NCBI RefSeq assembly: GCF_900108505.1
Contig: NZ_FNWU01000005.1
Location: 1-64,000, forward strand
Length of the DNA: 64,000 nucleotides
DNA from: Halopenitus malekzadehii
Lineage (GTDB): Archaea > Halobacteriota > Halobacteria > Halobacteriales > Haloferacaceae
Direction of reading: 5' to 3'
Position numbers and translations under genes: made by a program
Notes under the pieces: generated by a model
What the model saw: the letters and a program-made list of their open reading frames with translations, nothing else
The model's database searches: none
Told to the model about the DNA's origin: nothing
Shown: one piece after another, positions 1 through 64,000 of the stretch
Layout of the letters: each line of letters begins with the position of its first letter
How positions within the stretch are numbered: the stretch's first letter is position 1

Positions 1-38
1 TATAGTAGTCGGTAGAGCTTTTTACTCAGAGAGGTATA

Positions 39-572
39 TTGCCTGTAATGGATCACCTCAACGAGATCTCTGTCGAAGAACTCCAAGAGGCGCTTGACAA
101 TGTTGATGGAAACAAGCCGACTCAACGGCTGTTAGCTGCGATCGCGTACAAAAACGGCGTCACGCAAACCGAACTTGCCGAATGGTACGACACAGAGCGA
201 AAAACGATCTATAACTGGCTCAACCGACTCGATACCGACGAACCGCTTGAACAAGCTGTTACAGATGCTCACCGATCTGGTCGGAAACGAAAAATCTCAG
301 AAAAACAGCAACAAGAGTTTGAACAAACAGTCCACGAATCACCCGAAGAGATCGGCGTTGACGCGCCGGCGTGGACGCCGGCGCTCGCACAAGAATATCT
401 TGAAGAAACGTACGGCGTCGACTACTCAATCCCAAGCTGCCGGCGGTTGTTGAAAGAAGCGGGATTGAGTTATCAAAAACCACGCCGCTCAGCGCCTGAA
501 TCCGACGAAGACGACCAAGAAGCGTTTCACGACGAGATCAAAAAAAGCGGCGAGAGATGGACGCCACAGTAG
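39..572 (+). CDS. IS630 transposase, N-terminal HTH part (OrfA)
   Basis: This 177-residue frame encodes the DNA-binding half of an IS630-type transposase. A helix-turn-helix lies near residues 25-65 (GVTQTELAEWYDTERKTIYN) and a second winged-helix-like part near residues 110-145. There is no catalytic residue here; the DDE core is in the next frame. The last 16 bases overlap OrfB in the -1 frame, and seven A residues at 540-546 lie just before the overlap. A fused product by -1 frameshifting is therefore likely, as known for IS630 members (inference). Confidence 0.82.
   Translation: MPVMDHLNEISVEELQEALDNVDGNKPTQRLLAAIAYKNGVTQTELAEWYDTERKTIYNWLNRLDTDEPLEQAVTDAHRSGRKRKISEKQQQEFEQTVHESPEEIGVDAPAWTPALAQEYLEETYGVDYSIPSCRRLLKEAGLSYQKPRRSAPESDEDDQEAFHDEIKKSGERWTPQ
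540..546 (+). other. Candidate -1 ribosomal frameshift site (A7)
   Basis: A run of seven A residues lies in OrfA, read AAA AAA A in its own frame. A slip by one base back here joins OrfA to OrfB without a stop codon and gives a single transposase. The site is seen directly; its use is inferred. Confidence 0.5.
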
Positions 573-1048
573 TCTGTATCGATCAAACCAAGAAATCGGT
601 CCAAGTTGAGCCGCGTGCCGCGTGGTTTCCGCGCGGCACGCGGCCGTCCGTCGAATTATCTGGTCAACGGGACTGGACGTGTCTGCTGGGCGCAATCACC
701 GAGGACGGTGATCGCTTTTTCTCTCGGTTTACAGAGTACATCACCGCCGACCACGCAAAACATTTCATTTTAGCACTATGTGAAGAATTTGAAGACGATC
801 TAATTGTTGTCCTCGATGGCGCACCGTATTTTCAGGCGTCGGCCGTCACGGACCTAGCGTCCCGTGACGACCTCGCGTTTGTGACGCTCCCATCGTATTC
901 ACCGGAGCTGAACCCAGTTGAGGAATGCTGGAGACAACTTCAAGCAGCACTCAGCAACCGTTTCTTCGACTCACTCGACGAGCTGACAACAGCGATCGAC
1001 AGTGCTCTTGACCAAATCTCTATCCCAAAAGTGAGCAACTATTTCTAA
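557..1048 (+). CDS. IS630 transposase, DDE catalytic part (OrfB)
   Basis: This 163-residue frame holds the RNase-H-like DDE core of an IS630 transposase. The three acidic residues are visible in VVCIDQ near residue 10, IVVLDGAPYF near residue 93 and YSPELNPVEECW near residue 127. The last stretch is the classic IS630 signature around the catalytic Glu. It may be expressed as a frameshift fusion with OrfA; its own ATG at 557 is also possible. The frame is complete and ends just before the right inverted repeat, so the element could still be active. Confidence 0.85.
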   Translation: MDATVVCIDQTKKSVQVEPRAAWFPRGTRPSVELSGQRDWTCLLGAITEDGDRFFSRFTEYITADHAKHFILALCEEFEDDLIVVLDGAPYFQASAVTDLASRDDLAFVTLPSYSPELNPVEECWRQLQAALSNRFFDSLDELTTAIDSALDQISIPKVSNYF

Positions 1049-1059
1049 CGTCTACTATA

Positions 1060-3814
1060 CATCCACGTGTCGAATGCGTCTGACGCGTCGACCGTGGAAT
1101 TCAACGCGACGCCGAACGCCTCGGCGGACGCGGTGACGGTAACCCTCGAAAACAACGCCTCTGAAACGGCCGCTGGCTACGAAGCCAACGGCACGATCAC
1201 GCCGTCGACGCTGGACCTCACCGGCAGTGATTCCGTTGATGTGCAGACATCGACTGAAGACCTCCTCGTGACTCCGACTAAAGAGTCGATCGAGGTCGCT
1301 GGTTCGACTGGTGGTGAAGATGCCCAGAACTTCGACGTTGACGTTGTTGGCAGTAATAACCAGGCACCCGGTTCCGGAAACCTCGATAATGCCACTGTCA
1401 CGATCAGCGGTGATGACGTTGGCATTAGCGAGCAGGAAGTCGTCCTGAACAGTTCCAATAATGCGGATGGAACGGCAAGCTTCAGTGGCCTCTACCCCGA
1501 ACAGGCGGGTGAGATCACTGTTGATGTTGTGGCGTACAAGACCGACGGCACTGAAGTGACTGACTCAGCATCCGTCTCGGTGACTGGTGACCAGTTCAAC
1601 AGCTTCAGTCCGACCAGTGCCACGATCGACGACACGATCGAGGCAAGCCTTCAGGTGACTGACGCGGACGGAGCACCGCTCAACAACCGTGTCGTGAACC
1701 TAACTCACGAGGACTCGAGCGGGTTCAACGTCACCGACGCTGACACCAGCTCGAATGACTACCAGACTGGACAGAACATCACGATCGACGGTCCGAACGG
1801 CGAAGTGAAGGTTGACGGCACGCCTGTCGCCACGTTCTCGTCGATCAACAACGGCGAATACTCGGCATCGAACATCAGCTTCGATGCGACTGGCTCGGTC
1901 AGTCTTGAAGTCGTGAACGCAGCTGGCAGTGACACGCGCGTGAACGCCACCGACGTGCTGAGTGTCACTGGTGCGGAAGTCTACGAGGTTTCCTCAGACA
2001 CGACTCCTGCACTGGCTGGCGTCTCCGAGATGCACAACCTGACCGTGACCGAGGATGGTCAGATTGTCAACGGTAGCGATCTTAGCAGCTTCACCGTCAC
2101 CCAGACCCACGATGGCTCTGAGACGCAACTCAGTCCGTCCCCCGTGGATACCGACGATGACGGCACGAACGACGCGCTGCAGGTATCCGTCAGCGCAACC
2201 AACGCCAGTGACACGCTCGAACTGCGTGTCGACGATGGAAACGCACGAACCGGATCGACGACGATTGACGTCGTCGCACCCGACATCACGGCGTCCATCA
2301 ACGATCAGGAGGGCAACGCCCTGACCGAGGGTCTCAACTCGACCGTGGTGTACACTGTCGAGGACCCGCGGGCGGGCGAGAGTGGTACCTTCGCAAATGG
2401 TGAAATTGCACTGACCGCTGTCAACACGACCTACGTCGTTAACGGCACGTCTCTCGCAGACGGCGACTCACCGCAGACGTACACGCTGGACGAGAACGGC
2501 CAGACAACGGTGACGGTCGGCGTCCAGCCGTTCGGCGAGGATGCGTCGGCACCGTTCGAACTGGTTCACAATGCAAATGACTCGGCCGGTTCAAGTACTG
2601 CCGCAGGTGACGTGTCGCTGCCGGCTGAGAGTCCGAGCATCTACCTCTTCGAGAACGGCGAGCGGGCTGACGTGCCTGCGAACGTCGAACCCAACACCGA
2701 GGTTGACTACACGTTCGAAGTGACCGACGCTAACGACCAGAACCTTCCGGTTGACGGCGTTGGCTTCGAGACGAACGGTGGTAACCTCGGCGTCGACACG
2801 ACCCTCGATGAAGGGTTCGTCGACGTAAGCGGTGACATCGGTTCCGGTACGGTCGATCTCAACATCAACGACACGGGCGTCAGTGCGACGACGCTTGACA
2901 GCATCGTGGCACTCGAGACGGCCGACCTGAACCTTTCGGCTGATTCGACCACGGTCACGCAGAACGACTCGATCGAGTTCACGCTCGAACGGCTCGACCG
3001 TGATCGACAGACGATCGGCCAGCTCACGATCACCGACGCCGACGGTAACGTAGTTGCGGAAAACCTCGAGATCGACGGCACCGAGTCGGTGACGTTCGAC
3101 ACCGCTACGTACTCGGCCGGTGACTACACGGTCGAGGCTACGAAGACGGCCTCCTCGCAGAAGACCTTCAACGCTGACACGGTCAACGTGACCGTCGAAG
3201 AGCCGGCAGGGCCGGAAGGCTACGCGATCACGAACGTCTCGCTCGAGCCGAACACGGTCGAGTCGAACACGACGGTCGACCACGACCTCAGCTACACGGT
3301 GACGAACGCGAGCAACGATGGGGACTCCGACGAGTACACGATCACGCTGCCCGCGAGCGCGAGCTTCGAGGGGAGCGCTCCCAACAGTCTGAACGTCACC
3401 GACGCGAACGGCGACGAGATCTCCATCTCGGACAGTGCGTCGCTGGCTGACGCGAACGGTGGCACGGACAACCAGATCGTCTTCGGCATCCAGCCGGACA
3501 GCGACTACGACACGAGCGCAGTGACCGTGGACGCGAACGTGACGGTGGCCTTCCCCGAGGTCTCCAACGAGACCGCGGCGGACGTCACGCTCGATGTCTC
3601 CGACAGCACGCAAGGTGACACGAGCGCGACGACCACCGTGACGATCACTCCGGCAGACGGCGAAGGCGAGTTCGACCCGGTTGCCGAGTACGGCAACGAG
3701 CAGGGCGAAGTCGCAACGGACGGGCTCATCACCGCCATCGGCGACTGGCGGAACGATGACCTGACGACCGAAGAGCTGCTGGCCGTCATCCAGCAGTGGC
3801 GGTCCGATAACTAA
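1060..3814 (+). pseudogene. Large Ig-like surface protein, 5' part cut off by IS630
   Basis: About 915 residues of a secreted surface protein remain. The open frame begins directly at the IS630 right end and has no signal peptide; the GTG at 1067 is only the first possible start codon. The sequence is rich in Asp, Thr and Asn-x-Thr sequons and consists of repeated Ig-like beta-sandwich segments, including one near residues 640-720 like the haloarchaeal BGTF/DUF7827 surface domains (ITDADG...AGDYTVEA). The C-terminus carries the dockerin-like tail shared by three neighbours (GLITAIGDWRNDDLTTEELL then IQQWRSDN). The missing 5' end should lie to the left of the window. The protein is probably no longer exported. 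Confidence 0.75.
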
Positions 3815-3816
3815 CT

Positions 3817-3840
3817 GATCGGGTCGCAGTTCCCCCGATC
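3817..3840 (+). terminator. Hairpin behind the truncated surface gene
   Basis: GATCGGG (3817-3823) pairs perfectly with CCCGATC (3834-3840), and a T-rich run (TTTTATTCTTTA) follows within 15 bases. This looks like a transcription terminator. Confidence 0.5.
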
Positions 3841-4081
3841 GGTCCTCGCGGTTTTATTCTTTATCGAACGCGACGCATCACCCCGTAGCCACGGCTTTGA
3901 TCGACTCCTGATCGACGGCAGCTCGCGGCGTCATCCGACACTGAACTCCGGGATCGACGCCGAAGCCTTCAACTCCAGATCGTAGCGGATGCCGTCCGAG
4001 AATACCCCTCAGCAGCTATGACCATCCACCGACTCGATGAATACCACCGAAAAATGACAATATAGTCACACTACCGGTGGC

Positions 4082-4087
4082 TTTAAA
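4082..4087 (+). promoter_or_regulatory. TATA box of the PPC/PKD protein gene
   Basis: TTTAAA is centred 28 bases before the ATG at 4113. The spacing puts the transcription start at or next to the ATG, as for leaderless haloarchaeal messages, and decides the start over the GTG at 4077. Confidence 0.6.
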
Positions 4088-4112
4088 CGAACCCGACTAC
4101 ACACCCACAGGT

Positions 4113-6467
4113 ATGTTTGGGTTGATCCGGGCACGACATACTGCTCACATTGCGCTTACTGTCATCCTCGTGTTAAGCGTGCTTGCGAGCGCGAGTGGAC
4201 CGGTCGCCGCTACCGGTGCGTACGAACCGAACGACGATTTCGACACGGCGAAATCGATCACGTCCGGGTTCAGCGGGGACACACGTATCGGGCCGGATGA
4301 CCAGGACTACTATGCGATCGACCTCGCGGAGGGCGAGACGGTGGATGTCACCGTGCGGAACGCAAAGGATGCCGACGTCAGCGTCGATCTCGAGTTGTAC
4401 GGCCCAACGGGCGAGTCCCGAAACATCGGCGAGGACCTGAGTACGGATATCTCGGATCAAACTCGGCATCGAATCGGATACGAAGCCGATGAAAGCGGGA
4501 CGTACTATGTTCTCGTCGATGGAGCCGGCGGCTCCAGTGACCCAGCGGCGAGCTATACGATCGATGTCGTTACCGCGCAAAACGATCGGTTTGAGCCAAA
4601 CGGCGTTATCGACAACGCCACCGAGATCACTGCGGGAACGTTCACCGATCTCACGTTGTTGTCGGGTGACACCGACTACTACGCGGTCACGCTCGGCGCC
4701 GGTGAAACGATCAACGCGACCGTTCGAAACGACAAGGATGCCGCGTTCGATCCCAACGTGGAGTTGGTCGATAGTAGTGGTGACCGGATCGAGATCGCTG
4801 AAGAGCTGAGCACCCAGATAGCCGATCGAACGAAGTATCGTCTCGGGTATGAAGTCGACACCGCCGGAACATACTATCTCGTGATTTCGGGGAGCGAGTA
4901 CGACGAGCACGACGTTGGATACACGTTGGACGTGGACGTCGCTTCGAACGATCGATTCGAACCGAACGGCGTCACCGACAAAGCGACCGAGATTACAGCC
5001 GGAGAGTACGGCAAGCTAACTCTCCTGTCGGGCGATACCGACTACTACGCGGTCACGCTCGGTGCCGGCGAAACGATCAACGCGACCGTCCGAAACGATA
5101 AGGATGCCGCGTTCGATCCCGACCTCACGCTCCTGGATAGTAGCGGCGATCAGGTCGAGATGGCCACCGATCTGAGCGAGCAGGTGGATGATCGAACGAG
5201 GTATCAGCTCGGATACGAAACCGATACCGCCGGGACATACTATCTCGAAGTCTCCGGAAACGAGTACGACGAACAGCATATCGGATACACGATGAACGTG
5301 GGTGTCGCTTCGAACGATCGGTTCGAGCCGAACGGCGTCACCGACAAAGCGACCGAGATTACAGCCGGAGAGTACGGCAATCTAAGTCTCCTGTCGGGTG
5401 ATACCGACTACTACGCGGTCACGCTCGATACCGGTGAAACGATCAACGCAACCGTCCGAAACGACAAGGATGCCGAATTCGATCCCGACGTTACCCTCCT
5501 GGATAGCAGCGGCGACCAGGTCGAGACGGCCACCGATCTGAGCGAGCAGGTGGATGATCGAACGACGTATCGGCTCGGATACGAAAGTCAGACCAACGGA
5601 ACGTTCTATCTCGAAGTTTCCGGAAACGAGTACGATGAACACCGTGTCGGATATACGATGGATGTGGGAATCGGATCGAACGATCGCTTCGAGCCCAACG
5701 GAGTGATCGGGGAAGCAGCACCAGTCAGCCCGGGAACCTATGAGGATCTGCAAATCCTCTCCGAAGAACGAGACTACTACGCGATCGACGTCTCCGCTGA
5801 CGAACAGCTTGATCTCACGGTTCAGCATAACAAGGACTATGACATGGATCTCGAAATCGTTGATTCGGACGATCAGATCCTTGCATCCGGATCTGATACC
5901 AGTGACACCACAAGCGACACAGCAAACCTGGACGTCTCCTATACACCGGACTCGTCGGGAACGTACTACATCCGTGTCGATAGTGCGATGTATACTGAGG
6001 AGACAGCCCCATACACGTTGTCGATCGAAGGCGGACAGGAGCCGACCAACGAACAACCATATACGGGCTTCTCCTTCACATACGATTCGAAGACCCCGAA
6101 CGAAGAGTTCCAATTCGATGCATCTGAATCGTATGATGTGGACGGGACGATCGTCTCCTACGAGTGGGACTTTAACGGCGATGGTACTATCGATACAACG
6201 GGCAGTACAGTGTCACATACATTCGCTGAACCGGGCGAATATCTAATTACGATGATAGCAACTGACGATGACGGTGCGACCTCATCTGCGACCGCATTCG
6301 TTACCGTGGAATCCGAATCGACCGGGAACGGGATCATCGATGAGTACGATACCAATGGGGACGGGATCGGGACCTCCGAATTGATAACGGCAGTCGCTGA
6401 CTGGCGAAACGGCGATCTGACCACGCGCAACCTCCTCCAACTGCTCGAAAGCTGGCGCTCCCTCTAA
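4113..6467 (+). CDS. Secreted PPC-repeat and PKD surface protein with dockerin-like tail
   Basis: This 784-residue exported protein has a signal peptide (residues 1-33, ending near GPVAATG). Five repeats of about 122 residues follow (residues 36-640); each has the pattern of bacterial pre-peptidase C-terminal (PPC) domains, with FEPN, DTDYYAV and GTYYL signatures. A PKD domain spans about 650-735 (YEWDFNGDGTIDT). The last 40 residues form an EF-hand-like/dockerin-like tail (YDTNGDGIGTSELITAVADW ... ESWRSL). No catalytic domain is visible, so it is probably a structural or binding protein of the cell surface. The ATG at 4113 is chosen because a TATA box sits 28 bases upstream. The middle repeats are very similar at DNA level. 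Confidence 0.85.
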   Translation: MFGLIRARHTAHIALTVILVLSVLASASGPVAATGAYEPNDDFDTAKSITSGFSGDTRIGPDDQDYYAIDLAEGETVDVTVRNAKDADVSVDLELYGPTGESRNIGEDLSTDISDQTRHRIGYEADESGTYYVLVDGAGGSSDPAASYTIDVVTAQNDRFEPNGVIDNATEITAGTFTDLTLLSGDTDYYAVTLGAGETINATVRNDKDAAFDPNVELVDSSGDRIEIAEELSTQIADRTKYRLGYEVDTAGTYYLVISGSEYDEHDVGYTLDVDVASNDRFEPNGVTDKATEITAGEYGKLTLLSGDTDYYAVTLGAGETINATVRNDKDAAFDPDLTLLDSSGDQVEMATDLSEQVDDRTRYQLGYETDTAGTYYLEVSGNEYDEQHIGYTMNVGVASNDRFEPNGVTDKATEITAGEYGNLSLLSGDTDYYAVTLDTGETINATVRNDKDAEFDPDVTLLDSSGDQVETATDLSEQVDDRTTYRLGYESQTNGTFYLEVSGNEYDEHRVGYTMDVGIGSNDRFEPNGVIGEAAPVSPGTYEDLQILSEERDYYAIDVSADEQLDLTVQHNKDYDMDLEIVDSDDQILASGSDTSDTTSDTANLDVSYTPDSSGTYYIRVDSAMYTEETAPYTLSIEGGQEPTNEQPYTGFSFTYDSKTPNEEFQFDASESYDVDGTIVSYEWDFNGDGTIDTTGSTVSHTFAEPGEYLITMIATDDDGATSSATAFVTVESESTGNGIIDEYDTNGDGIGTSELITAVADWRNGDLTTRNLLQLLESWRSL
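4581..5678 (+). repeat. Three tandem 366-bp repeats encoding PPC domains
   Basis: Units start at 4581, 4947 and 5313 (AACGATCG.TT.GA at each start), a constant period of 366 bases (122 codons). Units two and three are nearly identical over long runs. More diverged units precede (about 4218) and follow (5679). Confidence 0.85.
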
Positions 6468-6592
6468 GTGTAGCTGCAACGTAGCAGTTTCCGGTTATTC
6501 TCCTGGGCGTGTCTCTTTCGAAATACCGATAGCGTGGATCGACTGCACAGTCGAGTTTGCGGACGTCACCACCCGACTCCGGCCTTCCCAAA

Positions 6593-6600
6593 AATATAAT
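6593..6600 (+). promoter_or_regulatory. TATA box of the gene at 6625
   Basis: AATATAAT lies 25-32 bases before the ATG at 6625, the normal spacing for a leaderless transcript. Confidence 0.55.
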
Positions 6601-6624
6601 CGTCTCTATGTCGATGTATAGCTG

Positions 6625-8112
6625 ATGCCAGATACACATCACACACGTACGGCGACCGTCCTGTTCGTCGCCGTGCTGTGTCTCACCGCAGTTTCGGGGG
6701 GTATCGCCGCCGCCGAGTCCGGTTCGGGGACCGACGCGACGGTCGCGAGCAACCACGTCAGCCTGACCGTCGCGGACGTGGACGCGACCGCCGGCGGGAC
6801 GGCCACGCTCGAGTTCGTGCTGGAGAACACCGGCAGCGAGACGGCCAACGTCAGCCTCGACGTGAGTTCGCTGTACCAGCTAGAGGGTGCCGTCACCGTC
6901 GAGGACTTCGACGCCGACGGGGGTACCTGGTACGAAAGCGACCGCTACTGGTCGGCACCGAACTTCGACGCCTACCAGCTCGAACCCGGCGAGACCCAGT
7001 CGCCGAGCATCACGGTCTCGCTCGCGTCCGACACCGCCGGCCAGACCTTCGACGTCGAAGCCAACGTCGGTCCGCAGGACATCTCGGAGACCGCCACCAT
7101 CTCCGTCTCCGGGAGCGGCGGTGCGGCACCCGGTGACGGGAGCGGCGGCACCGGTGACGACGGAACCGGTGACAACACGACCGACGACGGAAGCGGTGAC
7201 AACACCACCGACGACGGAAGCGGCGACAACACGACCGGCGATAACGACAGCACCTCACAGGGGATCACCGCCGACCACAGTCCCGAGTCCGTGACCGCGG
7301 CGCCCGGCGAGGAGGTCTCGGTGACGGTTACGGTCGACTCCGACCAGCAGAACATCGATCTCTATACTGAGGAGATCGTGACCGGGTCGGGGATCGCCAA
7401 CATCACGTCGGCGAGCTCCCAGCAGACCCAGATTCCGACCGATCTTCCGAGCGACTCCTTCGAGGCAGTGTACCTGTCCTCGGTCGACTCCGATACGCTC
7501 GAATACACGGTTGCAGTCGACGAGCAGGCCCAACACGGGGATACCATTGACGTTGCCGGCACCGTCATCGATGGGAATGCAAACGAAACCGACGCCGGAA
7601 CGACGACCATCGAGGTGAGCCAGTTCTCGACCACCCGCGAACCGACCGACGCGACCGCGGCGCCGGGCGAGCAGGTCGAGGTCAACCTCGAGATCATCGG
7701 AACGGGAACGTCCGTCGACGTCGTCGAGGAGACCGCCTCGAGTGACGCCATCGACAGCTTCGAGATCGTCGACGCGGGCGCCGACACGACGACCCCGAGT
7801 ATCGGCGACAACGGCACCTCCGTGTCGGTCGTCCACACCAACCCGGTCGGCGGGGTGAACGTGAGCTATATGGTCAACGTCTCCGATGACGCCGCCGACG
7901 GCGAGACGCTGACCCTCTCCGGAACGGCCACCGGCCCCGACGCCCAGGCCGACACGGGGACGACCACGATCGAGGTGCAGGAGAACCCCTACGCCAACGA
8001 GCAGGGTCAGGTCGAGACCGGCGGTCTCGTGCAGGCGATCCAGGACTGGCGAACCCAGAACCTCAGCACGGTGGAACTCATCGAGCTCATCCAGCAGTGG
8101 CGCAGCAGGTGA
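6625..8112 (+). CDS. Secreted beta-sandwich surface protein with dockerin-like tail
   Basis: This 495-residue exported protein starts with a signal peptide (residues 1-31, VLFVAVLCLTAVSGGIAAAE). A CARDB/NEW3-type beta-sandwich domain covers about 35-165, then a Gly-Asp-Thr linker encoded by a 27-bp repeat, then two related beta-sandwich domains (about 220-331 and 332-450) that begin with APGE-VSVTV-like strands. The C-terminus is the shared dockerin-like tail (GLVQAIQDWRTQNLSTVELI, then QQWRSR). The first of the paired domains is almost the same as the N-terminal cassette of the S-layer glycoprotein at 11294-14128. No enzyme motif is seen. It may link surface components; cohesin-like function is only an inference from fold pattern and partner tails. 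Confidence 0.82.
   Translation: MPDTHHTRTATVLFVAVLCLTAVSGGIAAAESGSGTDATVASNHVSLTVADVDATAGGTATLEFVLENTGSETANVSLDVSSLYQLEGAVTVEDFDADGGTWYESDRYWSAPNFDAYQLEPGETQSPSITVSLASDTAGQTFDVEANVGPQDISETATISVSGSGGAAPGDGSGGTGDDGTGDNTTDDGSGDNTTDDGSGDNTTGDNDSTSQGITADHSPESVTAAPGEEVSVTVTVDSDQQNIDLYTEEIVTGSGIANITSASSQQTQIPTDLPSDSFEAVYLSSVDSDTLEYTVAVDEQAQHGDTIDVAGTVIDGNANETDAGTTTIEVSQFSTTREPTDATAAPGEQVEVNLEIIGTGTSVDVVEETASSDAIDSFEIVDAGADTTTPSIGDNGTSVSVVHTNPVGGVNVSYMVNVSDDAADGETLTLSGTATGPDAQADTGTTTIEVQENPYANEQGQVETGGLVQAIQDWRTQNLSTVELIELIQQWRSR
7168..7248 (+). repeat. 27-bp tandem repeat in a Gly/Asp/Thr linker
   Basis: Three 27-base units (7168, 7195, 7222) encode a GDN-TT-DDGS linker; the third has diverged. Such linkers are flexible and a likely O-glycosylation region. 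The copy number can change by slippage. Confidence 0.7.
7282..7617 (+). repeat. Domain cassette duplicated in the S-layer gene (copy 1)
   Basis: These 336 bases align without gaps to 11423-11758 (constant offset 4141). The stretch from CTCTATACTGA to CAGCAGACCCAG is almost identical at DNA level, unlike the sequences on either side. Confidence 0.8.
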
Positions 8113-8132
8113 CGCGGCCATCGCACGCCGAC

Positions 8133-8150
8133 GGGGAGTAGTATCTCCCC
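8133..8150. terminator. Hairpin between convergent genes
   Basis: GGGGAG (8133-8138) pairs perfectly with CTCCCC (8145-8150) around a 6-base loop, between the end of the gene at 8112 and the end of the protease gene at 8268. It may end transcription from one or both sides. Confidence 0.4.
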
Positions 8151-8267
8151 TCGACACCCCTAGCTGAGGACCGTCACCAGTACCGTCCGCCGATCAACGC
8201 ACGTTTGGACCCTTCTCACCGGCGGCATCCCGTCTTTACAGCTCCATAGCGAGGCCGATCCGACGCG

Positions 8268-10952
8268 TCAGCGACGTCTATCGGCGCGCCACGCCTGGAT
8301 CACGGCTATGAGGTCAACCGTCCGCAGCCGGTCCGCCCGCCAGTCCCGGATCGCGCTCACCAGCCCCCGAGTATCGATCCGGCCGTCGGTCCGGTACGGG
8401 TCGAGGCGATCCCCGACCACGTACCCCCCGATGACGCCATCGCGTCCGGTGGCGGCAGTGACCGTCTCGACCGTTCGGTTCCGCTCGGTCAGGAGTGCCG
8501 TCCATCCGGTCCCGTCGTGGCGCTTGAGCGTGATCTCGGTCCCCACCGCGCGCTCGCCGAGGCCGTAGGGGAGCGTGACCGTCGCCGGCGCCGACAGCTC
8601 CGACAGCGCCACCTGCCCGGTGACGGCCGTCTCGTTTTCGGGTGCCGCCGGCGCCGACGCCGGCACCGACACCGACCCGGACAGGTTCGTCCCGCGAACG
8701 GCGACGCCCTCGACGTTCCCGGCGTCGCCGCCGTCGATGGTGACGTCCCGAGCCTCGAGATCCCCCGCGGTGGCGGCCGAAAGCGGCGGGGTGCCGGCGA
8801 CCCGCGTCCCCGTCAGGGTCACGCGATCGACGTTCCGGACCCGGACGCCGGCGCCGGCCGTCCCCCGAAGGTCGCTTTCCGCGACTGCGAGCGAGCCCCC
8901 GCGCACGGCGAGCCCGGCATCCCCGGCGTCGACCTCGAGACCGGTGCCCGTCGTCGTCGCGTTCGTGACCGCGATGCCGTCGCCGTCGACCCCGGTGACG
9001 GTGACGTTCGAGAGGGTCGCCGTCGACGCGTTTTCGACGTCGATCCCCGTCCCCGTTCCGCCCTCGACGACGACCGACTCGAGGGTGACGTTCCCGGCGG
9101 CCGCGATCGCGATCGGATCGTCGGCGTCGGTGGTCCGGACGTCCGCGAGCGTCACCCCCGAGACGGCGGTCTCGCCCGCGGTCGCGATCGGGCTGGCGGT
9201 CCCCGCGATCGTGACGTTTCGGATCGTCACGTTCGAGCGAGCCTCCCCGGCGAGCTCGATCCCCACGCCGGTCCCGTCGATCGTGTGGCCGTTCCCGTCG
9301 ATGACGACGTCGTCGCTGCCGACGACGAGACAGCCGTCCTCGCCGGTGAGGTTGCCGGCCAACTCGACCGTGCCGGCGTACGCGATCCGCCCGCAGGTCG
9401 GCGCCCCCACGGCGCCGACGGCACCGTAGGCGTCGATCCGCCCCTCGCCCTGCCGCGTCGGGGCGTCACCGAGGTCGACAGCCGACTCGGCGATGACCTC
9501 CCGGATCGTCGCCGGCGTCGATCTCTCGCCGCCGCCTCCGGTTCGCTCCGCCGCCGCGATGGCGAGGGCGACGACGCCGGCCGCGTGGGGGGTCGCCATG
9601 CTCGTCCCGCTGAAGCGGTCGTACCCGTCGTCGGGAACGGCACTCAACACGCTCACCCCCGGCGCGACCACGTCTGGGACGACGTAGTGGTCGGGCCACG
9701 TCGCCGGCGGGGAGTCCCATTCGTCGCGGTGGACGGTTTCCCCGCCGGAGAAATACGCCACCGCATCGTCGTCGACGGCACCCACCGTTAGCGACTCGTG
9801 AACGTCGCCCGGCGATGAACTCGTGTTGGCACCGTTGTTTCCGCTGGCGGCGACGACGGTCGCTCCGGCGGTCTCCGCGCTCGTGACGAGGTCGATGAAC
9901 GCCTCCTCGCGTTTCGTGTTCGCGCCGAAACTCATGCTCACCACGTCGGCGTCGTTCTCGATGGCCCACTGGACGCCCGCACTGATCTGGCGGAACGTGC
10001 CCGAGCCGTCGGCCCCGAACGTCTTCGCGTGGAGCAGCTCGGCCTCGGGCGCGACGCCGATCGCGGTCCCGCTTTCGTTCCCGCCGGCGACGGTCCCGCT
10101 GACGTGCGTCCCGTGGCCGTTGGGGTCGTAGGGGTCCGAGACCAGCCGGACGCCGCGCTCGTCGAACTCCGCCCAGCCGCCGTCGGCGAGCGTGACGTCC
10201 GGGTGGTCCGGGTCGACGCCCGTATCGAGGACCGCCACCCGAACGCCGTCGCCGCGCGTCCCGTAGAGGTCCCACGTTCCCGGCACCCGGATCGTCTCGA
10301 GCCCGGCGCTCGCGTTCGCGGTCGTCGAGACGGCGACGGACCGTGCCGGGCGGTCCGTCCGCATCGCCGGCCGTCGGTCCTCGCTCCGGGTCGCCGATTC
10401 CGTCCGAACCTCGGTCGACGACCGGATCGCGGTGACGTTCGCGACGCGGGCCAGGCGGTCGATGCTCACTCGGTCGGGATCGACGGTCACCACGACTCCG
10501 TTGACGACCCAGAGCCGGCGGTCGATCTCGATGCCCGGGGTCCTCGCGGCCACGCGCTCGAAGGCGGCTCGCGTCGCGTTCGCGCGTGCCCGCATCGATC
10601 CGATCCGCTCGGTGCGGCTCCCGTCGGTGGCGTCGACGGCGTCGGCCGGATGGCCGTCGAACCGGACCAGGACGGTCGTGTTCCCCTCCGCGGTCCGGAT
10701 CGTCGAATCGATCGTGACGTTGTCGCTCCCGGGACCCGCCGATACCGATCCGTTCGTGGCGTCGTCACTCGTCCCTTCCGATCCCCCATCGTCGACGTTC
10801 GCCGTCTCGATCGGCGCCGTCGCCGCGATCGCGAGCGGAGCGACCGCTCCGACACTCACGAGGAGCATGAGACAGACGGAGACGGCGACGGCTCGGTGCT
10901 GCAAAGCGGCCGTCACGACTGCTCCCCGACTTGTCCTTCGGGACCAGGCCAC
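8268..10952 (-). CDS. Secreted subtilisin-like serine protease (S8) with beta-helix and dockerin-like tail
   Basis: This 894-residue exported protease begins with a signal sequence (residues 1-44) that has an SRR pair, so Tat export is possible. An I9-type propeptide covers about 85-180. The S8 catalytic domain spans about 220-520 with Asp243 (VAVLDTGVD), His283 (NGHGTHVSG), oxyanion Asn371 (AASGNNG) and Ser450 (FSGTSMATPH), so all catalytic residues are present. A right-handed beta-helix of NosD/pectate-lyase type follows (about 525-770). The end is the dockerin-like tail (GLVSAIRDWRADRLRTVDLI, then QAWRADRRR). Most haloarchaeal secreted subtilases lack such a tail; here it matches three neighbours, which suggests docking to the cell surface. 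Confidence 0.92.
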   Translation of the reverse strand: MAWSRRTSRGAVVTAALQHRAVAVSVCLMLLVSVGAVAPLAIAATAPIETANVDDGGSEGTSDDATNGSVSAGPGSDNVTIDSTIRTAEGNTTVLVRFDGHPADAVDATDGSRTERIGSMRARANATRAAFERVAARTPGIEIDRRLWVVNGVVVTVDPDRVSIDRLARVANVTAIRSSTEVRTESATRSEDRRPAMRTDRPARSVAVSTTANASAGLETIRVPGTWDLYGTRGDGVRVAVLDTGVDPDHPDVTLADGGWAEFDERGVRLVSDPYDPNGHGTHVSGTVAGGNESGTAIGVAPEAELLHAKTFGADGSGTFRQISAGVQWAIENDADVVSMSFGANTKREEAFIDLVTSAETAGATVVAASGNNGANTSSSPGDVHESLTVGAVDDDAVAYFSGGETVHRDEWDSPPATWPDHYVVPDVVAPGVSVLSAVPDDGYDRFSGTSMATPHAAGVVALAIAAAERTGGGGERSTPATIREVIAESAVDLGDAPTRQGEGRIDAYGAVGAVGAPTCGRIAYAGTVELAGNLTGEDGCLVVGSDDVVIDGNGHTIDGTGVGIELAGEARSNVTIRNVTIAGTASPIATAGETAVSGVTLADVRTTDADDPIAIAAAGNVTLESVVVEGGTGTGIDVENASTATLSNVTVTGVDGDGIAVTNATTTGTGLEVDAGDAGLAVRGGSLAVAESDLRGTAGAGVRVRNVDRVTLTGTRVAGTPPLSAATAGDLEARDVTIDGGDAGNVEGVAVRGTNLSGSVSVPASAPAAPENETAVTGQVALSELSAPATVTLPYGLGERAVGTEITLKRHDGTGWTALLTERNRTVETVTAATGRDGVIGGYVVGDRLDPYRTDGRIDTRGLVSAIRDWRADRLRTVDLIAVIQAWRADRRR

Positions 10953-11051
10953 GTGGCGATATGCCGATCGCCGCGAACGGAGTGGTCCCGGTTGGTTCGA
11001 TTTGGTGTAGTCGGAATGACGTTCGGTAGGAGGGGTGATGACATCAATTTT

Positions 11052-11074
11052 GTGGGGATGTCACATTTCCCCAC
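11052..11074. promoter_or_regulatory. Inverted repeat between protease and S-layer genes
   Basis: GTGGGGA (11052-11058) is repeated inverted as TCCCCAC (11068-11074) with 9 bases between. It lies in the 340-base gap between the divergent protease and S-layer genes, far from either start. It could be a regulator site; function unknown. Confidence 0.3.
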
Positions 11075-11186
11075 GGAGTTTGATATGACGAGCGTCGGAC
11101 GAGTGTTAGACCACGATTCGGCAAATCGACGCGTACACGTCCGTTACGCACATTTTTGCTCGATTCGGTTCGGCACTGATCCACAA

Positions 11187-11194
11187 AACATATA
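11187..11194 (+). promoter_or_regulatory. Possible TATA box of the S-layer gene
   Basis: AACATATA lies about 100 bases before the ATG at 11294. If used, the message would have a 5' leader of about 75 bases. An inverted repeat CTGAAC...GTTCAG lies inside this leader. Confidence 0.4.
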
Positions 11195-11293
11195 CCACAC
11201 CTGGTCAAATGCTGGATTGCATACCGACAATGCCAGCGTGGTGGCTGAACTGTGGCCGACTCGGTTCAGATGCCCGCTGCCAATAACCCAACA

Positions 11294-14128
11294 ATGATAG
11301 ACGAAACACAAACCGAACGGTTGCGCGCCGTCCTTCTGGCGTCGCTCATGGTCCTGTCGGTCTTCGCAGGTACCATGGCGTTCGCCGGCGGTGCCGCGGC
11401 CCAACAAGCAGACTCTCGGTCGCCGGGCTCGGCGACCGTTGCACCCGGTGGTACAGTTGACGTAACAGTCGAGATCAGCTCAGATCAGCAGAACATGGAT
11501 CTCTATACTGAAGAGATCGTGACTGGGTCAGGAGTCGCCAACATCACGTCGGCGAGCTCCCAGCAGACCCAGGTTCCGACTGATCTCCCGAGCGACTCGT
11601 TCGAGGCAGTATACCTGGCCTCGGTCGACTCTGATACGCTCGAATACACAGTTTCGGTCGACGATCAGGCTCAGGACGGAGAGACGATCGAGGTCTCGGG
11701 CACTATCGTCGATAGTAGTGCTAACGAGACTGACACCGGAACGACGACCATCACCGTCTCCGACGACCAGCAGCCGCCGGATAACGGCAACGGTGACGGC
11801 AACTCCGTGCGTGGAGACGCGCCGGCCAACTCCTGGTCCACCGCTGACGGAGCGGGTGACGTCGGTAACGGCGCCACCATCTTCCAGGGTGAGGAGAGCA
11901 TCACCTTTGTCGACGCCAACGGCGACGAGGTCTCGCCTAGCAGTCTCGAACGCACCGCCGGTGCCGACGAGGGCGTCCCGCTCTCGATGCCGATCCCGCA
12001 AGACCAGTCGACGGGTAGCTACGAGACCACCGACGGCTCCTTCGGCGTGACGGTGCAGACCCCGCGCGTGACGACCCTCGAAGTCCAGAACAACGGCGGG
12101 TCCGACGTCTCCGGTGGTATCCTCACCACGGATCAGGATAACGCCAGAGTCGTCTTCGACTACAACTACGATGACGCCGAGGACCTCGAGCTGACTGTCG
12201 AGGACGAGAACGGCCTCGACGTCACCGACGAGATCGTCGAGGGCTCCGACACCCTGAACGATGAGGGTAACGGCGCGTTCGCGATCGACCCCAACGCGGT
12301 CGACGCGGGCGAGTACACCTTCTCGGTCGCGGGCGTCGAGGATCTCGACTTCGGCTCCGCAACCGAATCCGTGACGGTCACGATTTCCTCCGACCGCACG
12401 GCATCCCTGAACCTGGACAGCGACGAGGTCGTCCAGGGCCAGAACCTGCAGTACACGATCGAAAACAGCCCGGAAGGTAACTTCCACGCAGTCGTCATCG
12501 ACTCCAGCGACTTCCGCGATGGCGTTACCGTTGACCAGGCCAAGATGGCCTTCCGTAACGTCGGCGACACCGCCGAAACCGGCGTCGTTGCCGACGACGG
12601 AGCGGTCAACCCCGATAACGTCGATGTCTCGGACATCGACTACGCCTACGCAGTCGTCGAGATCGACGACGGCAACGGCGTCGGGTCCGTCGAGACGCAG
12701 CACCTCGACGACTCGTCCATCGACATCGACCTCTACCCGGCCGGCGCGTCCATCTCCGACGGCGCGCTGACCGGTGACGTGACCGGCGTCGAGTCCGACG
12801 ACGACGCGTCCTTCGACGTGACCGAGGGTGACGTCTCCCTCGACAGCCCGTCCGGGGCGTACGTGGTCGGCTCCGAGGTTGACGTGAACGGTACCGCCAA
12901 CGAGGGCGTCGACGAAGTCGCCATCTACGCGCGGGACAACAACGAGTTCGAACTCGTCCACATCGACGATGCCCGGACGGTCGAAGTCGACAGCGACAAC
13001 TCCTTCGAGGAGGAGGACGTCACCATCTCGCAGGGTGACGGCGGCGGTAACAACCTCCTCACGCTGCCCGGCACCTACCGACTCGGCGTCATCGATGCGG
13101 CCGACGCCGACATCGACAGTACCGAGGGCGTTGACGACACGCTCTCCACGTCCAACTTCAACAGCGGCGTCAGCAGCACCTCGTCGATCTCCGTGACCGA
13201 CACCGAGCTCGACGGCTCCTTCACGACGATTAACGGCCAGGTCGCCACCGAGGACGGTCAGGTCGACGTCGAGGGCACCGCGCCCGGTAAGGACGAGCTC
13301 GTGGTCGCCTTCGTGGACTCCCGCGGTAACGCGGCAGCCTACGACATCACCGTCGACGGCGACGGTACCTTCGATGAGGAGGACCTCAACATCGGGGACC
13401 TGAGCGAGGGTACCCTCTCCGCGCACATCATCTCGTCCGGTCGTGACGGGAGCTTCGGCGACGGTGTCGCCGACAACGCGGGCGACTTCGCCGACCTCAT
13501 CGTGAACGACTACGCCGGCGGCGCAAGCACCGGCAACCAGGTCCGCGACCGCATCCTCGCCAACTCCGTCGAGGACACGGCGAGCGACGACCTGATCGTC
13601 ACGGAGAACTTCCGGCTCGCCAGCGGCCTCACGACGATCGAGTCCGCGACCGACCCGGTCGCTCTCGACGGGACGCTCACGGTCGAGGGTACGACCAACC
13701 GTGACTCCGAGGACAACACCATCACGGTGGAGCTCCTCAACGAGGACGGCGACTCGATCACCATCGACAGCACTGACGAGTGGGACACCGACGGACAGTG
13801 GTCCGTCGAGCTGGACCTCTCCGAGGCTGACCTCGAAACCGGTACCTACACGGTCGAATCCGACGACGGTGACAACACCGACCGCGTCGACATCGAGGTC
13901 GTCGAAGAGGTAGAGGAAACGGAAACCACGGAACCCACCGAGGAACCCACGGAGGAACCCACGACTGAGCCCACCGAGGAACCCACGGAGGAGCCCACGA
14001 CTGAAGCGACTGAGGAACCCGCAGACACGACTGAGCCGTCCGAGTCCGAGACGCCCGGCTTCGGTGCCGTCGTCGCGCTCGTCGCGCTCGTCGCCGCTGC
14101 GCTCCTCGCAGTCCGACGCCGTCCCTAA
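11294..14128 (+). CDS. csg: S-layer glycoprotein with extra N-terminal beta-sandwich cassette and PGF-CTERM anchor
   Basis: This 944-residue protein has the typical haloarchaeal S-layer signal peptide (RAVLLASLMVLSVFAGTMAF) and the usual S-layer body from about residue 170 on (GATIFQGEESITF, PLSMPIPQDQSTG). It ends in a Thr/Glu/Pro-rich linker and a PGF-CTERM signal (PGFGAVVALVALVAAALLAV plus Arg), which archaeosortase ArtA cuts to attach lipid. Between signal peptide and body, residues 43-155 are a cassette nearly identical to a domain of the protein at 6625-8112; canonical S-layer proteins start with the body directly. The ATG at 11294 is chosen because it gives the normal signal peptide. 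The cassette may be a docking site for the tailed neighbours (inference). Confidence 0.9.
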   Translation: MIDETQTERLRAVLLASLMVLSVFAGTMAFAGGAAAQQADSRSPGSATVAPGGTVDVTVEISSDQQNMDLYTEEIVTGSGVANITSASSQQTQVPTDLPSDSFEAVYLASVDSDTLEYTVSVDDQAQDGETIEVSGTIVDSSANETDTGTTTITVSDDQQPPDNGNGDGNSVRGDAPANSWSTADGAGDVGNGATIFQGEESITFVDANGDEVSPSSLERTAGADEGVPLSMPIPQDQSTGSYETTDGSFGVTVQTPRVTTLEVQNNGGSDVSGGILTTDQDNARVVFDYNYDDAEDLELTVEDENGLDVTDEIVEGSDTLNDEGNGAFAIDPNAVDAGEYTFSVAGVEDLDFGSATESVTVTISSDRTASLNLDSDEVVQGQNLQYTIENSPEGNFHAVVIDSSDFRDGVTVDQAKMAFRNVGDTAETGVVADDGAVNPDNVDVSDIDYAYAVVEIDDGNGVGSVETQHLDDSSIDIDLYPAGASISDGALTGDVTGVESDDDASFDVTEGDVSLDSPSGAYVVGSEVDVNGTANEGVDEVAIYARDNNEFELVHIDDARTVEVDSDNSFEEEDVTISQGDGGGNNLLTLPGTYRLGVIDAADADIDSTEGVDDTLSTSNFNSGVSSTSSISVTDTELDGSFTTINGQVATEDGQVDVEGTAPGKDELVVAFVDSRGNAAAYDITVDGDGTFDEEDLNIGDLSEGTLSAHIISSGRDGSFGDGVADNAGDFADLIVNDYAGGASTGNQVRDRILANSVEDTASDDLIVTENFRLASGLTTIESATDPVALDGTLTVEGTTNRDSEDNTITVELLNEDGDSITIDSTDEWDTDGQWSVELDLSEADLETGTYTVESDDGDNTDRVDIEVVEEVEETETTEPTEEPTEEPTTEPTEEPTEEPTTEATEEPADTTEPSESETPGFGAVVALVALVAAALLAVRRRP
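11423..11758 (+). repeat. Domain cassette duplicated from/to the gene at 6625 (copy 2)
   Basis: This is the partner of 7282-7617, in the same orientation 4.1 kb away. The core LYTEEIVTGSG-x-ANITSASS is identical in protein, and the DNA is nearly identical in long runs, which suggests recent duplication or gene conversion. Confidence 0.8.
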
Positions 14129-14144
14129 CACGGACGCCTAACCA

Positions 14145-14162
14145 CTGACCCTCGCGGGTCAG
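14145..14162 (+). terminator. Terminator hairpin of the S-layer gene
   Basis: CTGACCC (14145-14151) and GGGTCAG (14156-14162) form a perfect 7-bp stem with loop TCGC, followed by T-rich sequence (TTTCGCGTTTCTTT). Confidence 0.6.
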
Positions 14163-14290
14163 CTCCGATTTCGCGTTTCTTTATTGCGCTGCTCCGACCG
14201 ACCAGCCGCAGCACGCGTCGGCGAGGACGGACGCCGTGAGCAGCCACGCTTCCCAACGCTCGATCGCGAACCGGTCGGCTGGGTAACGTG

Positions 14291-14296
14291 TTTATG
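14291..14296 (+). promoter_or_regulatory. TATA box of the ABC exporter operon
   Basis: TTTATG lies 25 bases before the ATG of the short frame at 14318 and about 140 before the CARDB gene. Transcription would start at or close to 14318. Confidence 0.45.
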
Positions 14297-14317
14297 CCTC
14301 CGCATCCAACCGGAGCT

Positions 14318-14437
14318 ATGACGAATCGAACTGCCGTTCCTCTCCTCCGCTACCGACCCGCCCCTCCACGGCGCGTTCGCTCGACGACCGGTCCTGCCCG
14401 CACGCCGCACCGACACGCTTCGACCCTCGATCGATGA
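14318..14437 (+). CDS. Possible leaderless upstream ORF, Arg-rich, 39 residues
   Basis: An ATG at the predicted transcription start opens a 39-residue frame rich in Arg and Pro whose stop (TGA 14435-14437) overlaps the ATG of the next gene (ATGA). This is the layout of a translated leader peptide that couples translation to the following gene. It has no recognised domain, and its composition could also be that of chance GC-rich sequence. Confidence 0.35.
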   Translation: MTNRTAVPLLRYRPAPPRRVRSTTGPARTPHRHASTLDR

Positions 14438-15639
14438 GGCGGTCGCGACTGCTCCCCGGCCTCCTCGTCCTCGCCGTGCTCGGCGCCGCAGTCGGGATCG
14501 CCGCCCAGCCGGCCGCGGCCGACGACCCGAACGTCCGGATCGACGACGTGACGGTCTCGCCGGCAAGTCCGACGACCGACGAGACCGTCACGCTCGACGT
14601 CGTGATCGAGAACCTCGAGTCGAGCACGAGCGCCGTCGACGTCACGTCGGTCAACGTGCGCACGTCCGGCGGCGTCGAGACGCACGGCCGCATCGAGAAC
14701 GTCGGATCCCTCGGTCCCGGCGGGTCGGTCACGGTCCCGCTGTCGGCCACCTTCGAGGAGCCGGGCGACCGGCTGGTGACGGTCTACGTCACCGTCCGCG
14801 GCCCGAACGGAGCCCAGGAATCCTACCAGTACCCCGTCTCGATCGAGGTCGAGGAGCCGGTCACCACCGCGGACCTGACCGCGACGACCGCGGCCGACGG
14901 CGACGCCGCTACGGTCACGTTCGCCAACTACGGGAACACGAACGCCAGCGAGATCGCGATGACCGCGACCGTCGACGACGAGGTCGTCGACCGCCGATAC
15001 ATCGCCGACGTCGCGCCCGACGGAAACGGTAGCACCGACGTCGATCTCTCGGGCGTGCAAAGCGACGCGGTCACGTTCACTGCGACCTACACCGCCGCCG
15101 ACGCCGAGCACTCGGTCTCCCGCACCGTCGAACTCGACCGACCGGTCGACGGGGAGGTCCGCCTCACCGGCCTGGAGGTCGTCCCGGCCGGCTCCGGGAT
15201 CCGGATCCAGGGCGACGCCGCGAACCTGGGCGGCACCGACGCCGAGTCCGTCCTCGTGCGCGTGGGCGAGGCTGACGGGGTGACCCCGGTCGCGCCCGCC
15301 CGGGAGTACTTCGTCGGCGGGATCGAGGCCAGCGAGTTCGCCACCTTCGAGCTGACCGCGAGCCTCGACGGCGGCGTCGAGTCGGTCCCGGTCGAGATCT
15401 CCTACCTCGTCGACGGCGACCGCGTGACCACGACCCAGCAGGTCGCCGTCGACGGCGGCGCGGGCGCGACCGGCGGGACGAATGCGGCCGGCGATGGAGC
15501 CGGGAGCGCTGGCAATGGTGCCGGAACCGGATCCGGCGGGGGCGGCCCGCTCGGCGGGCTCGGCGGCGTGGCGATCGGCGCGATCGTCGGCCTCGCCGTG
15601 ATCGTCGCGGGCGTCCTCGTTCGCCGACGCCGCCGATGA
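14434..15639 (+). CDS. Secreted CARDB/COG1361-type surface protein with C-terminal membrane anchor
   Basis: This 401-residue protein has a signal peptide (residues 1-30), three beta-sandwich domains of CARDB/COG1361 type (about 33-150, 155-245, 250-345), a Gly/Ala-rich linker and one C-terminal membrane helix followed by an Arg cluster. Its last bases overlap the ATP-binding protein gene (ATGA at 15636), so it is the first part of a MacB-like exporter operon. In haloarchaea such proteins commonly precede MacB-type ATPase and permease genes and probably act as the outer partner, similar to MacA in position but not in sequence. The substrate is unknown. Confidence 0.75.
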   Translation: MRRSRLLPGLLVLAVLGAAVGIAAQPAAADDPNVRIDDVTVSPASPTTDETVTLDVVIENLESSTSAVDVTSVNVRTSGGVETHGRIENVGSLGPGGSVTVPLSATFEEPGDRLVTVYVTVRGPNGAQESYQYPVSIEVEEPVTTADLTATTAADGDAATVTFANYGNTNASEIAMTATVDDEVVDRRYIADVAPDGNGSTDVDLSGVQSDAVTFTATYTAADAEHSVSRTVELDRPVDGEVRLTGLEVVPAGSGIRIQGDAANLGGTDAESVLVRVGEADGVTPVAPAREYFVGGIEASEFATFELTASLDGGVESVPVEISYLVDGDRVTTTQQVAVDGGAGATGGTNAAGDGAGSAGNGAGTGSGGGGPLGGLGGVAIGAIVGLAVIVAGVLVRRRRR

Positions 15640-16301
15640 GCGTCATCGTCCTGGAGTCCGTGACGAAGCGCTACGAGAGCGGGGCCGAGACGGTCGTGGC
15701 GCTCGACGCCGTCGACTTCCACGCCGACCGCGGCGAGATGGTCTCGATCATCGGCCCCTCGGGGTCGGGCAAGAGCACGATGCTCAACATGATCGGGCTG
15801 CTCGACACGCCGACGAGCGGGACGGTCCGGATCGACGACCGCGTCGTGAGCGACTTCTCCGAGGCCGACCTCACCGAGGAGCGCCGGTCCGGGATCGGCT
15901 TCGTCTTCCAGGACTTCCACCTGCTGCCGATGCTGACCGCCGTCGAGAACGTCGAACTCCCGTCGATGTGGGACACGTCGGTCGACCGGCGCGACCGGGC
16001 GGTCGACCTTCTGCGCCGCGTCGGGCTCGGCGACCGGCTCACGCACACGCCCGACGAGCTGTCGGGCGGGCAGCGCCAGCGCGTCGCGATCGCCCGGGCG
16101 CTGATCAACGAACCCGACATCGTGCTGGCCGACGAGCCGACCGGCAACCTCGACCGGGACACCGGGGCGACGATCCTCGACGAGCTCACCCGGTTCACCG
16201 ACGAGGAGGACGTCGCCGTCGTCTCGGTGACCCACGACGAACAGCTGGTCGAGTACGCCGATCGGGTGGTCGAGCTGATCGACGGGGTGATTCAGGGATG
16301 A
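15636..16301 (+). CDS. ABC transporter ATP-binding protein, MacB/LolD type
   Basis: This 221-residue protein drives the permease encoded next. It has the complete ATPase set: Walker A GPSGSGKST near residue 39, Q-loop (FVFQDFHLLP) near 90, signature LSGGQRQRVAIARAL near 142, Walker B IVLADEPTGNLD near 164 and the H-loop (VTHD) near 198. Length and motifs fit the LolD/MacB/FtsE class, which works with FtsX-fold permeases to move or release lipoproteins, peptides or other surface substrates. The 3' end is duplicated in tandem (see repeat). Confidence 0.92.
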   Translation: MSVIVLESVTKRYESGAETVVALDAVDFHADRGEMVSIIGPSGSGKSTMLNMIGLLDTPTSGTVRIDDRVVSDFSEADLTEERRSGIGFVFQDFHLLPMLTAVENVELPSMWDTSVDRRDRAVDLLRRVGLGDRLTHTPDELSGGQRQRVAIARALINEPDIVLADEPTGNLDRDTGATILDELTRFTDEEDVAVVSVTHDEQLVEYADRVVELIDGVIQG

Positions 16302-16345
16302 CCGACCGAGTGCTCGACCTGACCGATCGGGTGATCCAGGAATGA
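16258..16345 (+). repeat. 44-bp tandem duplication of the ATPase gene's 3' end
   Basis: Bases 16258-16301 and 16302-16345 match at 35 of 44 positions, and both copies end in CAGGxATGA. The second copy still reads as a 15-codon frame (ATG 16298) similar to the end of the ATPase, and its final ATGA supplies the start of the permease gene. Confidence 0.7.
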
Positions 16346-17484
16346 TCCCCGGCGACCTCCTGACCCGGTTCCCGAGCGTTCTGATGGCGTGGCGGAACCT
16401 CGGCCGGAACCGGATGCGGACCGCGCTCGCAGCCCTCGGAATCTTGATCGGCGTCGTCGCGATCGCGTCGCTCGGGATCGCGGGGGTGGCGATCCAGACC
16501 CAGGCGAACGCCGACCTCGGCAGCCTCACGAACCAGGTGACCGTCTCCAGCGGTCAGGACAGCCCGACCGACGGCGTCACCGACGACCAGGTGACCCGGA
16601 TCGAGCGGGTCGTCACCGACGCGCGGGTGGTGCCCCAGAAGACGAACACCACGACGATCGAGTCGCGGGAGGGCGAGGCCTTCGTGGCCGTCACGGGGCT
16701 GACCGCGGCCGACGCGCTGTACAACGCGTCCGTGGGTGAGGCGCCGTCCCGGCTCCAGTCCGGCGCGTTGGTGAGCGCCGAGACGGCTCGAGAGTTGGGT
16801 CTCGAACTCGGTGACCCGGTCGAGTACGAGGGCCGCCTCTACCGGATCCGGGGGCTGATCGAGGCCGAGGGTGGCTTCGGCGGCGGGGGGAACGAGCTCG
16901 TGATCCCGATCTCGGGGCTCTCGGACCAGCAGCACTACGACACCGTGACGATCGTCGCCGCCGACGGCGAGGCGGCGTCCGGGATCGCCGACCGGCTCGA
17001 GGCCGAGTTCAACGACGGCGAGGACGAGGAACTGAGCGTCACCAGCTTCGCGAGCGCCCAGGAGAACATCGACTCCTTCCTGAACACGTTGAACCTCGCG
17101 CTGTTGGGTATCGGCTCGATCTCGCTGGTCGTCGCCAGCGTCGCGATCCTCAACGTGATGTTGATGTCCACGATCGAGCGCCGCGGAGAGATCGGCGTCC
17201 TGCGCGCGGTCGGGATCCGGCGGGGGGAAGTCCTCCGGATGATCCTCACCGAGGCCGCCTTCATCGGCGTGATCGGCGGCCTGCTCGGCGCGATCGTCTC
17301 CCTCGGGGTCGGGCTCGTGCTGTTCGACGTCGTCGCCGGCGACCCCCTGCTGGTCCTGCGGTGGGACAGCGTCCGATACCTCGTCGCCGGGTTCGCGTTC
17401 GCCGTCGTCGCCAGCGTCCTCAGCGGGCTCTACCCCGCCTGGAAGGCGGCCACCGATCGCCCCGTCGAGGCGCTTCGAGGGTGA
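16342..17484 (+). CDS. ABC transporter permease, MacB/FtsX family
   Basis: This 380-residue permease has the MacB layout: a first membrane helix (residues 30-55, ALGILIGVVAIASLGIAGVA), a periplasmic-core-like extracellular domain (about 56-245) and three FtsX-type helices (about 260-285, 315-340, 350-372). The short SxNVMLMST-ER-EIGVLRAVG motif between helices is the usual coupling region to the ATPase. It forms an operon with the ATPase and the CARDB protein. MacB-type transporters do not move substrate through the membrane but work mechanically on the outside. The substrate cannot be told from sequence. Confidence 0.9.
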   Translation: MIPGDLLTRFPSVLMAWRNLGRNRMRTALAALGILIGVVAIASLGIAGVAIQTQANADLGSLTNQVTVSSGQDSPTDGVTDDQVTRIERVVTDARVVPQKTNTTTIESREGEAFVAVTGLTAADALYNASVGEAPSRLQSGALVSAETARELGLELGDPVEYEGRLYRIRGLIEAEGGFGGGGNELVIPISGLSDQQHYDTVTIVAADGEAASGIADRLEAEFNDGEDEELSVTSFASAQENIDSFLNTLNLALLGIGSISLVVASVAILNVMLMSTIERRGEIGVLRAVGIRRGEVLRMILTEAAFIGVIGGLLGAIVSLGVGLVLFDVVAGDPLLVLRWDSVRYLVAGFAFAVVASVLSGLYPAWKAATDRPVEALRG

Positions 17485-17599
17485 GACGTCGGACGAGGGG
17501 GTTTCGATCGGTCGGAACGCTTTATCACACCGCTCACGGAACACGACTGGAGGACCGTCGGACGTCGTTGAAACCACCGTTCGAGGGACATCGAGAATT

Positions 17600-17836
17600 A
17601 TGGACGAAGAAACTGAGATCTATGCCTACGAGCTGTCAACCGACCACGTACACACGAGAGAACTGTTGGCGGTCGTCGCGGATCTGCTTCCTGATGACAC
17701 TGCTGCGGGACCCGGCCACCACGGCAGCCGTTCGGCCGCGACGATCGACTCGACGTTCATACGCGAGTGTCTGAAGTGCGGCAAGACGATCGAAATCACG
17801 GTCTATGAGGACGATACGTACGAGGGCGGCCACTAA
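17600..17836 (+). CDS. Small acidic hypothetical protein with a CxxC pair
   Basis: This 78-residue acidic protein is not recognised. It has one CLKC pair (residues 58-61) and several His residues, which could bind a metal. Composition fits a real haloarchaeal protein. There is no clear partner; the gene stands alone between the ABC operon and the toxin-antitoxin remnant. A TATA-like TTTATC lies about 75 bases upstream. Confidence 0.5.
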   Translation: MDEETEIYAYELSTDHVHTRELLAVVADLLPDDTAAGPGHHGSRSAATIDSTFIRECLKCGKTIEITVYEDDTYEGGH

Positions 17837-17981
17837 TTCGGCGAGGTTACCGTGCCGGACGGGGACAGTGACGGGGAATACGAGACGACGGGTGAGTGGA
17901 AGGATCACGACGTGGTGAACTGAACCGGCGAAGCGAATTCGTTCGAGTATTGGGAGTGCGACGACTGCTATTGTTCTAGAA

Positions 17982-18018
17982 ACCAATAGTTTTATTATAT
18001 TGGTCTATGAACCAATAG
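17982..18018 (+). promoter_or_regulatory. Promoter with operator repeats of the TumE-like/antitoxin locus
   Basis: ACCAATA (17982-17988) and TATTGGT (17998-18004) form a perfect inverted repeat around TTTATTA, the likely TATA box, 25 bases before the ATG at 18019. A third half-site AACCAATAG (18010-18018) touches the ATG. The layout suggests autoregulation, common for toxin-antitoxin pairs. Confidence 0.6.
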
Positions 18019-18362
18019 ATGAGGATGGCCTCGCTGATCGACGACGACCTCGATGGCGTGAATGCGGGGCAGAAGTATCCGGACGGGACCGTCGTCCGCG
18101 TGTTTTGTATGCGGACGGATCGGGATGCGTACCCATCCGGGTGGGCCTACAAGTTCCACTACGGCGTGACGGAACCGGATCCGCCCCACACGCTTGATGA
18201 TGGGACGATTCGTCGATATGATAACTCCCACGAGGACACCAAAGGACACTAACTGCACGTCGCACCGGATCCCGACCCAGCAATCATCGAGTTCCCGGGG
18301 TGGTAGAACTCTGGGAACGGTTCTGGAGCGAGATCCCGCAATCCGAGTTCGAGGTTCTATGA
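18019..18362 (+). pseudogene. TumE-like (DUF6516) toxin gene, disrupted
   Basis: The first 77 codons read like the N-terminal part of haloarchaeal DUF6516/TumE-family toxins (YKFHYG, IRRYDN). An in-frame TAA (18250-18252) then interrupts a continuing match (GH-stop-LHVAPDPDPAIIEFPGW), and a one-base shift near 18297-18305 is needed to continue as VELWERFWSEIPQSEFEVL up to the TGA at 18360-18362. The gene is therefore broken by one nonsense and one frameshift change. A partner regulator of the right family follows. Family assignment rests on remembered sequence pattern and gene order, not on a search. Confidence 0.6.
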
Positions 18363-18387
18363 GGCCATCACACCACGGTGATTCCCT

Positions 18388-18837
18388 ATGAACGACACTA
18401 CGCCACCGCTGCATCCGATGGAGCGCGAACAGCTTCGGGCCGAATCAATCCTCGTCGTGACCGTGACGTCGTCCGATGCGTTCCACGACGACGTCACCGA
18501 CGGGATCAAGACACTCGACCGGAGTGATGCGGTGGACTCCCCGCCGACGCTCTCGTTCACCAGCTACGACGACCTTATGGGGACGCTAACGCCGCGCGTC
18601 CTCGAGCTCATCGAAGCCATCCGCCGCGAAGAGCCAGCCAGCATCAACGAAACCGCACGAGTCGTTGATCGGGACGTGAAGAACGTCCACGAGGAACTCG
18701 GTCGGCTCGCCCAGCTGGGCATCGTCTTCTTCGAGGAAGATGGCCAGCGAAAGCGCCCGGTCGTCTGGTTCGACGAACTCGTGATCGACCTCCCGTTCGA
18801 TCCGGAGGCCGGCGACACGGCAGCCGCTGCGCCGTGA
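18388..18837 (+). CDS. Winged-helix regulator, HVO_A0114-like antitoxin
   Basis: This 149-residue protein has a winged helix at about residues 68-125 (LTPRVLELIEAIRREEPASI, then ETARVVDRDVKNVHEELGRL) and a wing with KRPVVWFDE. These are typical of the HVO_A0114 family, which in haloarchaea commonly follows a DUF6516/TumE toxin gene and is thought to be its antitoxin and repressor. Here the toxin in front is broken while this gene is intact, which is a harmless combination. It probably binds the AACCAATAG-type sites upstream (inference). Confidence 0.75.
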   Translation: MNDTTPPLHPMEREQLRAESILVVTVTSSDAFHDDVTDGIKTLDRSDAVDSPPTLSFTSYDDLMGTLTPRVLELIEAIRREEPASINETARVVDRDVKNVHEELGRLAQLGIVFFEEDGQRKRPVVWFDELVIDLPFDPEAGDTAAAAP

Positions 18838-19005
18838 CCTCCTGAGAGTCGGTGGTCCATCGAGACGTCACCATCCGTCTCCAAGCGGACGGCTTCCAAG
18901 AAAACGGACGACGAGAAACAGCCGTGCTTAGGCATCGGTGTCGTCGATCTTCTGCTTCAGTTGAAGACAACGGAAAATGGCGAAAAGAGGGGCGTGAGCG
19001 CCTTA

Positions 19006-19076
19006 TGCACCGGCCGCGATTTGAACGCGGGTTGCAACCATGGCAAGGTTGCGTGATACCACTACACTACCGGTGC
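19006..19076 (-). tRNA. tRNA-Gly(GCC)
   Basis: On the minus strand the sequence folds into a cloverleaf: acceptor GCACCGG/CCGGTGC with discriminator A, anticodon stem CAACC/GGTTG with loop TTGCCAT (anticodon GCC, plus-strand 19042-19044), and T stem CCGCG/CGCGG with loop TTCAAAT. CCA is not encoded. No integrase lies next to it. Confidence 0.95.
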
Positions 19077-19104
19077 GTGCTTCGCATCTGATCCTAACCC
19101 GGGT

Positions 19105-19115
19105 GATAAATAAAA
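19105..19115 (-). promoter_or_regulatory. TATA box of tRNA-Gly
   Basis: On the minus strand CTTTTATTTAT lies about 30-39 bases before the tRNA 5' end, the expected place for an archaeal promoter. Confidence 0.55.
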
Positions 19116-19178
19116 GCGTTCCGTTCCACACCGCCCACGGTCCGCGCTACCAGCCACCCAGATCGCCCGACTGAATCG

Positions 19179-19222
19179 CGATCGTCGGTCGGCTGAACCA
19201 CGATCGTCGGTCGGCTGAACCA
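19179..19222. repeat. 22-bp tandem repeat, two copies
   Basis: Bases 19179-19200 and 19201-19222 are identical, and CGATCG begins a third partial copy. It lies in the 460-base gap between tRNA-Gly and the SPOUT gene, in which I see no other gene. Confidence 0.7.
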
Positions 19223-19481
19223 CGATCGCGGTCGACGGACGGACGACGCCGGACCGACGACGTCTCACAAGCTCATACGCGCGATCAACTAGTAAAGGGC
19301 CACTATAGACCGGAACGGGGACCGTCGACGTGTCGTCCGGTCGGCAGCTCGATCCCGCAACGGCGACCGGACTCGTCCGATAGATGATCGGGCGATCGTC
19401 CGCACCCACCGACGCGATCGCGGATCCCGTCAACCCCTCTCAACCGGCGTGTGAAACCCACACAGCCGCAAACTCGTACCG

Positions 19482-19492
19482 CTACCCTTTTA
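19482..19492 (+). promoter_or_regulatory. Likely promoter of the SPOUT gene and S10 operon
   Basis: An AT-rich box (CCCTTTTA) stands out of GC-rich sequence about 50 bases before the ATG at 19539. No other promoter-like box is seen before uL3, so it may drive the methylase and the ribosomal genes. Confidence 0.4.
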
Positions 19493-19538
19493 CGCCGTGA
19501 TCGGGAATACGGGATACAGTCTGGTGACGGGACGATCC

Positions 19539-20390
19539 ATGGACGGACTCACGATCTGTGTGCCGTCCTCGATCGTTCGAGAGGCCGAGGACGAACGCGA
19601 GGCAACTCGCAAACTCGGTACCGTGGCCCGCGCGGCCGCGGTCTTCTCGGCGACCCGGCTCGTCGTCTTCCCCGATCGGGAAGGCGAACGACGCCGGGGC
19701 GGCGGGTTCGTCGAAGCCGTGCTCCGGTACGCCGCGACGCCCCCCGAGCTCCGAACGGATCTCTGGGGACGACGCGACGAGCTGGCGTACGTCGGCGTGC
19801 TCCCGCCGCTTCGTGTCCCGTCACGGACCGGCTCGCCCCCCGACGGGGACGAGTCGACAACACAGGGACTCGTGACCGAGGTCGGACCTGACGGCCGCGT
19901 CCGGGTCAATTCCCCGCTGGGGGAACACCCGATCTCACTGCTCGTTCCCGACGGGATGTCGGTCGAGCAGGGGGAGCGCGTCACCATCAGGGTCTCTTCG
20001 AGAGAACCGGTCCGCGCCCGCATCACCGGGAAGCCGGAGGACGGTTTCCAGGTCGTGAGCGCGGACCTTCCGGACGTCCTCGCCGCGGGCGAGCTCGCAA
20101 TCGCGACGTCACGACACGGGGAGGCGCTCTCCGTGTCGCGGCTCGCCGAACTCGCCCCGACGGTGCACGGCGCCGACGATGTCGTCGTCGCCTTCGGCGC
20201 ACCCGGCAGAGGGCTTCCGGAGATCCTCGGGGTCCGCCCCGAGGACGTCACGGCCGCAGCCGGCGGCCCCGTCGAACCCGATCCGGGGTTCGACCTCTGG
20301 CTCAATACGATCCCGAACCAGGGAAGCGAGGTGGTGCGAACGGAGGAGGCGATGTTCGCGTCCCTCGCGTCCCTCACACTCACGGAGTAG
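19539..20390 (+). CDS. Putative SPOUT-fold RNA methylase (COG2106/DUF171)
   Basis: This 283-residue protein matches the archaeal/eukaryotic COG2106 family: a split SPOUT methyltransferase fold (start LTICVPSSIVREA, knot part near 215-280 with FGAPGRGLPEI and LNTIPNQGSEVVRTEEAM) and an inserted OB-like domain (about 105-165, GLVTEVGPDGRVRVN). NxIPNQGSE..RTEEA is the typical knot motif. The family is thought to modify rRNA. It ends 10 bases before uL3, as in many haloarchaea, so it is probably the first gene of the S10 operon. The ATG at 19539 is preferred over the GTG at 19497 because homologues begin at this point. Confidence 0.85.
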   Translation: MDGLTICVPSSIVREAEDEREATRKLGTVARAAAVFSATRLVVFPDREGERRRGGGFVEAVLRYAATPPELRTDLWGRRDELAYVGVLPPLRVPSRTGSPPDGDESTTQGLVTEVGPDGRVRVNSPLGEHPISLLVPDGMSVEQGERVTIRVSSREPVRARITGKPEDGFQVVSADLPDVLAAGELAIATSRHGEALSVSRLAELAPTVHGADDVVVAFGAPGRGLPEILGVRPEDVTAAAGGPVEPDPGFDLWLNTIPNQGSEVVRTEEAMFASLASLTLTE

Positions 20391-20400
20391 GAGTAAACAC

Positions 20401-21417
20401 ATGCCACAACCAAGCCGACCACGCAAAGGCTCGCTGGGCTTTGGACCGCGCACACGCGCGTCGAGCGAGGTGCCTCGCATCCGCTCGTGGCCCGACGACG
20501 ACGGAGCGCCAGCGCTCCAAGGGTTCGCCGGCTACAAGGCCGGAATGACCCACGTCGTGATGGTCAACGACGAAGCCAACTCGCCGCGTGAGGGGATGGA
20601 GGAATCCGTTCCCGTCACGGTGGTGGAGACGCCGCCGATGTACGCGGTGGCCCTGCGCGCCTATGAAGACACGCCGTACGGCAAGAAGCCGGTGACGGAG
20701 GTCTGGACCAGCGAGTTCCACGAGGAACTCGACCGGACCCTCGATCTGCCGGCCGAAGACACGTTCGAGGAGGACGCCGAGGAGCTCGAGGCGCTGCTCG
20801 AGTCGGGCGCCGTGGACGACGTTCGCGTCATCACCCACACCGCCCCGGCCGACCTCTCGAACGTCCCGAAGAAGAAACCCGACGTGATGGAGACCCGCGT
20901 CGGCGGCGGCTCGATCGACGAGCGCGCCGAGTTCGCCCTCGATCTCGTTTCCGACGGCGGCGCCCACGAGTTCGGCGACGTCTTCCGTGCGGGCGAGTAC
21001 ACCGACGTCTCCGGCGTCACGAAGGGCAAGGGCACCCAGGGCCCCGTCAAGCGCTGGGGCGTCCAGAAGCGGAAGGGCAAACACGCCCGCCAGGGATGGC
21101 GCCGACGGATCGGCAACCTCGGTCCGTGGAACCCCTCTCGGGTCCGCTCGACGGTCCCCCAGCAGGGACAGACCGGGTACCACCAGCGCACCGAGCTCAA
21201 CAAGCGCCTGATCGACTTCGGCGAGGGCGACGAGGCCTCCGTCGACGGCGGCTTCGTCAACCACGGTGAGGTCGACGGGTCGTACGCGCTGATCAAGGGC
21301 TCCGTGCCGGGACCGGACAAGCGACTGATCCGGTTCCGCCCGGCCATCCGACCGAACGACCAACCGCGCCTCGACCCCGAGGTCCGGTACGTATCCACCG
21401 CATCCAACCAGGGATAA
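20401..21417 (+). CDS. rpl3: 50S ribosomal protein uL3
   Basis: This 338-residue protein has the normal archaeal uL3 length. The N-terminus MPQPSRPRKGSLGFGPRTRA is the conserved rRNA-binding extension, and GKGTQGPVKRWGV near residue 207 marks the loop that reaches the peptidyl-transferase area. It is the first ribosomal gene of the operon and lies three bases before uL4. Confidence 0.98.
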   Translation: MPQPSRPRKGSLGFGPRTRASSEVPRIRSWPDDDGAPALQGFAGYKAGMTHVVMVNDEANSPREGMEESVPVTVVETPPMYAVALRAYEDTPYGKKPVTEVWTSEFHEELDRTLDLPAEDTFEEDAEELEALLESGAVDDVRVITHTAPADLSNVPKKKPDVMETRVGGGSIDERAEFALDLVSDGGAHEFGDVFRAGEYTDVSGVTKGKGTQGPVKRWGVQKRKGKHARQGWRRRIGNLGPWNPSRVRSTVPQQGQTGYHQRTELNKRLIDFGEGDEASVDGGFVNHGEVDGSYALIKGSVPGPDKRLIRFRPAIRPNDQPRLDPEVRYVSTASNQG

Positions 21418-21420
21418 CCT

Positions 21421-22167
21421 ATGAAGGCAACAGTACGAGACCTGGACGGCGAGGACGCGGGAAGCGTGGAGCTTCCCGACGTCTTCGAGACCGCGTTCCG
21501 CCCGGACCTCATCCGGCGTGCGGTCTCCGTCGCACAGGCCAACCGAAAGCAGGCGTACGGCGCCGACGAGTTCGCCGGGCTTCGAACCCCGGCGGAGTCG
21601 CCAGGCTCCGGCCGCGGGATGGCGCACATCCCCCAGGAGAACGGACAGGCACGCCGCGTTCCGAGCGCCGTGTCCGGCCGGCGCGCCCACCCGCCCAAGG
21701 CCGAGAAGGACCAGTCGAAGGACCTCAACGACAAGGAACGGCAGCTCGGCATCCGATCGGCCATCGCGGCCACCACGGACGCCGAGATCGTCGCCGAGCG
21801 CGGCCACGCGTTCGACGAGGACCTCGAGCTGCCGCTGGTCGTCTCCGACGACTTCGAGGACCTCGAGAAGACCCAGGACGCGCTCGCGTTCCTGGAGGCG
21901 GTCGGGGCTGACGCGGACATCGAGCGCGCCGAGGAGGGCCGCTCGGTCCGCGCGGGTCGCGGGAAGACCCGTGGGCGGAAGTACAAACAGCCCAAGTCGC
22001 TGCTCGTCGTCACCGCCGAGGAGCCGTCCCGTGCCGCACGGAACCTCGCCGGCGTCGACGTCGCCACCGCGGCGACGGTCAACGCGGAGGACCTCGCGCC
22101 CGGAACGCATCCGGGACGACTCACCGTGTGGACCGAAGGCGCCGTCGAGGAGGTGGCCGACCGATGA
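21421..22167 (+). CDS. rpl4: 50S ribosomal protein uL4
   Basis: At 248 residues this is the expected archaeal length. The tunnel loop is recognisable near residues 60-95 (GSGRGMAHIPQENGQARRVP). It binds 23S rRNA domain I and lines the exit tunnel. Its stop codon overlaps the uL23 start (ATGA), so translation is probably coupled. Confidence 0.98.
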   Translation: MKATVRDLDGEDAGSVELPDVFETAFRPDLIRRAVSVAQANRKQAYGADEFAGLRTPAESPGSGRGMAHIPQENGQARRVPSAVSGRRAHPPKAEKDQSKDLNDKERQLGIRSAIAATTDAEIVAERGHAFDEDLELPLVVSDDFEDLEKTQDALAFLEAVGADADIERAEEGRSVRAGRGKTRGRKYKQPKSLLVVTAEEPSRAARNLAGVDVATAATVNAEDLAPGTHPGRLTVWTEGAVEEVADR

Positions 22168-22418
22168 GCTCGATCATCGAGCACCCGATCGTCACGGAGA
22201 AGGCGATGGACGAGATGGACTTCGACAACAAGCTCCAGTTCCTCGTCGACATCGACGCGACGAAGGGCGACGTCCGCGAGTCCATCCAGGACCGCTACGA
22301 CGTCACGGTCACGAACGTGAACACACAGATAACGCCGAAGGGAACCAAGAAGGCGACGGTGACGCTGTCGGCCGACGACGACGCCACCGAGGTCGCCTCC
22401 CGAATCGGGGTGTTCTAG
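22164..22418 (+). CDS. rpl23: 50S ribosomal protein uL23
   Basis: This 84-residue protein starts MSSIIEHPIVTEKAMDEM, the conserved uL23 beginning, and has the ITPKGTKKATV strand near the end. uL23 sits at the exit tunnel and binds signal recognition particle and SecY. The ATG at 22164 overlaps the uL4 stop; earlier in-frame starts would add unrelated Arg-rich residues. Confidence 0.97.
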   Translation: MSSIIEHPIVTEKAMDEMDFDNKLQFLVDIDATKGDVRESIQDRYDVTVTNVNTQITPKGTKKATVTLSADDDATEVASRIGVF

Positions 22419-23141
22419 ATGGGACGACGAATTCAGGGACAACGACGCGGACGCGGTGGCTCGACGTTCCGAGCTCCCTCGCACCGCTACAAGGCGGAGC
22501 TGTCGCACAAACAGAACGAGTCCGACGGCACGATCGCCGGCGAGATCGTCGGCATCGAGCACGACCCGGCCCGCTCGGCCCCCCTCGCGGAGGTCGAGTT
22601 CGAGGACGGCGACCGGCGGCTCGTGCTCGCGCCCGAGGGCGTCTCGACCGGCGAGACGATCCAGGTCGGCGTGAGCGCGGAGATCAAACCCGGGAACACG
22701 ATGCCCCTCGCGGAGATCCCCGAGGGCGTTCCCGTCTGTAACGTCGAGAGCCAGCCGGGTGACGGCGGCAAGTTCGCCCGTGCGTCGGGCGTCTCGGCGA
22801 CGCTGATGACCCACGACCGCGACGTCGCGGTCGTGCAACTGCCGAGCGGCCAGGTCAAACGACTCAACCCCGAGGCACGCGCCACGATCGGCGTCGTCGC
22901 CGGCGGCGGTCGAACGGAGAAGCCGTTCGTGAAGGCCGGAAACAAACATCACAAGATGAAGGCACGCGGGACGAAGTACCCGCGCGTTCGGGGCGTCGCG
23001 ATGAACGCCGTCGACCACCCGTTCGGTGGCGGCGGCCGCCAGCACCCCGGACAGCCGAAGTCCGTCTCGCGGGACGCTCCGCCGGGACGCAAGGTCGGCG
23101 ATATCGCGTCCAAACGCACCGGACGCGGGAGTAACAAATGA
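22419..23141 (+). CDS. rpl2: 50S ribosomal protein uL2
   Basis: This 240-residue protein shows the archaeal uL2 features: N-terminal [17 protein letters not shown] and the conserved C-terminal loop with [18 protein letters not shown] near residue 190, which contacts the peptidyl-transferase centre. It begins in the base after the uL23 stop codon and overlaps uS19 by ATGA. Confidence 0.98.
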
Positions 23142-23563
23142 GCACCGAATACCGCATCGGCCGCGAGGGCGAGGAGTTCGCCTACCGCGGCCACACGCTC
23201 GAGGAGCTGCAGGAACTCGATCTCGACGAGGTCGCGGAACTGCTTCCCGCACGCCAGCGGCGAACCATCGAACGAGGACTGGGCACCGAACAGCGCAAGC
23301 TGCTCGAGACCGCCCGTGAGCGAACCGAGGAGGGGACGGCGGATAACCCGATCCGGACCCACCTTCGGGACATGCCGATCCTGCCCGAGTTCGTCGGAGT
23401 GACCTTCGAGGTCTACACCGGACAGAGCTTCGAGCGCGTCCGGGTCCGGCCGGAGATGATCGGCCACTATCTCGGCGAGTTCCAGCTCACCCGGACGTCG
23501 GTCGAACACGGCCAGGCCGGCATCGGCGCGACCCGATCCTCGAAGTTCGTGCCTCTCAAGTAA
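23138..23563 (+). CDS. rps19: 30S ribosomal protein uS19
   Basis: This 141-residue protein has the uS19 core in its second half ([20 protein letters not shown], then [11 protein letters not shown]) and the longer archaeal N-terminus. It sits on the 30S head next to uS13. Start overlaps the uL2 stop. Confidence 0.97.
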
Positions 23564-23566
23564 CCT

Positions 23567-24046
23567 ATGGGAATCAACTACAGCATCGAGGCCGACCCGG
23601 AGACCACCGCCAAGGGGATGCTCCGCGAGCGGCCGATCAGCCTGAAGCACAGCAAGGCGATCTCCCGCGAGATCAAAGGGAAGACCGTCTCGGAGGCCGA
23701 AAGCTACCTGCACGCGGTCATCGACGAGGAGCAGTCAGTTCCGTTCCGCCAGCACAACAGCGGCGTCGGACACCGGTCCGACATCGATGGCTGGGACGCC
23801 GGGCGCTACCCGGAGAAGGCCTCGAAGGACTTCCTCAAGCTCATCGAGAACGTCAAGCACAACGCGACCGAGCAGGGCTTCGACGGCGACGAGATGGTCA
23901 TCACCCACGTCGCACCGCATAAGGTCGGCGAGCGTCCGGGGCGACAGCCCCGCGCGTTCGGCCGTGCCTCGCCGTCGAACACGACGCTCTGTGACGTCGA
24001 GCTCATCATCGAGGAGGCCGACGCGGCCGCGGAGGACACCGAATAA
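23567..24046 (+). CDS. rpl22: 50S ribosomal protein uL22
   Basis: This 159-residue protein has the archaeal uL22 pattern ([20 protein letters not shown], then [20 protein letters not shown]) and the tunnel hairpin with [15 protein letters not shown] near residue 125. It shares its final A with the start of uS3 (TAATG). Confidence 0.97.
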
Positions 24047-25029
24047 TGGCAGACGAACACCAATTCATCGAGAACGGCCTCCAGCGGGCCCAGATTGACG
24101 AGTTCTTCGCCGACGAGCTCGGACGCGCGGGCTACGGCGGGATGGACATCGCCAAGACGCCGATGGGGACCCAGATCGTCCTGAAGGCGGAAAAGCCCGG
24201 GATGGTCATCGGCAAGGGCGGGAAGAACATCCGAAAGATCACCACGACGCTCGAGGAGCGGTTCGACATGGACGACCCGCAGATCGACGTCCAGGAGGTC
24301 GACGAGCCGGACCTCAACGCTCGGATCGTCGCCGACCGCCTCGCGAACGCACTCGAGCGCGGCTGGTACTTCCGAAAGGCCGGTCACACGACGATCGACC
24401 GGATTATGGAGTCCGGCGCCCTCGGCGCAGAAATCGTCCTGTCCGGGAAGGTCACCGGCGCGCGATCGCGCGTCGAGAAGTTCAACCGCGGCTACATCAA
24501 GCACAACGGCGAGCCCGCCGAGAACGTCGTCGACGAGGGGCAGGGCGTCGCCGTGATGAAGCTCGGAACGATCGGCGTGACGGTCAAGATCATCCCGCCG
24601 GGAGCCGAGCTGCCCGACGACTTCGGTCTCCGCGAGGACGCCGAGGTTCCCGAAGTCGAACAGACCGTCGAGGAGGAGGGCGTCGAGTCCCTCCTCGAGG
24701 AGGACCCCGAGGAGGTTCCGGACGTCGGCGCCGACGAGGACGTCGACGTGCCGACCGGCGGTCCCGAAGACGTCGACGTCGAGGAGGACCTCGACGAGGA
24801 GATCGTCGAGGAGGTCATCGAGGAGACACAGGAGACGTCCACCGAGGCGACCGACACCGCACCCGCGGAGCCGGTCGAGACGGCAACGCCCGGCGACGAG
24901 GACGTCGACGACCTCGACGAGGACGTCGAGGCGGAAGCCGAGGCGCTCGTCGACGAGATGGAGTCCGCCGATGACGACGACACGGCGGACGCTGACGCCG
25001 ACGCCGCCGACGGCGAGGAGGAGGCCTGA
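24046..25029 (+). CDS. rps3: 30S ribosomal protein uS3 with long acidic C-terminal extension
   Basis: Residues 1-200 are normal archaeal uS3: a type II KH domain with [14 protein letters not shown] near residue 50 and the C-terminal uS3 domain. Residues from about 215 to 327 form a very acidic Asp/Glu/Thr/Ala tail without hydrophobic pattern, probably disordered. Acidic tails are usual in haloarchaeal uS3, but this one makes up a third of the protein. Confidence 0.97.
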
Positions 25030-25031
25030 CG

Positions 25032-25244
25032 ATGGCGATCCTCTATCCCGATGAGATCCGCGACATGACCGCTGCCGAACGCGAGGTCGAACTCGAGGAT
25101 CTCGAGACCGAGCTGCTCAATCTGAAGGCCCAGCAGGCCGCCGGCGGGATGCCCGAGAGTCCGGGCCGCGTCAGCGAGCTGAAGACGACGGTCGCCCGGA
25201 TCAAGACGATCCAGGGTGAGGAAGGCGACTTCGACGACGAGTAG
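25032..25244 (+). CDS. rpl29: 50S ribosomal protein uL29
   Basis: At 70 residues this is a typical two-helix uL29 (EIRDMTAAEREVELEDLETE, then GRVSELKTTVARIKTIQGEE). It binds near the exit tunnel with uL23. Rpp29 follows after 46 bases, with no aIF1/SUI1 gene between them. Confidence 0.96.
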   Translation: MAILYPDEIRDMTAAEREVELEDLETELLNLKAQQAAGGMPESPGRVSELKTTVARIKTIQGEEGDFDDE

Positions 25245-25290
25245 CGACCCGGCCCAAGACAGCAACACGACCCACACGAAACCATCGACG

Positions 25291-25797
25291 ATGCTCACAC
25301 CCGACACGCTCACACGACACGAACTCGTCGGCCTCCCGATACGGGTGGCTGACGCCCGCAACGCCGACAGCGTCGGCTGTGCGGGTCGTGTCGTCGACGA
25401 GAGCCAGCGAACCCTCAGCGTTCGCACCCCCTCGGGTGACAAGCGCGTTCCCAAGTCCGGAACGACCTTCGAGTTCGCGATCGTCGATCGACCGCGCGTC
25501 GGCACCGTCGCCGACGACCGGTCGGCGGTAACTGACGATACGCCCACAGATGAAGCCGCCGGCGGCCGCAAGGCCCCGGGGTCCACGTTCGAACTCGGAC
25601 CGGATACTGCGGGGGTCCGCCCCCGTCAGTCTCGTCCGTCCGACCCGACCGCAACGGGAGATTCTCCCGATTGCGACGGGGCGGCGAGCCGCTCCCTCGG
25701 CGAGTGCGAGGACGTGGTCTACGTTACGGTGGATGGCGACAAACTGCTCTCACGACCCGCCGAACGCACCGAACGAGGTGTCTCAGTATGGCGATAG
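25291..25797 (+). CDS. rnp1: RNase P protein component 1 (Rpp29)
   Basis: This 168-residue protein is the archaeal Rpp29/Pop4 homologue, an Sm-like fold that binds the specificity part of RNase P RNA (LTRHELVGLPIRVADARNAD, CAGRVVDESQRTLSVRT, FEF). It is longer than the usual 90-110 residues because a polar, low-complexity insertion of about 60 residues (about 80-140) splits the barrel. The ATG at 25291 gives the normal N-terminus. It overlaps uS17 by ten bases. Confidence 0.9.
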   Translation: MLTPDTLTRHELVGLPIRVADARNADSVGCAGRVVDESQRTLSVRTPSGDKRVPKSGTTFEFAIVDRPRVGTVADDRSAVTDDTPTDEAAGGRKAPGSTFELGPDTAGVRPRQSRPSDPTATGDSPDCDGAASRSLGECEDVVYVTVDGDKLLSRPAERTERGVSVWR

Positions 25798-26132
25798 GAA
25801 TTGACGTCCCAATGCCTCCGGAACCTGACAACCCGGAGGAGTACGACTACGAGAAGTGTCCGTTCTACGGACAGCTATCCGTTCGTGGCCAGACCCGTGA
25901 GGGAACGGTCGTGTCGACGGATATGGCAAAGACCGTCATCGTCGAGCGGGAATACGACGTGTACGTGCCGAAATACGATCGGTACATGAAGCGTCGCTCG
26001 CGCATCCCGGCCCACGTGCCGGGCGTGCTCGATTCCCTCTCGGTCGGTGATGAAGTGACGATCGCGGAGACGCGGCCCCTGTCGAAGACGAAATCCCACG
26101 TCGTCGTCGAAGTGCTGGACGGTGATGCCTGA
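25788..26132 (+). CDS. rps17: 30S ribosomal protein uS17
   Basis: This 114-residue protein has the OB fold of archaeal uS17 ([40 protein letters not shown]). It helps start 16S rRNA folding. The ATG at 25788 lies inside the end of rnp1; its stop overlaps uL14. Confidence 0.96.
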
Positions 26133-26530
26133 TGGAGGCGCTGAAAGCCGACGTCACGCAGGGACTCGAGAAGGGCTCGCTCATCACGTGTGCGGACAAC
26201 ACCGGCGCGCGCGAGCTCAAGGTCATCAGCGTGCACGGCTACTCCGGCACGAAGAATCGCCACCCCAAGGCGGGGATCGGCGACAAGGTGACCGTTTCGG
26301 TCACGAAGGGAACCCCGGAGATGCGACGGCAGGTGCTTGAAGCGGTGGTCGTTCGCCAGCGAAAGGCGATCCGCCGCCCCAACGGCACCCGTGTCCGCTT
26401 TGAGGACAACGCCGCCGTCGTCATCGACGACCTCGAGGAGCCGCGGGGCACGGAGATCAAAGGCCCCATCGCTCGTGAGGTCGCCGAACGCTTCGGCAGC
26501 ATCGCGTCCACCGCGACGATGATCGTCTAA
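26132..26530 (+). CDS. rpl14: 50S ribosomal protein uL14
   Basis: This 132-residue protein is highly conserved ([57 protein letters not shown]). It forms part of the subunit interface. Confidence 0.98.
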
Positions 26531-26532
26531 TT

Positions 26533-26889
26533 ATGACGCGACAGCCACGCAAACAACGAAACCAGACGGAGAACGCCCCGCTTCACGAGCGGCAGCGACG
26601 GGTTCGGGCGACGTTCACAGACGACCTCCGTGCGGAGTACGACCAGCGGAACGTCCGCGTCAACGCGGGCGACACGGTCGAGATCCTGCGCGGTGACTAC
26701 GCCGGCGAGACCGGCGAAGTCGTCGACGTCGACCTTCGCGCGGAGACCATCACGGTCGAGGACGTTACCGTCGAGAAGTCCGACGGTGAGGAGGTTCCTC
26801 GTCCGCTTCCGGCGAGCAACGTCCGCGTGACGGACCTGAACCTGGAGGACGACCGCCGCGAGGCGCGGCTCCGGGAGGATAACGAATGA
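26533..26889 (+). CDS. rpl24: 50S ribosomal protein uL24
   Basis: This 118-residue protein has an N-terminal basic segment and a KOW motif near residue 50 ([20 protein letters not shown]). It is an assembly-initiator protein of the large subunit. It overlaps eS4 by four bases. Confidence 0.97.
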
Positions 26890-27596
26890 CGAACCATCAG
26901 AAACGACTGGCAGTACCGAACTCCTGGCCGGTCGAACGCAAGACGGACACGTTCACCGTCAAGGCGGGTGCCGGACCACACGGCGAGTCCGGCGTGCCGC
27001 TTTTGATCCTGCTGCGGGACGTCCTCGAGTACGTGGACACCCGCAAGGAGGCGCGCTACGCGCTCAACCAGGATTCCGTGTTGGTGAACGGCGACGCCGT
27101 CTCCGACGAGGAGCGGCCGATCGGGATGTTCGACATCCTGGCGTTCACCGAACGCGAGGAGTACTATCGCGTCTTCCCCGACGAGGGCGGCCGGCTCGCG
27201 CTGACGCCCATCGACGCCGACGCGGCCGATGGCCGCCTCGGCAAGATCGTCGCCAAGACGACCGTGGCTGGGGGCGATTCCCAGCTCACGCTTCACGACG
27301 GAACGACGCTGCACGTCGCCGCCGACGAGGCGGGCCAGTACAGCCCGAAGGACTCGATCGTCGTCGACAACGAGTCGAAGGAGATCGTCGCCCACTTCGG
27401 CTACGAGGAGGGCGCACTCGTGACCGCCGTTGCCGGCCAGCACGCCGGCCAGATCGGCACGGTCGAGACGATCGACGTGACTCTCGGGTCCGGCGACAAC
27501 GCCGTCACCGTGGAGACCGACGACGACGCCTACGAGACGGTCGAGGAGTACGTCGTCGTCATCGACGAGAACTTCACCGGAGGTGACGAGGAATGA
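26886..27596 (+). CDS. rps4e: 30S ribosomal protein eS4
   Basis: This 236-residue protein has the archaeal/eukaryotic eS4 order: S4-like RNA-binding part near residues 40-95 ([19 protein letters not shown]), a central domain and a KOW-like strand near residue 180. The start [14 protein letters not shown] is typical. Confidence 0.97.
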
Positions 27597-28105
27597 GCGC
27601 CGAGGAGACGATGCGGCAGCCCTCCATCGAGAAGGTCGTCGTCCATATGGGCGTCGGCGAGGGTGGTGAACCGCTCGCGGACGCCGAGGATATCATCGAG
27701 GCCGTCACCGGCCAGCAGTCGGTTCGAACGACCGCCAAGAGCACGATCGCGGAGTTCGACATCCGTCAGGGCGATCCGATCGGTACCAAGGTGACGCTCC
27801 GCGGCGACGACGCCGAGGAGTTCCTCGAGACGGCGCTTGAACTGACCGATCTCTCGGTCTCGCAGTTCGACGATCGCGGCAATCTGAGCTTCGGAGTCGA
27901 CGATCACACGGACTTCCCGAGCCAGGAGTACGACCCGAACGTCGGCATCTACGGGATCGACGTCACGGTCACGATCGTTCGACCGGGATACCGTGTCGCC
28001 AAGCGGAACACGGTCACGCGCTCGATCCCGTCGTCCCACCAGATGACGGTCGATGACGCGCGCGAGTTCCTCGAGGCGAACTTCGAGGTGGAGGTTGACG
28101 AATGA
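27593..28105 (+). CDS. rpl5: 50S ribosomal protein uL5
   Basis: This 170-residue protein binds 5S rRNA. Conserved parts are [20 protein letters not shown], the [14 protein letters not shown] loop and the C-terminal [20 protein letters not shown]. It is coupled by ATGA overlaps on both sides. Confidence 0.97.
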
Positions 28106-28284
28106 GCGAAACCGAAACAGACGAACTGGAGACGGGCGAGCACGCAGCCAAGCGCACCGACGATCAGGTCGAGTGCCGTCGCTGCAGCCGCAAGCAGGGG
28201 CTCGTTGGGAAATACGACATCAACCTCTGCCGGCAGTGTTTCCGCGAGGTCGCCCGAGATATGGGATTCAGGAAGTACAGCTAA
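28102..28284 (+). CDS. rps14: 30S ribosomal protein uS14, zinc type
   Basis: This 60-residue protein has the zinc-binding CRRC ... CRQC pairs and ends FRKYS. The first 20 residues are an acidic haloarchaeal extension. It overlaps the uL5 stop by four bases. Confidence 0.96.
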
Positions 28285-28286
28285 CG

Positions 28287-28679
28287 ATGGCAGGAAACGA
28301 TCCACTCTCCGACGCGCTCGCGGGACTCGATAACGCCGAGCGAGTCGGACATCTGTCGTACACGGTAGAGCCCGCCTCAAACGTCATCGGCTCCGTCCTC
28401 GAGGTCTTCTACGACCGCGGGTATGTCGACGAGTTCGAGTTCGTCGACGACGGCAAGTCGGGACGCTTCGAGGTCGAACTGAAAGGCGCGATCAACGAAT
28501 GTGGCGTCGTCAAGCCCCGCTACTCGGCGGGCGCCGACGAGTTCGAGAAGTGGGAGAAGCGGTTCCTCCCCGCCCGCGACTACGGGGCACTCGTCGTGAC
28601 GACGAGCCACGGCGTGATGAGCCACTACGAGGCCCGCGAACAGGGCATCGGTGGCCAAGTGATCGCATACGTATACTAA
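28287..28679 (+). CDS. rps8: 30S ribosomal protein uS8
   Basis: At 130 residues this is normal length. It starts DPLSDALAGLDNAERVGH and ends in the conserved GVMSHYEAREQGIGGQVIAY loop that binds 16S rRNA helix 21. The ATG at 28287 follows the uS14 stop by two bases. Confidence 0.97.
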   Translation: MAGNDPLSDALAGLDNAERVGHLSYTVEPASNVIGSVLEVFYDRGYVDEFEFVDDGKSGRFEVELKGAINECGVVKPRYSAGADEFEKWEKRFLPARDYGALVVTTSHGVMSHYEAREQGIGGQVIAYVY

Positions 28680-28681
28680 CC

Positions 28682-29218
28682 ATGAACAGCGTCGAAATCA
28701 ACATTCCGGACGACGTCTCCGCGGCGATCGATCACCTCGATCTCACCGTCGAGGGCCCGAACGGCAGCGTGACGCGCCGTCTCTGGTTCCCCGACATCGA
28801 GGTCTCGATCGAGGACGGCGCGGTCGTCATCGCGTCCGAAAACGAGGACGCGAAGACGAACGCGACCGTGGGTACCTTCGAGAGCCACGTCGCCAATATG
28901 ATCCACGGCGTGACCGAGGGATGGGAGTACAAGATGGAAGTCTTCTACGCCCACTTCCCGATGCAGGTTACGGTGGAGGGCGACGACGTGGTCATCGAGA
29001 ACTTCCTCGGTGAGAAGGCTGCCCGACGAACGCCGATCCGCGGCGACACGGACGTACAGGTCGACGGCGAGGAGATCGCGCTCTCCGGCCCCTCCAAGGA
29101 GGACGTCGGACAGACCGCCGCCGACATCGAACAGCTAACCCGCGTTTCCGACAAGGACACGCGCGTCTTCCAGGACGGCGTGTACATCGTCGAGAAACCC
29201 AAGGCAGGTGGCGTCTAA
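28682..29218 (+). CDS. rpl6: 50S ribosomal protein uL6
   Basis: This 178-residue protein has the tandem uL6 folds (DLTVEGPNGSVTRRL; MIHGVTEGWEYKMEVFYAHF) and the C-terminal archaeal end. It binds near the GTPase centre. Confidence 0.97.
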   Translation: MNSVEINIPDDVSAAIDHLDLTVEGPNGSVTRRLWFPDIEVSIEDGAVVIASENEDAKTNATVGTFESHVANMIHGVTEGWEYKMEVFYAHFPMQVTVEGDDVVIENFLGEKAARRTPIRGDTDVQVDGEEIALSGPSKEDVGQTAADIEQLTRVSDKDTRVFQDGVYIVEKPKAGGV

Positions 29219-29920
29219 ATGGTAGACGAACTCGAGGACATCAGCGGCGTCGGTCCCTCGAAGGCGGACGCGCTTCGTGAGTCCGGCTACGAGACCGTCG
29301 AGGACGTGAAGGCCGCTTCCCAGTCCGAGCTCGCCGAGGTCGACGGCGTCGGTAACGCGCTCGCTGCGCGTATCAAGGCCGACGTCGGCGGACTCGAAGT
29401 GGACTCGGAGACGGAAGCCGAGATCGAAGAGGAGACGGACGAGGAGTCGGCCGAGGTGGCCGACGACGAGGACGTCGAGACCGAACTGCGCCCCCGTGGC
29501 CACGCCGAGAAGACGCCCGACCTCGACGACGAGACGGCGCGCTCGCTGGCACAGAAACACCGCGAGGGCAAACCGCAGTTCAACCGGCAGGACTACCACA
29601 AGAAGAAACGCGTGCCGACGTCCTGGCGGAAACCGCGCGGCGCCCTCTCCAAACAGCGCCGCGGTATGAAGGGGAAAGGCGACACCGTCGAGGCCGGATT
29701 CCGGTCCCCGACGGCGGCTCGTGGGCTCCACCCGAGCGGCTTCGAGGAGGTTCGCGTACACAACACGGACGACCTCGAAGGCGTCGACGGCGACACCCAG
29801 GCGGTTCGGATCGCCGGCTCGGTCGGCGCGCGCAAGCGTGAACGGATCGAGGAGATCGCCGAGCAGGAGGAGATCCGCGTGCTCAACCCGACCTACGTCG
29901 AAGTGGAGGTTGACGAATGA
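29219..29920 (+). CDS. rpl32e: 50S ribosomal protein eL32 with helix-hairpin-helix extension
   Basis: At 233 residues this is about twice the length of most eL32. The core is at about 110-233 ([10 protein letters not shown]..., [27 protein letters not shown]). Residues 1-60 contain two helix-hairpin-helix motifs ([37 protein letters not shown]), followed by an acidic linker. This extension is known in haloarchaeal eL32 and is not a sign of fusion error. Confidence 0.95.
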
Positions 29921-30378
29921 CGGATCTGAGCGCACAGAAGCGGCTCGCCGCCGACGAACTCGACGTCGGCAAGGGCCGCGTCTGGTTCGACCCCGACGCA
30001 CAGGAGGAGATCGCCGACGCGATCACCCGCGAGGACGTTCGCGACCTGATCGAGCAGGGGACGATCCGCGCGACGGACGCCAAGACCAACTCCCGCGGTC
30101 GAGCCCGCGAGCGCGACGCGAAGCGCTCGTACGGCCACGGCACCGGTGCCGGCTCCCGCAAAGGGAAATCCGGCGCCCGCAGGAGCGATAAGGACGACTG
30201 GATGGCGCGCATCCGCGCACAGCGTGCACGCCTCAAGGAGCTTCGAGACGAGGAAGACGTCCTCGACCCCTCGGAGTACCGAACGCTGTATAACAAAGCC
30301 AGTGGCGGCGACTTCGACGACGTCGCTCGGCTCGAGGCGTACATCGAAACGCAGTACGGATACGAGGTGAGCGACTGA
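29917..30378 (+). CDS. rpl19e: 50S ribosomal protein eL19
   Basis: This 153-residue protein has the eL19 pattern: [20 protein letters not shown], the basic [20 protein letters not shown] stretch and a long C-terminal helix. It overlaps both neighbours by one to four bases. Confidence 0.97.
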
Positions 30379-30935
30379 TGGCAACAGGACCACGATATAC
30401 GGTGCCGATGCGCCGTCGTCGCGAGGTTCGGACGGATTACCACCAGAGGTTGCGCCTGCTGAAATCGGGCAAGCCTCGCCTGGTCGCCCGGGTGAGCAAC
30501 GCTCACGTCAGGGCGCAGCTGGTTACCCCCGGACCGAGCGGCGATGAGACCCACGTGGCGGCCTCGAGCGAGGATCTCGATGCGTACGGCTGGGAGGCTC
30601 CCACGGGGAACCTTCCGAGCGCGTACCTCACGGGATTCCTCCTCGGCGGCCGCGCCGTCGCGGACGGCTTCGAGGAAGCCGTCCTCGACATCGGTCTCAA
30701 CACGGCGACGCCCGGCAACAAGGTGTTCGCAGTACAGGAAGGAGCGATCGACGCGGGACTGGAGATTCCCCACAGCGAGAGCGTGCTGGCCGACTGGTCG
30801 CGCAACCGCGGCGAGCACATCGCCGAGTACGCCGAGCAGCTTGAGGAGCCGCTCTACAGCGGGGACTTCTCCGCGACCGAACTACCCGAGCACTTCGACG
30901 ACGTGCTCGCTACGATCCAGGAGGACTATGAGTAG
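30378..30935 (+). CDS. rpl18: 50S ribosomal protein uL18
   Basis: This 185-residue protein binds 5S rRNA together with uL5. It starts [20 protein letters not shown] with the [20 protein letters not shown] segment typical of archaeal uL18. Confidence 0.97.
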
Positions 30936-31575
30936 ACACAACGACGGCTGGGAACCGCGAACGCGGCTCGGCCGCAAGGTGCAGGAGGGCGAGGTCTCCT
31001 CGATGGAGCAGGCGCTGCAGTCCGGGCTCCCGCTCAAGGAACCGGAACTCGTCGATCAGCTCCTCCCGGGGCTGGAAGACGAAGTCCTCGACATCAATAT
31101 GGTACAGCGAATGACCGACTCGGGCCGCCGCGTGAAGTTCCGGTGTGTGGTCGTTGTGGGCAACCGCGACGGCTACCTCGGGTACGCACAGGCCCGTGAC
31201 GAACAGGTCGGCGGCGCGATCCAGAAGGCGATCGAGGTCGCAAAGCTGAACATCATCAAGGTCGACCGCGGCTCGGGCTCGTGGGAGGACCAGCCCGGCG
31301 GCACGAACTCCCTCACCCGCACGGCGGAGGGGAAGGCCGGCTCGGTCACCGTCGAGATCAAGCCCGCCCCGCAGGGGCTCGGGCTCGCGGCGGCGCCGAC
31401 GGTTCGACACATCCTCGAGCTCGCCGGCGTGCAGGACGCCTGGACCAGCTCGAACGGGAACACACGGACGACCGTCAACCTCGCGAAGGCGACGTTCAAC
31501 GCGCTGGAAAACGCGGCCCAGTCGCGAACGCCCCAGCACGCGCGTGAGGTCCACTACGACGAGGTGAGCGAGTGA
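30928..31575 (+). CDS. rps5: 30S ribosomal protein uS5
   Basis: This 215-residue protein has the N-terminal double-stranded RNA-binding fold ([20 protein letters not shown]) and the C-terminal S5 domain ([20 protein letters not shown]). The ATG at 30928 lies eight bases inside uL18; upstream in-frame starts give only shadow sequence. Confidence 0.97.
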
Positions 31576-32039
31576 TGCAGGCGATCGTCCAACTGCGTGG
31601 CGACGTGAACATGAACGCCGAGGTGGAAGACACTCTCGAGATGCTCAACATCAATCGCGTCAACCACGCCACGTTCATCCCCGAGACCGACACCTACCGC
31701 GGGATGATCACCAAGGTCAACGACTACGTCGCGTTCGGCGAGCCGAGCCACGCGGCGGTCGTGGAGACGCTCACGCGCCGTGGCGAGCCCCTCGAGGGCT
31801 CTGCGGACATCGACGATGAGTGGGTCGCCGAACACACCGATTACGACGACGTCGCGTCGCTTGCGACCGCGCTCGTCGACGAGGAGACCACGCTACGCGA
31901 TCAGGGTCTCTCGCCGGCAGTTCGGCTGCACCCGCCCCGCGGTGGCCACGACGGTATCAAACATCCGGTGATCGAGGGCGGCGAGCTCGGTCGACACGCG
32001 ACCGAGGAGATCGACGCGCTTCTGGAGGCAATGCGATGA
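31575..32039 (+). CDS. rpl30: 50S ribosomal protein uL30
   Basis: This 154-residue archaeal-length uL30 begins [20 protein letters not shown] and has the LNINRVNHATFIPETDTYRG core. The ATG at 31575 shares its A with the uS5 stop; a GTG one codon earlier is also possible. Confidence 0.96.
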   Translation: MQAIVQLRGDVNMNAEVEDTLEMLNINRVNHATFIPETDTYRGMITKVNDYVAFGEPSHAAVVETLTRRGEPLEGSADIDDEWVAEHTDYDDVASLATALVDEETTLRDQGLSPAVRLHPPRGGHDGIKHPVIEGGELGRHATEEIDALLEAMR

Positions 32040-32527
32040 CCGACAAGAAGAACCGCCAACGCGGGTCCCGAACGCACGGCGGCGGCAGCCACAAGAACCA
32101 GCGCGGTGCCGGTCACCGTGGCGGTCGCGGCGCCGCCGGACGGTCGAAACACGAGTTCCACAACTACGAGCCGCTCGGAAAGTACGGCTTCAAACGGCCC
32201 GACGGCGCACAGGAGGACATCAGAGAGGTGTCCGTCCAGAAGCTCGACGAGGACGCGGCGCTGTACGTCGCCGACGACGTCGCCGAGGAGGACGGCGAGA
32301 CGGTCGTGATCGACGCCCGTGACGTCGCCGAGGACGGCTATAGGGCGGACGTCGTCAAGGTCCTCGGCGGCGGCCAGGTTCGCGGTCAGCTCCGCGTGAC
32401 GGCCGACGCCTTTACCGCCGGCGCACGCGAGCTGATCGAGGAGGCGGGCGGCGAGGCCGTCCTCTCCGACCGCGCCGAGGAAGCCGAATCAGAAGACACA
32501 TCCGACGCCGAGGACGACGACGCGTAA
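32036..32527 (+). CDS. rpl15: 50S ribosomal protein uL15
   Basis: This 163-residue protein has the Gly/Arg-rich N-terminus (GSRTHGGGSHKNQRGAGHRG) and the uL15/eL18 fold behind it. The final 25 residues are acidic. It lies two bases before secY, the usual order. Confidence 0.97.
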   Translation: MTDKKNRQRGSRTHGGGSHKNQRGAGHRGGRGAAGRSKHEFHNYEPLGKYGFKRPDGAQEDIREVSVQKLDEDAALYVADDVAEEDGETVVIDARDVAEDGYRADVVKVLGGGQVRGQLRVTADAFTAGARELIEEAGGEAVLSDRAEEAESEDTSDAEDDDA

Positions 32528-32529
32528 CC

Positions 32530-33996
32530 ATGAGCTGGAAGGACGCCGCCGAACCAGTGCTCACGCGGATGCCGACGGTCCGGCGTCCGGAGGGCCACGT
32601 GCCGTTCAAGCGGAAGATCGCGTGGACGGCCGCGATCCTGATGGTGTACTTCTTCCTTACCAACATCAACCCGTTCGGGTTGGCTGCGGGCCAGAGCAGC
32701 GACTTCTTCGGCCAGTTCCGGTCGATCCTGGCCGGCGAACACGGATCGCTGCTGCAGGTCGGTATCGGACCGATCGTCACGGCGTCGATCGTCTTACAGC
32801 TGCTCGGCGGTGCGAACCTGCTCGGACTGGACACGAACGATCCCCGCGATCAGGTTCTCTATCAGGGCCTCCAGAAACTGCTCGTGATCATCGTGACCGC
32901 TATGACGGCGGCGCCGATGGTCTTTACCGGCGGGTTCCTGCCGGTCGATACGGCCGTTGCGAATGCGCTCGGCGTGAGCACGTTCCTCGTCCAGCTGATC
33001 ATCTTCGCGCAGGTGTTCGTCGGCGGCGTGCTCATCCTGTTTATGGACGAGATCGTCAGCAAGTGGGGCGTCGGCTCCGGCGTCGGGCTGTTCATCATCG
33101 CCGCCGTCAGCCAGCAGATCGTCGGAGGATTCTTCAGCTGGTCGGCGCTTGGCCAGGTCGGCTTCTTCGCCGGCTGGTACGGCATCCTCTTTGGTGATCT
33201 GACCATCGGGTCGGTTTTCACGCCCGATGGACTCCAGAGCCTGCTGTTCGAGCCCGGAAACCTGCTCGCGCTGTTCACCACGGTGTTCATCTTCGTCGTG
33301 GTCGTGTACGCGGAGTCGGTTCGCGTCGAGATCCCGCTCTCACACGCCCGTGTGAAGGGCGCTCGCGGGCGGTTCCCGGTGAAGCTCATCTACGCGTCCG
33401 TCCTGCCGATGATCCTCGTTCGTGCGCTGCAGGCGAACGTTCAGTTCCTCGGCCAGATCCTCAACCGGACCTGGCAGGGGATGCCCACATGGCTCGGCAT
33501 CTACGGGGATCAGGGCCAACCCGTCTCCGGGTTCTTCTACTACGTGAACCCGATCCAACAGCCCCAACAGTGGATGTGGTTCCTCGGCGAGGCGTCCGCG
33601 GAACCGTGGATGATCGCGATCCGTATCGCGATCGACCTGACGTTCATGATCGTCGGCGGCGCGATCTTCGCCATCTTCTGGGTGGAAACCACCGGGATGG
33701 GCCCGGAGGCGACCGCCAAGCAGATCCAGAACTCCGGGATGCAGATCCCCGGGTTCCGCCGGAATCCACAGGTCGTCGAGAAGGTGATGGAGCGGTACAT
33801 CCCGCAGGTCACCATCATCGGCGGCGCGCTCGTCGGGCTGCTCGCCGTGATGGCGAACATGCTCGGCACCGTCGGCGGCGTCTCCGGAACCGGGCTGCTG
33901 CTTGCGGTCTCGATCACCTACAAGCTCTACGAGGAGATCGCCGAAGAGCAGCTGATGGAGATGCACCCGATGATGCGCCAGATGTTTGGAGAATAG
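32530..33996 (+). CDS. secY: Preprotein translocase subunit SecY
   Basis: This 488-residue protein forms the pore of the Sec translocon. Ten membrane helices are visible, with the plug region near GGANLLGLDTNDPRDQVLYQ, the GSGVGLFI stretch in helix 4-5 and the VRVEIPLSHARVKGARGRFP cytosolic loop that contacts the ribosome. Length and ends match archaeal SecY. It is the last gene of the operon here. Accessory DNA begins immediately behind it; the adk gene often found after secY in archaea is not seen. Confidence 0.98.
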   Translation: MSWKDAAEPVLTRMPTVRRPEGHVPFKRKIAWTAAILMVYFFLTNINPFGLAAGQSSDFFGQFRSILAGEHGSLLQVGIGPIVTASIVLQLLGGANLLGLDTNDPRDQVLYQGLQKLLVIIVTAMTAAPMVFTGGFLPVDTAVANALGVSTFLVQLIIFAQVFVGGVLILFMDEIVSKWGVGSGVGLFIIAAVSQQIVGGFFSWSALGQVGFFAGWYGILFGDLTIGSVFTPDGLQSLLFEPGNLLALFTTVFIFVVVVYAESVRVEIPLSHARVKGARGRFPVKLIYASVLPMILVRALQANVQFLGQILNRTWQGMPTWLGIYGDQGQPVSGFFYYVNPIQQPQQWMWFLGEASAEPWMIAIRIAIDLTFMIVGGAIFAIFWVETTGMGPEATAKQIQNSGMQIPGFRRNPQVVEKVMERYIPQVTIIGGALVGLLAVMANMLGTVGGVSGTGLLLAVSITYKLYEEIAEEQLMEMHPMMRQMFGE

Positions 33997-34014
33997 GGAC
34001 CACAATGTGTCCCC
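33996..34014 (+). terminator. Hairpin at the end of secY
   Basis: GGGAC (33996-34000) pairs with GTCCC (34009-34013), with AC/GT inside, and T-rich sequence follows (GTTTATTTATT). The same T-rich stretch is also the promoter of the next gene. Confidence 0.5.
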
Positions 34015-34020
34015 AGCGTT

Positions 34021-34028
34021 TATTTATT
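34021..34028 (+). promoter_or_regulatory. TATA box of the integrase operon
   Basis: TATTTATT is centred 25 bases before the ATG at 34049, consistent with a leaderless message. Confidence 0.55.
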
Positions 34029-34048
34029 GAGTCCGCGTAGCCGCCGGT

Positions 34049-34669
34049 ATGCCAGACGGGGCTCACAAGAAAGTCAAACTCAACGTAAGGGTCACTTCTA
34101 ACAAGAAAGAGACGTGGCAGAACAGTTTGGACGATGATGAAAATCTTTCATCACTCGTTCGTCGTGCGGTCGACAGGGAGATTAATGACGAGTATATCCC
34201 AAAGAAAGCGATCAATAATCTCTCTGGGAATACTGGCCAGGCCGACGTTGATCTCTCACCACTTCTGGATCAAATCGATGATCTCCAACGCTCCGTGACC
34301 TCTGTTGAAAACAAGATCGATACGATCTCTGTGACTCAAGCAGACGAGGGAGAGGACGAAGACATAGAAGAACTCGCTATGGATCTTCTCCCCCGCCTTC
34401 CGACATACCCTAATGATATTCCCAACGATGTACTCGAAGGTATGGGTGGGATTGGTGAACGAAGTCCACGAGAATTTATTTTGTACATAATGGAAGCACG
34501 CCAAGAAATCTCCCATCTCTCTATTGATGGGAGTGCTCAAAGGCTCTCATCCGAAATAAGGGAACCAACATACCTCGTCAAAGAGGCACTCTGCTATCTC
34601 GAAAACAGCACGACAGAGAACGTGCACAGCGCGATCATTGATGGTACCCGTCACTGGATGCGGCTATGA
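34049..34669 (+). CDS. Integrase-linked protein, ribbon-helix-helix-like N-terminus and coiled coil
   Basis: This 206-residue protein is not named. The first 50 residues (KVKLNVRVTSNKKETWQNSL ... LSSLVRRAVDREIND) resemble a ribbon-helix-helix DNA-binding segment, and residues 70-95 (LLDQIDDLQRSVTSVENKID) a coiled coil. The C-terminal half is alpha-helical with SPREFILYIMEARQEI. Its stop overlaps the integrase start (ATGA). Such a gene pair is common in haloarchaeal integrated elements. It could regulate or assist the recombinase (inference). GC content is lower than in the ribosomal region. Confidence 0.7.
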   Translation: MPDGAHKKVKLNVRVTSNKKETWQNSLDDDENLSSLVRRAVDREINDEYIPKKAINNLSGNTGQADVDLSPLLDQIDDLQRSVTSVENKIDTISVTQADEGEDEDIEELAMDLLPRLPTYPNDIPNDVLEGMGGIGERSPREFILYIMEARQEISHLSIDGSAQRLSSEIREPTYLVKEALCYLENSTTENVHSAIIDGTRHWMRL

Positions 34670-35790
34670 GAAACGACAAAGGCCAGTACGCGAGTCCCGC
34701 AGACAAACAGATTTCGGGGGAAATGGAAGAGCTACTCGGACGGTACCTCGAAAGCTTACGGGAGCAAAAAGACCGGACAAAGGATTCGACGGTCAATACA
34801 CGTCGGCGTGAAGTACGATACTGGTTAGCCTTCTGCGAATCGAACGACATCGACCCCCTTGCTGCCACTACCGAGGATGTCAGAGGGTATATCCAATTGA
34901 ATTCTAATCTGGCCGACACGACTGTTGGTTCGTACTATCGGTCAGTACAATCGTTTTACAGCATCGTTGCGAATGACGCCAGAGACGATCAGCTTGAGCT
35001 CGTTAATGGACATCCTTGTGAGGATAGTAATACGATTGATCTGAAGGATGATTATAACATCTATGAAAATAAAGCCGAGTACAAGATCCAGCATGACCTC
35101 ACTGCGAGCAATAGTGATGAATTGCGGGAAGGTACGAGTGAGGTCCTAGCACTCAAGCCGGAACAGGTGGAGTCTCTGTTTGATGCCGTCCCGGGGAAAA
35201 CGCCTCAAGCAAAGCTTCGAAACGAGATCGCAGTCCGGCTAAACTGGTATACCGGATGTCGTAGTGTGGAACTGTCGCGCCTAAAGATTGAGAATATCGA
35301 CTGGGAAGAATGCAGTATTGATGTTAGGAGCGCAAAATTAAGCGTGAAAGAAAACAGCGGATTGATTCGCCGTGATGTGTACTTCCCAGAGGAGTTCAGG
35401 TTCCAGTTAAAACGGTGGTGTGAAAGAATCCGGCACGCATTTTCGGCAGAAGCTAAGCCGGATTCTGGGAATATCCTCGTCACAACTCATAACGATGAGA
35501 TGTCTGGTCCCCAGATCAATGATGTCGTCAAGAAAGCAGCTCGGAACGCAGAGGTCCAGCGAGCGCTACGCCCACCTAATCCTGATCCAGATGACGAAGT
35601 CAAAGAGTGGTTTGTAACCACCCATCGCATCCGACGATCTGCGATTTCACACTGGGTGAACGATTGTGAGTCATTGGGTCTTCATCAGGTAAGAAGAATC
35701 GCCGGTCATGCTCGTATTGAGCAGACAATGGAATATGTTGAAGATGATGACGACCAGATAGCAGTAGACTATCAGAAAGCGATGCGATGA
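34666..35790 (+). CDS. Tyrosine recombinase/integrase
   Basis: This 374-residue protein has an N-terminal SAM-like core-binding domain (about 15-105, STVNTRRREVRYWLAFCESN) and a catalytic domain from about 160. Catalytic residues are visible: Arg in YTGCRSVELSRL, His-x-x-Arg in THRIRRSA, His in RRIAGHARI and the Tyr in TMEYVED near residue 360. It is the likely integrase of the plasmid-like element behind secY. Attachment sites were not identified; no tRNA gene is adjacent. Confidence 0.88.
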   Translation: MRNDKGQYASPADKQISGEMEELLGRYLESLREQKDRTKDSTVNTRRREVRYWLAFCESNDIDPLAATTEDVRGYIQLNSNLADTTVGSYYRSVQSFYSIVANDARDDQLELVNGHPCEDSNTIDLKDDYNIYENKAEYKIQHDLTASNSDELREGTSEVLALKPEQVESLFDAVPGKTPQAKLRNEIAVRLNWYTGCRSVELSRLKIENIDWEECSIDVRSAKLSVKENSGLIRRDVYFPEEFRFQLKRWCERIRHAFSAEAKPDSGNILVTTHNDEMSGPQINDVVKKAARNAEVQRALRPPNPDPDDEVKEWFVTTHRIRRSAISHWVNDCESLGLHQVRRIAGHARIEQTMEYVEDDDDQIAVDYQKAMR

Positions 35791-35796
35791 CATCTT

Positions 35797-35816
35797 CTGC
35801 GCCGTTAACGGCGCAG
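35797..35816. terminator. Perfect 20-bp palindrome behind the integrase gene
   Basis: CTGCGCCGTTAACGGCGCAG is a perfect palindrome starting seven bases after the integrase stop and followed by TTTC. It may end transcription or be a protein-binding site. Confidence 0.5.
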
Positions 35817-35862
35817 TTTCCCAAGCGTTAGGATATTGCTCGTCCCGCACTAGGAGTGACGT

Positions 35863-36009
35863 ATGAGTGTACAGAAACGGGAGATGATGGCGACGCCAAA
35901 TTCATCCAGATTGCAGATAAGGGAGCTACAACGACCGATGAAGATGGAAACGCCAAGCAAAGGTGGGGCGAAAGAGCTTGACCAAAGTGCAGAAGTCAAC
36001 GACGGATAG
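35863..36009 (+). CDS. Possible small protein, 48 residues
   Basis: An ATG-started frame of 48 residues (MSVQKREMMATPNSSRLQIR...) ends at 36009. It is polar, with no domain. A phrase METPSKGG resembles METPSRQ-like wording in the small gene at 36822 (LETPSRQISWKG), which hints at a shared origin. It may also be non-coding. Confidence 0.25.
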   Translation: MSVQKREMMATPNSSRLQIRELQRPMKMETPSKGGAKELDQSAEVNDG

Positions 36010-36065
36010 CGATCAGTACTGTCGTTCACAGAACCAAATTTGGTTTAGCCCAGATGAAACCAGAG

Positions 36066-36767
36066 TTAATCATACCGCTCCACCAAATCCTCTACTGTTC
36101 TTCCACGCTGTTTAATAGCTCGGATATGCTGTCTTTTCAAATTGATTTTCCCCGGTGATCGGATTATTTCCAGTGCTTCACCATACTTTGTGCCTTCAGT
36201 GTCTCTCCGAACATACCCTACCCAGTCCATCTGTTCATAATCTTGCAGGAACGTATTGTATCCCTCTTCAAGGACAAGTTCAGGCCGGATCTGTGCGGCA
36301 GTAGCTGCCCTACACAGGCACGCAACAGAATCACGTAATGACCGCTGCATCGCCGGGTTCGCTTTCGAATGGTCTGGATTAGATTCGACAAGATGTTCAA
36401 GAGTAGCTTCAATAATACTTTTTCCACCAGGGAAGCCAGAGGCAAGATCACCTTCACGTGGAATTCCTAGCTCGTCTTCATACCCATGCCCTACCATCCC
36501 GTACGTATCCCGCGGAGCATACCCAGGTATAGGATCATCTCCAGGTTTCTCTGGTCTGTGCTCGTCTTCAAACGTTGTTCGAAGTTCGCGTGTTGGCATT
36601 TGCTCATAGATGAGTGATAGATCGTGGATAGCGGCCCGGAGCCGTTTCCTGATTTTGTACCGGAACGCTCGGTCAGCATCACCTGACTTGTCAACGTTCC
36701 CTCGGAGATAGTCGCGTTGTTGCCGGGTTAAGATCGCTCCCGGACGCTGATATTCTGATGGCCCCAT
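36066..36767 (-). CDS. Element-borne hypothetical protein, candidate repressor
   Basis: This 233-residue protein is of a type seen in haloarchaeal plasmids and proviruses, starting MGPSEYQRPGAILTRQQRDY with RAFRYKIRKRLRAAIHDLSL behind it. No enzyme motif is visible; the first 70 residues are basic and helical. The ATG at 36767 is chosen because an AT-rich box (36793-36800) lies about 30 bases upstream. Between box and ATG sits a perfect palindrome (36769-36786), so the gene is probably repressed by a DNA-binding protein, perhaps itself. Function is otherwise unknown. Confidence 0.65.
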   Translation of the reverse strand: MGPSEYQRPGAILTRQQRDYLRGNVDKSGDADRAFRYKIRKRLRAAIHDLSLIYEQMPTRELRTTFEDEHRPEKPGDDPIPGYAPRDTYGMVGHGYEDELGIPREGDLASGFPGGKSIIEATLEHLVESNPDHSKANPAMQRSLRDSVACLCRAATAAQIRPELVLEEGYNTFLQDYEQMDWVGYVRRDTEGTKYGEALEIIRSPGKINLKRQHIRAIKQRGRTVEDLVERYD

Positions 36768-36768
36768 G

Positions 36769-36786
36769 TGAACGAATGCGTTCACG
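36769..36786. promoter_or_regulatory. Palindromic operator before the gene at 36767
   Basis: GTGAACG (36769-36775) and CGTTCAC (36780-36786) form a perfect inverted repeat around AATG, directly in front of the ATG at 36767 and behind the shared AT-rich box at 36791-36800. Confidence 0.6.
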
Positions 36787-36790
36787 CCGT

Positions 36791-36800
36791 CAAAATACTA
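36791..36800. promoter_or_regulatory. Shared AT-rich promoter box of two divergent genes
   Basis: CAAAATACTA lies about 27 bases before the ATG of the gene at 36822 (plus strand) and about 28 bases before the ATG at 36767 (minus strand). One box may serve both directions. Confidence 0.4.
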
Positions 36801-36821
36801 CCGGCGACCTGACGCAGAAGT

Positions 36822-36980
36822 ATGAGTAACCGACTGGAGACGCCAAGCAGACAAATTTCTTGGAAAGGACTTGTAGTCGTCGTTGTGTCGTTGGTAGCCA
36901 CTTCGTGGTTTATGGGATGGGAAAAAACTGGGATCGGTCTTGCGGCAGTCTTGATTGCGCTTTGGGAAGCTCGGGAGTAG
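36822..36980 (+). CDS. Small membrane protein, 52 residues
   Basis: ATG 36822 to TAG 36978-36980 encodes MSNRLETPSRQISWKG, a hydrophobic helix (LVVVVVSLVATSWFMG), a short loop and a second helix (GIGLAAVLIALWEARE). It is divergent from the candidate repressor gene with a shared promoter box. This arrangement is often found for small regulators and membrane proteins of mobile elements. No known family was recognised. Confidence 0.5.
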   Translation: MSNRLETPSRQISWKGLVVVVVSLVATSWFMGWEKTGIGLAAVLIALWEARE

Positions 36981-37056
36981 CCGTGAACCCTGTAGTGAGC
37001 GATCTATGAGCCCCCTATACTGGGTAATTGAATGTGTGGAAGACTCCAACTGCTGA

Positions 37057-37072
37057 GGATTTCAATAGAGTC
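37057..37072 (+). repeat. Element-end-like motif, copy at 37.06 kb
   Basis: GGATTTCAATAGAGTC differs by two bases from the recurring GGATTTCAACAGAGCC motif seen again at 40897, 44754, 46199 and 46610. Confidence 0.45.
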
Positions 37073-37115
37073 GCTCTAGTGAATCACTCTGTAATCTTCG
37101 TGCTAATTGTCTCTT

Positions 37116-37556
37116 CTACTCTTCGCGGAATCGGTAGCCCCACTCGCGGAGTTCATCAGCAACTTCATCGAGATGTTCAGCCCCAACTCGAACCAAAGCC
37201 TCTCGAAGATCAATAAGAGAGACATCGGACCCAAGCTCCTGTTCAACGGCTCGTAAGGCATCTTTCTCAGTTGCTTGTGTCTCCTCGCGTAGAAAGTACT
37301 GAGTTGCTTTCCGCTCACTTTTGACGCTCGATCGGTCGAAAATATAGGGTAGATCTTCCACACTCTCTTCCGTTGAAGTCGGCTGTAGTTCTTGATCAGG
37401 CGAAGAGTCAGTACCGACGTTCGGCTGCGGAGACGAACCGGCTGTCCCACCCACATCTTCATTCGGGTCTTCGGATTCTTTTGATGACTCTCCGTCGTCG
37501 TCGGTATCAGTAGCAAACGGGTCACTGCCTGCTCCTGATTTCATTCCGTCCGTCAT
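37116..37556 (-). CDS. ParA-linked partner protein
   Basis: This 146-residue protein has an acidic disordered first half (about 1-65) and a helical second half (SERKATQYFLREETQATEKD ... LRDALVRVGAEHLDEVADEL-like). Its start overlaps the ParA stop (ATGA), so it is the second gene of the partition operon. By position it is the likely centromere-binding or adaptor protein, although no ParB domain is visible. The C-terminal part resembles small haloarchaeal plasmid proteins that follow parA. Confidence 0.65.
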   Translation of the reverse strand: MTDGMKSGAGSDPFATDTDDDGESSKESEDPNEDVGGTAGSSPQPNVGTDSSPDQELQPTSTEESVEDLPYIFDRSSVKSERKATQYFLREETQATEKDALRAVEQELGSDVSLIDLREALVRVGAEHLDEVADELREWGYRFREE

Positions 37557-38389
37557 TGATCTCCCACCTCTTCGATATGTGCCGCAAGGTCACGTAGTTT
37601 ATCCAGTGTTTCGACCTCGTAGTCGCGCCGCCCAGATCGGTGATAACCGACGTAGTAGAACGCAGTACATTGTTGATCCCAGCACCCCTCAAAGAGAGAG
37701 GAACGATCACGTAGCGCGACAGGTGCGTCGTACCCGAGGTCCTGAATCTCGGCAAGATACTGTTCTTGGTTGGATGTGCTACCAATCCCATTCGGAACAA
37801 TTGCAAGAATGCCTACATTGAAACCGAGCGTATCTTCAAGATTCACTACCATATCCTCAAGGCCCTCAACTGATTGTATCCCTTTCCCTGTTGGTTCCAC
37901 AGGAAGTACCAACGAGCGTGTTGCTGACACAGCGTTATACAACTGGGGTCCAGCTGTTGCCGGTGGATCTACAATAACCGTATCGTACTTGTCCGGGATA
38001 CCGGCAGCAGAAAGGACTTGCCGTAGTTGATCGTTCGGAGCAAACTCCTCATCGAGATCCTCGGCTATTTCCTGCGCCTTCGTTAGCAGTTGTGGCAAGT
38101 TCTCAAGCATATCGTGTGATGGGATGACATCGAAGTCATACGGAGTGTCTTGGATCAGATCACTGAACTCACCTTTCGGGCGATCAATGAGGTGCCGAGC
38201 GATATTATCAGCTTCACCATCATCACGGGATGCTGGGATGCCAAGTAGGTACGTCAGCGATCCTTGCTGTGGATCCAGGTCGATAACAAGTACATCTCGC
38301 CCTTGTTGGGTATGGGCGTCGGCTAGGTTCGCCGTGAGGGTCGTCTTCCCGACTCCCCCCGCCTCGGAGTACGTAGTATACGTGAGCAT
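37553..38389 (-). CDS. ParA-family partition ATPase
   Basis: This 278-residue protein has the deviant Walker A of ParA/MinD ATPases (SEAGGVGKTTL) near residue 10, Walker A' (VLVIDLDPQQGS) near 38 and Walker B (YDTVIVDPPA) near 133. Such proteins segregate plasmids. The ATG at 38389 is chosen because a TATA box is centred 27 bases upstream; a GTG two codons earlier is less likely. Three 26-bp iterons abut the promoter and are probably the centromere and operator. Confidence 0.9.
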   Translation of the reverse strand: MLTYTTYSEAGGVGKTTLTANLADAHTQQGRDVLVIDLDPQQGSLTYLLGIPASRDDGEADNIARHLIDRPKGEFSDLIQDTPYDFDVIPSHDMLENLPQLLTKAQEIAEDLDEEFAPNDQLRQVLSAAGIPDKYDTVIVDPPATAGPQLYNAVSATRSLVLPVEPTGKGIQSVEGLEDMVVNLEDTLGFNVGILAIVPNGIGSTSNQEQYLAEIQDLGYDAPVALRDRSSLFEGCWDQQCTAFYYVGYHRSGRRDYEVETLDKLRDLAAHIEEVGDQ

Positions 38390-38412
38390 AGACACGAATA
38401 AGACCCAGACAC

Positions 38413-38420
38413 TTTTAAAA
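38413..38420 (-). promoter_or_regulatory. TATA box of parA
   Basis: TTTTAAAA (self-complementary) is centred 27 bases before the ATG at 38389. The iteron array begins two bases further upstream. Confidence 0.6.
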
Positions 38421-38421
38421 G

Positions 38422-38499
38422 TTAGACTAACAAGTTATACTGAATAGTTAGACTAACAGGTTATACTGAGTAGTTAAACTAATAGGTTATACCAACTAC
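38422..38499. repeat. Three 26-bp iterons upstream of parA
   Basis: Units start at 38422, 38448 and 38474 with the pattern TTARACTAAYARGTTATAC and a constant 26-bp period. The first two differ at two positions; the third is more diverged. Position next to the parA promoter suggests a parS-like centromere with autoregulation. Confidence 0.75.
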
Positions 38500-38866
38500 C
38501 AACAAGCACCAGTTGGACTAAACAAGCCCGAAATAACGAGTTGAACGGGGAAGAAATATGACCAACAAATCGACTTTCTACTTAGAAGTTGTTATCACCG
38601 CGCCATCGTGGAGATCTATAGAAAACACACTATAATTATAACAACCCAATTCCACCTCTGTCACCCATTGTTGAGGAATTCTTAATACAAATATTGTGAA
38701 CTAATACTGACAGAACCGGTGAGAGGGAGCATCTTCCGGAGTTGAAACCAAGTGCGGAATGGGGTGTACCCCTCGAATATAGTGGAACGCAGAGCTTCCT
38801 GAAAACCAGTATAATACATACTATAGACCCCATTCAGAGGGTAGAACGAAACGTGCGGAAGTAGAA
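38500..38866. other. AT-rich gap behind the iterons, possible replication origin
   Basis: About 370 bases hold no convincing gene. Part of it (38610-38700) is very AT-rich (CACTATAATTATAACAACCC and similar). Together with the iterons it could be an origin or centromere region of the former plasmid; this is inference only. Confidence 0.3.
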
Positions 38867-40156
38867 TTACCAGGAAATTGAGGTTACGCGATCAGCATCA
38901 ATTCCAGGGCCATCCCGGCCGAGCGTGTTCCGCCACAGCGTGGTAGTTGTCTCCCAATCCGAAACAGCCCAGTCGTGCTCCTGGGCTTGATACGCCTGTC
39001 GGATTTGTTTTTGACCATCAGCAATTTTGAAGTCAGAGTTGAAGGGACCGCGTGGGAGTTGACCAAGACCCTTCTTGTGCCAGTGATTGAAGATGCGGTA
39101 TGCGGTTTTCCGCGAATCAAACACCACATACGGAATGACTCCTCGTCTGCTCAAGTCGCGTAATTTCTCATACGTTCGCCGATGGAGCTTCCAGTTATGA
39201 TGACCAGTCATCACCTCACCGGCATATAATTGATCGTCTTCGTCCTGGCTGAGAATATCAATTTTGTAGCCAGCGAGATCATAATATGTCTCAACCTTTC
39301 GACCGCGGCAGACTTCCTGGAGTGCTGTCAGCCCAACCGAGAATCGGTGAACTAGTCCTTCGTTCAGGTCACCACGTAGCTCCGGGAAGTCAGAATGTCG
39401 ATTGATCAGGGTACGACAGCGTTGGGTCGGTGCGTACCAGATTTTCTTCCGCAGGATTCGTACCGGCTTCAGATAGGTCGATTGCTCCTGCTCGTACCAG
39501 TCATATTCACCAAAGGCTGCAGCGAGCTTAGGGTCAGCCTGCGGATCAACCACAAATCGCCGCAGATCTCCCTGATCAAGATCTCCAAATAGAGCCATCC
39601 AGTCAGGACACTTGTCCAGTAACAAGTGCTGGCCACGCACTTCGTCACCATTCCATAAGTGCGCCAGTCGCTGTAGTGCCTGTTTCCGATCTGTGGTCAG
39701 GGAAACCGGTTGGGTGTAATCATTCGTCGCGTTGATTTCGACGGTCCCGTCTGCCGGAGTTCGCTCAGGACGGGCCCACGGTGGAAGTTCTTCTACGTCT
39801 ATCTCTTGGCGGATGGGATTATAGCCATATCGCGCTTGTAGGTACTCCTCAGTCACCCACGCAACGTGCGGCGCTGGAAACGAATTCTGGATCAAGAAAA
39901 GTTCATCCACGTCAGCCGGATACCCGGGATCAAATCCTTGTAGCGGCCAGACATCTGGATCTGGATCGTCCGGATTCGGGTTGAAATCTCCGAAGTCTGC
40001 CGGTTGGGACTTTAGCTCGTGGACAGTTCCACGGGGCTGTTCTGGGAATATAGTACGGATGTCTCTCCCAGGATAGTCTAACCGTCTTGTCTTCTCGCGC
40101 CAGTCATCCCAATCGGCCCCGGAGTCATCCGGGGTGAACGGGGGTCCAGTCGACAT
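38867..40156 (-). CDS. Large plasmid protein with nuclease-like C-terminal part
   Basis: This 429-residue protein is not in a family I can name. The first 110 residues are Pro/Asp-rich; the middle is helical. Near residues 305-345 the order IDILSQDEDD, then LYAGEVMTGHHNWKLHRRTY recalls a PD-(D/E)xK nuclease core (Asp, then Glu in a strand, then a helix), but the Lys is not in the standard place. RRGVIPYVVFDSRKTAYRIF could be the next strand and helix. The ATG at 40156 is chosen because a TATA box lies 26 bases upstream. By position beside parA it could act in replication or relaxation of the plasmid. Confidence 0.65.
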   Translation of the reverse strand: MSTGPPFTPDDSGADWDDWREKTRRLDYPGRDIRTIFPEQPRGTVHELKSQPADFGDFNPNPDDPDPDVWPLQGFDPGYPADVDELFLIQNSFPAPHVAWVTEEYLQARYGYNPIRQEIDVEELPPWARPERTPADGTVEINATNDYTQPVSLTTDRKQALQRLAHLWNGDEVRGQHLLLDKCPDWMALFGDLDQGDLRRFVVDPQADPKLAAAFGEYDWYEQEQSTYLKPVRILRKKIWYAPTQRCRTLINRHSDFPELRGDLNEGLVHRFSVGLTALQEVCRGRKVETYYDLAGYKIDILSQDEDDQLYAGEVMTGHHNWKLHRRTYEKLRDLSRRGVIPYVVFDSRKTAYRIFNHWHKKGLGQLPRGPFNSDFKIADGQKQIRQAYQAQEHDWAVSDWETTTTLWRNTLGRDGPGIDADRVTSISW

Positions 40157-40177
40157 ATAGACGGTAACCGTCATTCG

Positions 40178-40186
40178 CTTAAAAGG
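40178..40186 (-). promoter_or_regulatory. TATA box of the gene at 40156
   Basis: On the minus strand CCTTTTAAG is centred 26 bases before the ATG at 40156, supporting that start over two earlier in-frame codons. Confidence 0.55.
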
Positions 40187-40255
40187 ATAAGCCATATGTG
40201 GGAACACAGCGGCAGTTGACGCTCGTCACGACTACGAGTGAACCACCGATGAAAA

Positions 40256-40475
40256 GGGGGAGAGTGGGGGAAACGTGGGGGTCCGGGAATGCGGGCAACG
40301 GGCCGACAGCAATACTGCCCGCAAGAGCATATGAGAACCGGCGGATAAAGAAATCGGCTAACGATTAAAATCCGCTTTGAGCTATTCAAGTCTTATACGG
40401 TGGATCGTAGCGTTCGGTGGATTTTAGAGTGCTATAGAAGAGTTGTCACACCTATAGAGGAATCGCTCAGTGCAG
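40256..40475 (+). repeat. Duplicated G-rich leader, copy 1
   Basis: This region resembles 43641-43860 over about 220 bases. Both begin with several G tracts, then share AATACTGCC, an exact stretch ATCGGCTAACGATTAAAA, GGATCGTAGCGTT-like sequence and AGAGGAATCGCTCA. Each copy ends shortly before a membrane-protein gene. Apart from this repeat, the 360-base gap holds only promoter sequence. Confidence 0.75.
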
Positions 40476-40514
40476 TCGAAATATCTAACACGTTACTTCG
40501 CGTGTCACATCGGT

Positions 40515-40847
40515 ATGAACCCCTATGTCTTGCTCGGTGCAGCGATTCTCTCCGAAATCGTTGGAACGACATCACTCAAACTGTCCGAAGGGTTCTCACA
40601 GCCGCTTCCAAGCCTTGTCGTCGTTCTCGGGTACGGGGCCGCGTTCTACCTGCTCTCCGTAACGCTAGAGGAGTTACCAGTCGGCGTCGTGTACGGAACG
40701 TGGGCCGCCCTCGGAATCGTTGGCGTTGCAGCGATCGGAATCGTCGTATTCGACGAACAGATCGACATTGCCGGCGTTCTCGGAATTCTTCTCATCATCG
40801 CCGGTGTTTACTGTCTCAATGTACTCTCCGGAATGTCTACACACTAA
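40515..40847 (+). CDS. Small multidrug resistance (SMR) transporter
   Basis: This 110-residue protein has four membrane helices and all main SMR features: Glu14 in LSEIVGTTSLK, the coupling residue for proton and drug cation, GFSQPLPS in the first loop, and the PVGVVYGTWAALGIVGVA helix. It works as a dual-topology dimer that exports quaternary ammonium-type cations or guanidinium. The ATG at 40515 gives the normal N-terminus. It stands alone behind the duplicated leader. Confidence 0.92.
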   Translation: MNPYVLLGAAILSEIVGTTSLKLSEGFSQPLPSLVVVLGYGAAFYLLSVTLEELPVGVVYGTWAALGIVGVAAIGIVVFDEQIDIAGVLGILLIIAGVYCLNVLSGMSTH

Positions 40848-40896
40848 GCAGCTCTCGTCGACTGGCTGTTTCAGGCGAGAATATGTCTGAAGAATA

Positions 40897-40912
40897 GGAT
40901 TTCAACAGAGCC
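40897..40912 (+). repeat. Element-end-like motif behind the SMR gene
   Basis: GGATTTCAACAGAGCC is preceded by about 45 bases that also match the copy at 46199 (CTGTTTCAG.. GAGAA.AT.TCT.AAGAAT). It looks like the right end of a mobile element whose body is missing. Confidence 0.5.
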
Positions 40913-40986
40913 GACTGTTACTATATACTGAGCACGGGGGCTTGTGACGATAATTCTGGGGACGGTCAAACAGTCAGTCGGATGAC

Positions 40987-41442
40987 TCATTTGCCTCGTG
41001 TTTTCTCTTTCTCCGCATCGTATCGACGGACGAGTGCCGCGACATACCACAGTTTCAGCGCCATCGAAACAACACCTGCGAGCATAGTGTGACGTGGGCG
41101 CTGCCGATATGCAGCGATGAATGCGTATCCAGCCACAGGGATATTGAGGACGTTGAGGACGTTTGGATAGGACAGCTCAAAGATCGGCTGTCCATACTCT
41201 GTCGTCCACCACCGTTCGGCCAGTACCACGCGCGTCATCCACGCCTCGTCATCCGCCGGCGGGGAGAACAGAATCGGATTGAGGGCGGTGAAGACGACAG
41301 CAGCACCGGCGACTCTCCATCGCCGCTGATACACGGCGTACAGAAGCACGGGGAAGACGAGCATTCGGCTCCACCCGCTTTTCGGGTTCGAATGCCGATT
41401 CCAGAACGTCTCGCTGAACTCGCCAACCGATTCCATACACAC
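40987..41442 (-). CDS. DUF6653-family membrane protein
   Basis: This 151-residue protein matches the haloarchaeal DUF6653 pattern: FWNRHSNPKSGWSRM, then a membrane helix (VFPVLLYAVYQRRW), NPILFSPP and AWMTRVVLAERWW. Three or four membrane helices are visible. The function of the family is unknown. The gene runs toward the SMR gene with 140 bases between. An ATG two codons inside (41436) is an alternative start. Confidence 0.75.
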   Translation of the reverse strand: MCMESVGEFSETFWNRHSNPKSGWSRMLVFPVLLYAVYQRRWRVAGAAVVFTALNPILFSPPADDEAWMTRVVLAERWWTTEYGQPIFELSYPNVLNVLNIPVAGYAFIAAYRQRPRHTMLAGVVSMALKLWYVAALVRRYDAEKEKTRGK

Positions 41443-41515
41443 GTACGGTTCTCAGATCGCAAATACCTGAGTACGCGTCCCGGTTACCCGTCTTCGACCG
41501 TCACTTGTCATGAAT

Positions 41516-42373
41516 CTATGCAGACCTGGCCGTGTCGTGGGCGAACTCACGCGTCAACGACGGGGTTCCGGACAGCGCGATGCCGACAGCAGCGAGTGCA
41601 AACGCGATAACACCGGCAACTCCGACCGGACTGGCGACTAATTCACTCAGCACAGTATTGTCCGCGACGGCATACGCAATAACGAGACCGGCAGATCCGT
41701 TGAACACCCCGTGGAGTAACGCCGCTGCAAGCACGGACTCCGAGCGGATGACAAGGTACGTATAGACTGGCGAAAACGAGAGACAGGCAATCGTCATAGC
41801 AACGACGCCGATTACGGGGAACGAAGGATAGTTGTAGCCGGCAACGATGACCGGCGCGTGCCAGACTCCCCAGAGCGCACCGATAGCAGCTGAGGCTTTC
41901 CAGAACCCCCACGGAGCCAACTCCCACAGCAGATACCCCCGCCAGCCGAACTCCTCGCCAAAGGCAAACACCGCGTTCACGGTCGCCCCGAGTCCAAGCA
42001 CAAGCCCGAATGTCGCCACCACACCAAGAATTCCCGACGGCAATCCGAGCCCCGGCGTCGGATTGGCAGCCGGATCAAACCCGACACCAGGGACGGCCAC
42101 CGCAATGAGAAGTGTCACCCCCACGAGTGGCAACGCAACTACGGCAGCCACGGCAAGCCATCGAACACGGCCGATTCGTAGCCCAACTGCCGACAGCGAA
42201 ATATCTCGACGGAAACAAACGACGAGTCCTGCAATCATCGGAGAAAACATATATGCTGGCGCAAGCGCGATCGGACTCATCGCGGTGATCTCGGAGACGA
42301 CATAGAGCACGACGGCAAAGACGACAAGAATACTGATAAACAGCGTGAGACGGCTTCGATCAGGACTTGGCAT
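41516..42373 (-). CDS. CPBP-family intramembrane metalloprotease or glutamic protease
   Basis: This 285-residue protein has eight or so membrane helices and the CPBP (CAAX/Abi-type) signature: paired Glu in FAFGEEFGWRGYL near residue 140, His in GALWGVWHAPV near 167 and the LLHGVFN motif near 220. Such proteases cut membrane-bound substrates or modify prenylated and peptide substrates. It stands between DUF6653 and DUF2071 genes, which does not reveal the substrate. Confidence 0.9.
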   Translation of the reverse strand: MPSPDRSRLTLFISILVVFAVVLYVVSEITAMSPIALAPAYMFSPMIAGLVVCFRRDISLSAVGLRIGRVRWLAVAAVVALPLVGVTLLIAVAVPGVGFDPAANPTPGLGLPSGILGVVATFGLVLGLGATVNAVFAFGEEFGWRGYLLWELAPWGFWKASAAIGALWGVWHAPVIVAGYNYPSFPVIGVVAMTIACLSFSPVYTYLVIRSESVLAAALLHGVFNGSAGLVIAYAVADNTVLSELVASPVGVAGVIAFALAAVGIALSGTPSLTREFAHDTARSA

Positions 42374-42537
42374 TCGACATCACTATCCTGAATAACACGG
42401 CCCCAGCACAAAAAAGAATAACTGGCTCGCTTGAAACCCGTCTCAAGTAACGAGGCTCGGCGCTAACTCTGTATTCTGTCTAGGTGATTGGTTCGTCCGC
42501 AACAAAGGTATTTGCGTCAGCGCTACGGAATTTATGT

Positions 42538-43227
42538 ATGGTCGTTCCCTTGGAGATGGGTTGGCGCCATCTCTTATTCGAGAACTGGCCAATCGATCCA
42601 GCTGTGATGAATGCCCATCTCCCAGATCAACTAGATCCCGATGAGCACGATGGGTCAGCGTGGCTGTCGATCGTCCCGTTCACCAACGTCGCCGTTCGGC
42701 CAAAAGGGGTACCCGAACCGCTTGGCATCCAACTCCCGGAACTCAACGTCAGGACGTACGTCACTCACGACGACGTGCCGGCAGTCTACTTCTTCAGCCT
42801 CGATGCACAAGGGATTACGAGCGTCCTCGGGGCACGTGTCTTCCATCACCTTCCATACTACTACGCACGTATCTCACTGACCTGGACTGACGGACGAGTC
42901 AGATTCAGGAGCTATCGTCGTCATCCAGGAGCCCGTCCGGCCCGGTACGAGGGAACGTACTGGCCAGTCGACGAGCCGTTTTCGGCGCCGACCGGTCCGT
43001 TCGGAGAGTTTCTGGTTGAACGGTATCGGTTCTACACCGAAGCCCAAGATGGGAGCCTCCGGTACACCGATGTGGAACACGAGCCGTGGACATTGTACCC
43101 TGCTGCCGCCGAGATTCAAACGAACACGCTACTTTCGGCACACGGATTCCAGATGCCAGATGAGGAGCCGGTATACTATTACAGCCCAGGCTTGGACGTG
43201 GTTGCCTCACGAAGCAAGCGCCTGTAA
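42538..43227 (+). CDS. YqjF-like DUF2071 protein
   Basis: This 229-residue protein has the DUF2071/YqjF pattern: MGWRHLLFENWPID, then LDPDEHDGSAWLSIVPF, LPELNVRTYVTH and VYFFSLDA. These proteins have an acetoacetate-decarboxylase-like fold, but the catalytic function of the family is unproven. The ATG at 42538 is preferred over the GTG at 42484 because homologues start near here. Confidence 0.85.
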   Translation: MVVPLEMGWRHLLFENWPIDPAVMNAHLPDQLDPDEHDGSAWLSIVPFTNVAVRPKGVPEPLGIQLPELNVRTYVTHDDVPAVYFFSLDAQGITSVLGARVFHHLPYYYARISLTWTDGRVRFRSYRRHPGARPARYEGTYWPVDEPFSAPTGPFGEFLVERYRFYTEAQDGSLRYTDVEHEPWTLYPAAAEIQTNTLLSAHGFQMPDEEPVYYYSPGLDVVASRSKRL

Positions 43228-43323
43228 GCGGCGACGCGTTTAACGGCGTTCACATCTCTGTGGGATCGAGAAAAAGAGAGTTTAGAGAACCATAGTGCCA
43301 TAACACGTATAGGCGGATGCTGT

Positions 43324-43527
43324 GTGGTTCGGTACGTGACTCGTGATCCCTTGTTGGCCCCCGAAACGAAGATCACGCTCGTGTTCATGTTTCTCGGGCT
43401 CACAGTATGGTACCTCGTTCAAACATTCGCAGAAAACGAGTTACTGGAGCTTGGGGCACTTTTCGGAATCGGGATTATTCTCCCGACACTTCTCAATGAG
43501 TTGCGGCGTCATTCAGGCTCAGAGTGA
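43324..43527 (+). CDS. Small membrane protein, 67 residues
   Basis: A GTG-started frame of 67 residues has two hydrophobic helices (ITLVFMFLGLTVWYLVQTF and LGALFGIGIILPTLLNEL). No family was recognised. It belongs to the group of single small membrane-protein genes in this region. Confidence 0.5.
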   Translation: MVRYVTRDPLLAPETKITLVFMFLGLTVWYLVQTFAENELLELGALFGIGIILPTLLNELRRHSGSE

Positions 43528-43640
43528 ACGAGTTACAATCTATCCTGGCCACACCGTACGCAGACTAACTCACCAGTTGAGGAATCTGCCCGCAGACTCC
43601 ATTATCCATCTGTTCTCTCTCTGATTCACCGATAGCAAGA

Positions 43641-43860
43641 GGGGGGAGCAGGGATGGAGAGAGGGGGTGTGGGGAGCGGGCACCGGACCGACAGGAATAC
43701 TGCCGGCAGGAGAGCATAAGAACTGACGGATACAGAAATCGGCTAACGATTAAAACCCACTTTGAGCTATACAGGTCTTATACTATAGATCGTAGCGTTT
43801 GGTGGACTTCAGAGTATCAAAGAAGAGTTGCCACACCTACAGAGGAATCGCTCAACACAG
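43641..43860 (+). repeat. Duplicated G-rich leader, copy 2
   Basis: This is the second copy of 40256-40475, 3.4 kb downstream in the same direction, with the same G tracts at its start. It precedes the membrane protein at 43939 with about 60 more bases than copy 1 before its gene. Bases 43528-43640 hold nothing recognised. Confidence 0.75.
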
Positions 43861-43938
43861 CACATATGACCACTTTGGTACGAAAGAGGCCCTCAAGGAA
43901 ATCTCTATGTCGTTGGAAATTCTTCCGGTTACTTGCAC

Positions 43939-44289
43939 GTGTCTCCAAGCAGATCCACTCTCTTGAGGTCCGGTGCCCTCACCGTATTCATAGCCGTCGG
44001 AGCTATCGTTGTCACTCAAGTCCCGACACTATCGGTAGAAGAGATAACTGTCCGGACACCCGTCATAGTCGGCCTCATCAGTGGCATCTTGCTTGTACCA
44101 TCAATCATCTCTCACTACCGATCCAGAAACAACCGAAAGGCAATCCGATGGACGCTATTCGCGTTTGGAATCCCGCTCTCCCTCACACAACGGTCACCAT
44201 TCAATTTACTCGGTGTACTCGCCGTACTCCTAAGCTTGGCCCTTGCGTGGGATATTGATCACCGGCTCTTCAGAACGACATCCCAGTAG
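43939..44289 (+). CDS. Membrane protein, three to four helices
   Basis: This protein of 116 residues from GTG 43939 (or 118 from TTG 43933) has hydrophobic helices near residues 10-28 (ALTVFIAVGAIVVTQV), 40-58 (TPVIVGLISGILLVPSII), 70-83 and 88-105. No family was recognised. The sequence around its start resembles the start region of the SMR gene (GTTACTT.G.CGTGTC), in line with the duplicated leader. The start codon is uncertain. Confidence 0.55.
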   Translation: MSPSRSTLLRSGALTVFIAVGAIVVTQVPTLSVEEITVRTPVIVGLISGILLVPSIISHYRSRNNRKAIRWTLFAFGIPLSLTQRSPFNLLGVLAVLLSLALAWDIDHRLFRTTSQ

Positions 44290-44361
44290 ATCCAGTAAGG
44301 GTATTCTCGTAATACTTCACGCCTGCCGAACTACTCGGGTAGAACGGGACTCCACTGACAA

Positions 44362-44438
44362 GCCTCGGGGTCGTTCGGAAGACGAAGTCTTCCGTGATGA
44401 CGAGACGCTCCGCGTCTCGAACCACTTGACCCTGAGGC
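44362..44438 (+). ncRNA. Structured element with three-way junction, possible orphan IS605-type right end
   Basis: An outer stem GCCTCGGGGTC/GACCCTGAGGC (10 of 11 pairs) encloses two perfect hairpins: GGAAGAC-GAA-GTCTTCC and CGAGACGC-TCC-GCGTCTCG. Such folded ends are found behind tnpB genes of IS605/IS1341-type elements, where they form part of the guide RNA. No tnpB is near, so it may be a remnant or an independent RNA. Apart from this the 157-base gap is empty. Confidence 0.45.
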
Positions 44439-44446
44439 GGTTGACA

Positions 44447-44659
44447 TCAGCTCTTGTTATTCGGGTCAAAGGCGTAGTAGACGACAGCCATTGTGATTCC
44501 CATTACTACTGGTCCAAAGCTTCCATCACCCGGCAGTAGGAGTCTCACAGCAAATACGCCCACAGCGGAGACCAAACCAACAAGAAGAGCGTAAGAGACC
44601 CGAGAGAAGCCACGCACTCGATTATCTAGCCGTCGGTACAGACCTCGTAGAGTGTCCAT
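44447..44659 (-). CDS. Small membrane protein, 70 residues
   Basis: From ATG 44659 the protein starts MDTLRGLYRRLDNRVRGFSR, then two helices (YALLVGLVSAVGVFAVRLLL and FGPVVMGITMAVVYYAF) and ends DPNNKS. This pattern is found in other haloarchaea as a small membrane protein of unknown function. In-frame ATG codons further upstream (44680, 44674) are possible starts. Confidence 0.6.
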   Translation of the reverse strand: MDTLRGLYRRLDNRVRGFSRVSYALLVGLVSAVGVFAVRLLLPGDGSFGPVVMGITMAVVYYAFDPNNKS

Positions 44660-44753
44660 ACGCAGAATTATCATCGACAAAGGGATGTCTCTTTTCGTTA
44701 GATCGGTATGTCCACCGAACGATTGTTTCAGTATAGAATGTATCGGACTACTC

Positions 44754-44769
44754 GGAGTTCAACAGAGTC
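44754..44769 (+). repeat. Element-end-like motif, copy at 44.76 kb
   Basis: GGAGTTCAACAGAGTC resembles GGATTTCAACAGAGCC, and the 45 bases in front (GATTGTTTCAG..TAGAATGTAT) resemble those in front of the 40897 and 46199 copies. It ends three bases before the stop of the next minus-strand gene. Confidence 0.45.
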
Positions 44770-44771
44770 GT

Positions 44772-45083
44772 TCAAGTCGATTCAAAACGTCGAGCACCGC
44801 GGATCATCCGGACAGCAATAGCAGCGACGGCGATCACGAACACGATCCAGTACCACCCGCTGTCGGCAGTCGCGGCTCGGAATTCCAGTATCCCAACGCC
44901 GATCGTCAACACGGCCACGTAGAGCGCATTCGTTCCAATAAAATCAGCGAGACCTTCCTCATCCGTCACCATCTCAGGGTCGTATCCAGCGATCAACTCC
45001 ATCACACCGACGTACTTGATCAGGACACCGAGAATACCGATGAAAACTCCCGCTACAAGAGTGGTTACTGCTTGTTCACTCAT
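44772..45083 (-). CDS. DUF3784-like membrane protein
   Basis: This 103-residue protein has three membrane helices and a DUF3784-like pattern after the first one (GVFIGILGVLIKY, MELIAGYDPEMVTDEEGLAD, FIGTN). The family function is unknown. Its ATG at 45083 overlaps the stop of the upstream membrane-protein gene, so both are one operon. Confidence 0.65.
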   Translation of the reverse strand: MSEQAVTTLVAGVFIGILGVLIKYVGVMELIAGYDPEMVTDEEGLADFIGTNALYVAVLTIGVGILEFRAATADSGWYWIVFVIAVAAIAVRMIRGARRFEST

Positions 45084-45534
45084 AGGCCTGTTGAGACACC
45101 GCTCGTCCCCTGAATTGCTCGATACCCAATCGACCGAGATACCCGATGGCAAACCCAACAGTTCCGATGATGAGGCTTGCAACGCCGAGCACCGCTAGTC
45201 CGACCGGATCAAAGAGAAATGCGAGTTTCCCGCCGAGCGAGTGGCTCGAAAGTCCCAAGAATGCCCACTCGGCTTGAAATCCGATGTAGGCTGCGAACAG
45301 GCTGACCCACGCCACGAGTAACCCACTCCGTCGAGCGCCGACACCAACGGCGACGATGAATCCGACGAGTGTCGCCACCCCTGGCAAGACAATCACACCA
45401 CCAGACACCTGAAAGACATCAAGCGCGTACGCGCCGAACGTCCCAATGAGGAGTAAGAGGGCTATGAGTATGTCGAACGTCCACTGGAAGCGGCTTGGGC
45501 GACCGACGAGTACTGTGCGGAGACCTGGAACCAT
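45076..45534 (-). CDS. Membrane protein, four helices
   Basis: This 152-residue protein has four hydrophobic helices (about 18-38, 45-65, 70-88, 108-130) and ends with a short polar tail. It is translationally coupled to the DUF3784-like gene. No family was recognised. Codon use and GC content are intermediate between core and accessory DNA. Confidence 0.6.
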   Translation of the reverse strand: MVPGLRTVLVGRPSRFQWTFDILIALLLLIGTFGAYALDVFQVSGGVIVLPGVATLVGFIVAVGVGARRSGLLVAWVSLFAAYIGFQAEWAFLGLSSHSLGGKLAFLFDPVGLAVLGVASLIIGTVGFAIGYLGRLGIEQFRGRAVSQQAYE

Positions 45535-45804
45535 ATCTCTATTCTACGACTGTATCACAGAATACTGTTCCTGTTCTATAACTTTACTGTAGGATCACCC
45601 CGTATTGGAAACTCATACCCCACGGGTGTCGGACTCTCTATCGAAAATTACACTAATAACCACGAACCCGACGAAGATTGCAAGGGTATAGAGGGAAAAT
45701 TGGCGCTATTGAAGTCCTCAACAGAGGGCACGTTCTGACCCGGCTGTGGTCAATACAGGGGACTCACGAATCGTTCAGTATCGGTGAGAAGTTATCGCTT
45801 GGTA

Positions 45805-46074
45805 CTATCCGACCAGAGACCAAATCCCAGCTACAACGCCGATTACCGCCATAGAGACCATAAACCACACTAACCTATCGTCAGGGACGGTATCGATGGA
45901 GTTCGACGAGATGAATACCTCGTAGACTACTCCCACAATTATTCCGATTCCGCCAATTGAGAGCAGTACTGGGATGAGAGCTATACTTCCAGAGACGACG
46001 CTAGAAAGACCCATCGTTCCGAGAATAGCTCCACAGACGGCTAACGATATATAATAGAGACGTACTTTATTCAT
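45805..46074 (-). CDS. Small membrane protein, 89 residues
   Basis: Three helices are visible (LYYISLAVCGAILGTMGL, IALIPVLLSIGGIGIIVGVV, LVWFMVSMAVIGVVAGIWSL). It lies alone; no family recognised. The 270 bases before it (45535-45804) contain only a loose element-end-like motif near 45711-45728. Confidence 0.55.
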   Translation of the reverse strand: MNKVRLYYISLAVCGAILGTMGLSSVVSGSIALIPVLLSIGGIGIIVGVVYEVFISSNSIDTVPDDRLVWFMVSMAVIGVVAGIWSLVG

Positions 46075-46198
46075 TATCTATAACGCTCGTTCTTATCGGC
46101 ATATATTTTCTTCGACGAAGAATTTGACTCTACAGACGCTGATATATTCGCTCTCTTCAGCAACCGACTGTTTCAGCTGAGAACATATCTAAAGAATA

Positions 46199-46214
46199 GG
46201 ATTTCAAAAGAGCC
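46199..46214 (+). repeat. Element-end-like motif next to an opposite end
   Basis: GGATTTCAAAAGAGCC (end of one element) is followed after 8 bases by GGCTCTGTTGAGATACTC, the start of another in mirror orientation. The preceding 45 bases match those at 40850-40896. Confidence 0.5.
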
Positions 46215-46222
46215 TGAAGATT

Positions 46223-46625
46223 GGCTCTGTTGAGATACTCACACGAGGACTGGTTTCGAGCGTTGCGCAAGATGGAAGCTGCATAGGACTCGTATCCATT
46301 CTCTGGCAACTACGTTCTAACCGATACGAATTTGGATATTCACTAAACAATCTCGTTTATGGAGTTACGAAAGTTGGTCTCCGATCACCTTCCAAACGCC
46401 GTAGTTGCTGCAACCATTTTCACGCTCTACAATACCTACACTGGCGAGATCGCTGATCCAGTCACGATTGGTATTGAATTTATTTCCTACGTTATTGCAA
46501 TCTTCATTGGATTCATAGTTATCACTCCAATTTTGAAAAAGGCATTCAGTAGCGTTACAACATAATGTGACTGTATTGACCACAGATGAGTTGGGGGTTC
46601 ACTAGTAGAGGATTTCAACAGATCC
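46223..46625 (+). mobile_element. Possible 403-bp MITE-like element with a small ORF
   Basis: GGCTCTGTTGAGATACTC at 46223 is matched inverted by the end at 46610-46625 (complement GGATCTGTTGAAATCC). Between them lies one small membrane-protein frame and no transposase. The ends belong to the same motif family found at 37057, 40897 and 44754. Target duplication was not established. Confidence 0.45.
46359..46565 (+). CDS. Small membrane protein inside the MITE-like element
   Basis: This 68-residue frame encodes two hydrophobic parts (LPNAVVAATIFTLYNTYTG and IEFISYVIAIFIGFIVITPI). It lies inside the 403-bp element with inverted ends and may be its cargo. The similar build of other small proteins nearby makes real expression plausible. 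Confidence 0.45.
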   Translation: MELRKLVSDHLPNAVVAATIFTLYNTYTGEIADPVTIGIEFISYVIAIFIGFIVITPILKKAFSSVTT

Positions 46626-46781
46626 AATACGTGTTCCATTCTCTGTATTTTATACAGTACTTGTAACAAGTTACAGGAAGATTAAGACTGGCTACGGGAT
46701 GTGTATTCCCTGTACTGACCGGGGCCAGGGCAGAATATAGGACCTGCTGAGAATTTCAATAAAGCCAACCACATTGAATAT

Positions 46782-46955
46782 ATGGAACAGAGACGGCTAA
46801 AGGCGCTTATCGGGGCGGCAATGGTCGGCTTAGGGATTTTCCAAGCGGGATCGTTCGCCCTACAAAGTGAATGGCTACCGATGGTTTTGGGGCTCCTTTA
46901 CGCAGCTATTGGAACCGCATATCTCTGGGCAGAAGTCTACACTGCCGGTCAGTAA
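46782..46955 (+). CDS. Small membrane protein, 57 residues
   Basis: ATG 46782 to TAA 46953-46955 encodes MEQRRLKALIGAAMVGLGIF, a second helix (WLPMVLGLLYAAIGTAYLWA) and a short polar end. An element-end-like motif (GAATTTCAATAAAGCC, 46751-46766) lies just before it. No family recognised. Confidence 0.5.
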   Translation: MEQRRLKALIGAAMVGLGIFQAGSFALQSEWLPMVLGLLYAAIGTAYLWAEVYTAGQ

Positions 46956-47014
46956 GCTGTCGAGACAGATCCGCTGACCCGTACAGTTAACCGATTGATA
47001 AGTGATTCAATAGT

Positions 47015-47926
47015 ATGGCTTCGGCCGATACCAGTGATCCGGAGACGCTGCTCGCGGATCTTGAACTGACGCGCGGACTCACCATCCAGATGACCGCGCT
47101 CACCACACTCGGCTTCGTTATCGCAGCGGTCGCACTAAGCGGCCTCTACCAAGCCGGTACTGGAAATCCGGCGACATTTCGGTTTGCGCCCGGAATCAGT
47201 TGGTGGACCAACGCCCTGGACGTTCTCATTATCCTGGAATTGGCAACTGTCTTCGTCATTCCCCACGAGTGGCTGCACGGCCTCGCCATCCGGTACTACG
47301 GCGGCGAGGCGAAATACGGCGTCGGGATCGCATACTTCATTCTCCCGTACGCCTACGCCACGACTGACCACGAATTCACTCGCAACCAGTTCATCGTCGT
47401 CCTTATGACGCCACTAGTCGTGCTGACCGCTATCGGCGTCCCGGCGATGCTGGTTTTCGAGTGGGGCTGGCTTATCGTCCCGCTAGCCGCGAACGCCGCT
47501 GGAGCGATTGCTGACCTCTGGATGACGATGACGCTGCTTGCCTATCCCGCGGATGTCCGTCTGGAAGACCATCCCAAGGGTGTCCGGATACTCGGCCGCG
47601 AAAGCGACCGTCGAGGCGCGCTATCGGTGACTGCCGTTGTCTGGGATGCACTCGCCGGCGCAGCCGTCGCCGCCGTCGGCGTGTTTCTCCTGTTGGCAGT
47701 TGGCGGTCCACTTGTCTTGGATGCTTTCGGCGTTGATTCACTCACGATCGGCACGCCCGACACTTTCAGCTTCTTGTTCTCATTCACGTCAACGCCTACC
47801 GAAATCTCGATGAGTGTCGGCTCCGGCGTACTCGGTATCGGGGCAGCCGTCGGGGTGCTATACGCATTTGTGCGGAGCTATCGACGCGCTCGCTCAGCTG
47901 ATGAGACATCGACGAAGAATAATTAA
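47015..47926 (+). CDS. DUF3267 putative membrane zinc metalloprotease
   Basis: This 303-residue protein has six or so membrane helices and a zincin motif His84-Glu85-x-x-His88 (IPHEWLHGLAIRYYGG) in the second one, the hallmark of DUF3267. NAAGAIADLWMTM near residue 160 may supply the third zinc ligand. It may cut membrane-bound proteins; the substrate is unknown. The last 20 residues are polar and cytosolic. Confidence 0.82.
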   Translation: MASADTSDPETLLADLELTRGLTIQMTALTTLGFVIAAVALSGLYQAGTGNPATFRFAPGISWWTNALDVLIILELATVFVIPHEWLHGLAIRYYGGEAKYGVGIAYFILPYAYATTDHEFTRNQFIVVLMTPLVVLTAIGVPAMLVFEWGWLIVPLAANAAGAIADLWMTMTLLAYPADVRLEDHPKGVRILGRESDRRGALSVTAVVWDALAGAAVAAVGVFLLLAVGGPLVLDAFGVDSLTIGTPDTFSFLFSFTSTPTEISMSVGSGVLGIGAAVGVLYAFVRSYRRARSADETSTKNN

Positions 47927-48014
47927 TCGAGGACGCGCAAGTGGTGAACAACATCGGGATCAAGTCCCAAGGCACTCGTTCTGATTAGTTAGTTAGCGGA
48001 TGTAGGCGCTAATC

Positions 48015-48059
48015 CCCCACCCTCAACGGAGCGACCGAAGGGAGCGGAGTAGGGTGGGG
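48015..48059 (+). other. Left-end hairpin of the IS605 element
   Basis: A perfect 9-bp stem encloses a 27-base loop with its own partial pairing. TnpA is expected to recognise it on the top strand. Confidence 0.6.
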
Positions 48060-48166
48060 ATACAGCCCCGTCATCATCTGTTCATACATCGATACGGTTG
48101 CAGGTCCACAGGCCCACGTCGTCGTAACGTTTTTTCATTGGGGTAACGTATAACAGTACGAACCCA

Positions 48167-48574
48167 ATGGAATACGACCTCGATTCGGGAGCGCATTCGA
48201 TGTACTCCCTGCACTACCACCTGATACTCACTACGAAGTATCGGCGCGGAGTGCTAACCGAGGAGCGAACCCAATTCATTCGCGGGGTTATCAGCGGGTT
48301 CACGGACAAGTACGGCGTCGAACTGACGAACCTCGACGGAGAGGACGACCACGTTCACATCCTGTTCCGAGCGAAACCAACCACGGACCTCGTGAAGTTC
48401 ATCAACACGGTCAAGGGCGCGACCGCCCGCCGTATCCGTAACGAGTACGAGGACGAACTGAAAACCGAACTGTGGGGCGACTCGTTCTGGAACGACTCGT
48501 ATTGTCTCATTTCGACGGGGCAAGTGTCGCTGGATGTGCTGAAACAGTACGTCGAAGACCAGCGGGAGAGCTGA
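48167..48574 (+). CDS. tnpA: TnpA, Y1 (HUH) transposase of IS200/IS605
   Basis: This 135-residue protein cuts and joins single-stranded DNA at the element ends. It has the HUH metal motif (DDHVHILFRA, residues 61-69) and the catalytic Tyr in VLKQYVEDQRES near residue 127. Length is normal. Its stop overlaps the tnpB start (TGATG), so both are translated together. Confidence 0.93.
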   Translation: MEYDLDSGAHSMYSLHYHLILTTKYRRGVLTEERTQFIRGVISGFTDKYGVELTNLDGEDDHVHILFRAKPTTDLVKFINTVKGATARRIRNEYEDELKTELWGDSFWNDSYCLISTGQVSLDVLKQYVEDQRES

Positions 48575-49815
48575 TGTACTACGCCTACAAGTATCGTCTC
48601 AAGCCGTCCGACGCCCACCGCAAGGAGTTGGACCGCCACCGCGATATTTGTCGGCAACTCTACAACCACACGCTCTACCGCCTCAACGAGTACCAAGACG
48701 AACGCGGCGAACTGCCGTCTATGACCACGCTTCGGTCGGAACTCCCCGACCTCAAGAAGTGGTGGGACGGCCTCTCCGACGTGTACTCGAAGGTTCTCCA
48801 AACCGTCGTTGAACGGCTGTTCGACAACCTCAAAGGCCTCTCCAAGCTCAAGGAGAACGGATACGGCGTCGGCCAACTCAAATGGAAGCCGCCACGGGAG
48901 TTCCGCAGTTTCACGTACAACCAGTCTGGCTTCAAGCTCGACAAGAAGGGCGGTCAGGCTGTGCTGTCACTCTCGAAACTCGGCGACATCCCGATTCGGC
49001 TCCACCGCGCCATCCCCGACGACGCGAATCTCAAACAGGTAACGGTCAAGAAGGAACCAACGGGCGAGTGGTTCGCCACGTTCGGAGTCGAAATGGACCG
49101 TGAACCGCCCGAACCGCCTGAGAATCCCGAGCGGTGCGTCGGCATTGATGTAGGGATTCTCAAGTACGCCCACGACACCGACGGGACCGCCGTCGGGTCG
49201 CCCGACCTCTCCGCTGAACGGGAGCGTCTGGAACGCGAACAGCGGTCCCTCTCACGGAAGGAACACGGGTCGAACAACTACGAGAAACAACGAGTCGAAG
49301 TTGCCAAAGTCAAGCGTCGGATTCGTCGGAAGGTGCTGGACTACCAGCACAAGATAACGACATGGCTCGTCCACGAGTACGACGCCGTATTCGTCGAAGA
49401 CCTGAACGTGAAAGGGATGCTCGAATCACCATCGAACAGCCGCAACACGGCGTCTGCCGCGTGGCGAACGTTCCTCACGTTACTCGAATACAAGTGCGAG
49501 CGTAAAGGAACGCACTTCGTCGCCGTGAATCCGAGAGGGACGACCAAGGAGTGCGCGTCGTGCGGTGTTTCGACCGACAAGCCGTTGTGGGTCCGTGAAC
49601 ACTCCTGTCCCGCCTGCGGGTTTGAGGCGGACAGGGACGCGAATGCGGCGTGGAACATCCTTTCTCGCGGCCTCGAAGATGTAGGAGTGGGACACTCCGA
49701 ATCAACGCCTGTGGAGACTGTGCTCCCTGTGGATACGCCTGTATCTGCAAAGCGCGTTATGGAAGCAGGAAGCCCGACCCTCAAGGAGCGAACGGCGTCA
49801 GCCGTGAGCGAGTAG
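48574..49815 (+). CDS. tnpB: TnpB, RNA-guided nuclease of IS605
   Basis: This 413-residue protein has the complete RuvC set: Asp192 in VGIDVGILKYA, Glu275 in VFVEDLNVKGM and Asp355 in DRDANAAWN, with a zinc ribbon (CASCG near 328, CPACG near 345). The N-terminal half is the RNA/TAM-binding part. TnpB proteins use an RNA from the element's right end to cut empty donor sites, which helps keep the element. All key residues are present, so it is probably active. Confidence 0.93.
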   Translation: MYYAYKYRLKPSDAHRKELDRHRDICRQLYNHTLYRLNEYQDERGELPSMTTLRSELPDLKKWWDGLSDVYSKVLQTVVERLFDNLKGLSKLKENGYGVGQLKWKPPREFRSFTYNQSGFKLDKKGGQAVLSLSKLGDIPIRLHRAIPDDANLKQVTVKKEPTGEWFATFGVEMDREPPEPPENPERCVGIDVGILKYAHDTDGTAVGSPDLSAERERLEREQRSLSRKEHGSNNYEKQRVEVAKVKRRIRRKVLDYQHKITTWLVHEYDAVFVEDLNVKGMLESPSNSRNTASAAWRTFLTLLEYKCERKGTHFVAVNPRGTTKECASCGVSTDKPLWVREHSCPACGFEADRDANAAWNILSRGLEDVGVGHSESTPVETVLPVDTPVSAKRVMEAGSPTLKERTASAVSE

Positions 49816-49830
49816 GGTAGGGTAGTTCAC
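49700..49830 (+). ncRNA. Predicted omega-RNA scaffold of TnpB
   Basis: In related elements the guide RNA scaffold covers the 3' end of tnpB and the right end, with the guide taken from the flank. Here that region folds into ACCCT...AGGGT enclosing ACGGC-GTCA-GCCGT (49791-49804). The guide would begin after about 49830. Inferred from family knowledge; boundaries approximate. Confidence 0.4.
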
Positions 49831-49901
49831 TAGACGCCACACATCTATTGTTGGGCGGACTGTTCGTACCACCAGGTAAGAGTCGAATGGACGGCATCGC
49901 T

Positions 49902-51074
49902 ATGCAACGGCGAGCGTTTCTCGCTGCGACAGCCGCGTCAGTAGGCGCGATAGCTGGGTGCTTCGGCACGTCGAATCAATCGCTTCCGAACGAACCCACC
50001 GGTGACTGGCGACAGCAAGCCCACGACAGTCGTAACACCGGCGCATCCGATGTCGCCGTTCCAGATCGAGGGAACGAAGCATGGGACGCAGGTGACGCAG
50101 GAAGCATCGAACCACTCGTCGTCGTTGGAATGGTGTATTCCGTCGGGGCCAGTGCGACCGCACTCGATGCACAGACTGGTGATCAAGAGTGGGAATACGA
50201 CTTTTCGGCTCAAACAGGCCCGACACCAACAGTAACGGAAAACCACCTACTCATTCCTGCTGAACAACAGCTCGTCGCGTTGAACCGCAGCGATGGCTCC
50301 GAAGAGTGGTCGCGCTCTCTCCCTCGTCCCGCTGAGGGTTCACTTACTGCTGGTTCCTCGATCATCACGCTCCCCCTCACTGGACGCCGTGGCGAAACCG
50401 GCCTCATCGCGTACGACGCAACAACCGGCGATCGACTCTGGGGTCACCCGACACTCGCAGCACGGACAACCGCAATCGACGACGACCGCGTCTACGTCAC
50501 AGGCTACCTACAGGATGGCAATACCGGTGTACTCCGCGCGCTCTCCACCGCAGATGGTTCCTTGCTGTGGGAAACCGAACTCGACCATCCGGACACTGAG
50601 CCAGTCGTCGCCAACGACGAGTTACTCGTTACCGACCAAGGAACACTTGCTGTCCACGACCCGGCAGACGGGACGCGAGTACGCTCACTCGGTACCTTTG
50701 GCGACCGCCTCGGAACACCGCCCGCTGTCAGCAATGGGACCGCGTTCCTCGGAACACGAAGTCAGGAAATCGTCGCTCTTTCGATCGATGACGGCGCAAC
50801 GATCTGGCAGCAATCCGGAAGCGCAACCCGCGGGATTAGTGTCGGCCGCGAGTCGATCGTTATCTCGGGTGAGAGTCTTCCTGAAGCGAGTTTAGCCGGG
50901 GTTGCCGCGCTTGACCGATCCGACGGGACCGTTCAGTGGGAACACCAAATCGAAGGGTTCGACGCGTACCCCAGCACCGCACCCGTTCTCGCAGACGGAG
51001 CCGTCTACTACACGAGCAACGCAAGTAGTGGGGTCGTCGCCCTTGGTGACGTGCCGAGTGATAATGACGAGTAA
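49902..51074 (+). CDS. PQQ-like beta-propeller lipoprotein
   Basis: This 390-residue exported protein starts with a Tat lipoprotein signal (MQRRAFLAATAASVGAIAGC, lipobox AGC) and would be attached to the membrane by its Cys. The rest is a beta-propeller with PQQ-type repeats (ATALDAQTGDQEWEYDF, GSEEWSRSLP, GSLLWETEL, GATIWQQSG, GTVQWEHQI). It is similar in build to BamB and other outer WD-like proteins; ligand and partner are unknown. The ATG at 49902 is chosen for the signal; one at 49887 is also possible. Confidence 0.85.
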   Translation: MQRRAFLAATAASVGAIAGCFGTSNQSLPNEPTGDWRQQAHDSRNTGASDVAVPDRGNEAWDAGDAGSIEPLVVVGMVYSVGASATALDAQTGDQEWEYDFSAQTGPTPTVTENHLLIPAEQQLVALNRSDGSEEWSRSLPRPAEGSLTAGSSIITLPLTGRRGETGLIAYDATTGDRLWGHPTLAARTTAIDDDRVYVTGYLQDGNTGVLRALSTADGSLLWETELDHPDTEPVVANDELLVTDQGTLAVHDPADGTRVRSLGTFGDRLGTPPAVSNGTAFLGTRSQEIVALSIDDGATIWQQSGSATRGISVGRESIVISGESLPEASLAGVAALDRSDGTVQWEHQIEGFDAYPSTAPVLADGAVYYTSNASSGVVALGDVPSDNDE

Positions 51075-51132
51075 CGATCCAACGGAGTGAGATTCTCAGG
51101 GGCGTTAGAACAGGAGCGAGTACGAGAGCTGG

Positions 51133-51240
51133 GAAGGGCCGATAGCAGAGTCACAGTCGGGCAACCAGACTCACAGCACGACGATATCAGACATAACGCG
51201 GGATCGTTAGGCGTATTCGCTAAGTGAATGATTTCGGCGT
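51133..51240. repeat. Dispersed gene-end repeat, copy A
   Basis: AGGGCCGATAGCAG-GTCACAG and TAAGTGAATGATT parts match 61990-62095 and, less well, 54204-54383. Read on the minus strand its inner part spells RNHSLSEYA-stop, the same end as the gene at 62064-62396. It is therefore probably the 3' remnant of a dispersed gene. The rest of the 270-base gap shows no gene. Confidence 0.55.
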
Positions 51241-51346
51241 CTTCGCAGGCAGTCTCATATGAACTGCTCCTGAGTAGGTAACTGAAGAGACCCGAGTTGC
51301 GGGAGTATTTGTGAAGAACCAGAGACCGTGCGAACGCAGCCAATCC

Positions 51347-51784
51347 CTAGAACTGACTCGTCAGTGCAAATCGGCTATCGCGTTTCGTGACAATACCGAC
51401 GTTTCCTAACTGTTTGAGTCGCCGGTAGACCGTTGCACGACTCACATCAATCCAATCCGTGAGTTCCGCAGCCGTTCGTTCAGTATCCAAATGGTACAGG
51501 AGTTGGATGGTCGACCCAGCAATCAGGTCAGCGAAATCGACGTGCGGGAATTCACGTGCGAGGTCTGCAAACCGTTCGGTCGGTTCAGCGTTCGACAACG
51601 AAACCCGGTATCGACCGTGTTGCTGCTCTCTGGTGACTAGGCCAAGCTCGGCAAGATTCGAGACCACGCGGGACGTGTGACTCGGATCCCACTCAAGCGC
51701 ATCAGCTAACCCCCGCTGGACCACGCCATCTCCCCCCTCGGTACTAAGGTATGAGAGGACAGTGAGTTCCGGTTCAGAGAGCAC
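51347..51784 (-). CDS. Transcription regulator with two winged-helix domains
   Basis: This 145-residue protein has an N-terminal MarR-like winged helix (about 5-60, DGVVQRGLADALEWDPSHTS, RVVSNLAELGLV) and a second one near 95-140 (ERTAAELTDWIDVSRATVYR, RLKQLGNVGIV). It probably binds the 15-bp inverted repeat that surrounds its own TATA box, so it should regulate itself. The neighbour at 51940 is divergent and could be controlled too. Target genes beyond this are unknown. Confidence 0.8.
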   Translation of the reverse strand: MLSEPELTVLSYLSTEGGDGVVQRGLADALEWDPSHTSRVVSNLAELGLVTREQQHGRYRVSLSNAEPTERFADLAREFPHVDFADLIAGSTIQLLYHLDTERTAAELTDWIDVSRATVYRRLKQLGNVGIVTKRDSRFALTSQF

Positions 51785-51788
51785 TTTG

Positions 51789-51833
51789 TCTCAAATCACG
51801 CAATCTGTTTATACGATCTTGCGTGTTTTGAGA
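51789..51833 (-). promoter_or_regulatory. Promoter and operator of the HTH regulator
   Basis: TCTCAAATCACGCAA (51789-51803) and TTGCGTGTTTTGAGA (51819-51833) are inverted repeats with 14 of 15 matches. The 15-base spacer holds the minus-strand TATA box GTATAAAC, 26-30 bases before the ATG at 51784. A protein bound here would block both TBP and TFB. Confidence 0.75.
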
Positions 51834-51939
51834 TGCAGCCTATCCAGCGCTGTCGTGAACCCAGCTAAAGCAGAAATAATTCAGCGTTCCATAGATATAT
51901 ATCGCCAGAGCAAGTAGCTATAGCAACGGACTCCCACAC

Positions 51940-52515
51940 ATGGACCTCACAGACATCCCCGACGATGCATACGACGGCGAGGAGTCACCGCCTGATCTCG
52001 ACGCATTAGAATCACCTGACTCGCTCCTCAAAGGGGGATCAATCCGAGAGCGGCTCCTCGACGTTGTCATCGGACTCCGGACGCCGACGAAGGTCTCGAC
52101 GATCGCCGAGCGGGCCGATTGTGACACCGAGACAGCCAGGGACTACCTAGAGTGGTTCGACGAGATGGGAATGGTACAGCGGCACGATGGTCGTCCAGTC
52201 CGGTACGAACGCAACGGCGCGTACTTCCAGTGGCGACGCATCGACCGGATCCGCGAGGAATACTCCGAGCAGGAGATCATTGACGCCCTCGACGACACGC
52301 TCAACCAAATCGAAGACTACAGAGCGCAGTTCGATGCAACGCACCCGGACGATGTGTCCCTCGTCGACGCCACTCAGGAGCAGAATCTATCCGCCGAAGC
52401 AGCCTGGGAAGCACTCTCCGAGTGGGAGACACTCGAAAAGCGAGCCGCGCTCCTCGACGAAGCACGCCGAAACAATCCGGTCGCCGGTAGCAATCCCGGT
52501 CCAGTCGATGCCTGA
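51940..52515 (+). CDS. DUF7342-like winged-helix protein
   Basis: This 191-residue protein has an acidic N-terminus, a winged helix at about residues 30-90 (RERLLDVVIGLRTPTKVSTI, AERADCDTETARDYLEWFDE) and a helical C-terminal half (SEQEIIDALDDTLNQIEDYR). The pattern fits haloarchaeal DUF7342 proteins, usually found as the first gene of a two-gene operon. Its stop overlaps the ATG of the next gene by eight bases. It may be the DNA-binding or antitoxin part of the pair. Confidence 0.7.
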   Translation: MDLTDIPDDAYDGEESPPDLDALESPDSLLKGGSIRERLLDVVIGLRTPTKVSTIAERADCDTETARDYLEWFDEMGMVQRHDGRPVRYERNGAYFQWRRIDRIREEYSEQEIIDALDDTLNQIEDYRAQFDATHPDDVSLVDATQEQNLSAEAAWEALSEWETLEKRAALLDEARRNNPVAGSNPGPVDA

Positions 52516-52945
52516 GGATACATCAGACCCATCCAGTCGCGGCCCCATCGATACGGAAATTCTCGACCGGATCGCTGCCCACCTTGCCCGGAGCGATCGA
52601 TTCGATGACATCGAAACGCAACCGCCGTATGCTCCGAACGCTGTCATCGCCAACTACGATCTCGGATACTTCCCAGGCGGGGTCACGCGTGCGTACCTGC
52701 GGATCCGCTGGTTCGAGACCGACGACTTCAGCATCCACTATTCAGAGCAGTACCAGACCGGAAACTCGTGGGAATGCCGATGGGGTCGGCACCCGAATGA
52801 CCATAACACCCGCGACCACTTCCATCCGCCCCCAGATGCACCGACACCTGGAGAGGACGCTGATTATCCAAACGAATGGCGAGACGTACTCTCAACCGTG
52901 CTTACCCGTCTTGATAACCGGATCAAAGCTTTCTGGGACGAGTAG
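52508..52945 (+). CDS. Partner protein of the DUF7342-like gene
   Basis: This 145-residue protein is not in a characterised family. It has mixed alpha/beta pattern (ILDRIAAHLARSDRFDDIET, LGYFPGGVTRAYLRIRWFET, FSIHYSEQYQTGNSWECRWG) and a His-rich stretch RHPNDHNTRDHFHPPPDAP near residues 95-115 that could bind metal. It is translationally coupled to the regulator in front. By layout it could be a toxin or small nuclease; no active site can be assigned with certainty. Confidence 0.65.
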   Translation: MPEDTSDPSSRGPIDTEILDRIAAHLARSDRFDDIETQPPYAPNAVIANYDLGYFPGGVTRAYLRIRWFETDDFSIHYSEQYQTGNSWECRWGRHPNDHNTRDHFHPPPDAPTPGEDADYPNEWRDVLSTVLTRLDNRIKAFWDE

Positions 52946-53064
52946 TGATTTCAATACGGAAACGTAGAGCCAAGTCCTACAGAACAGCGTTCAGTTGAGC
53001 ACAATTGTAATTGCTCTTAGGTGTGGGCTCAGCTGCAGAACTTCAATAAATAAAGAAGACTACG

Positions 53065-54114
53065 TTAGTCTGAGAGTTTCTTTTTCGCACAGTTGACGTT
53101 CTTGTTTATGTTGCTTACTTCCATCCCTCGAATCTCCGCCCAGTGAGCCTGTGTCATCAGGTCATAGTGCTCCGTAATGAGGTAATCAATACTTTCAGAA
53201 CGTGAAGCATCTGCTTCGACAAGTGCGCGAACGTCGTAGCCATCTGGAATACCCTCGCCCTCTGCCACGTCCACACGGACAGTTGGGTAACTAGGAAGGA
53301 AGTTCGACTCAGAGAGTTGATGCACGACGGCATCTCGCGTCTCGGTGTTCAGGTTCAAGAAGTCCCCAGCGAGGCTATCAACAGGGAACCTGTCGGCCCA
53401 TGGCTTAGCGGTCCACTGGTGGACAGTGACCGGTTCGTGAGGGTTCCCCAACAGCGCTTCCTTAGCGCACAGGTTGACGCTCGAAGCGAACTTGCGCTCA
53501 AAACCACGGCGTCGCTGGTTGAGCGTTTCGAGTGCTTCGACAACGTCGTTGTGGACTTCCTCACTATCGCGGACGTACTCGATGGTGGTCTCCAGTTTGT
53601 CCCACGCGATCTCGTCGTCGTACGTCACGTTGAGCGTGCCGACACGCTTGACACCGTACCAAGCATCCACGATCCGGGTTTTGTTCGGCACAGTTACGAG
53701 AACGTCCACGCCACTCTCCGGAATGTGGTAGATTCTGTAGTTAACTTCCGCTGGGCCCTTGATTTTCACGCGGTGTTGCCAGTTCTCTGGGATAGTCCAG
53801 AGGTGTTCACCAGCAAGAACCGCGTCACGTTCAGCGGGGACACGCTTGGTCCATCGATCCCGCGACTCTCTTCCGCGGGAGACAACGACGTGTTCGTCGT
53901 TTTCCCGATAGGCGTAGAGATAGCCGTCTGCCGAGTGGTGCCTGACATCGTCGTTGCTGAACCGGACTTCATCAGAGTCGCGGATTGTCTCGGTGCCGCC
54001 GTCGGTCATCGCCTCTATACTCGTGTTATCGGTGTTGGATTCTGTCATAGTGGATTCCTTGATGCTGGTCTCAGCCTCATCATCGCCGATTGTCTGGTTA
54101 TGCACGCGTCGCAT
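53065..54114 (-). CDS. Hypothetical protein with C-terminal helix-turn-helix
   Basis: This 349-residue protein has an acidic, disordered first part (1-55), a beta-rich middle (55-165) and a helical second half. The final 40 residues (YLITEHYDLMTQAHWAEIRG, MEVSNINKNVNCAKKKL) form a helix-turn-helix like sigma-region-4 or plasmid regulator HTHs of haloarchaea. The ATG at 54114 is supported by TTTTAAAA about 30 bases upstream; a second ATG at 54048 is possible. No partner gene is evident. Confidence 0.65.
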   Translation of the reverse strand: MRRVHNQTIGDDEAETSIKESTMTESNTDNTSIEAMTDGGTETIRDSDEVRFSNDDVRHHSADGYLYAYRENDEHVVVSRGRESRDRWTKRVPAERDAVLAGEHLWTIPENWQHRVKIKGPAEVNYRIYHIPESGVDVLVTVPNKTRIVDAWYGVKRVGTLNVTYDDEIAWDKLETTIEYVRDSEEVHNDVVEALETLNQRRRGFERKFASSVNLCAKEALLGNPHEPVTVHQWTAKPWADRFPVDSLAGDFLNLNTETRDAVVHQLSESNFLPSYPTVRVDVAEGEGIPDGYDVRALVEADASRSESIDYLITEHYDLMTQAHWAEIRGMEVSNINKNVNCAKKKLSD

Positions 54115-54142
54115 ACTGCAAACCCGGTAAATTTGTGGTGAC

Positions 54143-54150
54143 TTTTAAAA
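54143..54150 (-). promoter_or_regulatory. TATA box of the gene at 54114
   Basis: TTTTAAAA is centred about 32 bases before the ATG at 54114, giving a leaderless or very short-leader message. Confidence 0.45.
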
Positions 54151-54203
54151 CCAATGCAGCAAGGGGTGTGTATCCCTCATATTGTCGAGCCTGAAGGGGT
54201 TGA

Positions 54204-54383
54204 AAGGGCCGAAATACAGATTCACAGCGGGTGACCCAGACTCACAGCACGACCATACCGACCTACTTATAAATGACACCGATCCCGACCGGGACACGAA
54301 TACATAGACACCTTGATGGAAAAACCAGAAATTGCCAAAACTCAGTGACAGCAGGCATATTCCACAAGTGAATGATTGCGGCG
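54204..54383. repeat. Dispersed gene-end repeat, copy B (with insertion)
   Basis: AAAGGGCCGA.A.AGA.TCACAGCGGG and ACCCAGACTCACAGCACGACCATACC match copies A and C; after about 75 unrelated bases the AAGTGAATGATTGCGGCG part follows. On the minus strand this reads RNHSLVEYAC, a decayed version of the same gene end. The rest of the 480-base gap (54115-54592) holds no clear gene. Confidence 0.45.
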
Positions 54384-54592
54384 CTGCTTGTGCCAACTCG
54401 TTCGCTCCGCAATGTTGAACACTTCGACGACATCCAACCCAATTGATAGGACTCTTACCGAATCCAGAATATGTATCTGCATACCAATAATTCTGGGTAG
54501 GGCCTCAGAACCCGAAGAGTACGGCTAACCACCAGTTGACAAATTACACTCGATCGACAACTTATACTACTGAATCACGTATCCCCGATACG

Positions 54593-54901
54593 ATGCGGCG
54601 GAACCGAGGGGCGGTGAACTACGCAGCAGGAACAGCTACGTCGAAAGCCGGCCTCGTCAATATGTACATTCACGGCGGGGCGATCATCTCAGCACTCACG
54701 CTACTACTAGGACTATTGAGTGCTGGATCGCTCGACGCAGCAATTCAGGTGTGGTGGGAGTTCTATATGGCGAAAGTCCTACCGTGGCCGATTGATGAAC
54801 TGCTTACTACAGCCGGGTTTATCGATCTGATTGTCTCCCATGCGATTACGATCAGTGTCGGGTTGATGTCTGCAACGAGCAAATGGTGGCTTCGCGTCTA
54901 G
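54593..54901 (+). CDS. Membrane protein, 102 residues
   Basis: From ATG 54593 the protein starts MRRNRGAVNYAAGTATSKAG, then two hydrophobic helices (HGGAIISALTLLLGLLSAG and FIDLIVSHAITISVGLMSA) with a Trp-rich loop between. No family recognised. It ends directly before a short repeat (54906-54921) and opposite to kwaB. Confidence 0.55.
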   Translation: MRRNRGAVNYAAGTATSKAGLVNMYIHGGAIISALTLLLGLLSAGSLDAAIQVWWEFYMAKVLPWPIDELLTTAGFIDLIVSHAITISVGLMSATSKWWLRV

Positions 54902-54905
54902 TAGG

Positions 54906-54921
54906 AATTCCGCATAGAAAC
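54906..54921 (+). repeat. Short direct repeat on the left of the defence segment
   Basis: AATTCCGCATAGAAAC matches AATTCCCGCATAGAAAC at 61375-61391 with one extra C there; AGTA precedes both. The two copies bracket the segment with kwaAB, an integrase and the PLD-ATPase gene. Confidence 0.45.
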
Positions 54922-54928
54922 CCGCGTT

Positions 54929-55900
54929 CTACAGGCGTTGTCCACTGTCGATCTCCCACTGGGTGCCCATAATCTCGTCTTCAGCATACTTTCCACTCAA
55001 CAACTTCAGTAACTTCCACGTGTGCACGTACTTCCCCACTTCCAACTCAATCTCCCCATTCTGACGGGCGTATTCTAAAGAGAACCGTTGATCTAACTCG
55101 TATGTCTCAATCATCTGCTCGATCTGGTTCGGGGTTGCCTGCTCGTGAATTCCAGCGTCATAGACTTCGTACATTCCACGAAGAATATTGATGTGGCTCA
55201 ACAGCCACTCCGTCATCTTGCTCTTGTTCGCCAGACAGATGCCAGCATCTTCAAATCCTTCAATCGCTTCTTTCGCCCGTTTCTCGTACTCTTCCCGCAT
55301 ATTAAATATGCTCTCGAACGTTTTCGGACTGATGACGAACAACCACCCGTCGTAATATACCGCCGTCACGTTGGGCTGAATCACGACCATATCCCCCCGG
55401 AATCGTTCATATTCCTGCCCGCTATACAGGAGCGACAATTTGTTCGTCGTTTCAACCAACTCAACACCGCGGTACGACTGGACTCCAACCAACACCTTCC
55501 CATCCGGTTCACTGATCCGGATTAATTGGAAATCCGGTTTTGGATCCGCGGTGTACGTTGTCGGCCCGTGATGGTCTCGTGAAATCAGGATCTCGAATAA
55601 TTCGCTCCCAGGAAGGTCAGTGACGGGAGCACACTGCATAATGGAGTCTTCAGCGATGGTGTTCGCCACGTCTAACGACCGAGCTCGTGTGTCCCCATTC
55701 CTGAGATCGTCGATGTGTGATGTGAGATCCTGAGCAAAGATGTCTGCCACCTCTTGCTGGACCGTGTGCCCGATCGGGAGTTTCCCGACTTCCGGTGTTT
55801 CACCAGTATCCCTGACTAAGAGGAATTCTGCTTCTGTGTTCCCGGTCGCGTATTCACGGGCTTCTTTGAGTTTTTCAGCCGGGTCCAGGTTCAGTGACAT
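54929..55900 (-). CDS. kwaB: Kiwa defence protein KwaB (DUF4868)
   Basis: This 323-residue soluble protein matches DUF4868, renamed KwaB after the Kiwa anti-phage system. Typical parts are the N-terminal LVRDTGETPEVGKLPI strand, VEL..TNKLSLLYSGQEYERF near residue 150, VIQPNVTAVYYDGWLFVISP near 175 and TFESIFNMREEYEKRA near 195. KwaB is reported to act with the membrane protein KwaA, which senses infection, while KwaB binds DNA. The partner gene lies directly upstream with one base between. Low GC fits transfer. Confidence 0.8.
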   Translation of the reverse strand: MSLNLDPAEKLKEAREYATGNTEAEFLLVRDTGETPEVGKLPIGHTVQQEVADIFAQDLTSHIDDLRNGDTRARSLDVANTIAEDSIMQCAPVTDLPGSELFEILISRDHHGPTTYTADPKPDFQLIRISEPDGKVLVGVQSYRGVELVETTNKLSLLYSGQEYERFRGDMVVIQPNVTAVYYDGWLFVISPKTFESIFNMREEYEKRAKEAIEGFEDAGICLANKSKMTEWLLSHINILRGMYEVYDAGIHEQATPNQIEQMIETYELDQRFSLEYARQNGEIELEVGKYVHTWKLLKLLSGKYAEDEIMGTQWEIDSGQRL

Positions 55901-55901
55901 A

Positions 55902-56510
55902 CTATGGTGCTAATGCTGTTGTATGGTCTAACGGAACGACCTCGACTTTATCGCGTGCGTCGCTCTTTGGTTTGGATTCTGGTGACATTATCTTTTCTTC
56001 TAATGACCCGTCTGAAATGAGTAACAACACTTGGTCATCACTGGTGAGTTCATACACCTGGTAGCCCCGCATACCCAGCATCGGATTCACGTGTAGATGC
56101 CCGGAATTGATTTGGAGAACACCGAGTACGAAGAAGAATACGACGAAAATTGCGAGGTCAAGTCCTTTCGTGAAGTCGAGTCCTGCGAACACGAAGACGT
56201 AGACGAGTAAGTAGGTGGACAGGAGCTCGTTCCGTTTTTGGTACGTGTCGATTGGGCGTTGTGTCGTCGCACGGTCCGAGTGAACCGCGACGATATGATA
56301 GACGAGAACGGAGAAGATCACACAAAGAATGAAGATACTACCAGTCAGGTACGAGAGTCCGACTTGCAAACCAACATAAGGAACAGGGAAAACATCAATC
56401 AGCATCGGGCCGGCGTTCCAGAGTTTGAGCCCCATGATAATGAAGAGTGGAACGTAGGAGCTGACGAAGAGGATGATTTTGATTGGTTTCCGGAACTCCC
56501 GAACGACCAT
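55902..56510 (-). CDS. kwaA: Kiwa defence protein KwaA-like, four-helix membrane protein
   Basis: This 202-residue protein has four membrane helices (about 11-30, 43-75, 95-112, 115-132) and a soluble C-terminal domain of about 65 residues. Length, helix number and position directly before kwaB fit KwaA; sequence resemblance itself was not testable here. KwaA would sit in the cell membrane and report virus entry to KwaB. It is the first gene of the two-gene operon. Confidence 0.7.
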   Translation of the reverse strand: MVVREFRKPIKIILFVSSYVPLFIIMGLKLWNAGPMLIDVFPVPYVGLQVGLSYLTGSIFILCVIFSVLVYHIVAVHSDRATTQRPIDTYQKRNELLSTYLLVYVFVFAGLDFTKGLDLAIFVVFFFVLGVLQINSGHLHVNPMLGMRGYQVYELTSDDQVLLLISDGSLEEKIMSPESKPKSDARDKVEVVPLDHTTALAP

Positions 56511-56710
56511 TGCGCGTGACTAGCCTCGCCAGTCAAATAATTGCTCGCCAAACAGGGGTATCGTTCAAAGGCTTGTATCTAGAAGAACCGCATACCGTCA
56601 CGATACCGGGTGATGTCCGTCCCCGTGTCTTTCCCTCTGCCACAATCAGATTGTAGTGCTCCATTCTGGAACGAGTGACAATCTGACGAGCGTAGAACGC
56701 CTACAGCGCA

Positions 56711-57709
56711 TCAAACACTCGGCGCTATTGACCCGTCTGCTTCTGGGAGACGTGTATAGCCAGGGTTCTCAAGCATCGAAACATACGCTTGGTCAATATC
56801 CCGGCCAGACAGGTGTACATATCGTCCTGGGACTCGGGAGCCTGGAACCCAGCCAAACCACGCACACATCTGCGCTTCAGTGAGATAATTCGCCAGGTAC
56901 GTCGCTCGACTGTGTCTGAAGTGATGCGGATTCACCGGTTTCTGAATCCCGGCTTGTTCGCTAGCACGATCTAAAATACGTAAACGAATGTACTGGTAAC
57001 TGATTGTCTCATCTGGAGACCCTTGCTTCGTGTCGATTTTACACCAGAGTGGCGCGTCAGGGCGTCGGTTCGGGTGTGCTGTTAGCCATGACTCAAGATA
57101 CGATTCAGATTCGAGGAGCAAGAGTCGGCGCGACCCGGTTTTCCCCGACACAACCATCTGTTTTCCGAGTGCCGTCTGTTCGATATGCCCAACTTCTAGG
57201 TCGATGAGTTCTCCGATCCGCGCTCCGGTTTCCCATAAGACGGCTACAAATGCACGATCACGGTCGTTATGACACGCTTCTAATAGAGCTTGAACATCTG
57301 CCGGAGTGAGCAGACTCTGCGGTAAAATCCTCTTTTGTTCCACGGGGCCACGTCGAATCCACTTTGTCTCCTCAGGGTCTTCTCCATCGTTCAACCACTT
57401 CCAGAACTGCTTGATCGCTTGCTTGTAATCAACGACAGTAGAGGAAGATGTTCCGCGTGTGTACAGCCACGCAACTAAATCAACGATCGCCTCTTTGTCC
57501 AGATCCACGAACCGTGTTTGTCCCACGTGATCCGTAATGATCTTGAAATGAGCAAGCACCTTCTGCTGTTGCGCCGAACTAATATCTGAAAGAACCATGT
57601 CACGATGGTACTCTTGTATCAATTGCTTATTTTCGGGGTGTATGTGTGTCGCCGACTCGATATACGCTAACGTTCGAGTCACCGCTGCCTCATAATCCAT
57701 TGTAGGCAT
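56711..57709 (-). CDS. Tyrosine recombinase/integrase
   Basis: This 332-residue protein has an N-terminal core-binding domain (about 50-135, QQQKVLAHFKIITDHVGQTR, SSSTVVDYKQAIKQFWKWL) and a catalytic domain with Arg in ETGARIGELIDL, His-x-x-Arg in HHFRHSRAT, a Gly/Trp (FGWVPGS) at the second-His position and the Tyr in GRYVHLSGRD. It is of the archaeal XerA/integrase type. The ATG at 57709 is preferred; the longer frame upstream is Cys-rich shadow sequence. It lies between Kiwa and the PLD-ATPase gene and may have brought this segment in. Confidence 0.87.
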   Translation of the reverse strand: MPTMDYEAAVTRTLAYIESATHIHPENKQLIQEYHRDMVLSDISSAQQQKVLAHFKIITDHVGQTRFVDLDKEAIVDLVAWLYTRGTSSSTVVDYKQAIKQFWKWLNDGEDPEETKWIRRGPVEQKRILPQSLLTPADVQALLEACHNDRDRAFVAVLWETGARIGELIDLEVGHIEQTALGKQMVVSGKTGSRRLLLLESESYLESWLTAHPNRRPDAPLWCKIDTKQGSPDETISYQYIRLRILDRASEQAGIQKPVNPHHFRHSRATYLANYLTEAQMCAWFGWVPGSRVPGRYVHLSGRDIDQAYVSMLENPGYTRLPEADGSIAPSV

Positions 57710-57866
57710 ACTGCTCCTGAAGGTATCCAGCGAAGATAACACGAGCGGTGAATTCCTCTCTTGTGATCGACAGTTCACCGCTACAATCGAACATAGGTGA
57801 AACTGATTCTCAGCATCACACCACAGCGATAACCGTCTCAAAAAGAGCAGCCCGTCGCTAGGAGCG

Positions 57867-60161
57867 TCAACTGAACAATCCTCGGACGCGGCCGAGCACC
57901 CCGCCGGCACTTTCAGACTTACTCGTTTCCGTTGCTGTTTCTTCGCTCACCCGTCCATCAAGTTCAACACCAGCTGGCGGCTCTCCCAACCAGTCAAGGA
58001 ATTCGTCAGGTGATTTGATCAGCAGGTCGCGGCCACGGCGTTCAACACGGGCAACGGTAGGCGGATCCCGCGCATACGTGTAGGTGTCCGTCGACATCTC
58101 TTCGGGGAACGACACGCGGAGCCGATCGCCTTGGTCTTCAGTGGTAATATCTTCTCGCGCAAGCAGGTCGAACCATCGGTCACGTCCCGCGTCATGCTCT
58201 TGTTCGGCGGGGCGTCGTGGGAACCACTCTGGCACGTCACGATCAGCATACTCGTAGAACTCCAGCATCACGGCACGTGCCGTCCGTAACGCATCGTCAT
58301 CATTCGAAAGCGTCAGCTCTCGGGTCAGCATTTCGTGGGTGAACCAGAGGAACAACGGATTATCCTGCTCGATCAGCCGGTTGACCTCGGCCTCACCCTT
58401 GTAGCTCGTATCGAAATTCACGTTGAAGTGCAGGATCTTCGAGCGGTTCCGGAACCATTCATCCGGCCGTTTGTCGTTACTGATGAATGCGAACAGCGGG
58501 AAGCTCGCGTCTGGTGTCCAGTTCCCCCAGTAGTTTCGGAACGTATCCAGTCGGTTCACGGTGTCTTTCGTGATGTCATCGACGACGACGGGGAACGCAG
58601 TATTCGCAGACCGCATTCCCCGTACTTTCCGCTTCCCGACCTCGTCGGCATCAACCGGATTCACGACTCGCCCCCCGCTAATCATCGACAGCACGAACTG
58701 TGCGAATGTTCCTTTTCCGGCGTCCGACTCACCGTAGATGTAGAGGTTTGGAAGCGCCTTGTCAAGGTCAATCCCGTACTGATCGTAGAATGCTGCATCA
58801 CGGTTCGCAAACGGAGCCCAAAACATCCACAGCAACGCCTCGGCCATATGCGCTTTCACTGCGTCTTCATCGTTGCAATTCCCGTACTTATCCACCGTCT
58901 CAAAATACCCCTCTAAATCGGACAAGGCGGTATCAACGGTACCTGGATCGTCAGGCAGCGGCTGTCCTACCCGGTAGACTCGCCCATCAGTATGGAAGCG
59001 TAGTGCACGCCCGAATTCAACCGGGGCATCATCACCTGTTTGCGTCCGATAGACACGCATTGTCGGCACTTCATAGACATCGCGCTTGTACTGCTGAACT
59101 GCCTGTGGCGTCGTCGTGAGTGAATCGCCGGAGAGAGACGCGTCGTAGTCGGTCATTCGAGCCAGCGCCTCAATCGCATCATCGCTGTGCCCCAGCAGGG
59201 AAAGGTTGATCCGTGTCTCACTCTCATCACTCGGATCCAACTCTTCGGCTGATGTCTCACTCTCACCGTCACTGTCATCTGACTCGTGGTGCTGCTCGTC
59301 GACTTGCTCTTCGGTACCCTCACTCAGCTCCGTCTCGTCGCCAAGTACCAAATCAACTTCATCGACCTCTGATTCAATCCGTTCATCAAGCCGTCCGTGA
59401 AGCTCACTTACCTCGTCACGAGTCTTTACCTTGCCCTCTGTGTACAACGAGACCACTTCCGCCCGGTCATCAGATGTCCGCTCCAGTCGTTCGGTGAGAT
59501 CATCGAGGAATGGACCGTCGTTATTGTAGGACCGGTGCTCCTCATAGAAATCCACAAAATCGCCCCACAGCGATGTATCCGTCTCCGTCTCGAAGACGAC
59601 CCCCGTGTTCGCTTGCCGCGTCCACGCGTTACTCGACAAGTTCGGCGACCCTACAATCGCCGTCGCTGGCCGCACCGTCTCTGTCCCCGCAGTATCTTCA
59701 GACTCACCTGTATCAGTCCCACCACTACTTGCGGTTGAGTCCGAATCGGTCCACTCGAAGGTTTGCTGTGACGCATCAGTCTCACCACTCCTGTCCGAGT
59801 CGTCACTCTCAGCGCTGTACTCGATCAGGTAGAGTTTGCTGTGCACTTCCTTCGTCTCGCAAAGATAGATCACCAACTTGTCGTCGCGTTTGAGGTGTTC
59901 AAGCCGATCTGCAAGTTCCGGCTTATCGATGAGCCGCTCTCGATAATCCGCAACGTCACCCACGACTACTTCCAGTTGTTCAAGCGACTCAACGCGGTCG
60001 AACAATTCGAGGATGAACTCCGGTGAATCACAGTACGTGACGACACGCATCCGGACAGCGTCCTCAAAGTACGTTTCGAACCGCCCGTAGCTCCTGAAGA
60101 GCTCGACGTGTCCCGCTGTTTCAGCCCTGCCGCCCAGCCGGAGATCAAACTGCTCCGCCAT
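57867..60161 (-). CDS. Phospholipase-D-like nuclease fused to a P-loop ATPase, candidate defence protein
   Basis: This 764-residue protein joins an N-terminal PLD-type domain to a C-terminal ATPase. The PLD domain (1-200) has one HKD half-motif: His107-x-Lys109 (EVHSKLYLIE) and Gly-Ser-x-Asn (GSPNLSSNAW, 171-180), split by an acidic insert. An acidic linker spans 265-320. The ATPase part (about 435-640) has Walker A GESDAGKGT (477-485), a hydrophobic strand with two Asp (VVVDDI, Walker B) and AFISND near 555 as a sensor-like motif. PLD-like nucleases with one HKD act as dimers. Position beside Kiwa and an integrase suggests defence against viruses. Not identical to any named system I know. 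Confidence 0.75.
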   Translation of the reverse strand: MAEQFDLRLGGRAETAGHVELFRSYGRFETYFEDAVRMRVVTYCDSPEFILELFDRVESLEQLEVVVGDVADYRERLIDKPELADRLEHLKRDDKLVIYLCETKEVHSKLYLIEYSAESDDSDRSGETDASQQTFEWTDSDSTASSGGTDTGESEDTAGTETVRPATAIVGSPNLSSNAWTRQANTGVVFETETDTSLWGDFVDFYEEHRSYNNDGPFLDDLTERLERTSDDRAEVVSLYTEGKVKTRDEVSELHGRLDERIESEVDEVDLVLGDETELSEGTEEQVDEQHHESDDSDGESETSAEELDPSDESETRINLSLLGHSDDAIEALARMTDYDASLSGDSLTTTPQAVQQYKRDVYEVPTMRVYRTQTGDDAPVEFGRALRFHTDGRVYRVGQPLPDDPGTVDTALSDLEGYFETVDKYGNCNDEDAVKAHMAEALLWMFWAPFANRDAAFYDQYGIDLDKALPNLYIYGESDAGKGTFAQFVLSMISGGRVVNPVDADEVGKRKVRGMRSANTAFPVVVDDITKDTVNRLDTFRNYWGNWTPDASFPLFAFISNDKRPDEWFRNRSKILHFNVNFDTSYKGEAEVNRLIEQDNPLFLWFTHEMLTRELTLSNDDDALRTARAVMLEFYEYADRDVPEWFPRRPAEQEHDAGRDRWFDLLAREDITTEDQGDRLRVSFPEEMSTDTYTYARDPPTVARVERRGRDLLIKSPDEFLDWLGEPPAGVELDGRVSEETATETSKSESAGGVLGRVRGLFS

Positions 60162-60314
60162 ACTGTTAGTTACCAGTTACACAACTCGGTCTGATAACCG
60201 TTCACCTCAGAGCGGAACAGATGATCGCACCCAGAACACTCTCAATCTGGAAAGGTGGATTCCGTGAACTACCCGGTATTCGCCCTACCTGTGCGAAGAA
60301 GATCGGCGAAGGCG

Positions 60315-60629
60315 TCATTCCGCGCGATATTTCAGAGTCTCGCGGGCATAGTATGCGTCATCCCGCTCGCTGTCCGCGACCCGCTCAAACAATCGCCGCG
60401 AAATCTGCTTCGTGACGACCTCACCATCCTCGATCGTCCAAGCGAACGGTTCTTTCGGGTCAAGACCCCACTGCCGGAGAATCTCCCCGTCGACCCGCAA
60501 CGATTGGACAAGCTCGTCGCCATACTCACTGGCTTTCTCTCGGCTCAAAACCAAGGTATCGAGAACCCCGTCGTCGTGCGCCTTCGGTGTCGCCCACTCA
60601 ACCTTCCATTCCGAGTCGAGCTCGTTCAT
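60315..60629 (-). CDS. Small hypothetical protein next to the PLD-ATPase gene
   Basis: This 104-residue acidic protein has a beta-start (EWKVEWATPK), a small segment SLRVDGEILRQWGLDPKEPF, then TIEDGEVVTKQISRRLFERV. It recalls AbrB/antitoxin-like or small regulatory folds but was not recognised. It is upstream of the PLD-ATPase gene on the same strand with 150 bases between and could be its partner or antitoxin. A GTG one codon earlier is possible. Confidence 0.5.
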   Translation of the reverse strand: MNELDSEWKVEWATPKAHDDGVLDTLVLSREKASEYGDELVQSLRVDGEILRQWGLDPKEPFAWTIEDGEVVTKQISRRLFERVADSERDDAYYARETLKYRAE

Positions 60630-60736
60630 CACTAGTTCCAGTTGAGCGGTCGAAAATCAGTACAATAAGCACGAGTGGTTCGGCCGATGAAATCTGGTTG
60701 CGAATATACCGATAGGACACAGACTCCCAACAGCAT

Positions 60737-60745
60737 TTATAAAAA
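60737..60745 (+). promoter_or_regulatory. TATA box of the gene at 60768
   Basis: TTTATAAAA is centred 27 bases before the ATG at 60768, a strong leaderless promoter. Confidence 0.6.
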
Positions 60746-60767
60746 CACATACCTTAACTTGTGGTGA

Positions 60768-61277
60768 ATGAGCCCTCTATATGAGCGCATACAATATCTT
60801 AAAGACAAATCCCTGCCCCACGAATACGTCGCAGATAACGGGCAATTAGTGCAATCTGAACTCAAACGTGTTACCCTGGCGGGCCGACAAATCACACTTT
60901 CAGCGGATATAACACAGGACGAGCAATCTCTGATCGAAGAAGCAATTCAGGCAACACAACCAAGGCCAAAGGGTTGCTTCAGCAACGCCCTCAAACTATG
61001 GGAGTACAACCATCGGTTCAGCTACGCCGAAGGATATGCCTCTGAGCCGGGGTTCCCTGACATCGACATCGACCACGCCTGGTCTATGCTTGATGGAAAA
61101 AAGATAGTTGACCCCACCACAGCAAATCTTGAGCATTATTACGGCGTGGTCATCCCTTCAGAGATATTAGAACAGAACACGGGAGCGAATTTCAGTCCGG
61201 AAGGAATCTTCTGTCAGCGAGAGAACCAAGACTTCCTTCGTGAGCAAGGCTATACAAAATCGAAGAATAATGAGTGA
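60768..61277 (+). CDS. Possible cysteine-protease-like protein (Cys-His-Asp)
   Basis: This 169-residue protein has a segment seen in viral and conflict-related proteins: PKGCFSNALKLWEY (Cys70), FSYAEGYAS, DHAWSML (His103) and KKIVDPTT (Asp115), then YYGVVIPSEIL. Spacing of Cys, His and Asp resembles transglutaminase- or papain-like active sites. It has its own strong TATA box. It could be a toxin-like protease or a modifying enzyme of the defence island. Assignment is by pattern only. Confidence 0.55.
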   Translation: MSPLYERIQYLKDKSLPHEYVADNGQLVQSELKRVTLAGRQITLSADITQDEQSLIEEAIQATQPRPKGCFSNALKLWEYNHRFSYAEGYASEPGFPDIDIDHAWSMLDGKKIVDPTTANLEHYYGVVIPSEILEQNTGANFSPEGIFCQRENQDFLREQGYTKSKNNE

Positions 61278-61374
61278 GACAGCGGTTCCCGTCCGTTCTT
61301 GAGAGTTTCACCGAAGCCGAATATACCTCATTGCAAGACGCGAGTTGAGGATTACGGCGCTTGCATCGAGCAGT

Positions 61375-61391
61375 AATTCCCGCATAGAAAC
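61375..61391 (+). repeat. Short direct repeat on the right of the defence segment
   Basis: AATTCCCGCATAGAAAC is the partner of 54906-54921, 6.5 kb away in the same direction. Confidence 0.45.
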
Positions 61392-61479
61392 GGGTATCCA
61401 ATTCTGCAGAACGAAGTCTAATTGAGAACAGCTCGTGTCAGCGGAACTGATTACTGTCGTCCCAGTATACCTGGTCTCG

Positions 61480-61860
61480 ATGCCCCAGATATTCGATTTC
61501 CATTGTACGAACCCGGACTGTGCGTTCGAGATGCCGTCCGGCTGGGGATACTATATGTACGCAATCGCGGACGACGGCGAACGCATCCATTGTCCACACC
61601 CTGGAGAGATGGGACGAGCGCGAGACGTGATCGGCGAGGACGCGTCCCAGGAAGAGATCGACCGTCGCACCGGGTTCAATACCTACTGCTTCTGTATCCA
61701 CTGCGAAGCGCAGGTGGATTTAGATCTCGACCGGGATGAGAAGGCGTGTCCGGAGTGTCAATCAAACGCAGTCAAGACCATCGATGGACTTGTTGACGAA
61801 CAATGCCCCGTCTGCGGGGAAGGGACATTCGTCGCTGAGGATACCGGTGCAATAGCGTAG
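61480..61860 (+). CDS. Zinc-ribbon protein, 126 residues
   Basis: This protein has five Cys groups: CTNPDC near residue 9, CPHP near 42, CFCIHC near 69, CPEC near 93 and CPVC near 111, so it probably binds two or three zinc ions. No nuclease or helicase motif is visible. It may bind nucleic acid or a protein partner. The ATG at 61480 is preferred over a GTG at 61435 because the zinc pattern starts there. Confidence 0.65.
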   Translation: MPQIFDFHCTNPDCAFEMPSGWGYYMYAIADDGERIHCPHPGEMGRARDVIGEDASQEEIDRRTGFNTYCFCIHCEAQVDLDLDRDEKACPECQSNAVKTIDGLVDEQCPVCGEGTFVAEDTGAIA

Positions 61861-61989
61861 TTGCGCCAGTAGGATATTATAAACGAGTGCCCGTTTCCAT
61901 ATGAAGTTTAACTGGATAGCGAAACGGAGAGTTCTCTATGGAAAGTGAATCGAACACCCGGGTATTTCGGCGCAGGATCTGAGAGTACA

Positions 61990-62095
61990 GAAGGGCCGAT
62001 AGCAGTGTCACAGTCGGGCAGCCAGGCTCACAGCACGCCTATACCATACATATCCCGGGAATATCAGGCGTATTCACTAAGTGAGTGATTGTGGC
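61990..62095. repeat. Dispersed gene-end repeat, copy C
   Basis: Matches 51133-51240 over its length (AAGGGCCGATAGCAG, CAGTCGGGCA.CCAG.CTCACA, GGCGTATTC.CTAAGTGA). It includes the final codons (NHSLSEYA-stop) of the gene on the minus strand, so it spans a gene end and the region behind it. Confidence 0.6.
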
Positions 62096-62396
62096 GCGTT
62101 TGTGGACGGCCTCGTACCAACAGCTCATATTCCCCCATCGGCACTGGCAGTGCCCCCGTCCCAGATAGCTGAGAGAGTTTCACGGCGGTGAGCGGTTCTT
62201 GGGCCAGTGCGTACCCTGTTGCCATACTCACCGGTGCGACAGCGATGATCGCCTCGTCAGGCGTTGCCTCAATCAGTTCTTCAGCATTCGCATTACGGAC
62301 AACTGCATCGGTCGGGAGTGAAGAGACGGGAAACAGATCGGATGCCTCGTCGTATGGGATACTATCATAGACGAGGTATGGATGCTTGTCACGCAT
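62064..62396 (-). CDS. Hypothetical protein, 110 residues
   Basis: The protein starts MRDKHPYLVYDSIPYDEASD with LIEATPDEAIIAVAPVSMAT and LPVPMGEYELLVRGRPQTRH later. The mix of strands and helices looks like a real small globular protein, but no family was recognised. Its last codons lie in dispersed repeat C; two other places (51.2 and 54.4 kb) keep only this end. It is divergent from the CBS-HEPN-like gene with 75 bases between, so they may share control. Confidence 0.55.
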   Translation of the reverse strand: MRDKHPYLVYDSIPYDEASDLFPVSSLPTDAVVRNANAEELIEATPDEAIIAVAPVSMATGYALAQEPLTAVKLSQLSGTGALPVPMGEYELLVRGRPQTRHNHSLSEYA

Positions 62397-62471
62397 CTAT
62401 ACTGCCCTATTAATTTTTGAAAGTAATAAATCTAACGTCGGTATTACAGCACTCCCCTCACACGACAAACC

Positions 62472-63251
62472 ATGACCAACGGTTGCACCGCGGACGATAT
62501 TGCTACCGCAAACCCAGAAATATGCCCGGCTGACGACGTTTCGACGGCGGCAGACTGGCTTACGGAACGCGACTACGACTCGGCACCGGTGTTCGAAGAT
62601 GCTCGGCCAGTTGGCTACGTGACACGAGACGCCGCAGAAGGAGCCTCGCCAGACACGTCACTCGCAGAGATTACAGAACCGCTAACAGTCGATGTCCTCA
62701 TTGCCAGCGACTCCCCACTCGATACAGTTCTCGAAGCACTCTATGACCGCCCGTTCTACTATCTCGCGGACCGAAACCAAGTTACCGGGATCCTCACCCG
62801 TGCAGACCTCAACACCGAGCCAGTCTACCAACACCTCTACACCAAACTCTCACAGCTCGAACAAGCCTTCCGGAAGACAATCCAAGAACACGTGCCAGAT
62901 TGGCGCGACACCACACCGCTTCATCCAGAGGTACTGGACGACATCGACGAACGCCTTGCTGATGCGAAAGACGCCGGCGTCGCACTCGATCCGATTCACT
63001 ACGCTCAGTTCTCAACACTCGTGACCATTATCGGAAACAGCGACGCTGCATCACAAGCACTCGACTTCGATGCCGGGCACCAAGCAAGCAGCCAACTCGA
63101 CCCAATCACAGATCTCCGGAACGATGTCGCCCACTCAACACCGGTCATACAGAACACAGACCGCGGCCTCACCGAATCTGGTCGAACAATCACTCATCTT
63201 CTTGAGCAGTACCGAATTATCGAGGAACTCCTTACCACCCAAGAGAATTGA
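62472..63251 (+). CDS. CBS-domain protein with C-terminal HEPN-like domain
   Basis: This 259-residue protein has a CBS pair in residues 1-115 (VSTAADWLTERDYDSAPVFE, then PFYYLADRNQVTGILTRADL), which usually binds adenine nucleotides. The helical C-terminal part (120-259) contains Arg216-x4-His221 (LRNDVAHSTP), the R-x4-6-H motif of HEPN RNases, in the usual place before the last long helix. A nucleotide-sensing domain joined to an RNase-like domain suggests a regulated toxin or antiviral effector. HEPN can also be non-catalytic, so activity is unproven. Confidence 0.72.
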   Translation: MTNGCTADDIATANPEICPADDVSTAADWLTERDYDSAPVFEDARPVGYVTRDAAEGASPDTSLAEITEPLTVDVLIASDSPLDTVLEALYDRPFYYLADRNQVTGILTRADLNTEPVYQHLYTKLSQLEQAFRKTIQEHVPDWRDTTPLHPEVLDDIDERLADAKDAGVALDPIHYAQFSTLVTIIGNSDAASQALDFDAGHQASSQLDPITDLRNDVAHSTPVIQNTDRGLTESGRTITHLLEQYRIIEELLTTQEN

Positions 63252-63613
63252 TGTGACAGGGACGTAATCGGTCCGCATCGATGATTTTGTAATGGGTATC
63301 TCACGCCCACTCTCACAACTGTCTCACAAGGCGCTCTCACGCGGTATCCGGGATTCAGGTTACTTTGTCTCTCTGTCCGATCGCATTGAGATCCTCAACC
63401 ACCCTTCTTCCTACGTACTGTGTGAATCCACAGATCAAGATACTTCGGTATGGTCAGGATTGCCTCATGCCAATCGGTTCACAGAGAGATCCAACCTACT
63501 TTCTCCCGATCCTGCTCACGAGCATCTCTCACGACTAGTTTCACGAGTGAGCTCACGATACCCACTCATATGTATCGAGAAAGCGTATATATTACTTTCT
63601 CAGCAAGGTGAGT
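63252..63613 (+). other. Gap with a doubtful reading frame and repeated TCTCAC words
   Basis: One frame (63292-63633, 113 residues, Ser/His-rich) is open but has no domain, overlaps the end of the next minus-strand gene and is preceded by no clear promoter. TCTCAC recurs at short distances at its start (63298-63340) and GCTCAC/TCTCAC again near 63525-63555. I do not call a gene. Confidence 0.3.
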
Positions 63614-63937
63614 TCAGTGAAGCGCATCATTAACTAGAGCGGACAAAGCCACCAACGCTAGCAGGTCATCGTAGTCCTCAATCATATTCAGGTATTTTTT
63701 GTAATGCCATGTGGGGCCACGTTCCGTGACGATCAGGAATTCAAATGCCAGATTCGGATTGCCAGATAATGTCTCATAGAATCCATCTCTTAACGCAGCG
63801 TCCCATAGATCTTCAGGCTGAACACGGTCGGTTTTCCAGTCACGTGCAGTGTTCAACATCTCCATCATCATTTGGTGATAGATCTCCGCTGGTTCCGGGG
63901 GCTCATTTCCTGCGGATGGGTTACGCTTTGGAGCCAT
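63614..63937 (-). CDS. Hypothetical protein, 107 residues
   Basis: From ATG 63937 the protein reads MAPKRNPSAGNEPPEPAEIY, then helices (HQMMMEMLNTARDWKTD, LWDAALRDGFYETLSGN) and a strand (LAFEFLIVTERGPTW). It is probably a small helical protein; no family recognised. It begins eight bases after the stop of an upstream gene on the same strand, so both are likely one operon. Confidence 0.5.
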   Translation of the reverse strand: MAPKRNPSAGNEPPEPAEIYHQMMMEMLNTARDWKTDRVQPEDLWDAALRDGFYETLSGNPNLAFEFLIVTERGPTWHYKKYLNMIEDYDDLLALVALSALVNDALH

Positions 63938-63945
63938 ACACTGAA

Positions 63946-64000
63946 TCAAATCTCATTATACCGCTTTTCAACTTCTAACAGATCTTCCAGGAACTGCTCC
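63946..64000 (-). CDS. 3' end of a gene leaving the window
   Basis: On the minus strand the last 17 codons before TGA (63948-63946) read EQFLEDLLEVEKRYNEI, a charged helix typical of a coiled-coil end. The rest of the gene is beyond 64000. Confidence 0.5.
   Translation of the reverse strand, partial: EQFLEDLLEVEKRYNEI

Follow-up and report, generated by a model that had tools for sequence, protein, structure and literature searches.

The window, the whole 64,000-nucleotide stretch of Halopenitus malekzadehii DNA analysed here, holds a cluster of four genes whose products end in a shared C-terminal module (the tail), next to a gene for an S-layer glycoprotein in which an additional domain (the cassette) stands behind the signal peptide (Table 1). 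The common tail that the earlier note had described on four neighbouring, different secreted proteins is present as a module of about 45 residues that ends genes 1–4, and the two W-R pairs described as conserved in it are both among the 12 of 49 columns that are invariant in the four-tail alignment. The EF-hand-like loop DTNGDG, described as intact in one tail, is that of gene 2; it lacks one residue of a canonical EF-hand, and the loops of the other three tails are degenerate. The description of all four neighbours as secreted needs a reservation for gene 1, which now has no signal peptide because its 5′ end is cut by a complete IS630-like element at the contig edge (window positions 1–1060; two ORFs; ends TATAGTAG.. 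and ..CTACTATA). The adjacency to the S-layer gene stood for the tailed S8 protease gene (gene 4), although the two are divergently oriented.

Table 1. Features of the tailed-gene cluster and the adjoining S-layer glycoprotein gene (positions in the window)
Feature	Positions	Strand	Evidence and remarks
Gene 1, Ig-like surface protein	1067..3814	+	5′ end cut by IS element; C-terminal tail 3671-3808
Gene 2, secreted protein with four PPC domains and PKD	4077..6467	+	Pfam PPC 3.6e-19, PKD_4 7e-18; tail with partial EF-hand loop 6327-6464
Gene 3, scaffoldin-like: signal peptide, beta-sandwich, cassette A, cassette B, tail	6625..8112	+	
Cassette A of gene 3	7270..7626	+	cassette profile, E = 7e-61
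Cassette B of gene 3, immediately before the tail	7630..7983	+	cassette profile, E = 2e-49
Tail of gene 3	7978..8109	+	tail profile; AF2: two helices, pLDDT about 86-96
Gene 4, secreted S8 (subtilisin-like) protease with beta-helix	8268..10952	-	Peptidase_S8 1.8e-50, Beta_helix 2e-11; C-terminal tail 8280-8414
S-layer glycoprotein	11252..14128	+	TIGR04216; likely true start ATG 11294
Signal peptide of S-layer protein (halo_sig_pep, residues 24-51)	11321..11404	+	TIGR04207
Cassette of S-layer protein, nine predicted strands, cohesin-like fold	11411..11764	+	cassette profile, AF2, Foldseek
csg-homologous part of S-layer protein	11861..14119	+	ends in PGF-CTERM 14042-14122

In genes 1–4 the tail stands at the position where a PGF-CTERM would stand, and the tailed proteins therefore have no C-terminal anchor of the PGF-CTERM kind. 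Both modules are confined to this cluster: across the whole 3.14 Mb genome, a profile of the four window tails found exactly four copies and the cassette profile exactly three, all of them within it.

The S-layer glycoprotein is of the HVO_2072 type (TIGR04216, 1015.7 bits against a cut-off of 400), with TIGR04207 (halo_sig_pep) and TIGR04126 (PGF-CTERM) both above cut-off, and its residues 204–957 align with Haloferax volcanii csg (7ptp; E = 6e-174), the homology starting only at residue 204. The extra domain that had been noticed behind its signal peptide is borne out as a cassette of about 115 residues that precedes the csg-homologous part. The near identity claimed between this cassette and cassette A of gene 3 holds for codons 22–77 (91% of nucleotides) but not for the ends (51% and 72%); overall, the two are 75% identical, and cassette B is a diverged copy. 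Differences between the S-layer cassette and cassette A are clustered beyond chance (p = 0.002; synonymous differences only, p = 0.004), a heterogeneity of core and flanks that fits a recent exchange of the core or gene conversion, by which the two cassettes may be kept at one specificity. Since the D1/D2 dome of csg points away from the membrane (PMC8640222), a domain ahead of D1 should, by homology, be displayed on the outer face of the S-layer, with one copy per subunit. Comparison at four loci (in G153, G076, G293, and G009) showed that TIGR04216 S-layer proteins vary in their N-terminal slot, with an unrelated extra domain in a species of the same genus, none in another, and further domains elsewhere; this N-terminus seems to be a site of exchange.

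Nature of the tail and the cassette

Type I dockerins (PF00404) consist of two calcium-binding F-hand repeats of about 22–24 residues, and cohesins (PF00963) have a nine-stranded jelly-roll fold. The tail does not comprise two such calcium-binding repeats: its roughly 45 residues form two helices in the AF2 model, and its alignment resolves into two halves of one pattern, I.T..L..(A/V)I..W, with the second loop cut and the first degenerate in the window; a full 12-residue EF-like loop was seen only in some relatives (e.g., in G002 and G024). The Dockerin_1 profile (PF00404) matched nothing in the genome and none of 41 tails at E ≤ 5, and no Pfam or NCBIfam model above its cut-off calls the tail a dockerin or the cassette a cohesin. 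The best matches of the tail profile in the PDB were EF-hand proteins (E 0.001–0.01), and Pfam EF-hand_6 was found in 7 of the 41 tails (best 9e-6; the first member below its cut-off), which suggests EF-hands, its best PDB and Pfam matches, as the nearest relatives of the tail. The tail is a portable module, since it also occurs near the N-terminus of a few proteins, just after the signal peptide (L129:5666-11071, L136:12496-13881, and L145:7838-9118).

For the cassette, Pfam Cohesin (PF00963) gave no match to the five window proteins at E ≤ 1, did not figure in the families listed at E ≤ 5 for related proteins with cassettes, and was absent from the list of 25 families obtained with 25 isolated cassettes. 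The likeness to cohesins that the earlier note had proposed gained support from a fold search and a profile search, both of which were topped by cohesins. The AF2 model of the S-layer cassette has nine strands (pLDDT 71, pTM 0.66, residues 51–62 below 50; alignment of 5 rows), and when this model, with its pLDDT of only 71, was compared with the PDB in Foldseek, the four best matches were cohesins (E 9e-6, TM 0.62–0.66), several further cohesins fell within E 1e-3, and the Archaeoglobus cohesin 2xdh stood at rank 20; non-cohesin beta-sandwiches (YcnI) scored nearly as high as the cohesins. The cassette sequence profile, run against 177,635 PDB sequences, returned two autonomous cohesins as its best matches at a weak E of 0.01. 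Neither search is strong alone; they are different methods applied to the whole PDB, and both lead toward cohesins. A model of both cassettes together with the tail was also submitted to the fold search, which yielded only tandem Ig proteins and was uninformative, the single-cassette model being clearer; the alignments used for structure prediction were shallow (11 and 5 rows).

Linkage of tails and cassettes across archaeal genomes

Using profiles built solely from window sequences, cassettes were found in 9 of 18 tail-bearing genomes and in 17 of 274 others among 292 other genomes of the order (p = 2e-6). Richer profiles (A5 for tails, A4 for cassettes) applied to 293 genomes found tails in 28, cassettes in 71, and both in 22; cassettes thus occurred in 22 of 28 genomes with tails versus 49 of 265 without (Fisher p = 2e-10). 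The window-only test is the cleaner of the two because the richer profiles were built in part from loci found by the first search. The earlier note had named tails that are common in genomes without a cassette protein as a finding that would count against docking; the idea withstood this check, since only about 10% of the order's genomes have tails and the link of these to cassettes is strong. The linkage extends to position: of 98 tails, 36 lay no more than 10 kb from a cassette, against an expectation of 1.8, and 19 genomes contained such a pair (1.6 expected). Mere clustering of surface genes is unlikely to account for this, since only 4 of 72 PGF-CTERM proteins without a cassette lay near a tail in ten genomes picked for having a pair.

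No cassette was detected near the tails of six genomes (G125, G140, G198, G223, G233, and G280), in G198 at a contig edge, and the 23 tails of one genome (G267) are spread over the chromosome with only two detected cassettes. In MMPL/RND-type transporters of many haloarchaea (five loci), the last transmembrane segment is followed by a cassette and a divergent tail, which may face the cytoplasm, and many cassettes stand in genomes without tails because such cassette-tail dyads end these transporters. A mirror-tree comparison of tail and cassette distances was weak (rho 0.11, p 0.13 between families), and no support is drawn from it. Neither module was found in the viral contigs searched, the plasmids contained no tail and a single weak cassette match (to an MMPL transporter), and a scan of the genome collection with a tight tail alignment returned one locus.

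Fourteen loci, from at least six families, combine a tailed gene with a neighbouring gene for an S-layer or PGF-CTERM surface glycoprotein whose cassette directly follows the signal peptide; 11 of these are firm and three (G024, G258, and G049) depend on a looser cassette profile. The S-layer gene is of the TIGR04216 type in the window, G154, G129, and, partially, G135, and BGTF/NF041335-like in G213, G132, G119, G035, G214, G002, Natronococcus pandeyae, and the three looser-profile loci, of which G258, itself outside the NCBIfam scan, was placed by a tailed neighbour that is 93% identical to that of G024. The tailed and S-layer genes are separated by gaps of only about 10–35 bp in G129, G035, G132, G119, and G213, which suggests that they are co-transcribed there as operons, and homology links several of the large tailed partners, which have S-layer-type signal peptides. 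Scaffoldin-like proteins with multiple cassettes were also found beside tailed genes, with five cassettes in G236 (PGF-anchored), four in G174 (PGF below cut-off), and a tandem array in G048 that is ended by the contig edge. Adapter-like peptides (SLIHIS.., MCIRDS) appear in reading frames around position 16945 of locus L064 (G236:C4) and are likely an assembly artefact; the five-cassette gene of G236 lies elsewhere on that contig.

A layout close to that of the window was seen in N. pandeyae LS1_42, in which six tailed genes in a row, the sixth encoding an S8 protease with a cassette and a tail, are followed by a cassette-bearing S-layer-type gene; both cassettes of this 5.3 Mb genome and six of its seven tails are in the cluster. 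Gene 1 of the window is 30% identical over 650 aa to the product of the second tailed gene of the N. pandeyae cluster (E = 2e-44), gene 2 is homologous to a tailed protein of G049, and tailed S8 proteases occur in three clusters (the window, G154, and N. pandeyae). Outside the order but within the phylum, three families (f19, f21, and f22) carry tails, for example on C1/C25 proteases and NosD-like proteins, and a tailed gene adjoins a cassette gene in three such genomes (G378, G431, and G460). Two small non-haloarchaeal genomes (G304 and G356) encode proteases of the C25 and C1 families that have both the tail and NosD-like repeats (L158 and L157); no full-length cassette match was found in either, although a tailed protein of G356 contains two stretches that resemble cohesins.

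Candidate docking on the S-layer and its alternatives

We consider it likely that the cluster is a cohesin-dockerin-like surface docking system whose receptor is built into the S-layer, and the linkage by genome and by locus, with the likeness of the cassette to cohesins, makes the docking of tails on cassettes well supported as a hypothesis. The cassette would be a cohesin-fold receptor placed in the S-layer glycoprotein after the signal peptide and ahead of the first lattice domain, and the tail a compact pair of F-hand-like helices, with calcium loops that are mostly degenerate, ending secreted proteins that have no anchor of their own. We infer that tails bind cassettes in trans, and insertion of the tails into the S-layer cassettes is the simplest reading. 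The protease (gene 4) and the Ig and PPC/PKD proteins (genes 1 and 2) would then be held on the S-layer by their tails, and gene 3 may encode an adaptor whose tail plugs into the S-layer and whose two cassettes take further cargo. A bolder version, possible but doubtful in our judgment, is that the S-layer lattice itself is the scaffoldin in many archaea, with tailed proteins occupying the cohesin-like socket of every subunit as an exchangeable second coat. The main subunit of this second tier would be the large, co-transcribed tailed partner whose signal peptide is of the S-layer type, and such cells would have a two-layer, re-equippable surface.

The main rival, which we regard as improbable, makes the two modules a single unit in cis that resembles an X-module-dockerin dyad: the beta-sandwich would stabilise the tail, the dyad or the tail would bind a glycan or another surface protein, and the S-layer copy would be an extra Ig-like display domain. 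The cassette does directly precede the tail in gene 3, in the S8 protease of N. pandeyae, and in the MMPL transporters, and the C-terminal dyads of the latter occur in genomes without other tails, where the pair may act within one chain. Most tailed proteins, however, have no cassette, the cassette-bearing S-layer proteins have no tail, the complementary halves adjoin at 14 loci, and tandem arrays of four to five cassettes exist without a tail. Binding in trans and in cis may also be related, the S-layer and tailed genes holding complementary halves of the dyad.

We give little credence to the proposal that tails bind an insoluble substrate or an S-layer glycan instead of a protein; haloarchaeal "dockerin type I" domains have been assigned to substrate binding (PMC10963439, PMC13260240), but the passages that make this assignment give no binding data, one tail ends proteases, PQQ propellers, Ig proteins, and PKD proteins without a common substrate, and the linked cassette would be left unexplained. 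Least probable of all, in our estimation, is coincidence, in which the cassettes would be generic NEW3/DUF11-like sandwiches and the tails generic C-terminal caps brought together by the clustering of surface genes. Weak matches of the cassettes to several Ig-like Pfam families do exist, cassette profiles drift into Ig-like domains when made looser, and an unrelated extra domain occupies the same N-terminal S-layer slot in a sister species; against this, the co-location of tails and cassettes is far over chance, the cassette-free PGF-CTERM proteins were so seldom near tails, and the pairing recurs in other archaeal families.

Comparison with known systems

In many archaea, the most abundant proteins of the cell surface are those of the S-layer, and, to our knowledge, the retention of secreted enzymes on archaeal cells is poorly understood. 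If tails do dock on the S-layer cassette, a receptor in the lattice protein would provide a docking site on every S-layer subunit, a class of proteins that archaea secrete with an unannotated tail at the C-terminus would be accounted for, and a ready-made, salt-stable pair would be available for protein display on archaeal cells. In the literature searched, which covered few subscription papers, no description was found of a cohesin-like domain in a haloarchaeal S-layer protein or of the tail-cassette pair.

The window's S-layer protein shares its signal peptide type and PGF-CTERM with H. volcanii csg (7ptp), which has no domain before D1, the position at which the window protein has its cassette. 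The cohesin (2xdh) and dockerin of Archaeoglobus fulgidus are likewise archaeal and non-cellulosomal, and 2xdh was among the fold matches of the S-layer cassette, whereas it was absent from the sequence matches of the cassette profile and, as far as is known, is not part of an S-layer protein; archaeal cohesin-dockerin pairs are reported to bind in work cited in PMC9012536. ANME-2c proteins that combine S-layer domains with a dockerin have been proposed to hold proteins on the outer layer of the archaeal cell, and ANME also have multi-cohesin, scaffoldin-like proteins (PMC9012536). Attachment to the outer layer by a cohesin-dockerin pair would be common to both systems, but the polarity is opposite, the ANME-2c S-layer-domain protein having the dockerin and the window S-layer protein the cohesin-like receptor, and the ANME domains are recognised by public libraries whereas those of the window are not.

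The bacterial cohesin-dockerin systems (the cellulosome and cell-surface anchoring scaffoldins) offer the same division into a beta-sandwich receptor on anchored or scaffold proteins and a small EF-hand-type tail on secreted enzymes, together with adaptor proteins that have both parts and scaffolds with multiple receptors. The parts in the window differ in matching neither Pfam Cohesin nor Dockerin_1 and in a tail that is about 45 residues long and whose calcium loops are mostly degenerate. Whereas the bacterial receptors are on SLH- or sortase-anchored accessory proteins, the candidate receptor of the window lies inside the lattice-forming S-layer protein itself, which is lipid-anchored via PGF-CTERM.

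What the first reader, a model, noticed from the sequence alone, without database searches (positions are those of the whole stretch)
57867..60629. PLD nuclease-ATPase fusion as a candidate new defence system
One protein joins a split HKD motif (HSK and GSxN) to a P-loop domain with Walker A GESDAGKGT and VVVDD, linked by very acidic spacers. The ATPase part looks like an AAA/SF3-type motor rather than the SF2 helicases found next to PLD proteins in DISARM and similar systems. It is flanked by an integrase, Kiwa and a small possible partner (60315). I know of no named system with this order.
Basis: partly seen in the sequence, partly recalled or inferred. Interest (0 to 1): 0.75.

Follow-up and report, generated by a model that had tools for sequence, protein, structure and literature searches.

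The report
Argonaute-partner nuclease living without Argonaute
A salt-loving archaeon carries a protein that joins a DNA-cutting domain to a ring-helicase-like motor; relatives team up with an Argonaute immune protein, but here, and in most relatives, the Argonaute is missing while the protein is still kept intact, so it probably destroys foreign DNA on its own or with other partners.

Summary
The 764-aa protein (57867-60161, minus strand) joins a PLD nuclease to a P-loop motor. It is not an unnamed family: it is homologous (55% identity) to AgaP, the Argonaute-associated PLD protein of the haloarchaeal APAP system (Cheng et al. 2024, PMC11442185), which clears plasmids and is toxic without its Argonaute.

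Three things go beyond that paper. (1) The C-terminal half is a Cch/SaPI-Rep-like AAA+ helicase fold (Z 13.4 and 12.8; next best 9.7), the most constrained part of the protein; the paper's text has no hit for ATPase, AAA, Walker or P-loop. (2) This copy has no Argonaute: none nearby, none detected in its genome. 35 of 55 family-level genomes with an AgaP homologue have no detectable Argonaute. The Ago-less clade is under strong purifying selection (dN/dS 0.06-0.11), and its sister still has Argonaute. (3) Other AgaP clades sit beside an accessory Mre11-Rad50-NurA-HerA set or a UvrD/PD-(D/E)XK set.

Kiwa is a separate insertion and the 105-aa ORF is not an obligate partner. Best reading: a motor-driven, Argonaute-independent nuclease effector. 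Not shown: activity, oligomer, what restrains it. New variant of a known kind.

The parts
57867..60161 (-). AgaP-family protein, 764 aa: PLD nuclease + Cch/SaPI-Rep-like AAA+ motor
   Evidence: ORF; homologues; structure
59835..59843 (-). H107-S-K109, first half of the PLD active site
   Evidence: invariant in 43 of 43; the equivalent H105A and K107A in N. pellirubrum AgaP abolish toxicity (PMC11442185)
59673..59816 (-). acidic disordered insert (residues 116-163) that splits the HxK and GSxN motifs; holds QQTFEW
   Evidence: pLDDT under 50 at 119-162
59640..59651 (-). G171-S-P-N174, second half of the PLD active site
   Evidence: G, S and N invariant in 43 of 43
57954..59225 (-). middle domain plus AAA+ motor, residues 313-736
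   Evidence: AlphaFold2 pLDDT 88.5, pTM 0.87; Cch Z 13.4, SaPIBov1 Rep Z 12.8
58707..58733 (-). Walker A GESDAGKGT, residues 477-485
   Evidence: G477, G482, K483 invariant in 43 of 43
58575..58589 (-). Walker B VVVDD, residues 525-529
   Evidence: D529 invariant in 43 of 43
58443..58478 (-). sensor-1-like N562 to arginine-finger-like R573 (role names recalled, not computed)
   Evidence: both invariant in 43 of 43
57870..57905 (-). C-terminal GGVLGRVRGLFS, family-wide terminal peptide after an acidic linker
   Evidence: pattern in the last 25 aa of 59 of 63 AgaP against 4 of 592 other predicted genes
60315..60632 (-). 105-aa ORF just upstream; mobile small family, not an obligate partner
56711..57709 (-). 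tyrosine recombinase/integrase, about 332 aa from the conserved start; syntenic in four relatives, absent in others
52944..56663 (.). Kiwa cassette (KwaA 55902-56510, KwaB 54929-55900, 349-aa ORF): a separate insertion, not part of the AgaP unit

Best explanation
The protein is an Argonaute-independent member of the AgaP family: an ATP-driven DNA-tracking nuclease that destroys extrachromosomal DNA. The N-terminal PLD domain cuts DNA without a metal; having one HxK/GSxN set, it must pair with a second copy, as Nuc, BfiI and SauUSI do. The C-terminal AAA+ domain, folded like the self-loading initiator helicases Cch and SaPIBov1 Rep, probably assembles into a ring on DNA, moves along it and holds or gates the PLD domains, so that cutting happens only on DNA the ring has loaded on (plasmid, replicating virus or DNA end). 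In ancestral or sister systems an Argonaute chooses the DNA and restrains the nuclease. This lineage lost the Argonaute and relies on another control: the motor itself, the acidic loop in the active-site motif, low expression, or a host factor. SHOWN HERE: homology, domain folds, invariant residues of both active sites, absence of Argonaute, purifying selection, association of other clades with DNA-processing modules. [quoted passage not shown] INFERRED: ring, translocation, gating, Argonaute-free defence.
For: Homology to N. pellirubrum AgaP: hit H2, 55.4% over 95% of the query; the function of that protein is from PMC11442185. PLD fold: NgoAVII R Z 11.7, Nuc Z 11.0, SauUSI Foldseek E 5e-5. 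Motor folded alone: Cch Z 13.4 (239 aligned, 4.2 A) and SaPIBov1 Rep Z 12.8 (202 aligned, 3.8 A), next 9.7. Catalytic and ATPase residues invariant in 43 of 43. Own genome: 0 Piwi and 0 matches to an 8-row haloarchaeal Ago profile; no Ago remnants near the gene. 35 of 55 AgaP-bearing genomes have no detected Ago. dN/dS 0.06-0.11 between four Ago-less copies, 0.01-0.04 in the motor. Sister pair L092/L093 has Ago directly upstream, clade support 100. Other clades next to accessory Mre11-Rad50-NurA-HerA or UvrD/PD-(D/E)XK genes.
Against: In the one tested homologue AgaP without Ago was toxic and could not be established (PMC11442185), so an Ago-free copy needs a control that I did not find. Walker A lacks the usual S/T after GK (G or D in all 63), so ATP hydrolysis is not certain. 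Fragmentary copies occur among close relatives (G006, G099, G065), a sign of loss. The fold match is to helicases of replication modules; a fold shows no function. Enrichment of defence genes around Ago-less copies is only suggestive: 56 against 27 PADLOC families over 100 neighbours and 100 control genes, and the control is main-chromosome sequence.
Confidence: 0.6

Rival explanations
1. It is a replication or mobilisation protein of the integrated element: a PLD-type nickase fused to a self-loading initiator helicase, playing the part that HUH nickase plus SF3 helicase plays in other elements.
For: The motor's nearest solved folds are the Cch and SaPIBov1 Rep initiators. An integrase gene is next to it; homologues are common on plasmids (23 records).
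Against: The homologue restricts plasmids and is toxic (PMC11442185). Homologues sit with Argonaute, helicase-nuclease or Mre11-Rad50-NurA-HerA genes. The integrase is absent from L089 and L091 while AgaP stays. No relative in 50,697 phage records or in the viral contigs scanned.
Confidence: 0.12
2. It is a leftover toxin: an orphaned effector of an APAP system on its way out, harmless because silent.
For: No Ago in the genome. Truncated copies in G006 and G099 and a 52-aa remnant in G065, same genus.
Against: dN/dS 0.06-0.11 among four Ago-less copies with dS 0.33-1.70, every catalytic residue kept. The same Ago-less block is 91-94% identical in Haloarcula, Halorubrum, Halobellus and XH8.
Confidence: 0.12
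3. It is the toxin of a toxin-antitoxin or addiction pair, with the 105-aa protein just upstream as the antitoxin that replaces Argonaute.
For: The 105-aa ORF is directly upstream in the window and in four relatives at 88-89% identity. AgaP alone is toxic (PMC11442185).
Against: In L089 it is broken (TAG inside) while AgaP is intact; no match in L091. Relatives at 53-67% occur alone in many genomes; the seven loci read had integrases, an ATPase or a restriction-like gene nearby in most, AgaP in one.
Confidence: 0.08
4. It works as in APAP with an Argonaute supplied in trans or too diverged to be found.
For: 20 of 55 AgaP-bearing genomes do have an Ago somewhere, and PF02171 missed at least the Ago pieces in G100 that the profile found.
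Against: Own genome has 0 by both searches at 99.6% estimated completeness.
Confidence: 0.05

Closest known systems
AgaP of the haloarchaeal APAP system (Natrinema pellirubrum; Cheng et al. 2024, PMC11442185)
   Same: homologous over 95% of the length at 55% identity; same split HxK...GSxN site (61 residues between here, about 50 in theirs)
   Different: no Argonaute nearby or in the genome; the motor half is not mentioned in the paper (0 hits for ATPase, AAA, Walker, P-loop)
SauUSI (PMC7913695)
   Same: one chain with an N-terminal PLD nuclease and an ATP-driven motor; dimer through the PLD domains there
   Different: SF2 motor and SRA reader in SauUSI; AAA+ Cch-like motor and no recognised reader domain here
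CglI/NgoAVII restriction systems (PMC4267653, PMC5737866; search listing only)
   Same: PLD nuclease of the NgoAVII R type, ATP-dependent
   Different: there the nuclease and a DEAD-family ATPase are separate proteins with a B3 reader domain (passage in PMC7913695)
Cch of SCCmec and SaPIBov1 Rep self-loading helicases (PDB 5dgk, 8tch)
   Same: fold of the motor, Z 13.4 and 12.8
   Different: they are replication initiators; no PLD domain (recalled); none of 32 family members matched the Pfam DUF927 model at E up to 0.1
Thermus ICETh2 Ppol/Hel (PMC7693054)
   Same: mobile-element primase-polymerase/helicase genes; loss of Ppol resembles loss of Argonaute in letting in environmental DNA (abstract)
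   Different: a separate primase-polymerase, no PLD nuclease; homology not tested

Membership tests
AgaP protein family | sequence homology to N. pellirubrum AgaP | tested here: met
   H2, NC_019963.1, 55.4% identity over 95%
AgaP protein family | HxK and GSxN split by about 50 residues | tested here: met
   61 residues; but 42 of 54 scored homologues have 15, so the split is not family-wide
APAP system (Ago plus AgaP) | long-A Argonaute encoded next to AgaP | tested here: not met
   none near the gene, none in the genome
APAP system (Ago plus AgaP) | AgaP toxicity held back by Ago; plasmid clearance | not testable with these tools
   needs expression in haloarchaea
Cch/SaPI-Rep-type AAA+ helicase (DUF927) | fold of the helicase core | tested here: met
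   Z 13.4 and 12.8, next 9.7
Cch/SaPI-Rep-type AAA+ helicase (DUF927) | match to the Pfam DUF927 model | tested here: not met
   not among families at E up to 0.1 for 32 members
Cch/SaPI-Rep-type AAA+ helicase (DUF927) | hexamer with helicase activity | not testable with these tools
   biochemistry needed
SauUSI-type ATP-dependent PLD endonuclease | PLD nuclease domain | tested here: met
   7clg among top PLD matches
SauUSI-type ATP-dependent PLD endonuclease | SF2 tandem-RecA motor | tested here: not met
   motor positively identified as an AAA+ fold
DISARM | PLD protein DrmC with DrmA/DrmB and methylase | tested here: not met
   no PADLOC family for the protein at E up to 1; the nine neighbours scanned hit Kiwa families, plus single weak matches: PDC-M39B (KwaB ORF) and a chance-level DrmC match (E 0.046) of the 105-aa ORF
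Kiwa (KwaA+KwaB) | KwaA and KwaB pair in the window | tested here: met
   PDLC00213 E 4.6e-20; PF16162 E 2.4e-16. A separate system, absent at this site in L086-L088 and L090

The most novel reading that the evidence does not exclude
AgaP is not an Argonaute accessory at heart but an old, free-standing haloarchaeal weapon: a mobile-element initiator helicase turned into a DNA-tracking nuclease, plugged in turn into different targeting modules (Argonaute, UvrD/PD-(D/E)XK helicase-nuclease with an exonuclease-like neighbour, accessory Mre11-Rad50-NurA-HerA), and in the window's lineage a one-gene defence system.
Probability: 0.35. Interest if true: 0.78.

Novelty: new variant of a known kind. 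Interest (0 to 1): 0.58.

Why it matters
The published model says AgaP is a toxic nuclease kept in check by Argonaute. A lineage that lacks Argonaute yet keeps AgaP under strong selection breaks that model and gives a natural experiment: what holds the nuclease back, and how does it tell foreign DNA from the chromosome? A Cch-like ring motor in the half of the protein that has not been described offers a testable answer, and would be a replication helicase fold put to use in DNA destruction.

Tried and rejected
Pfam, NCBIfam, PADLOC and PHROGs on the protein gave only weak PLD or chance matches and nothing for the motor; searches of solved-structure sequences gave nothing for the motor either. 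Phages and the viral contigs gave no relatives. The 105-aa ORF as an obligate partner was rejected; Kiwa as part of the system was rejected (no KwaA/KwaB match in the other surveyed loci). Ago remnants by the gene: none above chance. A PIP-box-like reading of QQTFEW/QMTL in the acidic insert was noticed, not tested. The careful tree did not finish in time, so label-change counts (Ago at least 4, Mre11-Rad50-NurA-HerA at least 8) rest on the quick tree with five long-branch rows left out. The PADLOC comparison used a random 100 of 222 neighbours from 25 Ago-less loci against a random 100 of 262 control genes; a list of 13 loci (near-duplicates, fragments or otherwise set aside) was left out beforehand. 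One sampled neighbour (L096:5552-7636) is itself an Ago remnant, so L096, labelled 'none' by clustering, is not truly Ago-free. The NurA list was cut short by the tool, so the nine co-located cases are a floor read from the listed rows. SF2-type motors did not appear among the best rows for the motor.

Full report
WHAT IS THERE. The ORF at 57867-60161 (-) encodes 764 aa. H107, K109, G171, S172 and N174 of the PLD site and G477, G482, K483, D529, N562 and R573 of the P-loop domain are identical in all 43 aligned homologues. Sequence libraries see only the PLD part, weakly: RE_NgoFVII at E 4e-5 and PLDc_2 at E 4e-3, both below their cut-offs. Nothing sees the motor.

WHAT FAMILY. tblastn against plasmids gives 23 records, 15 with at least 80% of the query covered in one place; hit H2, in Natrinema pellirubrum DSM 15624, is 55.4% identical over 95%. 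There a Piwi gene precedes it, while the PLD-motor gene itself is annotated as three small hypothetical genes. I take that locus to be the ago-agaP operon of Cheng et al. 2024 (same strain and gene order; PMC11442185: I saw the abstract, the first part of Results, the whole Discussion and passages). They showed that AgaP alone is toxic to Haloarcula hispanica through H105, K107, G157, S158 and N160, that Ago suppresses this, and that the pair clears a plasmid and weakens a single-stranded DNA virus. The text has 0 hits for ATPase, AAA, Walker and P-loop and 0 for orphan, solitary and standalone. Literature searches showed no other paper on AgaP's motor or on Ago-less AgaP in this library; subscription journals are largely missing from it.

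THE MOTOR. AlphaFold2 on the whole protein gave pLDDT 77. Its N part matches PLD nucleases (NgoAVII R Z 11.7, Nuc Z 11.0, SauUSI). Residues 313-736 folded alone gave pLDDT 88.5 and pTM 0.87. Against solved structures, the SCCmec helicase Cch (Z 13.4, 239 aligned, 4.2 A) and SaPIBov1 Rep (Z 12.8, 202 aligned, 3.8 A) stand clear of the next row (9.7), followed by MCM and D5-type helicases; Foldseek ranks Cch first and SV40 and JCV large T next. So 'AAA/SF3-type rather than SF2' is right, and can be sharpened to Cch/SaPI-Rep-like. The first residue after Walker A GK is G or D in all 63 full-length homologues, not S/T, so hydrolysis must be measured, not assumed.

ARGONAUTE ASSOCIATION AND ITS ABSENCE. 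In 170 family-level genomes, 55 have an AgaP match (some only fragments) and 26 a Piwi match. 13 of 27 Piwi places lie under 3 kb from AgaP. A more sensitive 8-row Ago profile raised genomes with MID/PIWI matches to 27, the union to 29; its other matches are to the N-terminal domain only and were not counted. 20 of 55 AgaP genomes have any Ago and 35 have none; Fisher p 1e-5 for the genome-level link (relatedness not corrected). The window's genome has none by either search. Among 67 loci (window plus 66 from genome contigs), within about six genes on either side, clustering finds Ago in 17 (9 of them with UvrD/PD-(D/E)XK genes too), Mre11-Rad50-NurA-HerA in 12, UvrD/PD-(D/E)XK alone in 2 and none of these in 36 (one of the 36, L096, has an Ago remnant).

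THE WINDOW'S LINEAGE. Its clade (window, L086-L091, L094) has no Ago; its sister is Halosimplex L092/L093 with Ago directly upstream; the nine rows tested (L094 left out) form one branch with support 100. Loss of Ago in this lineage is the simplest reading, though change counts alone cannot tell gain from loss. No Ago remnant is visible by the gene. Between window, L086, L089 and L091 dN/dS is 0.06-0.11 overall and 0.01-0.04 in the motor, so the gene is used without Ago. Broken relatives do exist: C-terminal or N-terminal pieces in G006 and G099 and a 52-aa piece in G065.

OTHER PARTNERS. Accessory Mre11, Rad50, NurA and HerA genes (HerA, Rad50 and NurA confirmed by Pfam; Mre11 by its metallophosphoesterase annotation and position) sit beside AgaP in several clades and in different orders: downstream on the same strand in L035, L064, L065 and L083, upstream in L062, L068, L127 and L138. 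NurA occurs in 166 of 170 genomes, mostly once; at least nine genomes have a NurA gene within about 10 kb of AgaP (G015, G068, G076, G085, G086, G087, G107, G128, G153; read, list truncated). UvrD-like, PD-(D/E)XK and UvrD/PD-(D/E)XK-fusion genes follow Ago-AgaP in one clade and precede Ago-less AgaP in another. I know of no report of these links apart from a remark in PMC11442185 that helicase genes occur near some ago-agaP operons.

NEIGHBOURS IN THE WINDOW. Against Haloarcula japonica L086 and three others, window 51318-52943 and 56664-60633 run together (91-92% identity), so the 3.7-kb Kiwa cassette between them is an insertion, flanked by a 13-bp imperfect repeat TTCTGG(G/A)ACGAGT at 52931 and 56664. 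The integrase is in those four but not in L089 or L091. The 105-aa ORF family is found in 21 of 170 genomes, mostly away from AgaP, often near integrases.

TWO FAMILY TRAITS. The wide HxK-GSxN split, presented as an AgaP hallmark, is 47-61 residues in the window and N. pellirubrum-like clades and 15 in 42 of 54 scored homologues. A terminal peptide of the kind GFLSRL closes 59 of 63 AgaP proteins against 4 of 592 other genes: a likely docking tail (inference).

MECHANISM AND NOVELTY. The best reading, a motor-driven nuclease that can work without Argonaute, is inferred from anatomy plus published behaviour of a homologue; ring, movement and control are not shown. As a protein family it is known; as an Argonaute-free form with an unnoticed Cch-like motor and alternative partners it is a new variant.

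Noticed in passing
window 52931-56676: Kiwa (KwaA+KwaB) plus a 349-aa ORF form a clean 3.7-kb insertion with a 13-bp imperfect direct repeat, next to an integrase gene; empty site seen in four other genomes.
   Followed up: partly
L093:5388-7949, L098:6595-7722: AgaP-linked haloarchaeal Argonautes have an N-terminal domain (about residues 1-116) similar to part of a 375-aa exonuclease-like neighbour of AgaP and to 310-330-aa proteins in many haloarchaea; it looks like an OB fold by eye.
   Followed up: partly
window 59673-59816: The acidic insert keeps a short motif QQTF/QMTL/QVTL across two clades though the rest varies; it resembles a clamp-binding (PIP-like) peptide, not tested.
   Followed up: no
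window 62472-63251: CBS-domain protein with a weak, below-cut-off match to NCBIfam DS11_antiphage (E 3e-6).
   Followed up: no
window 20179-35790: Ribosomal-protein and SecY operon on the main chromosome, followed by a second integrase gene at 34666-35790; the accessory island may begin there.
   Followed up: no
L031, L032, L043 (downstream of AgaP): ThiF-family adenylyltransferase with two small proteins, DEAD/DEAH helicases and an RNase H-like protein follow AgaP on several plasmids.
   Followed up: no
G156:C9:3838-5505 (L074): AgaP-like segments lie in an unusually long open frame of 2110 aa; fusion or frame artefact not resolved.
   Followed up: no
L037:6942-9002; L168:3902-5014: Acetobacter and Komagataeibacter plasmids carry a PLD-plus-motor relative (canonical GKT in the Acetobacter one); a Thermus oshimai plasmid has a motor-region relative of about 370 aa.
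   Followed up: partly
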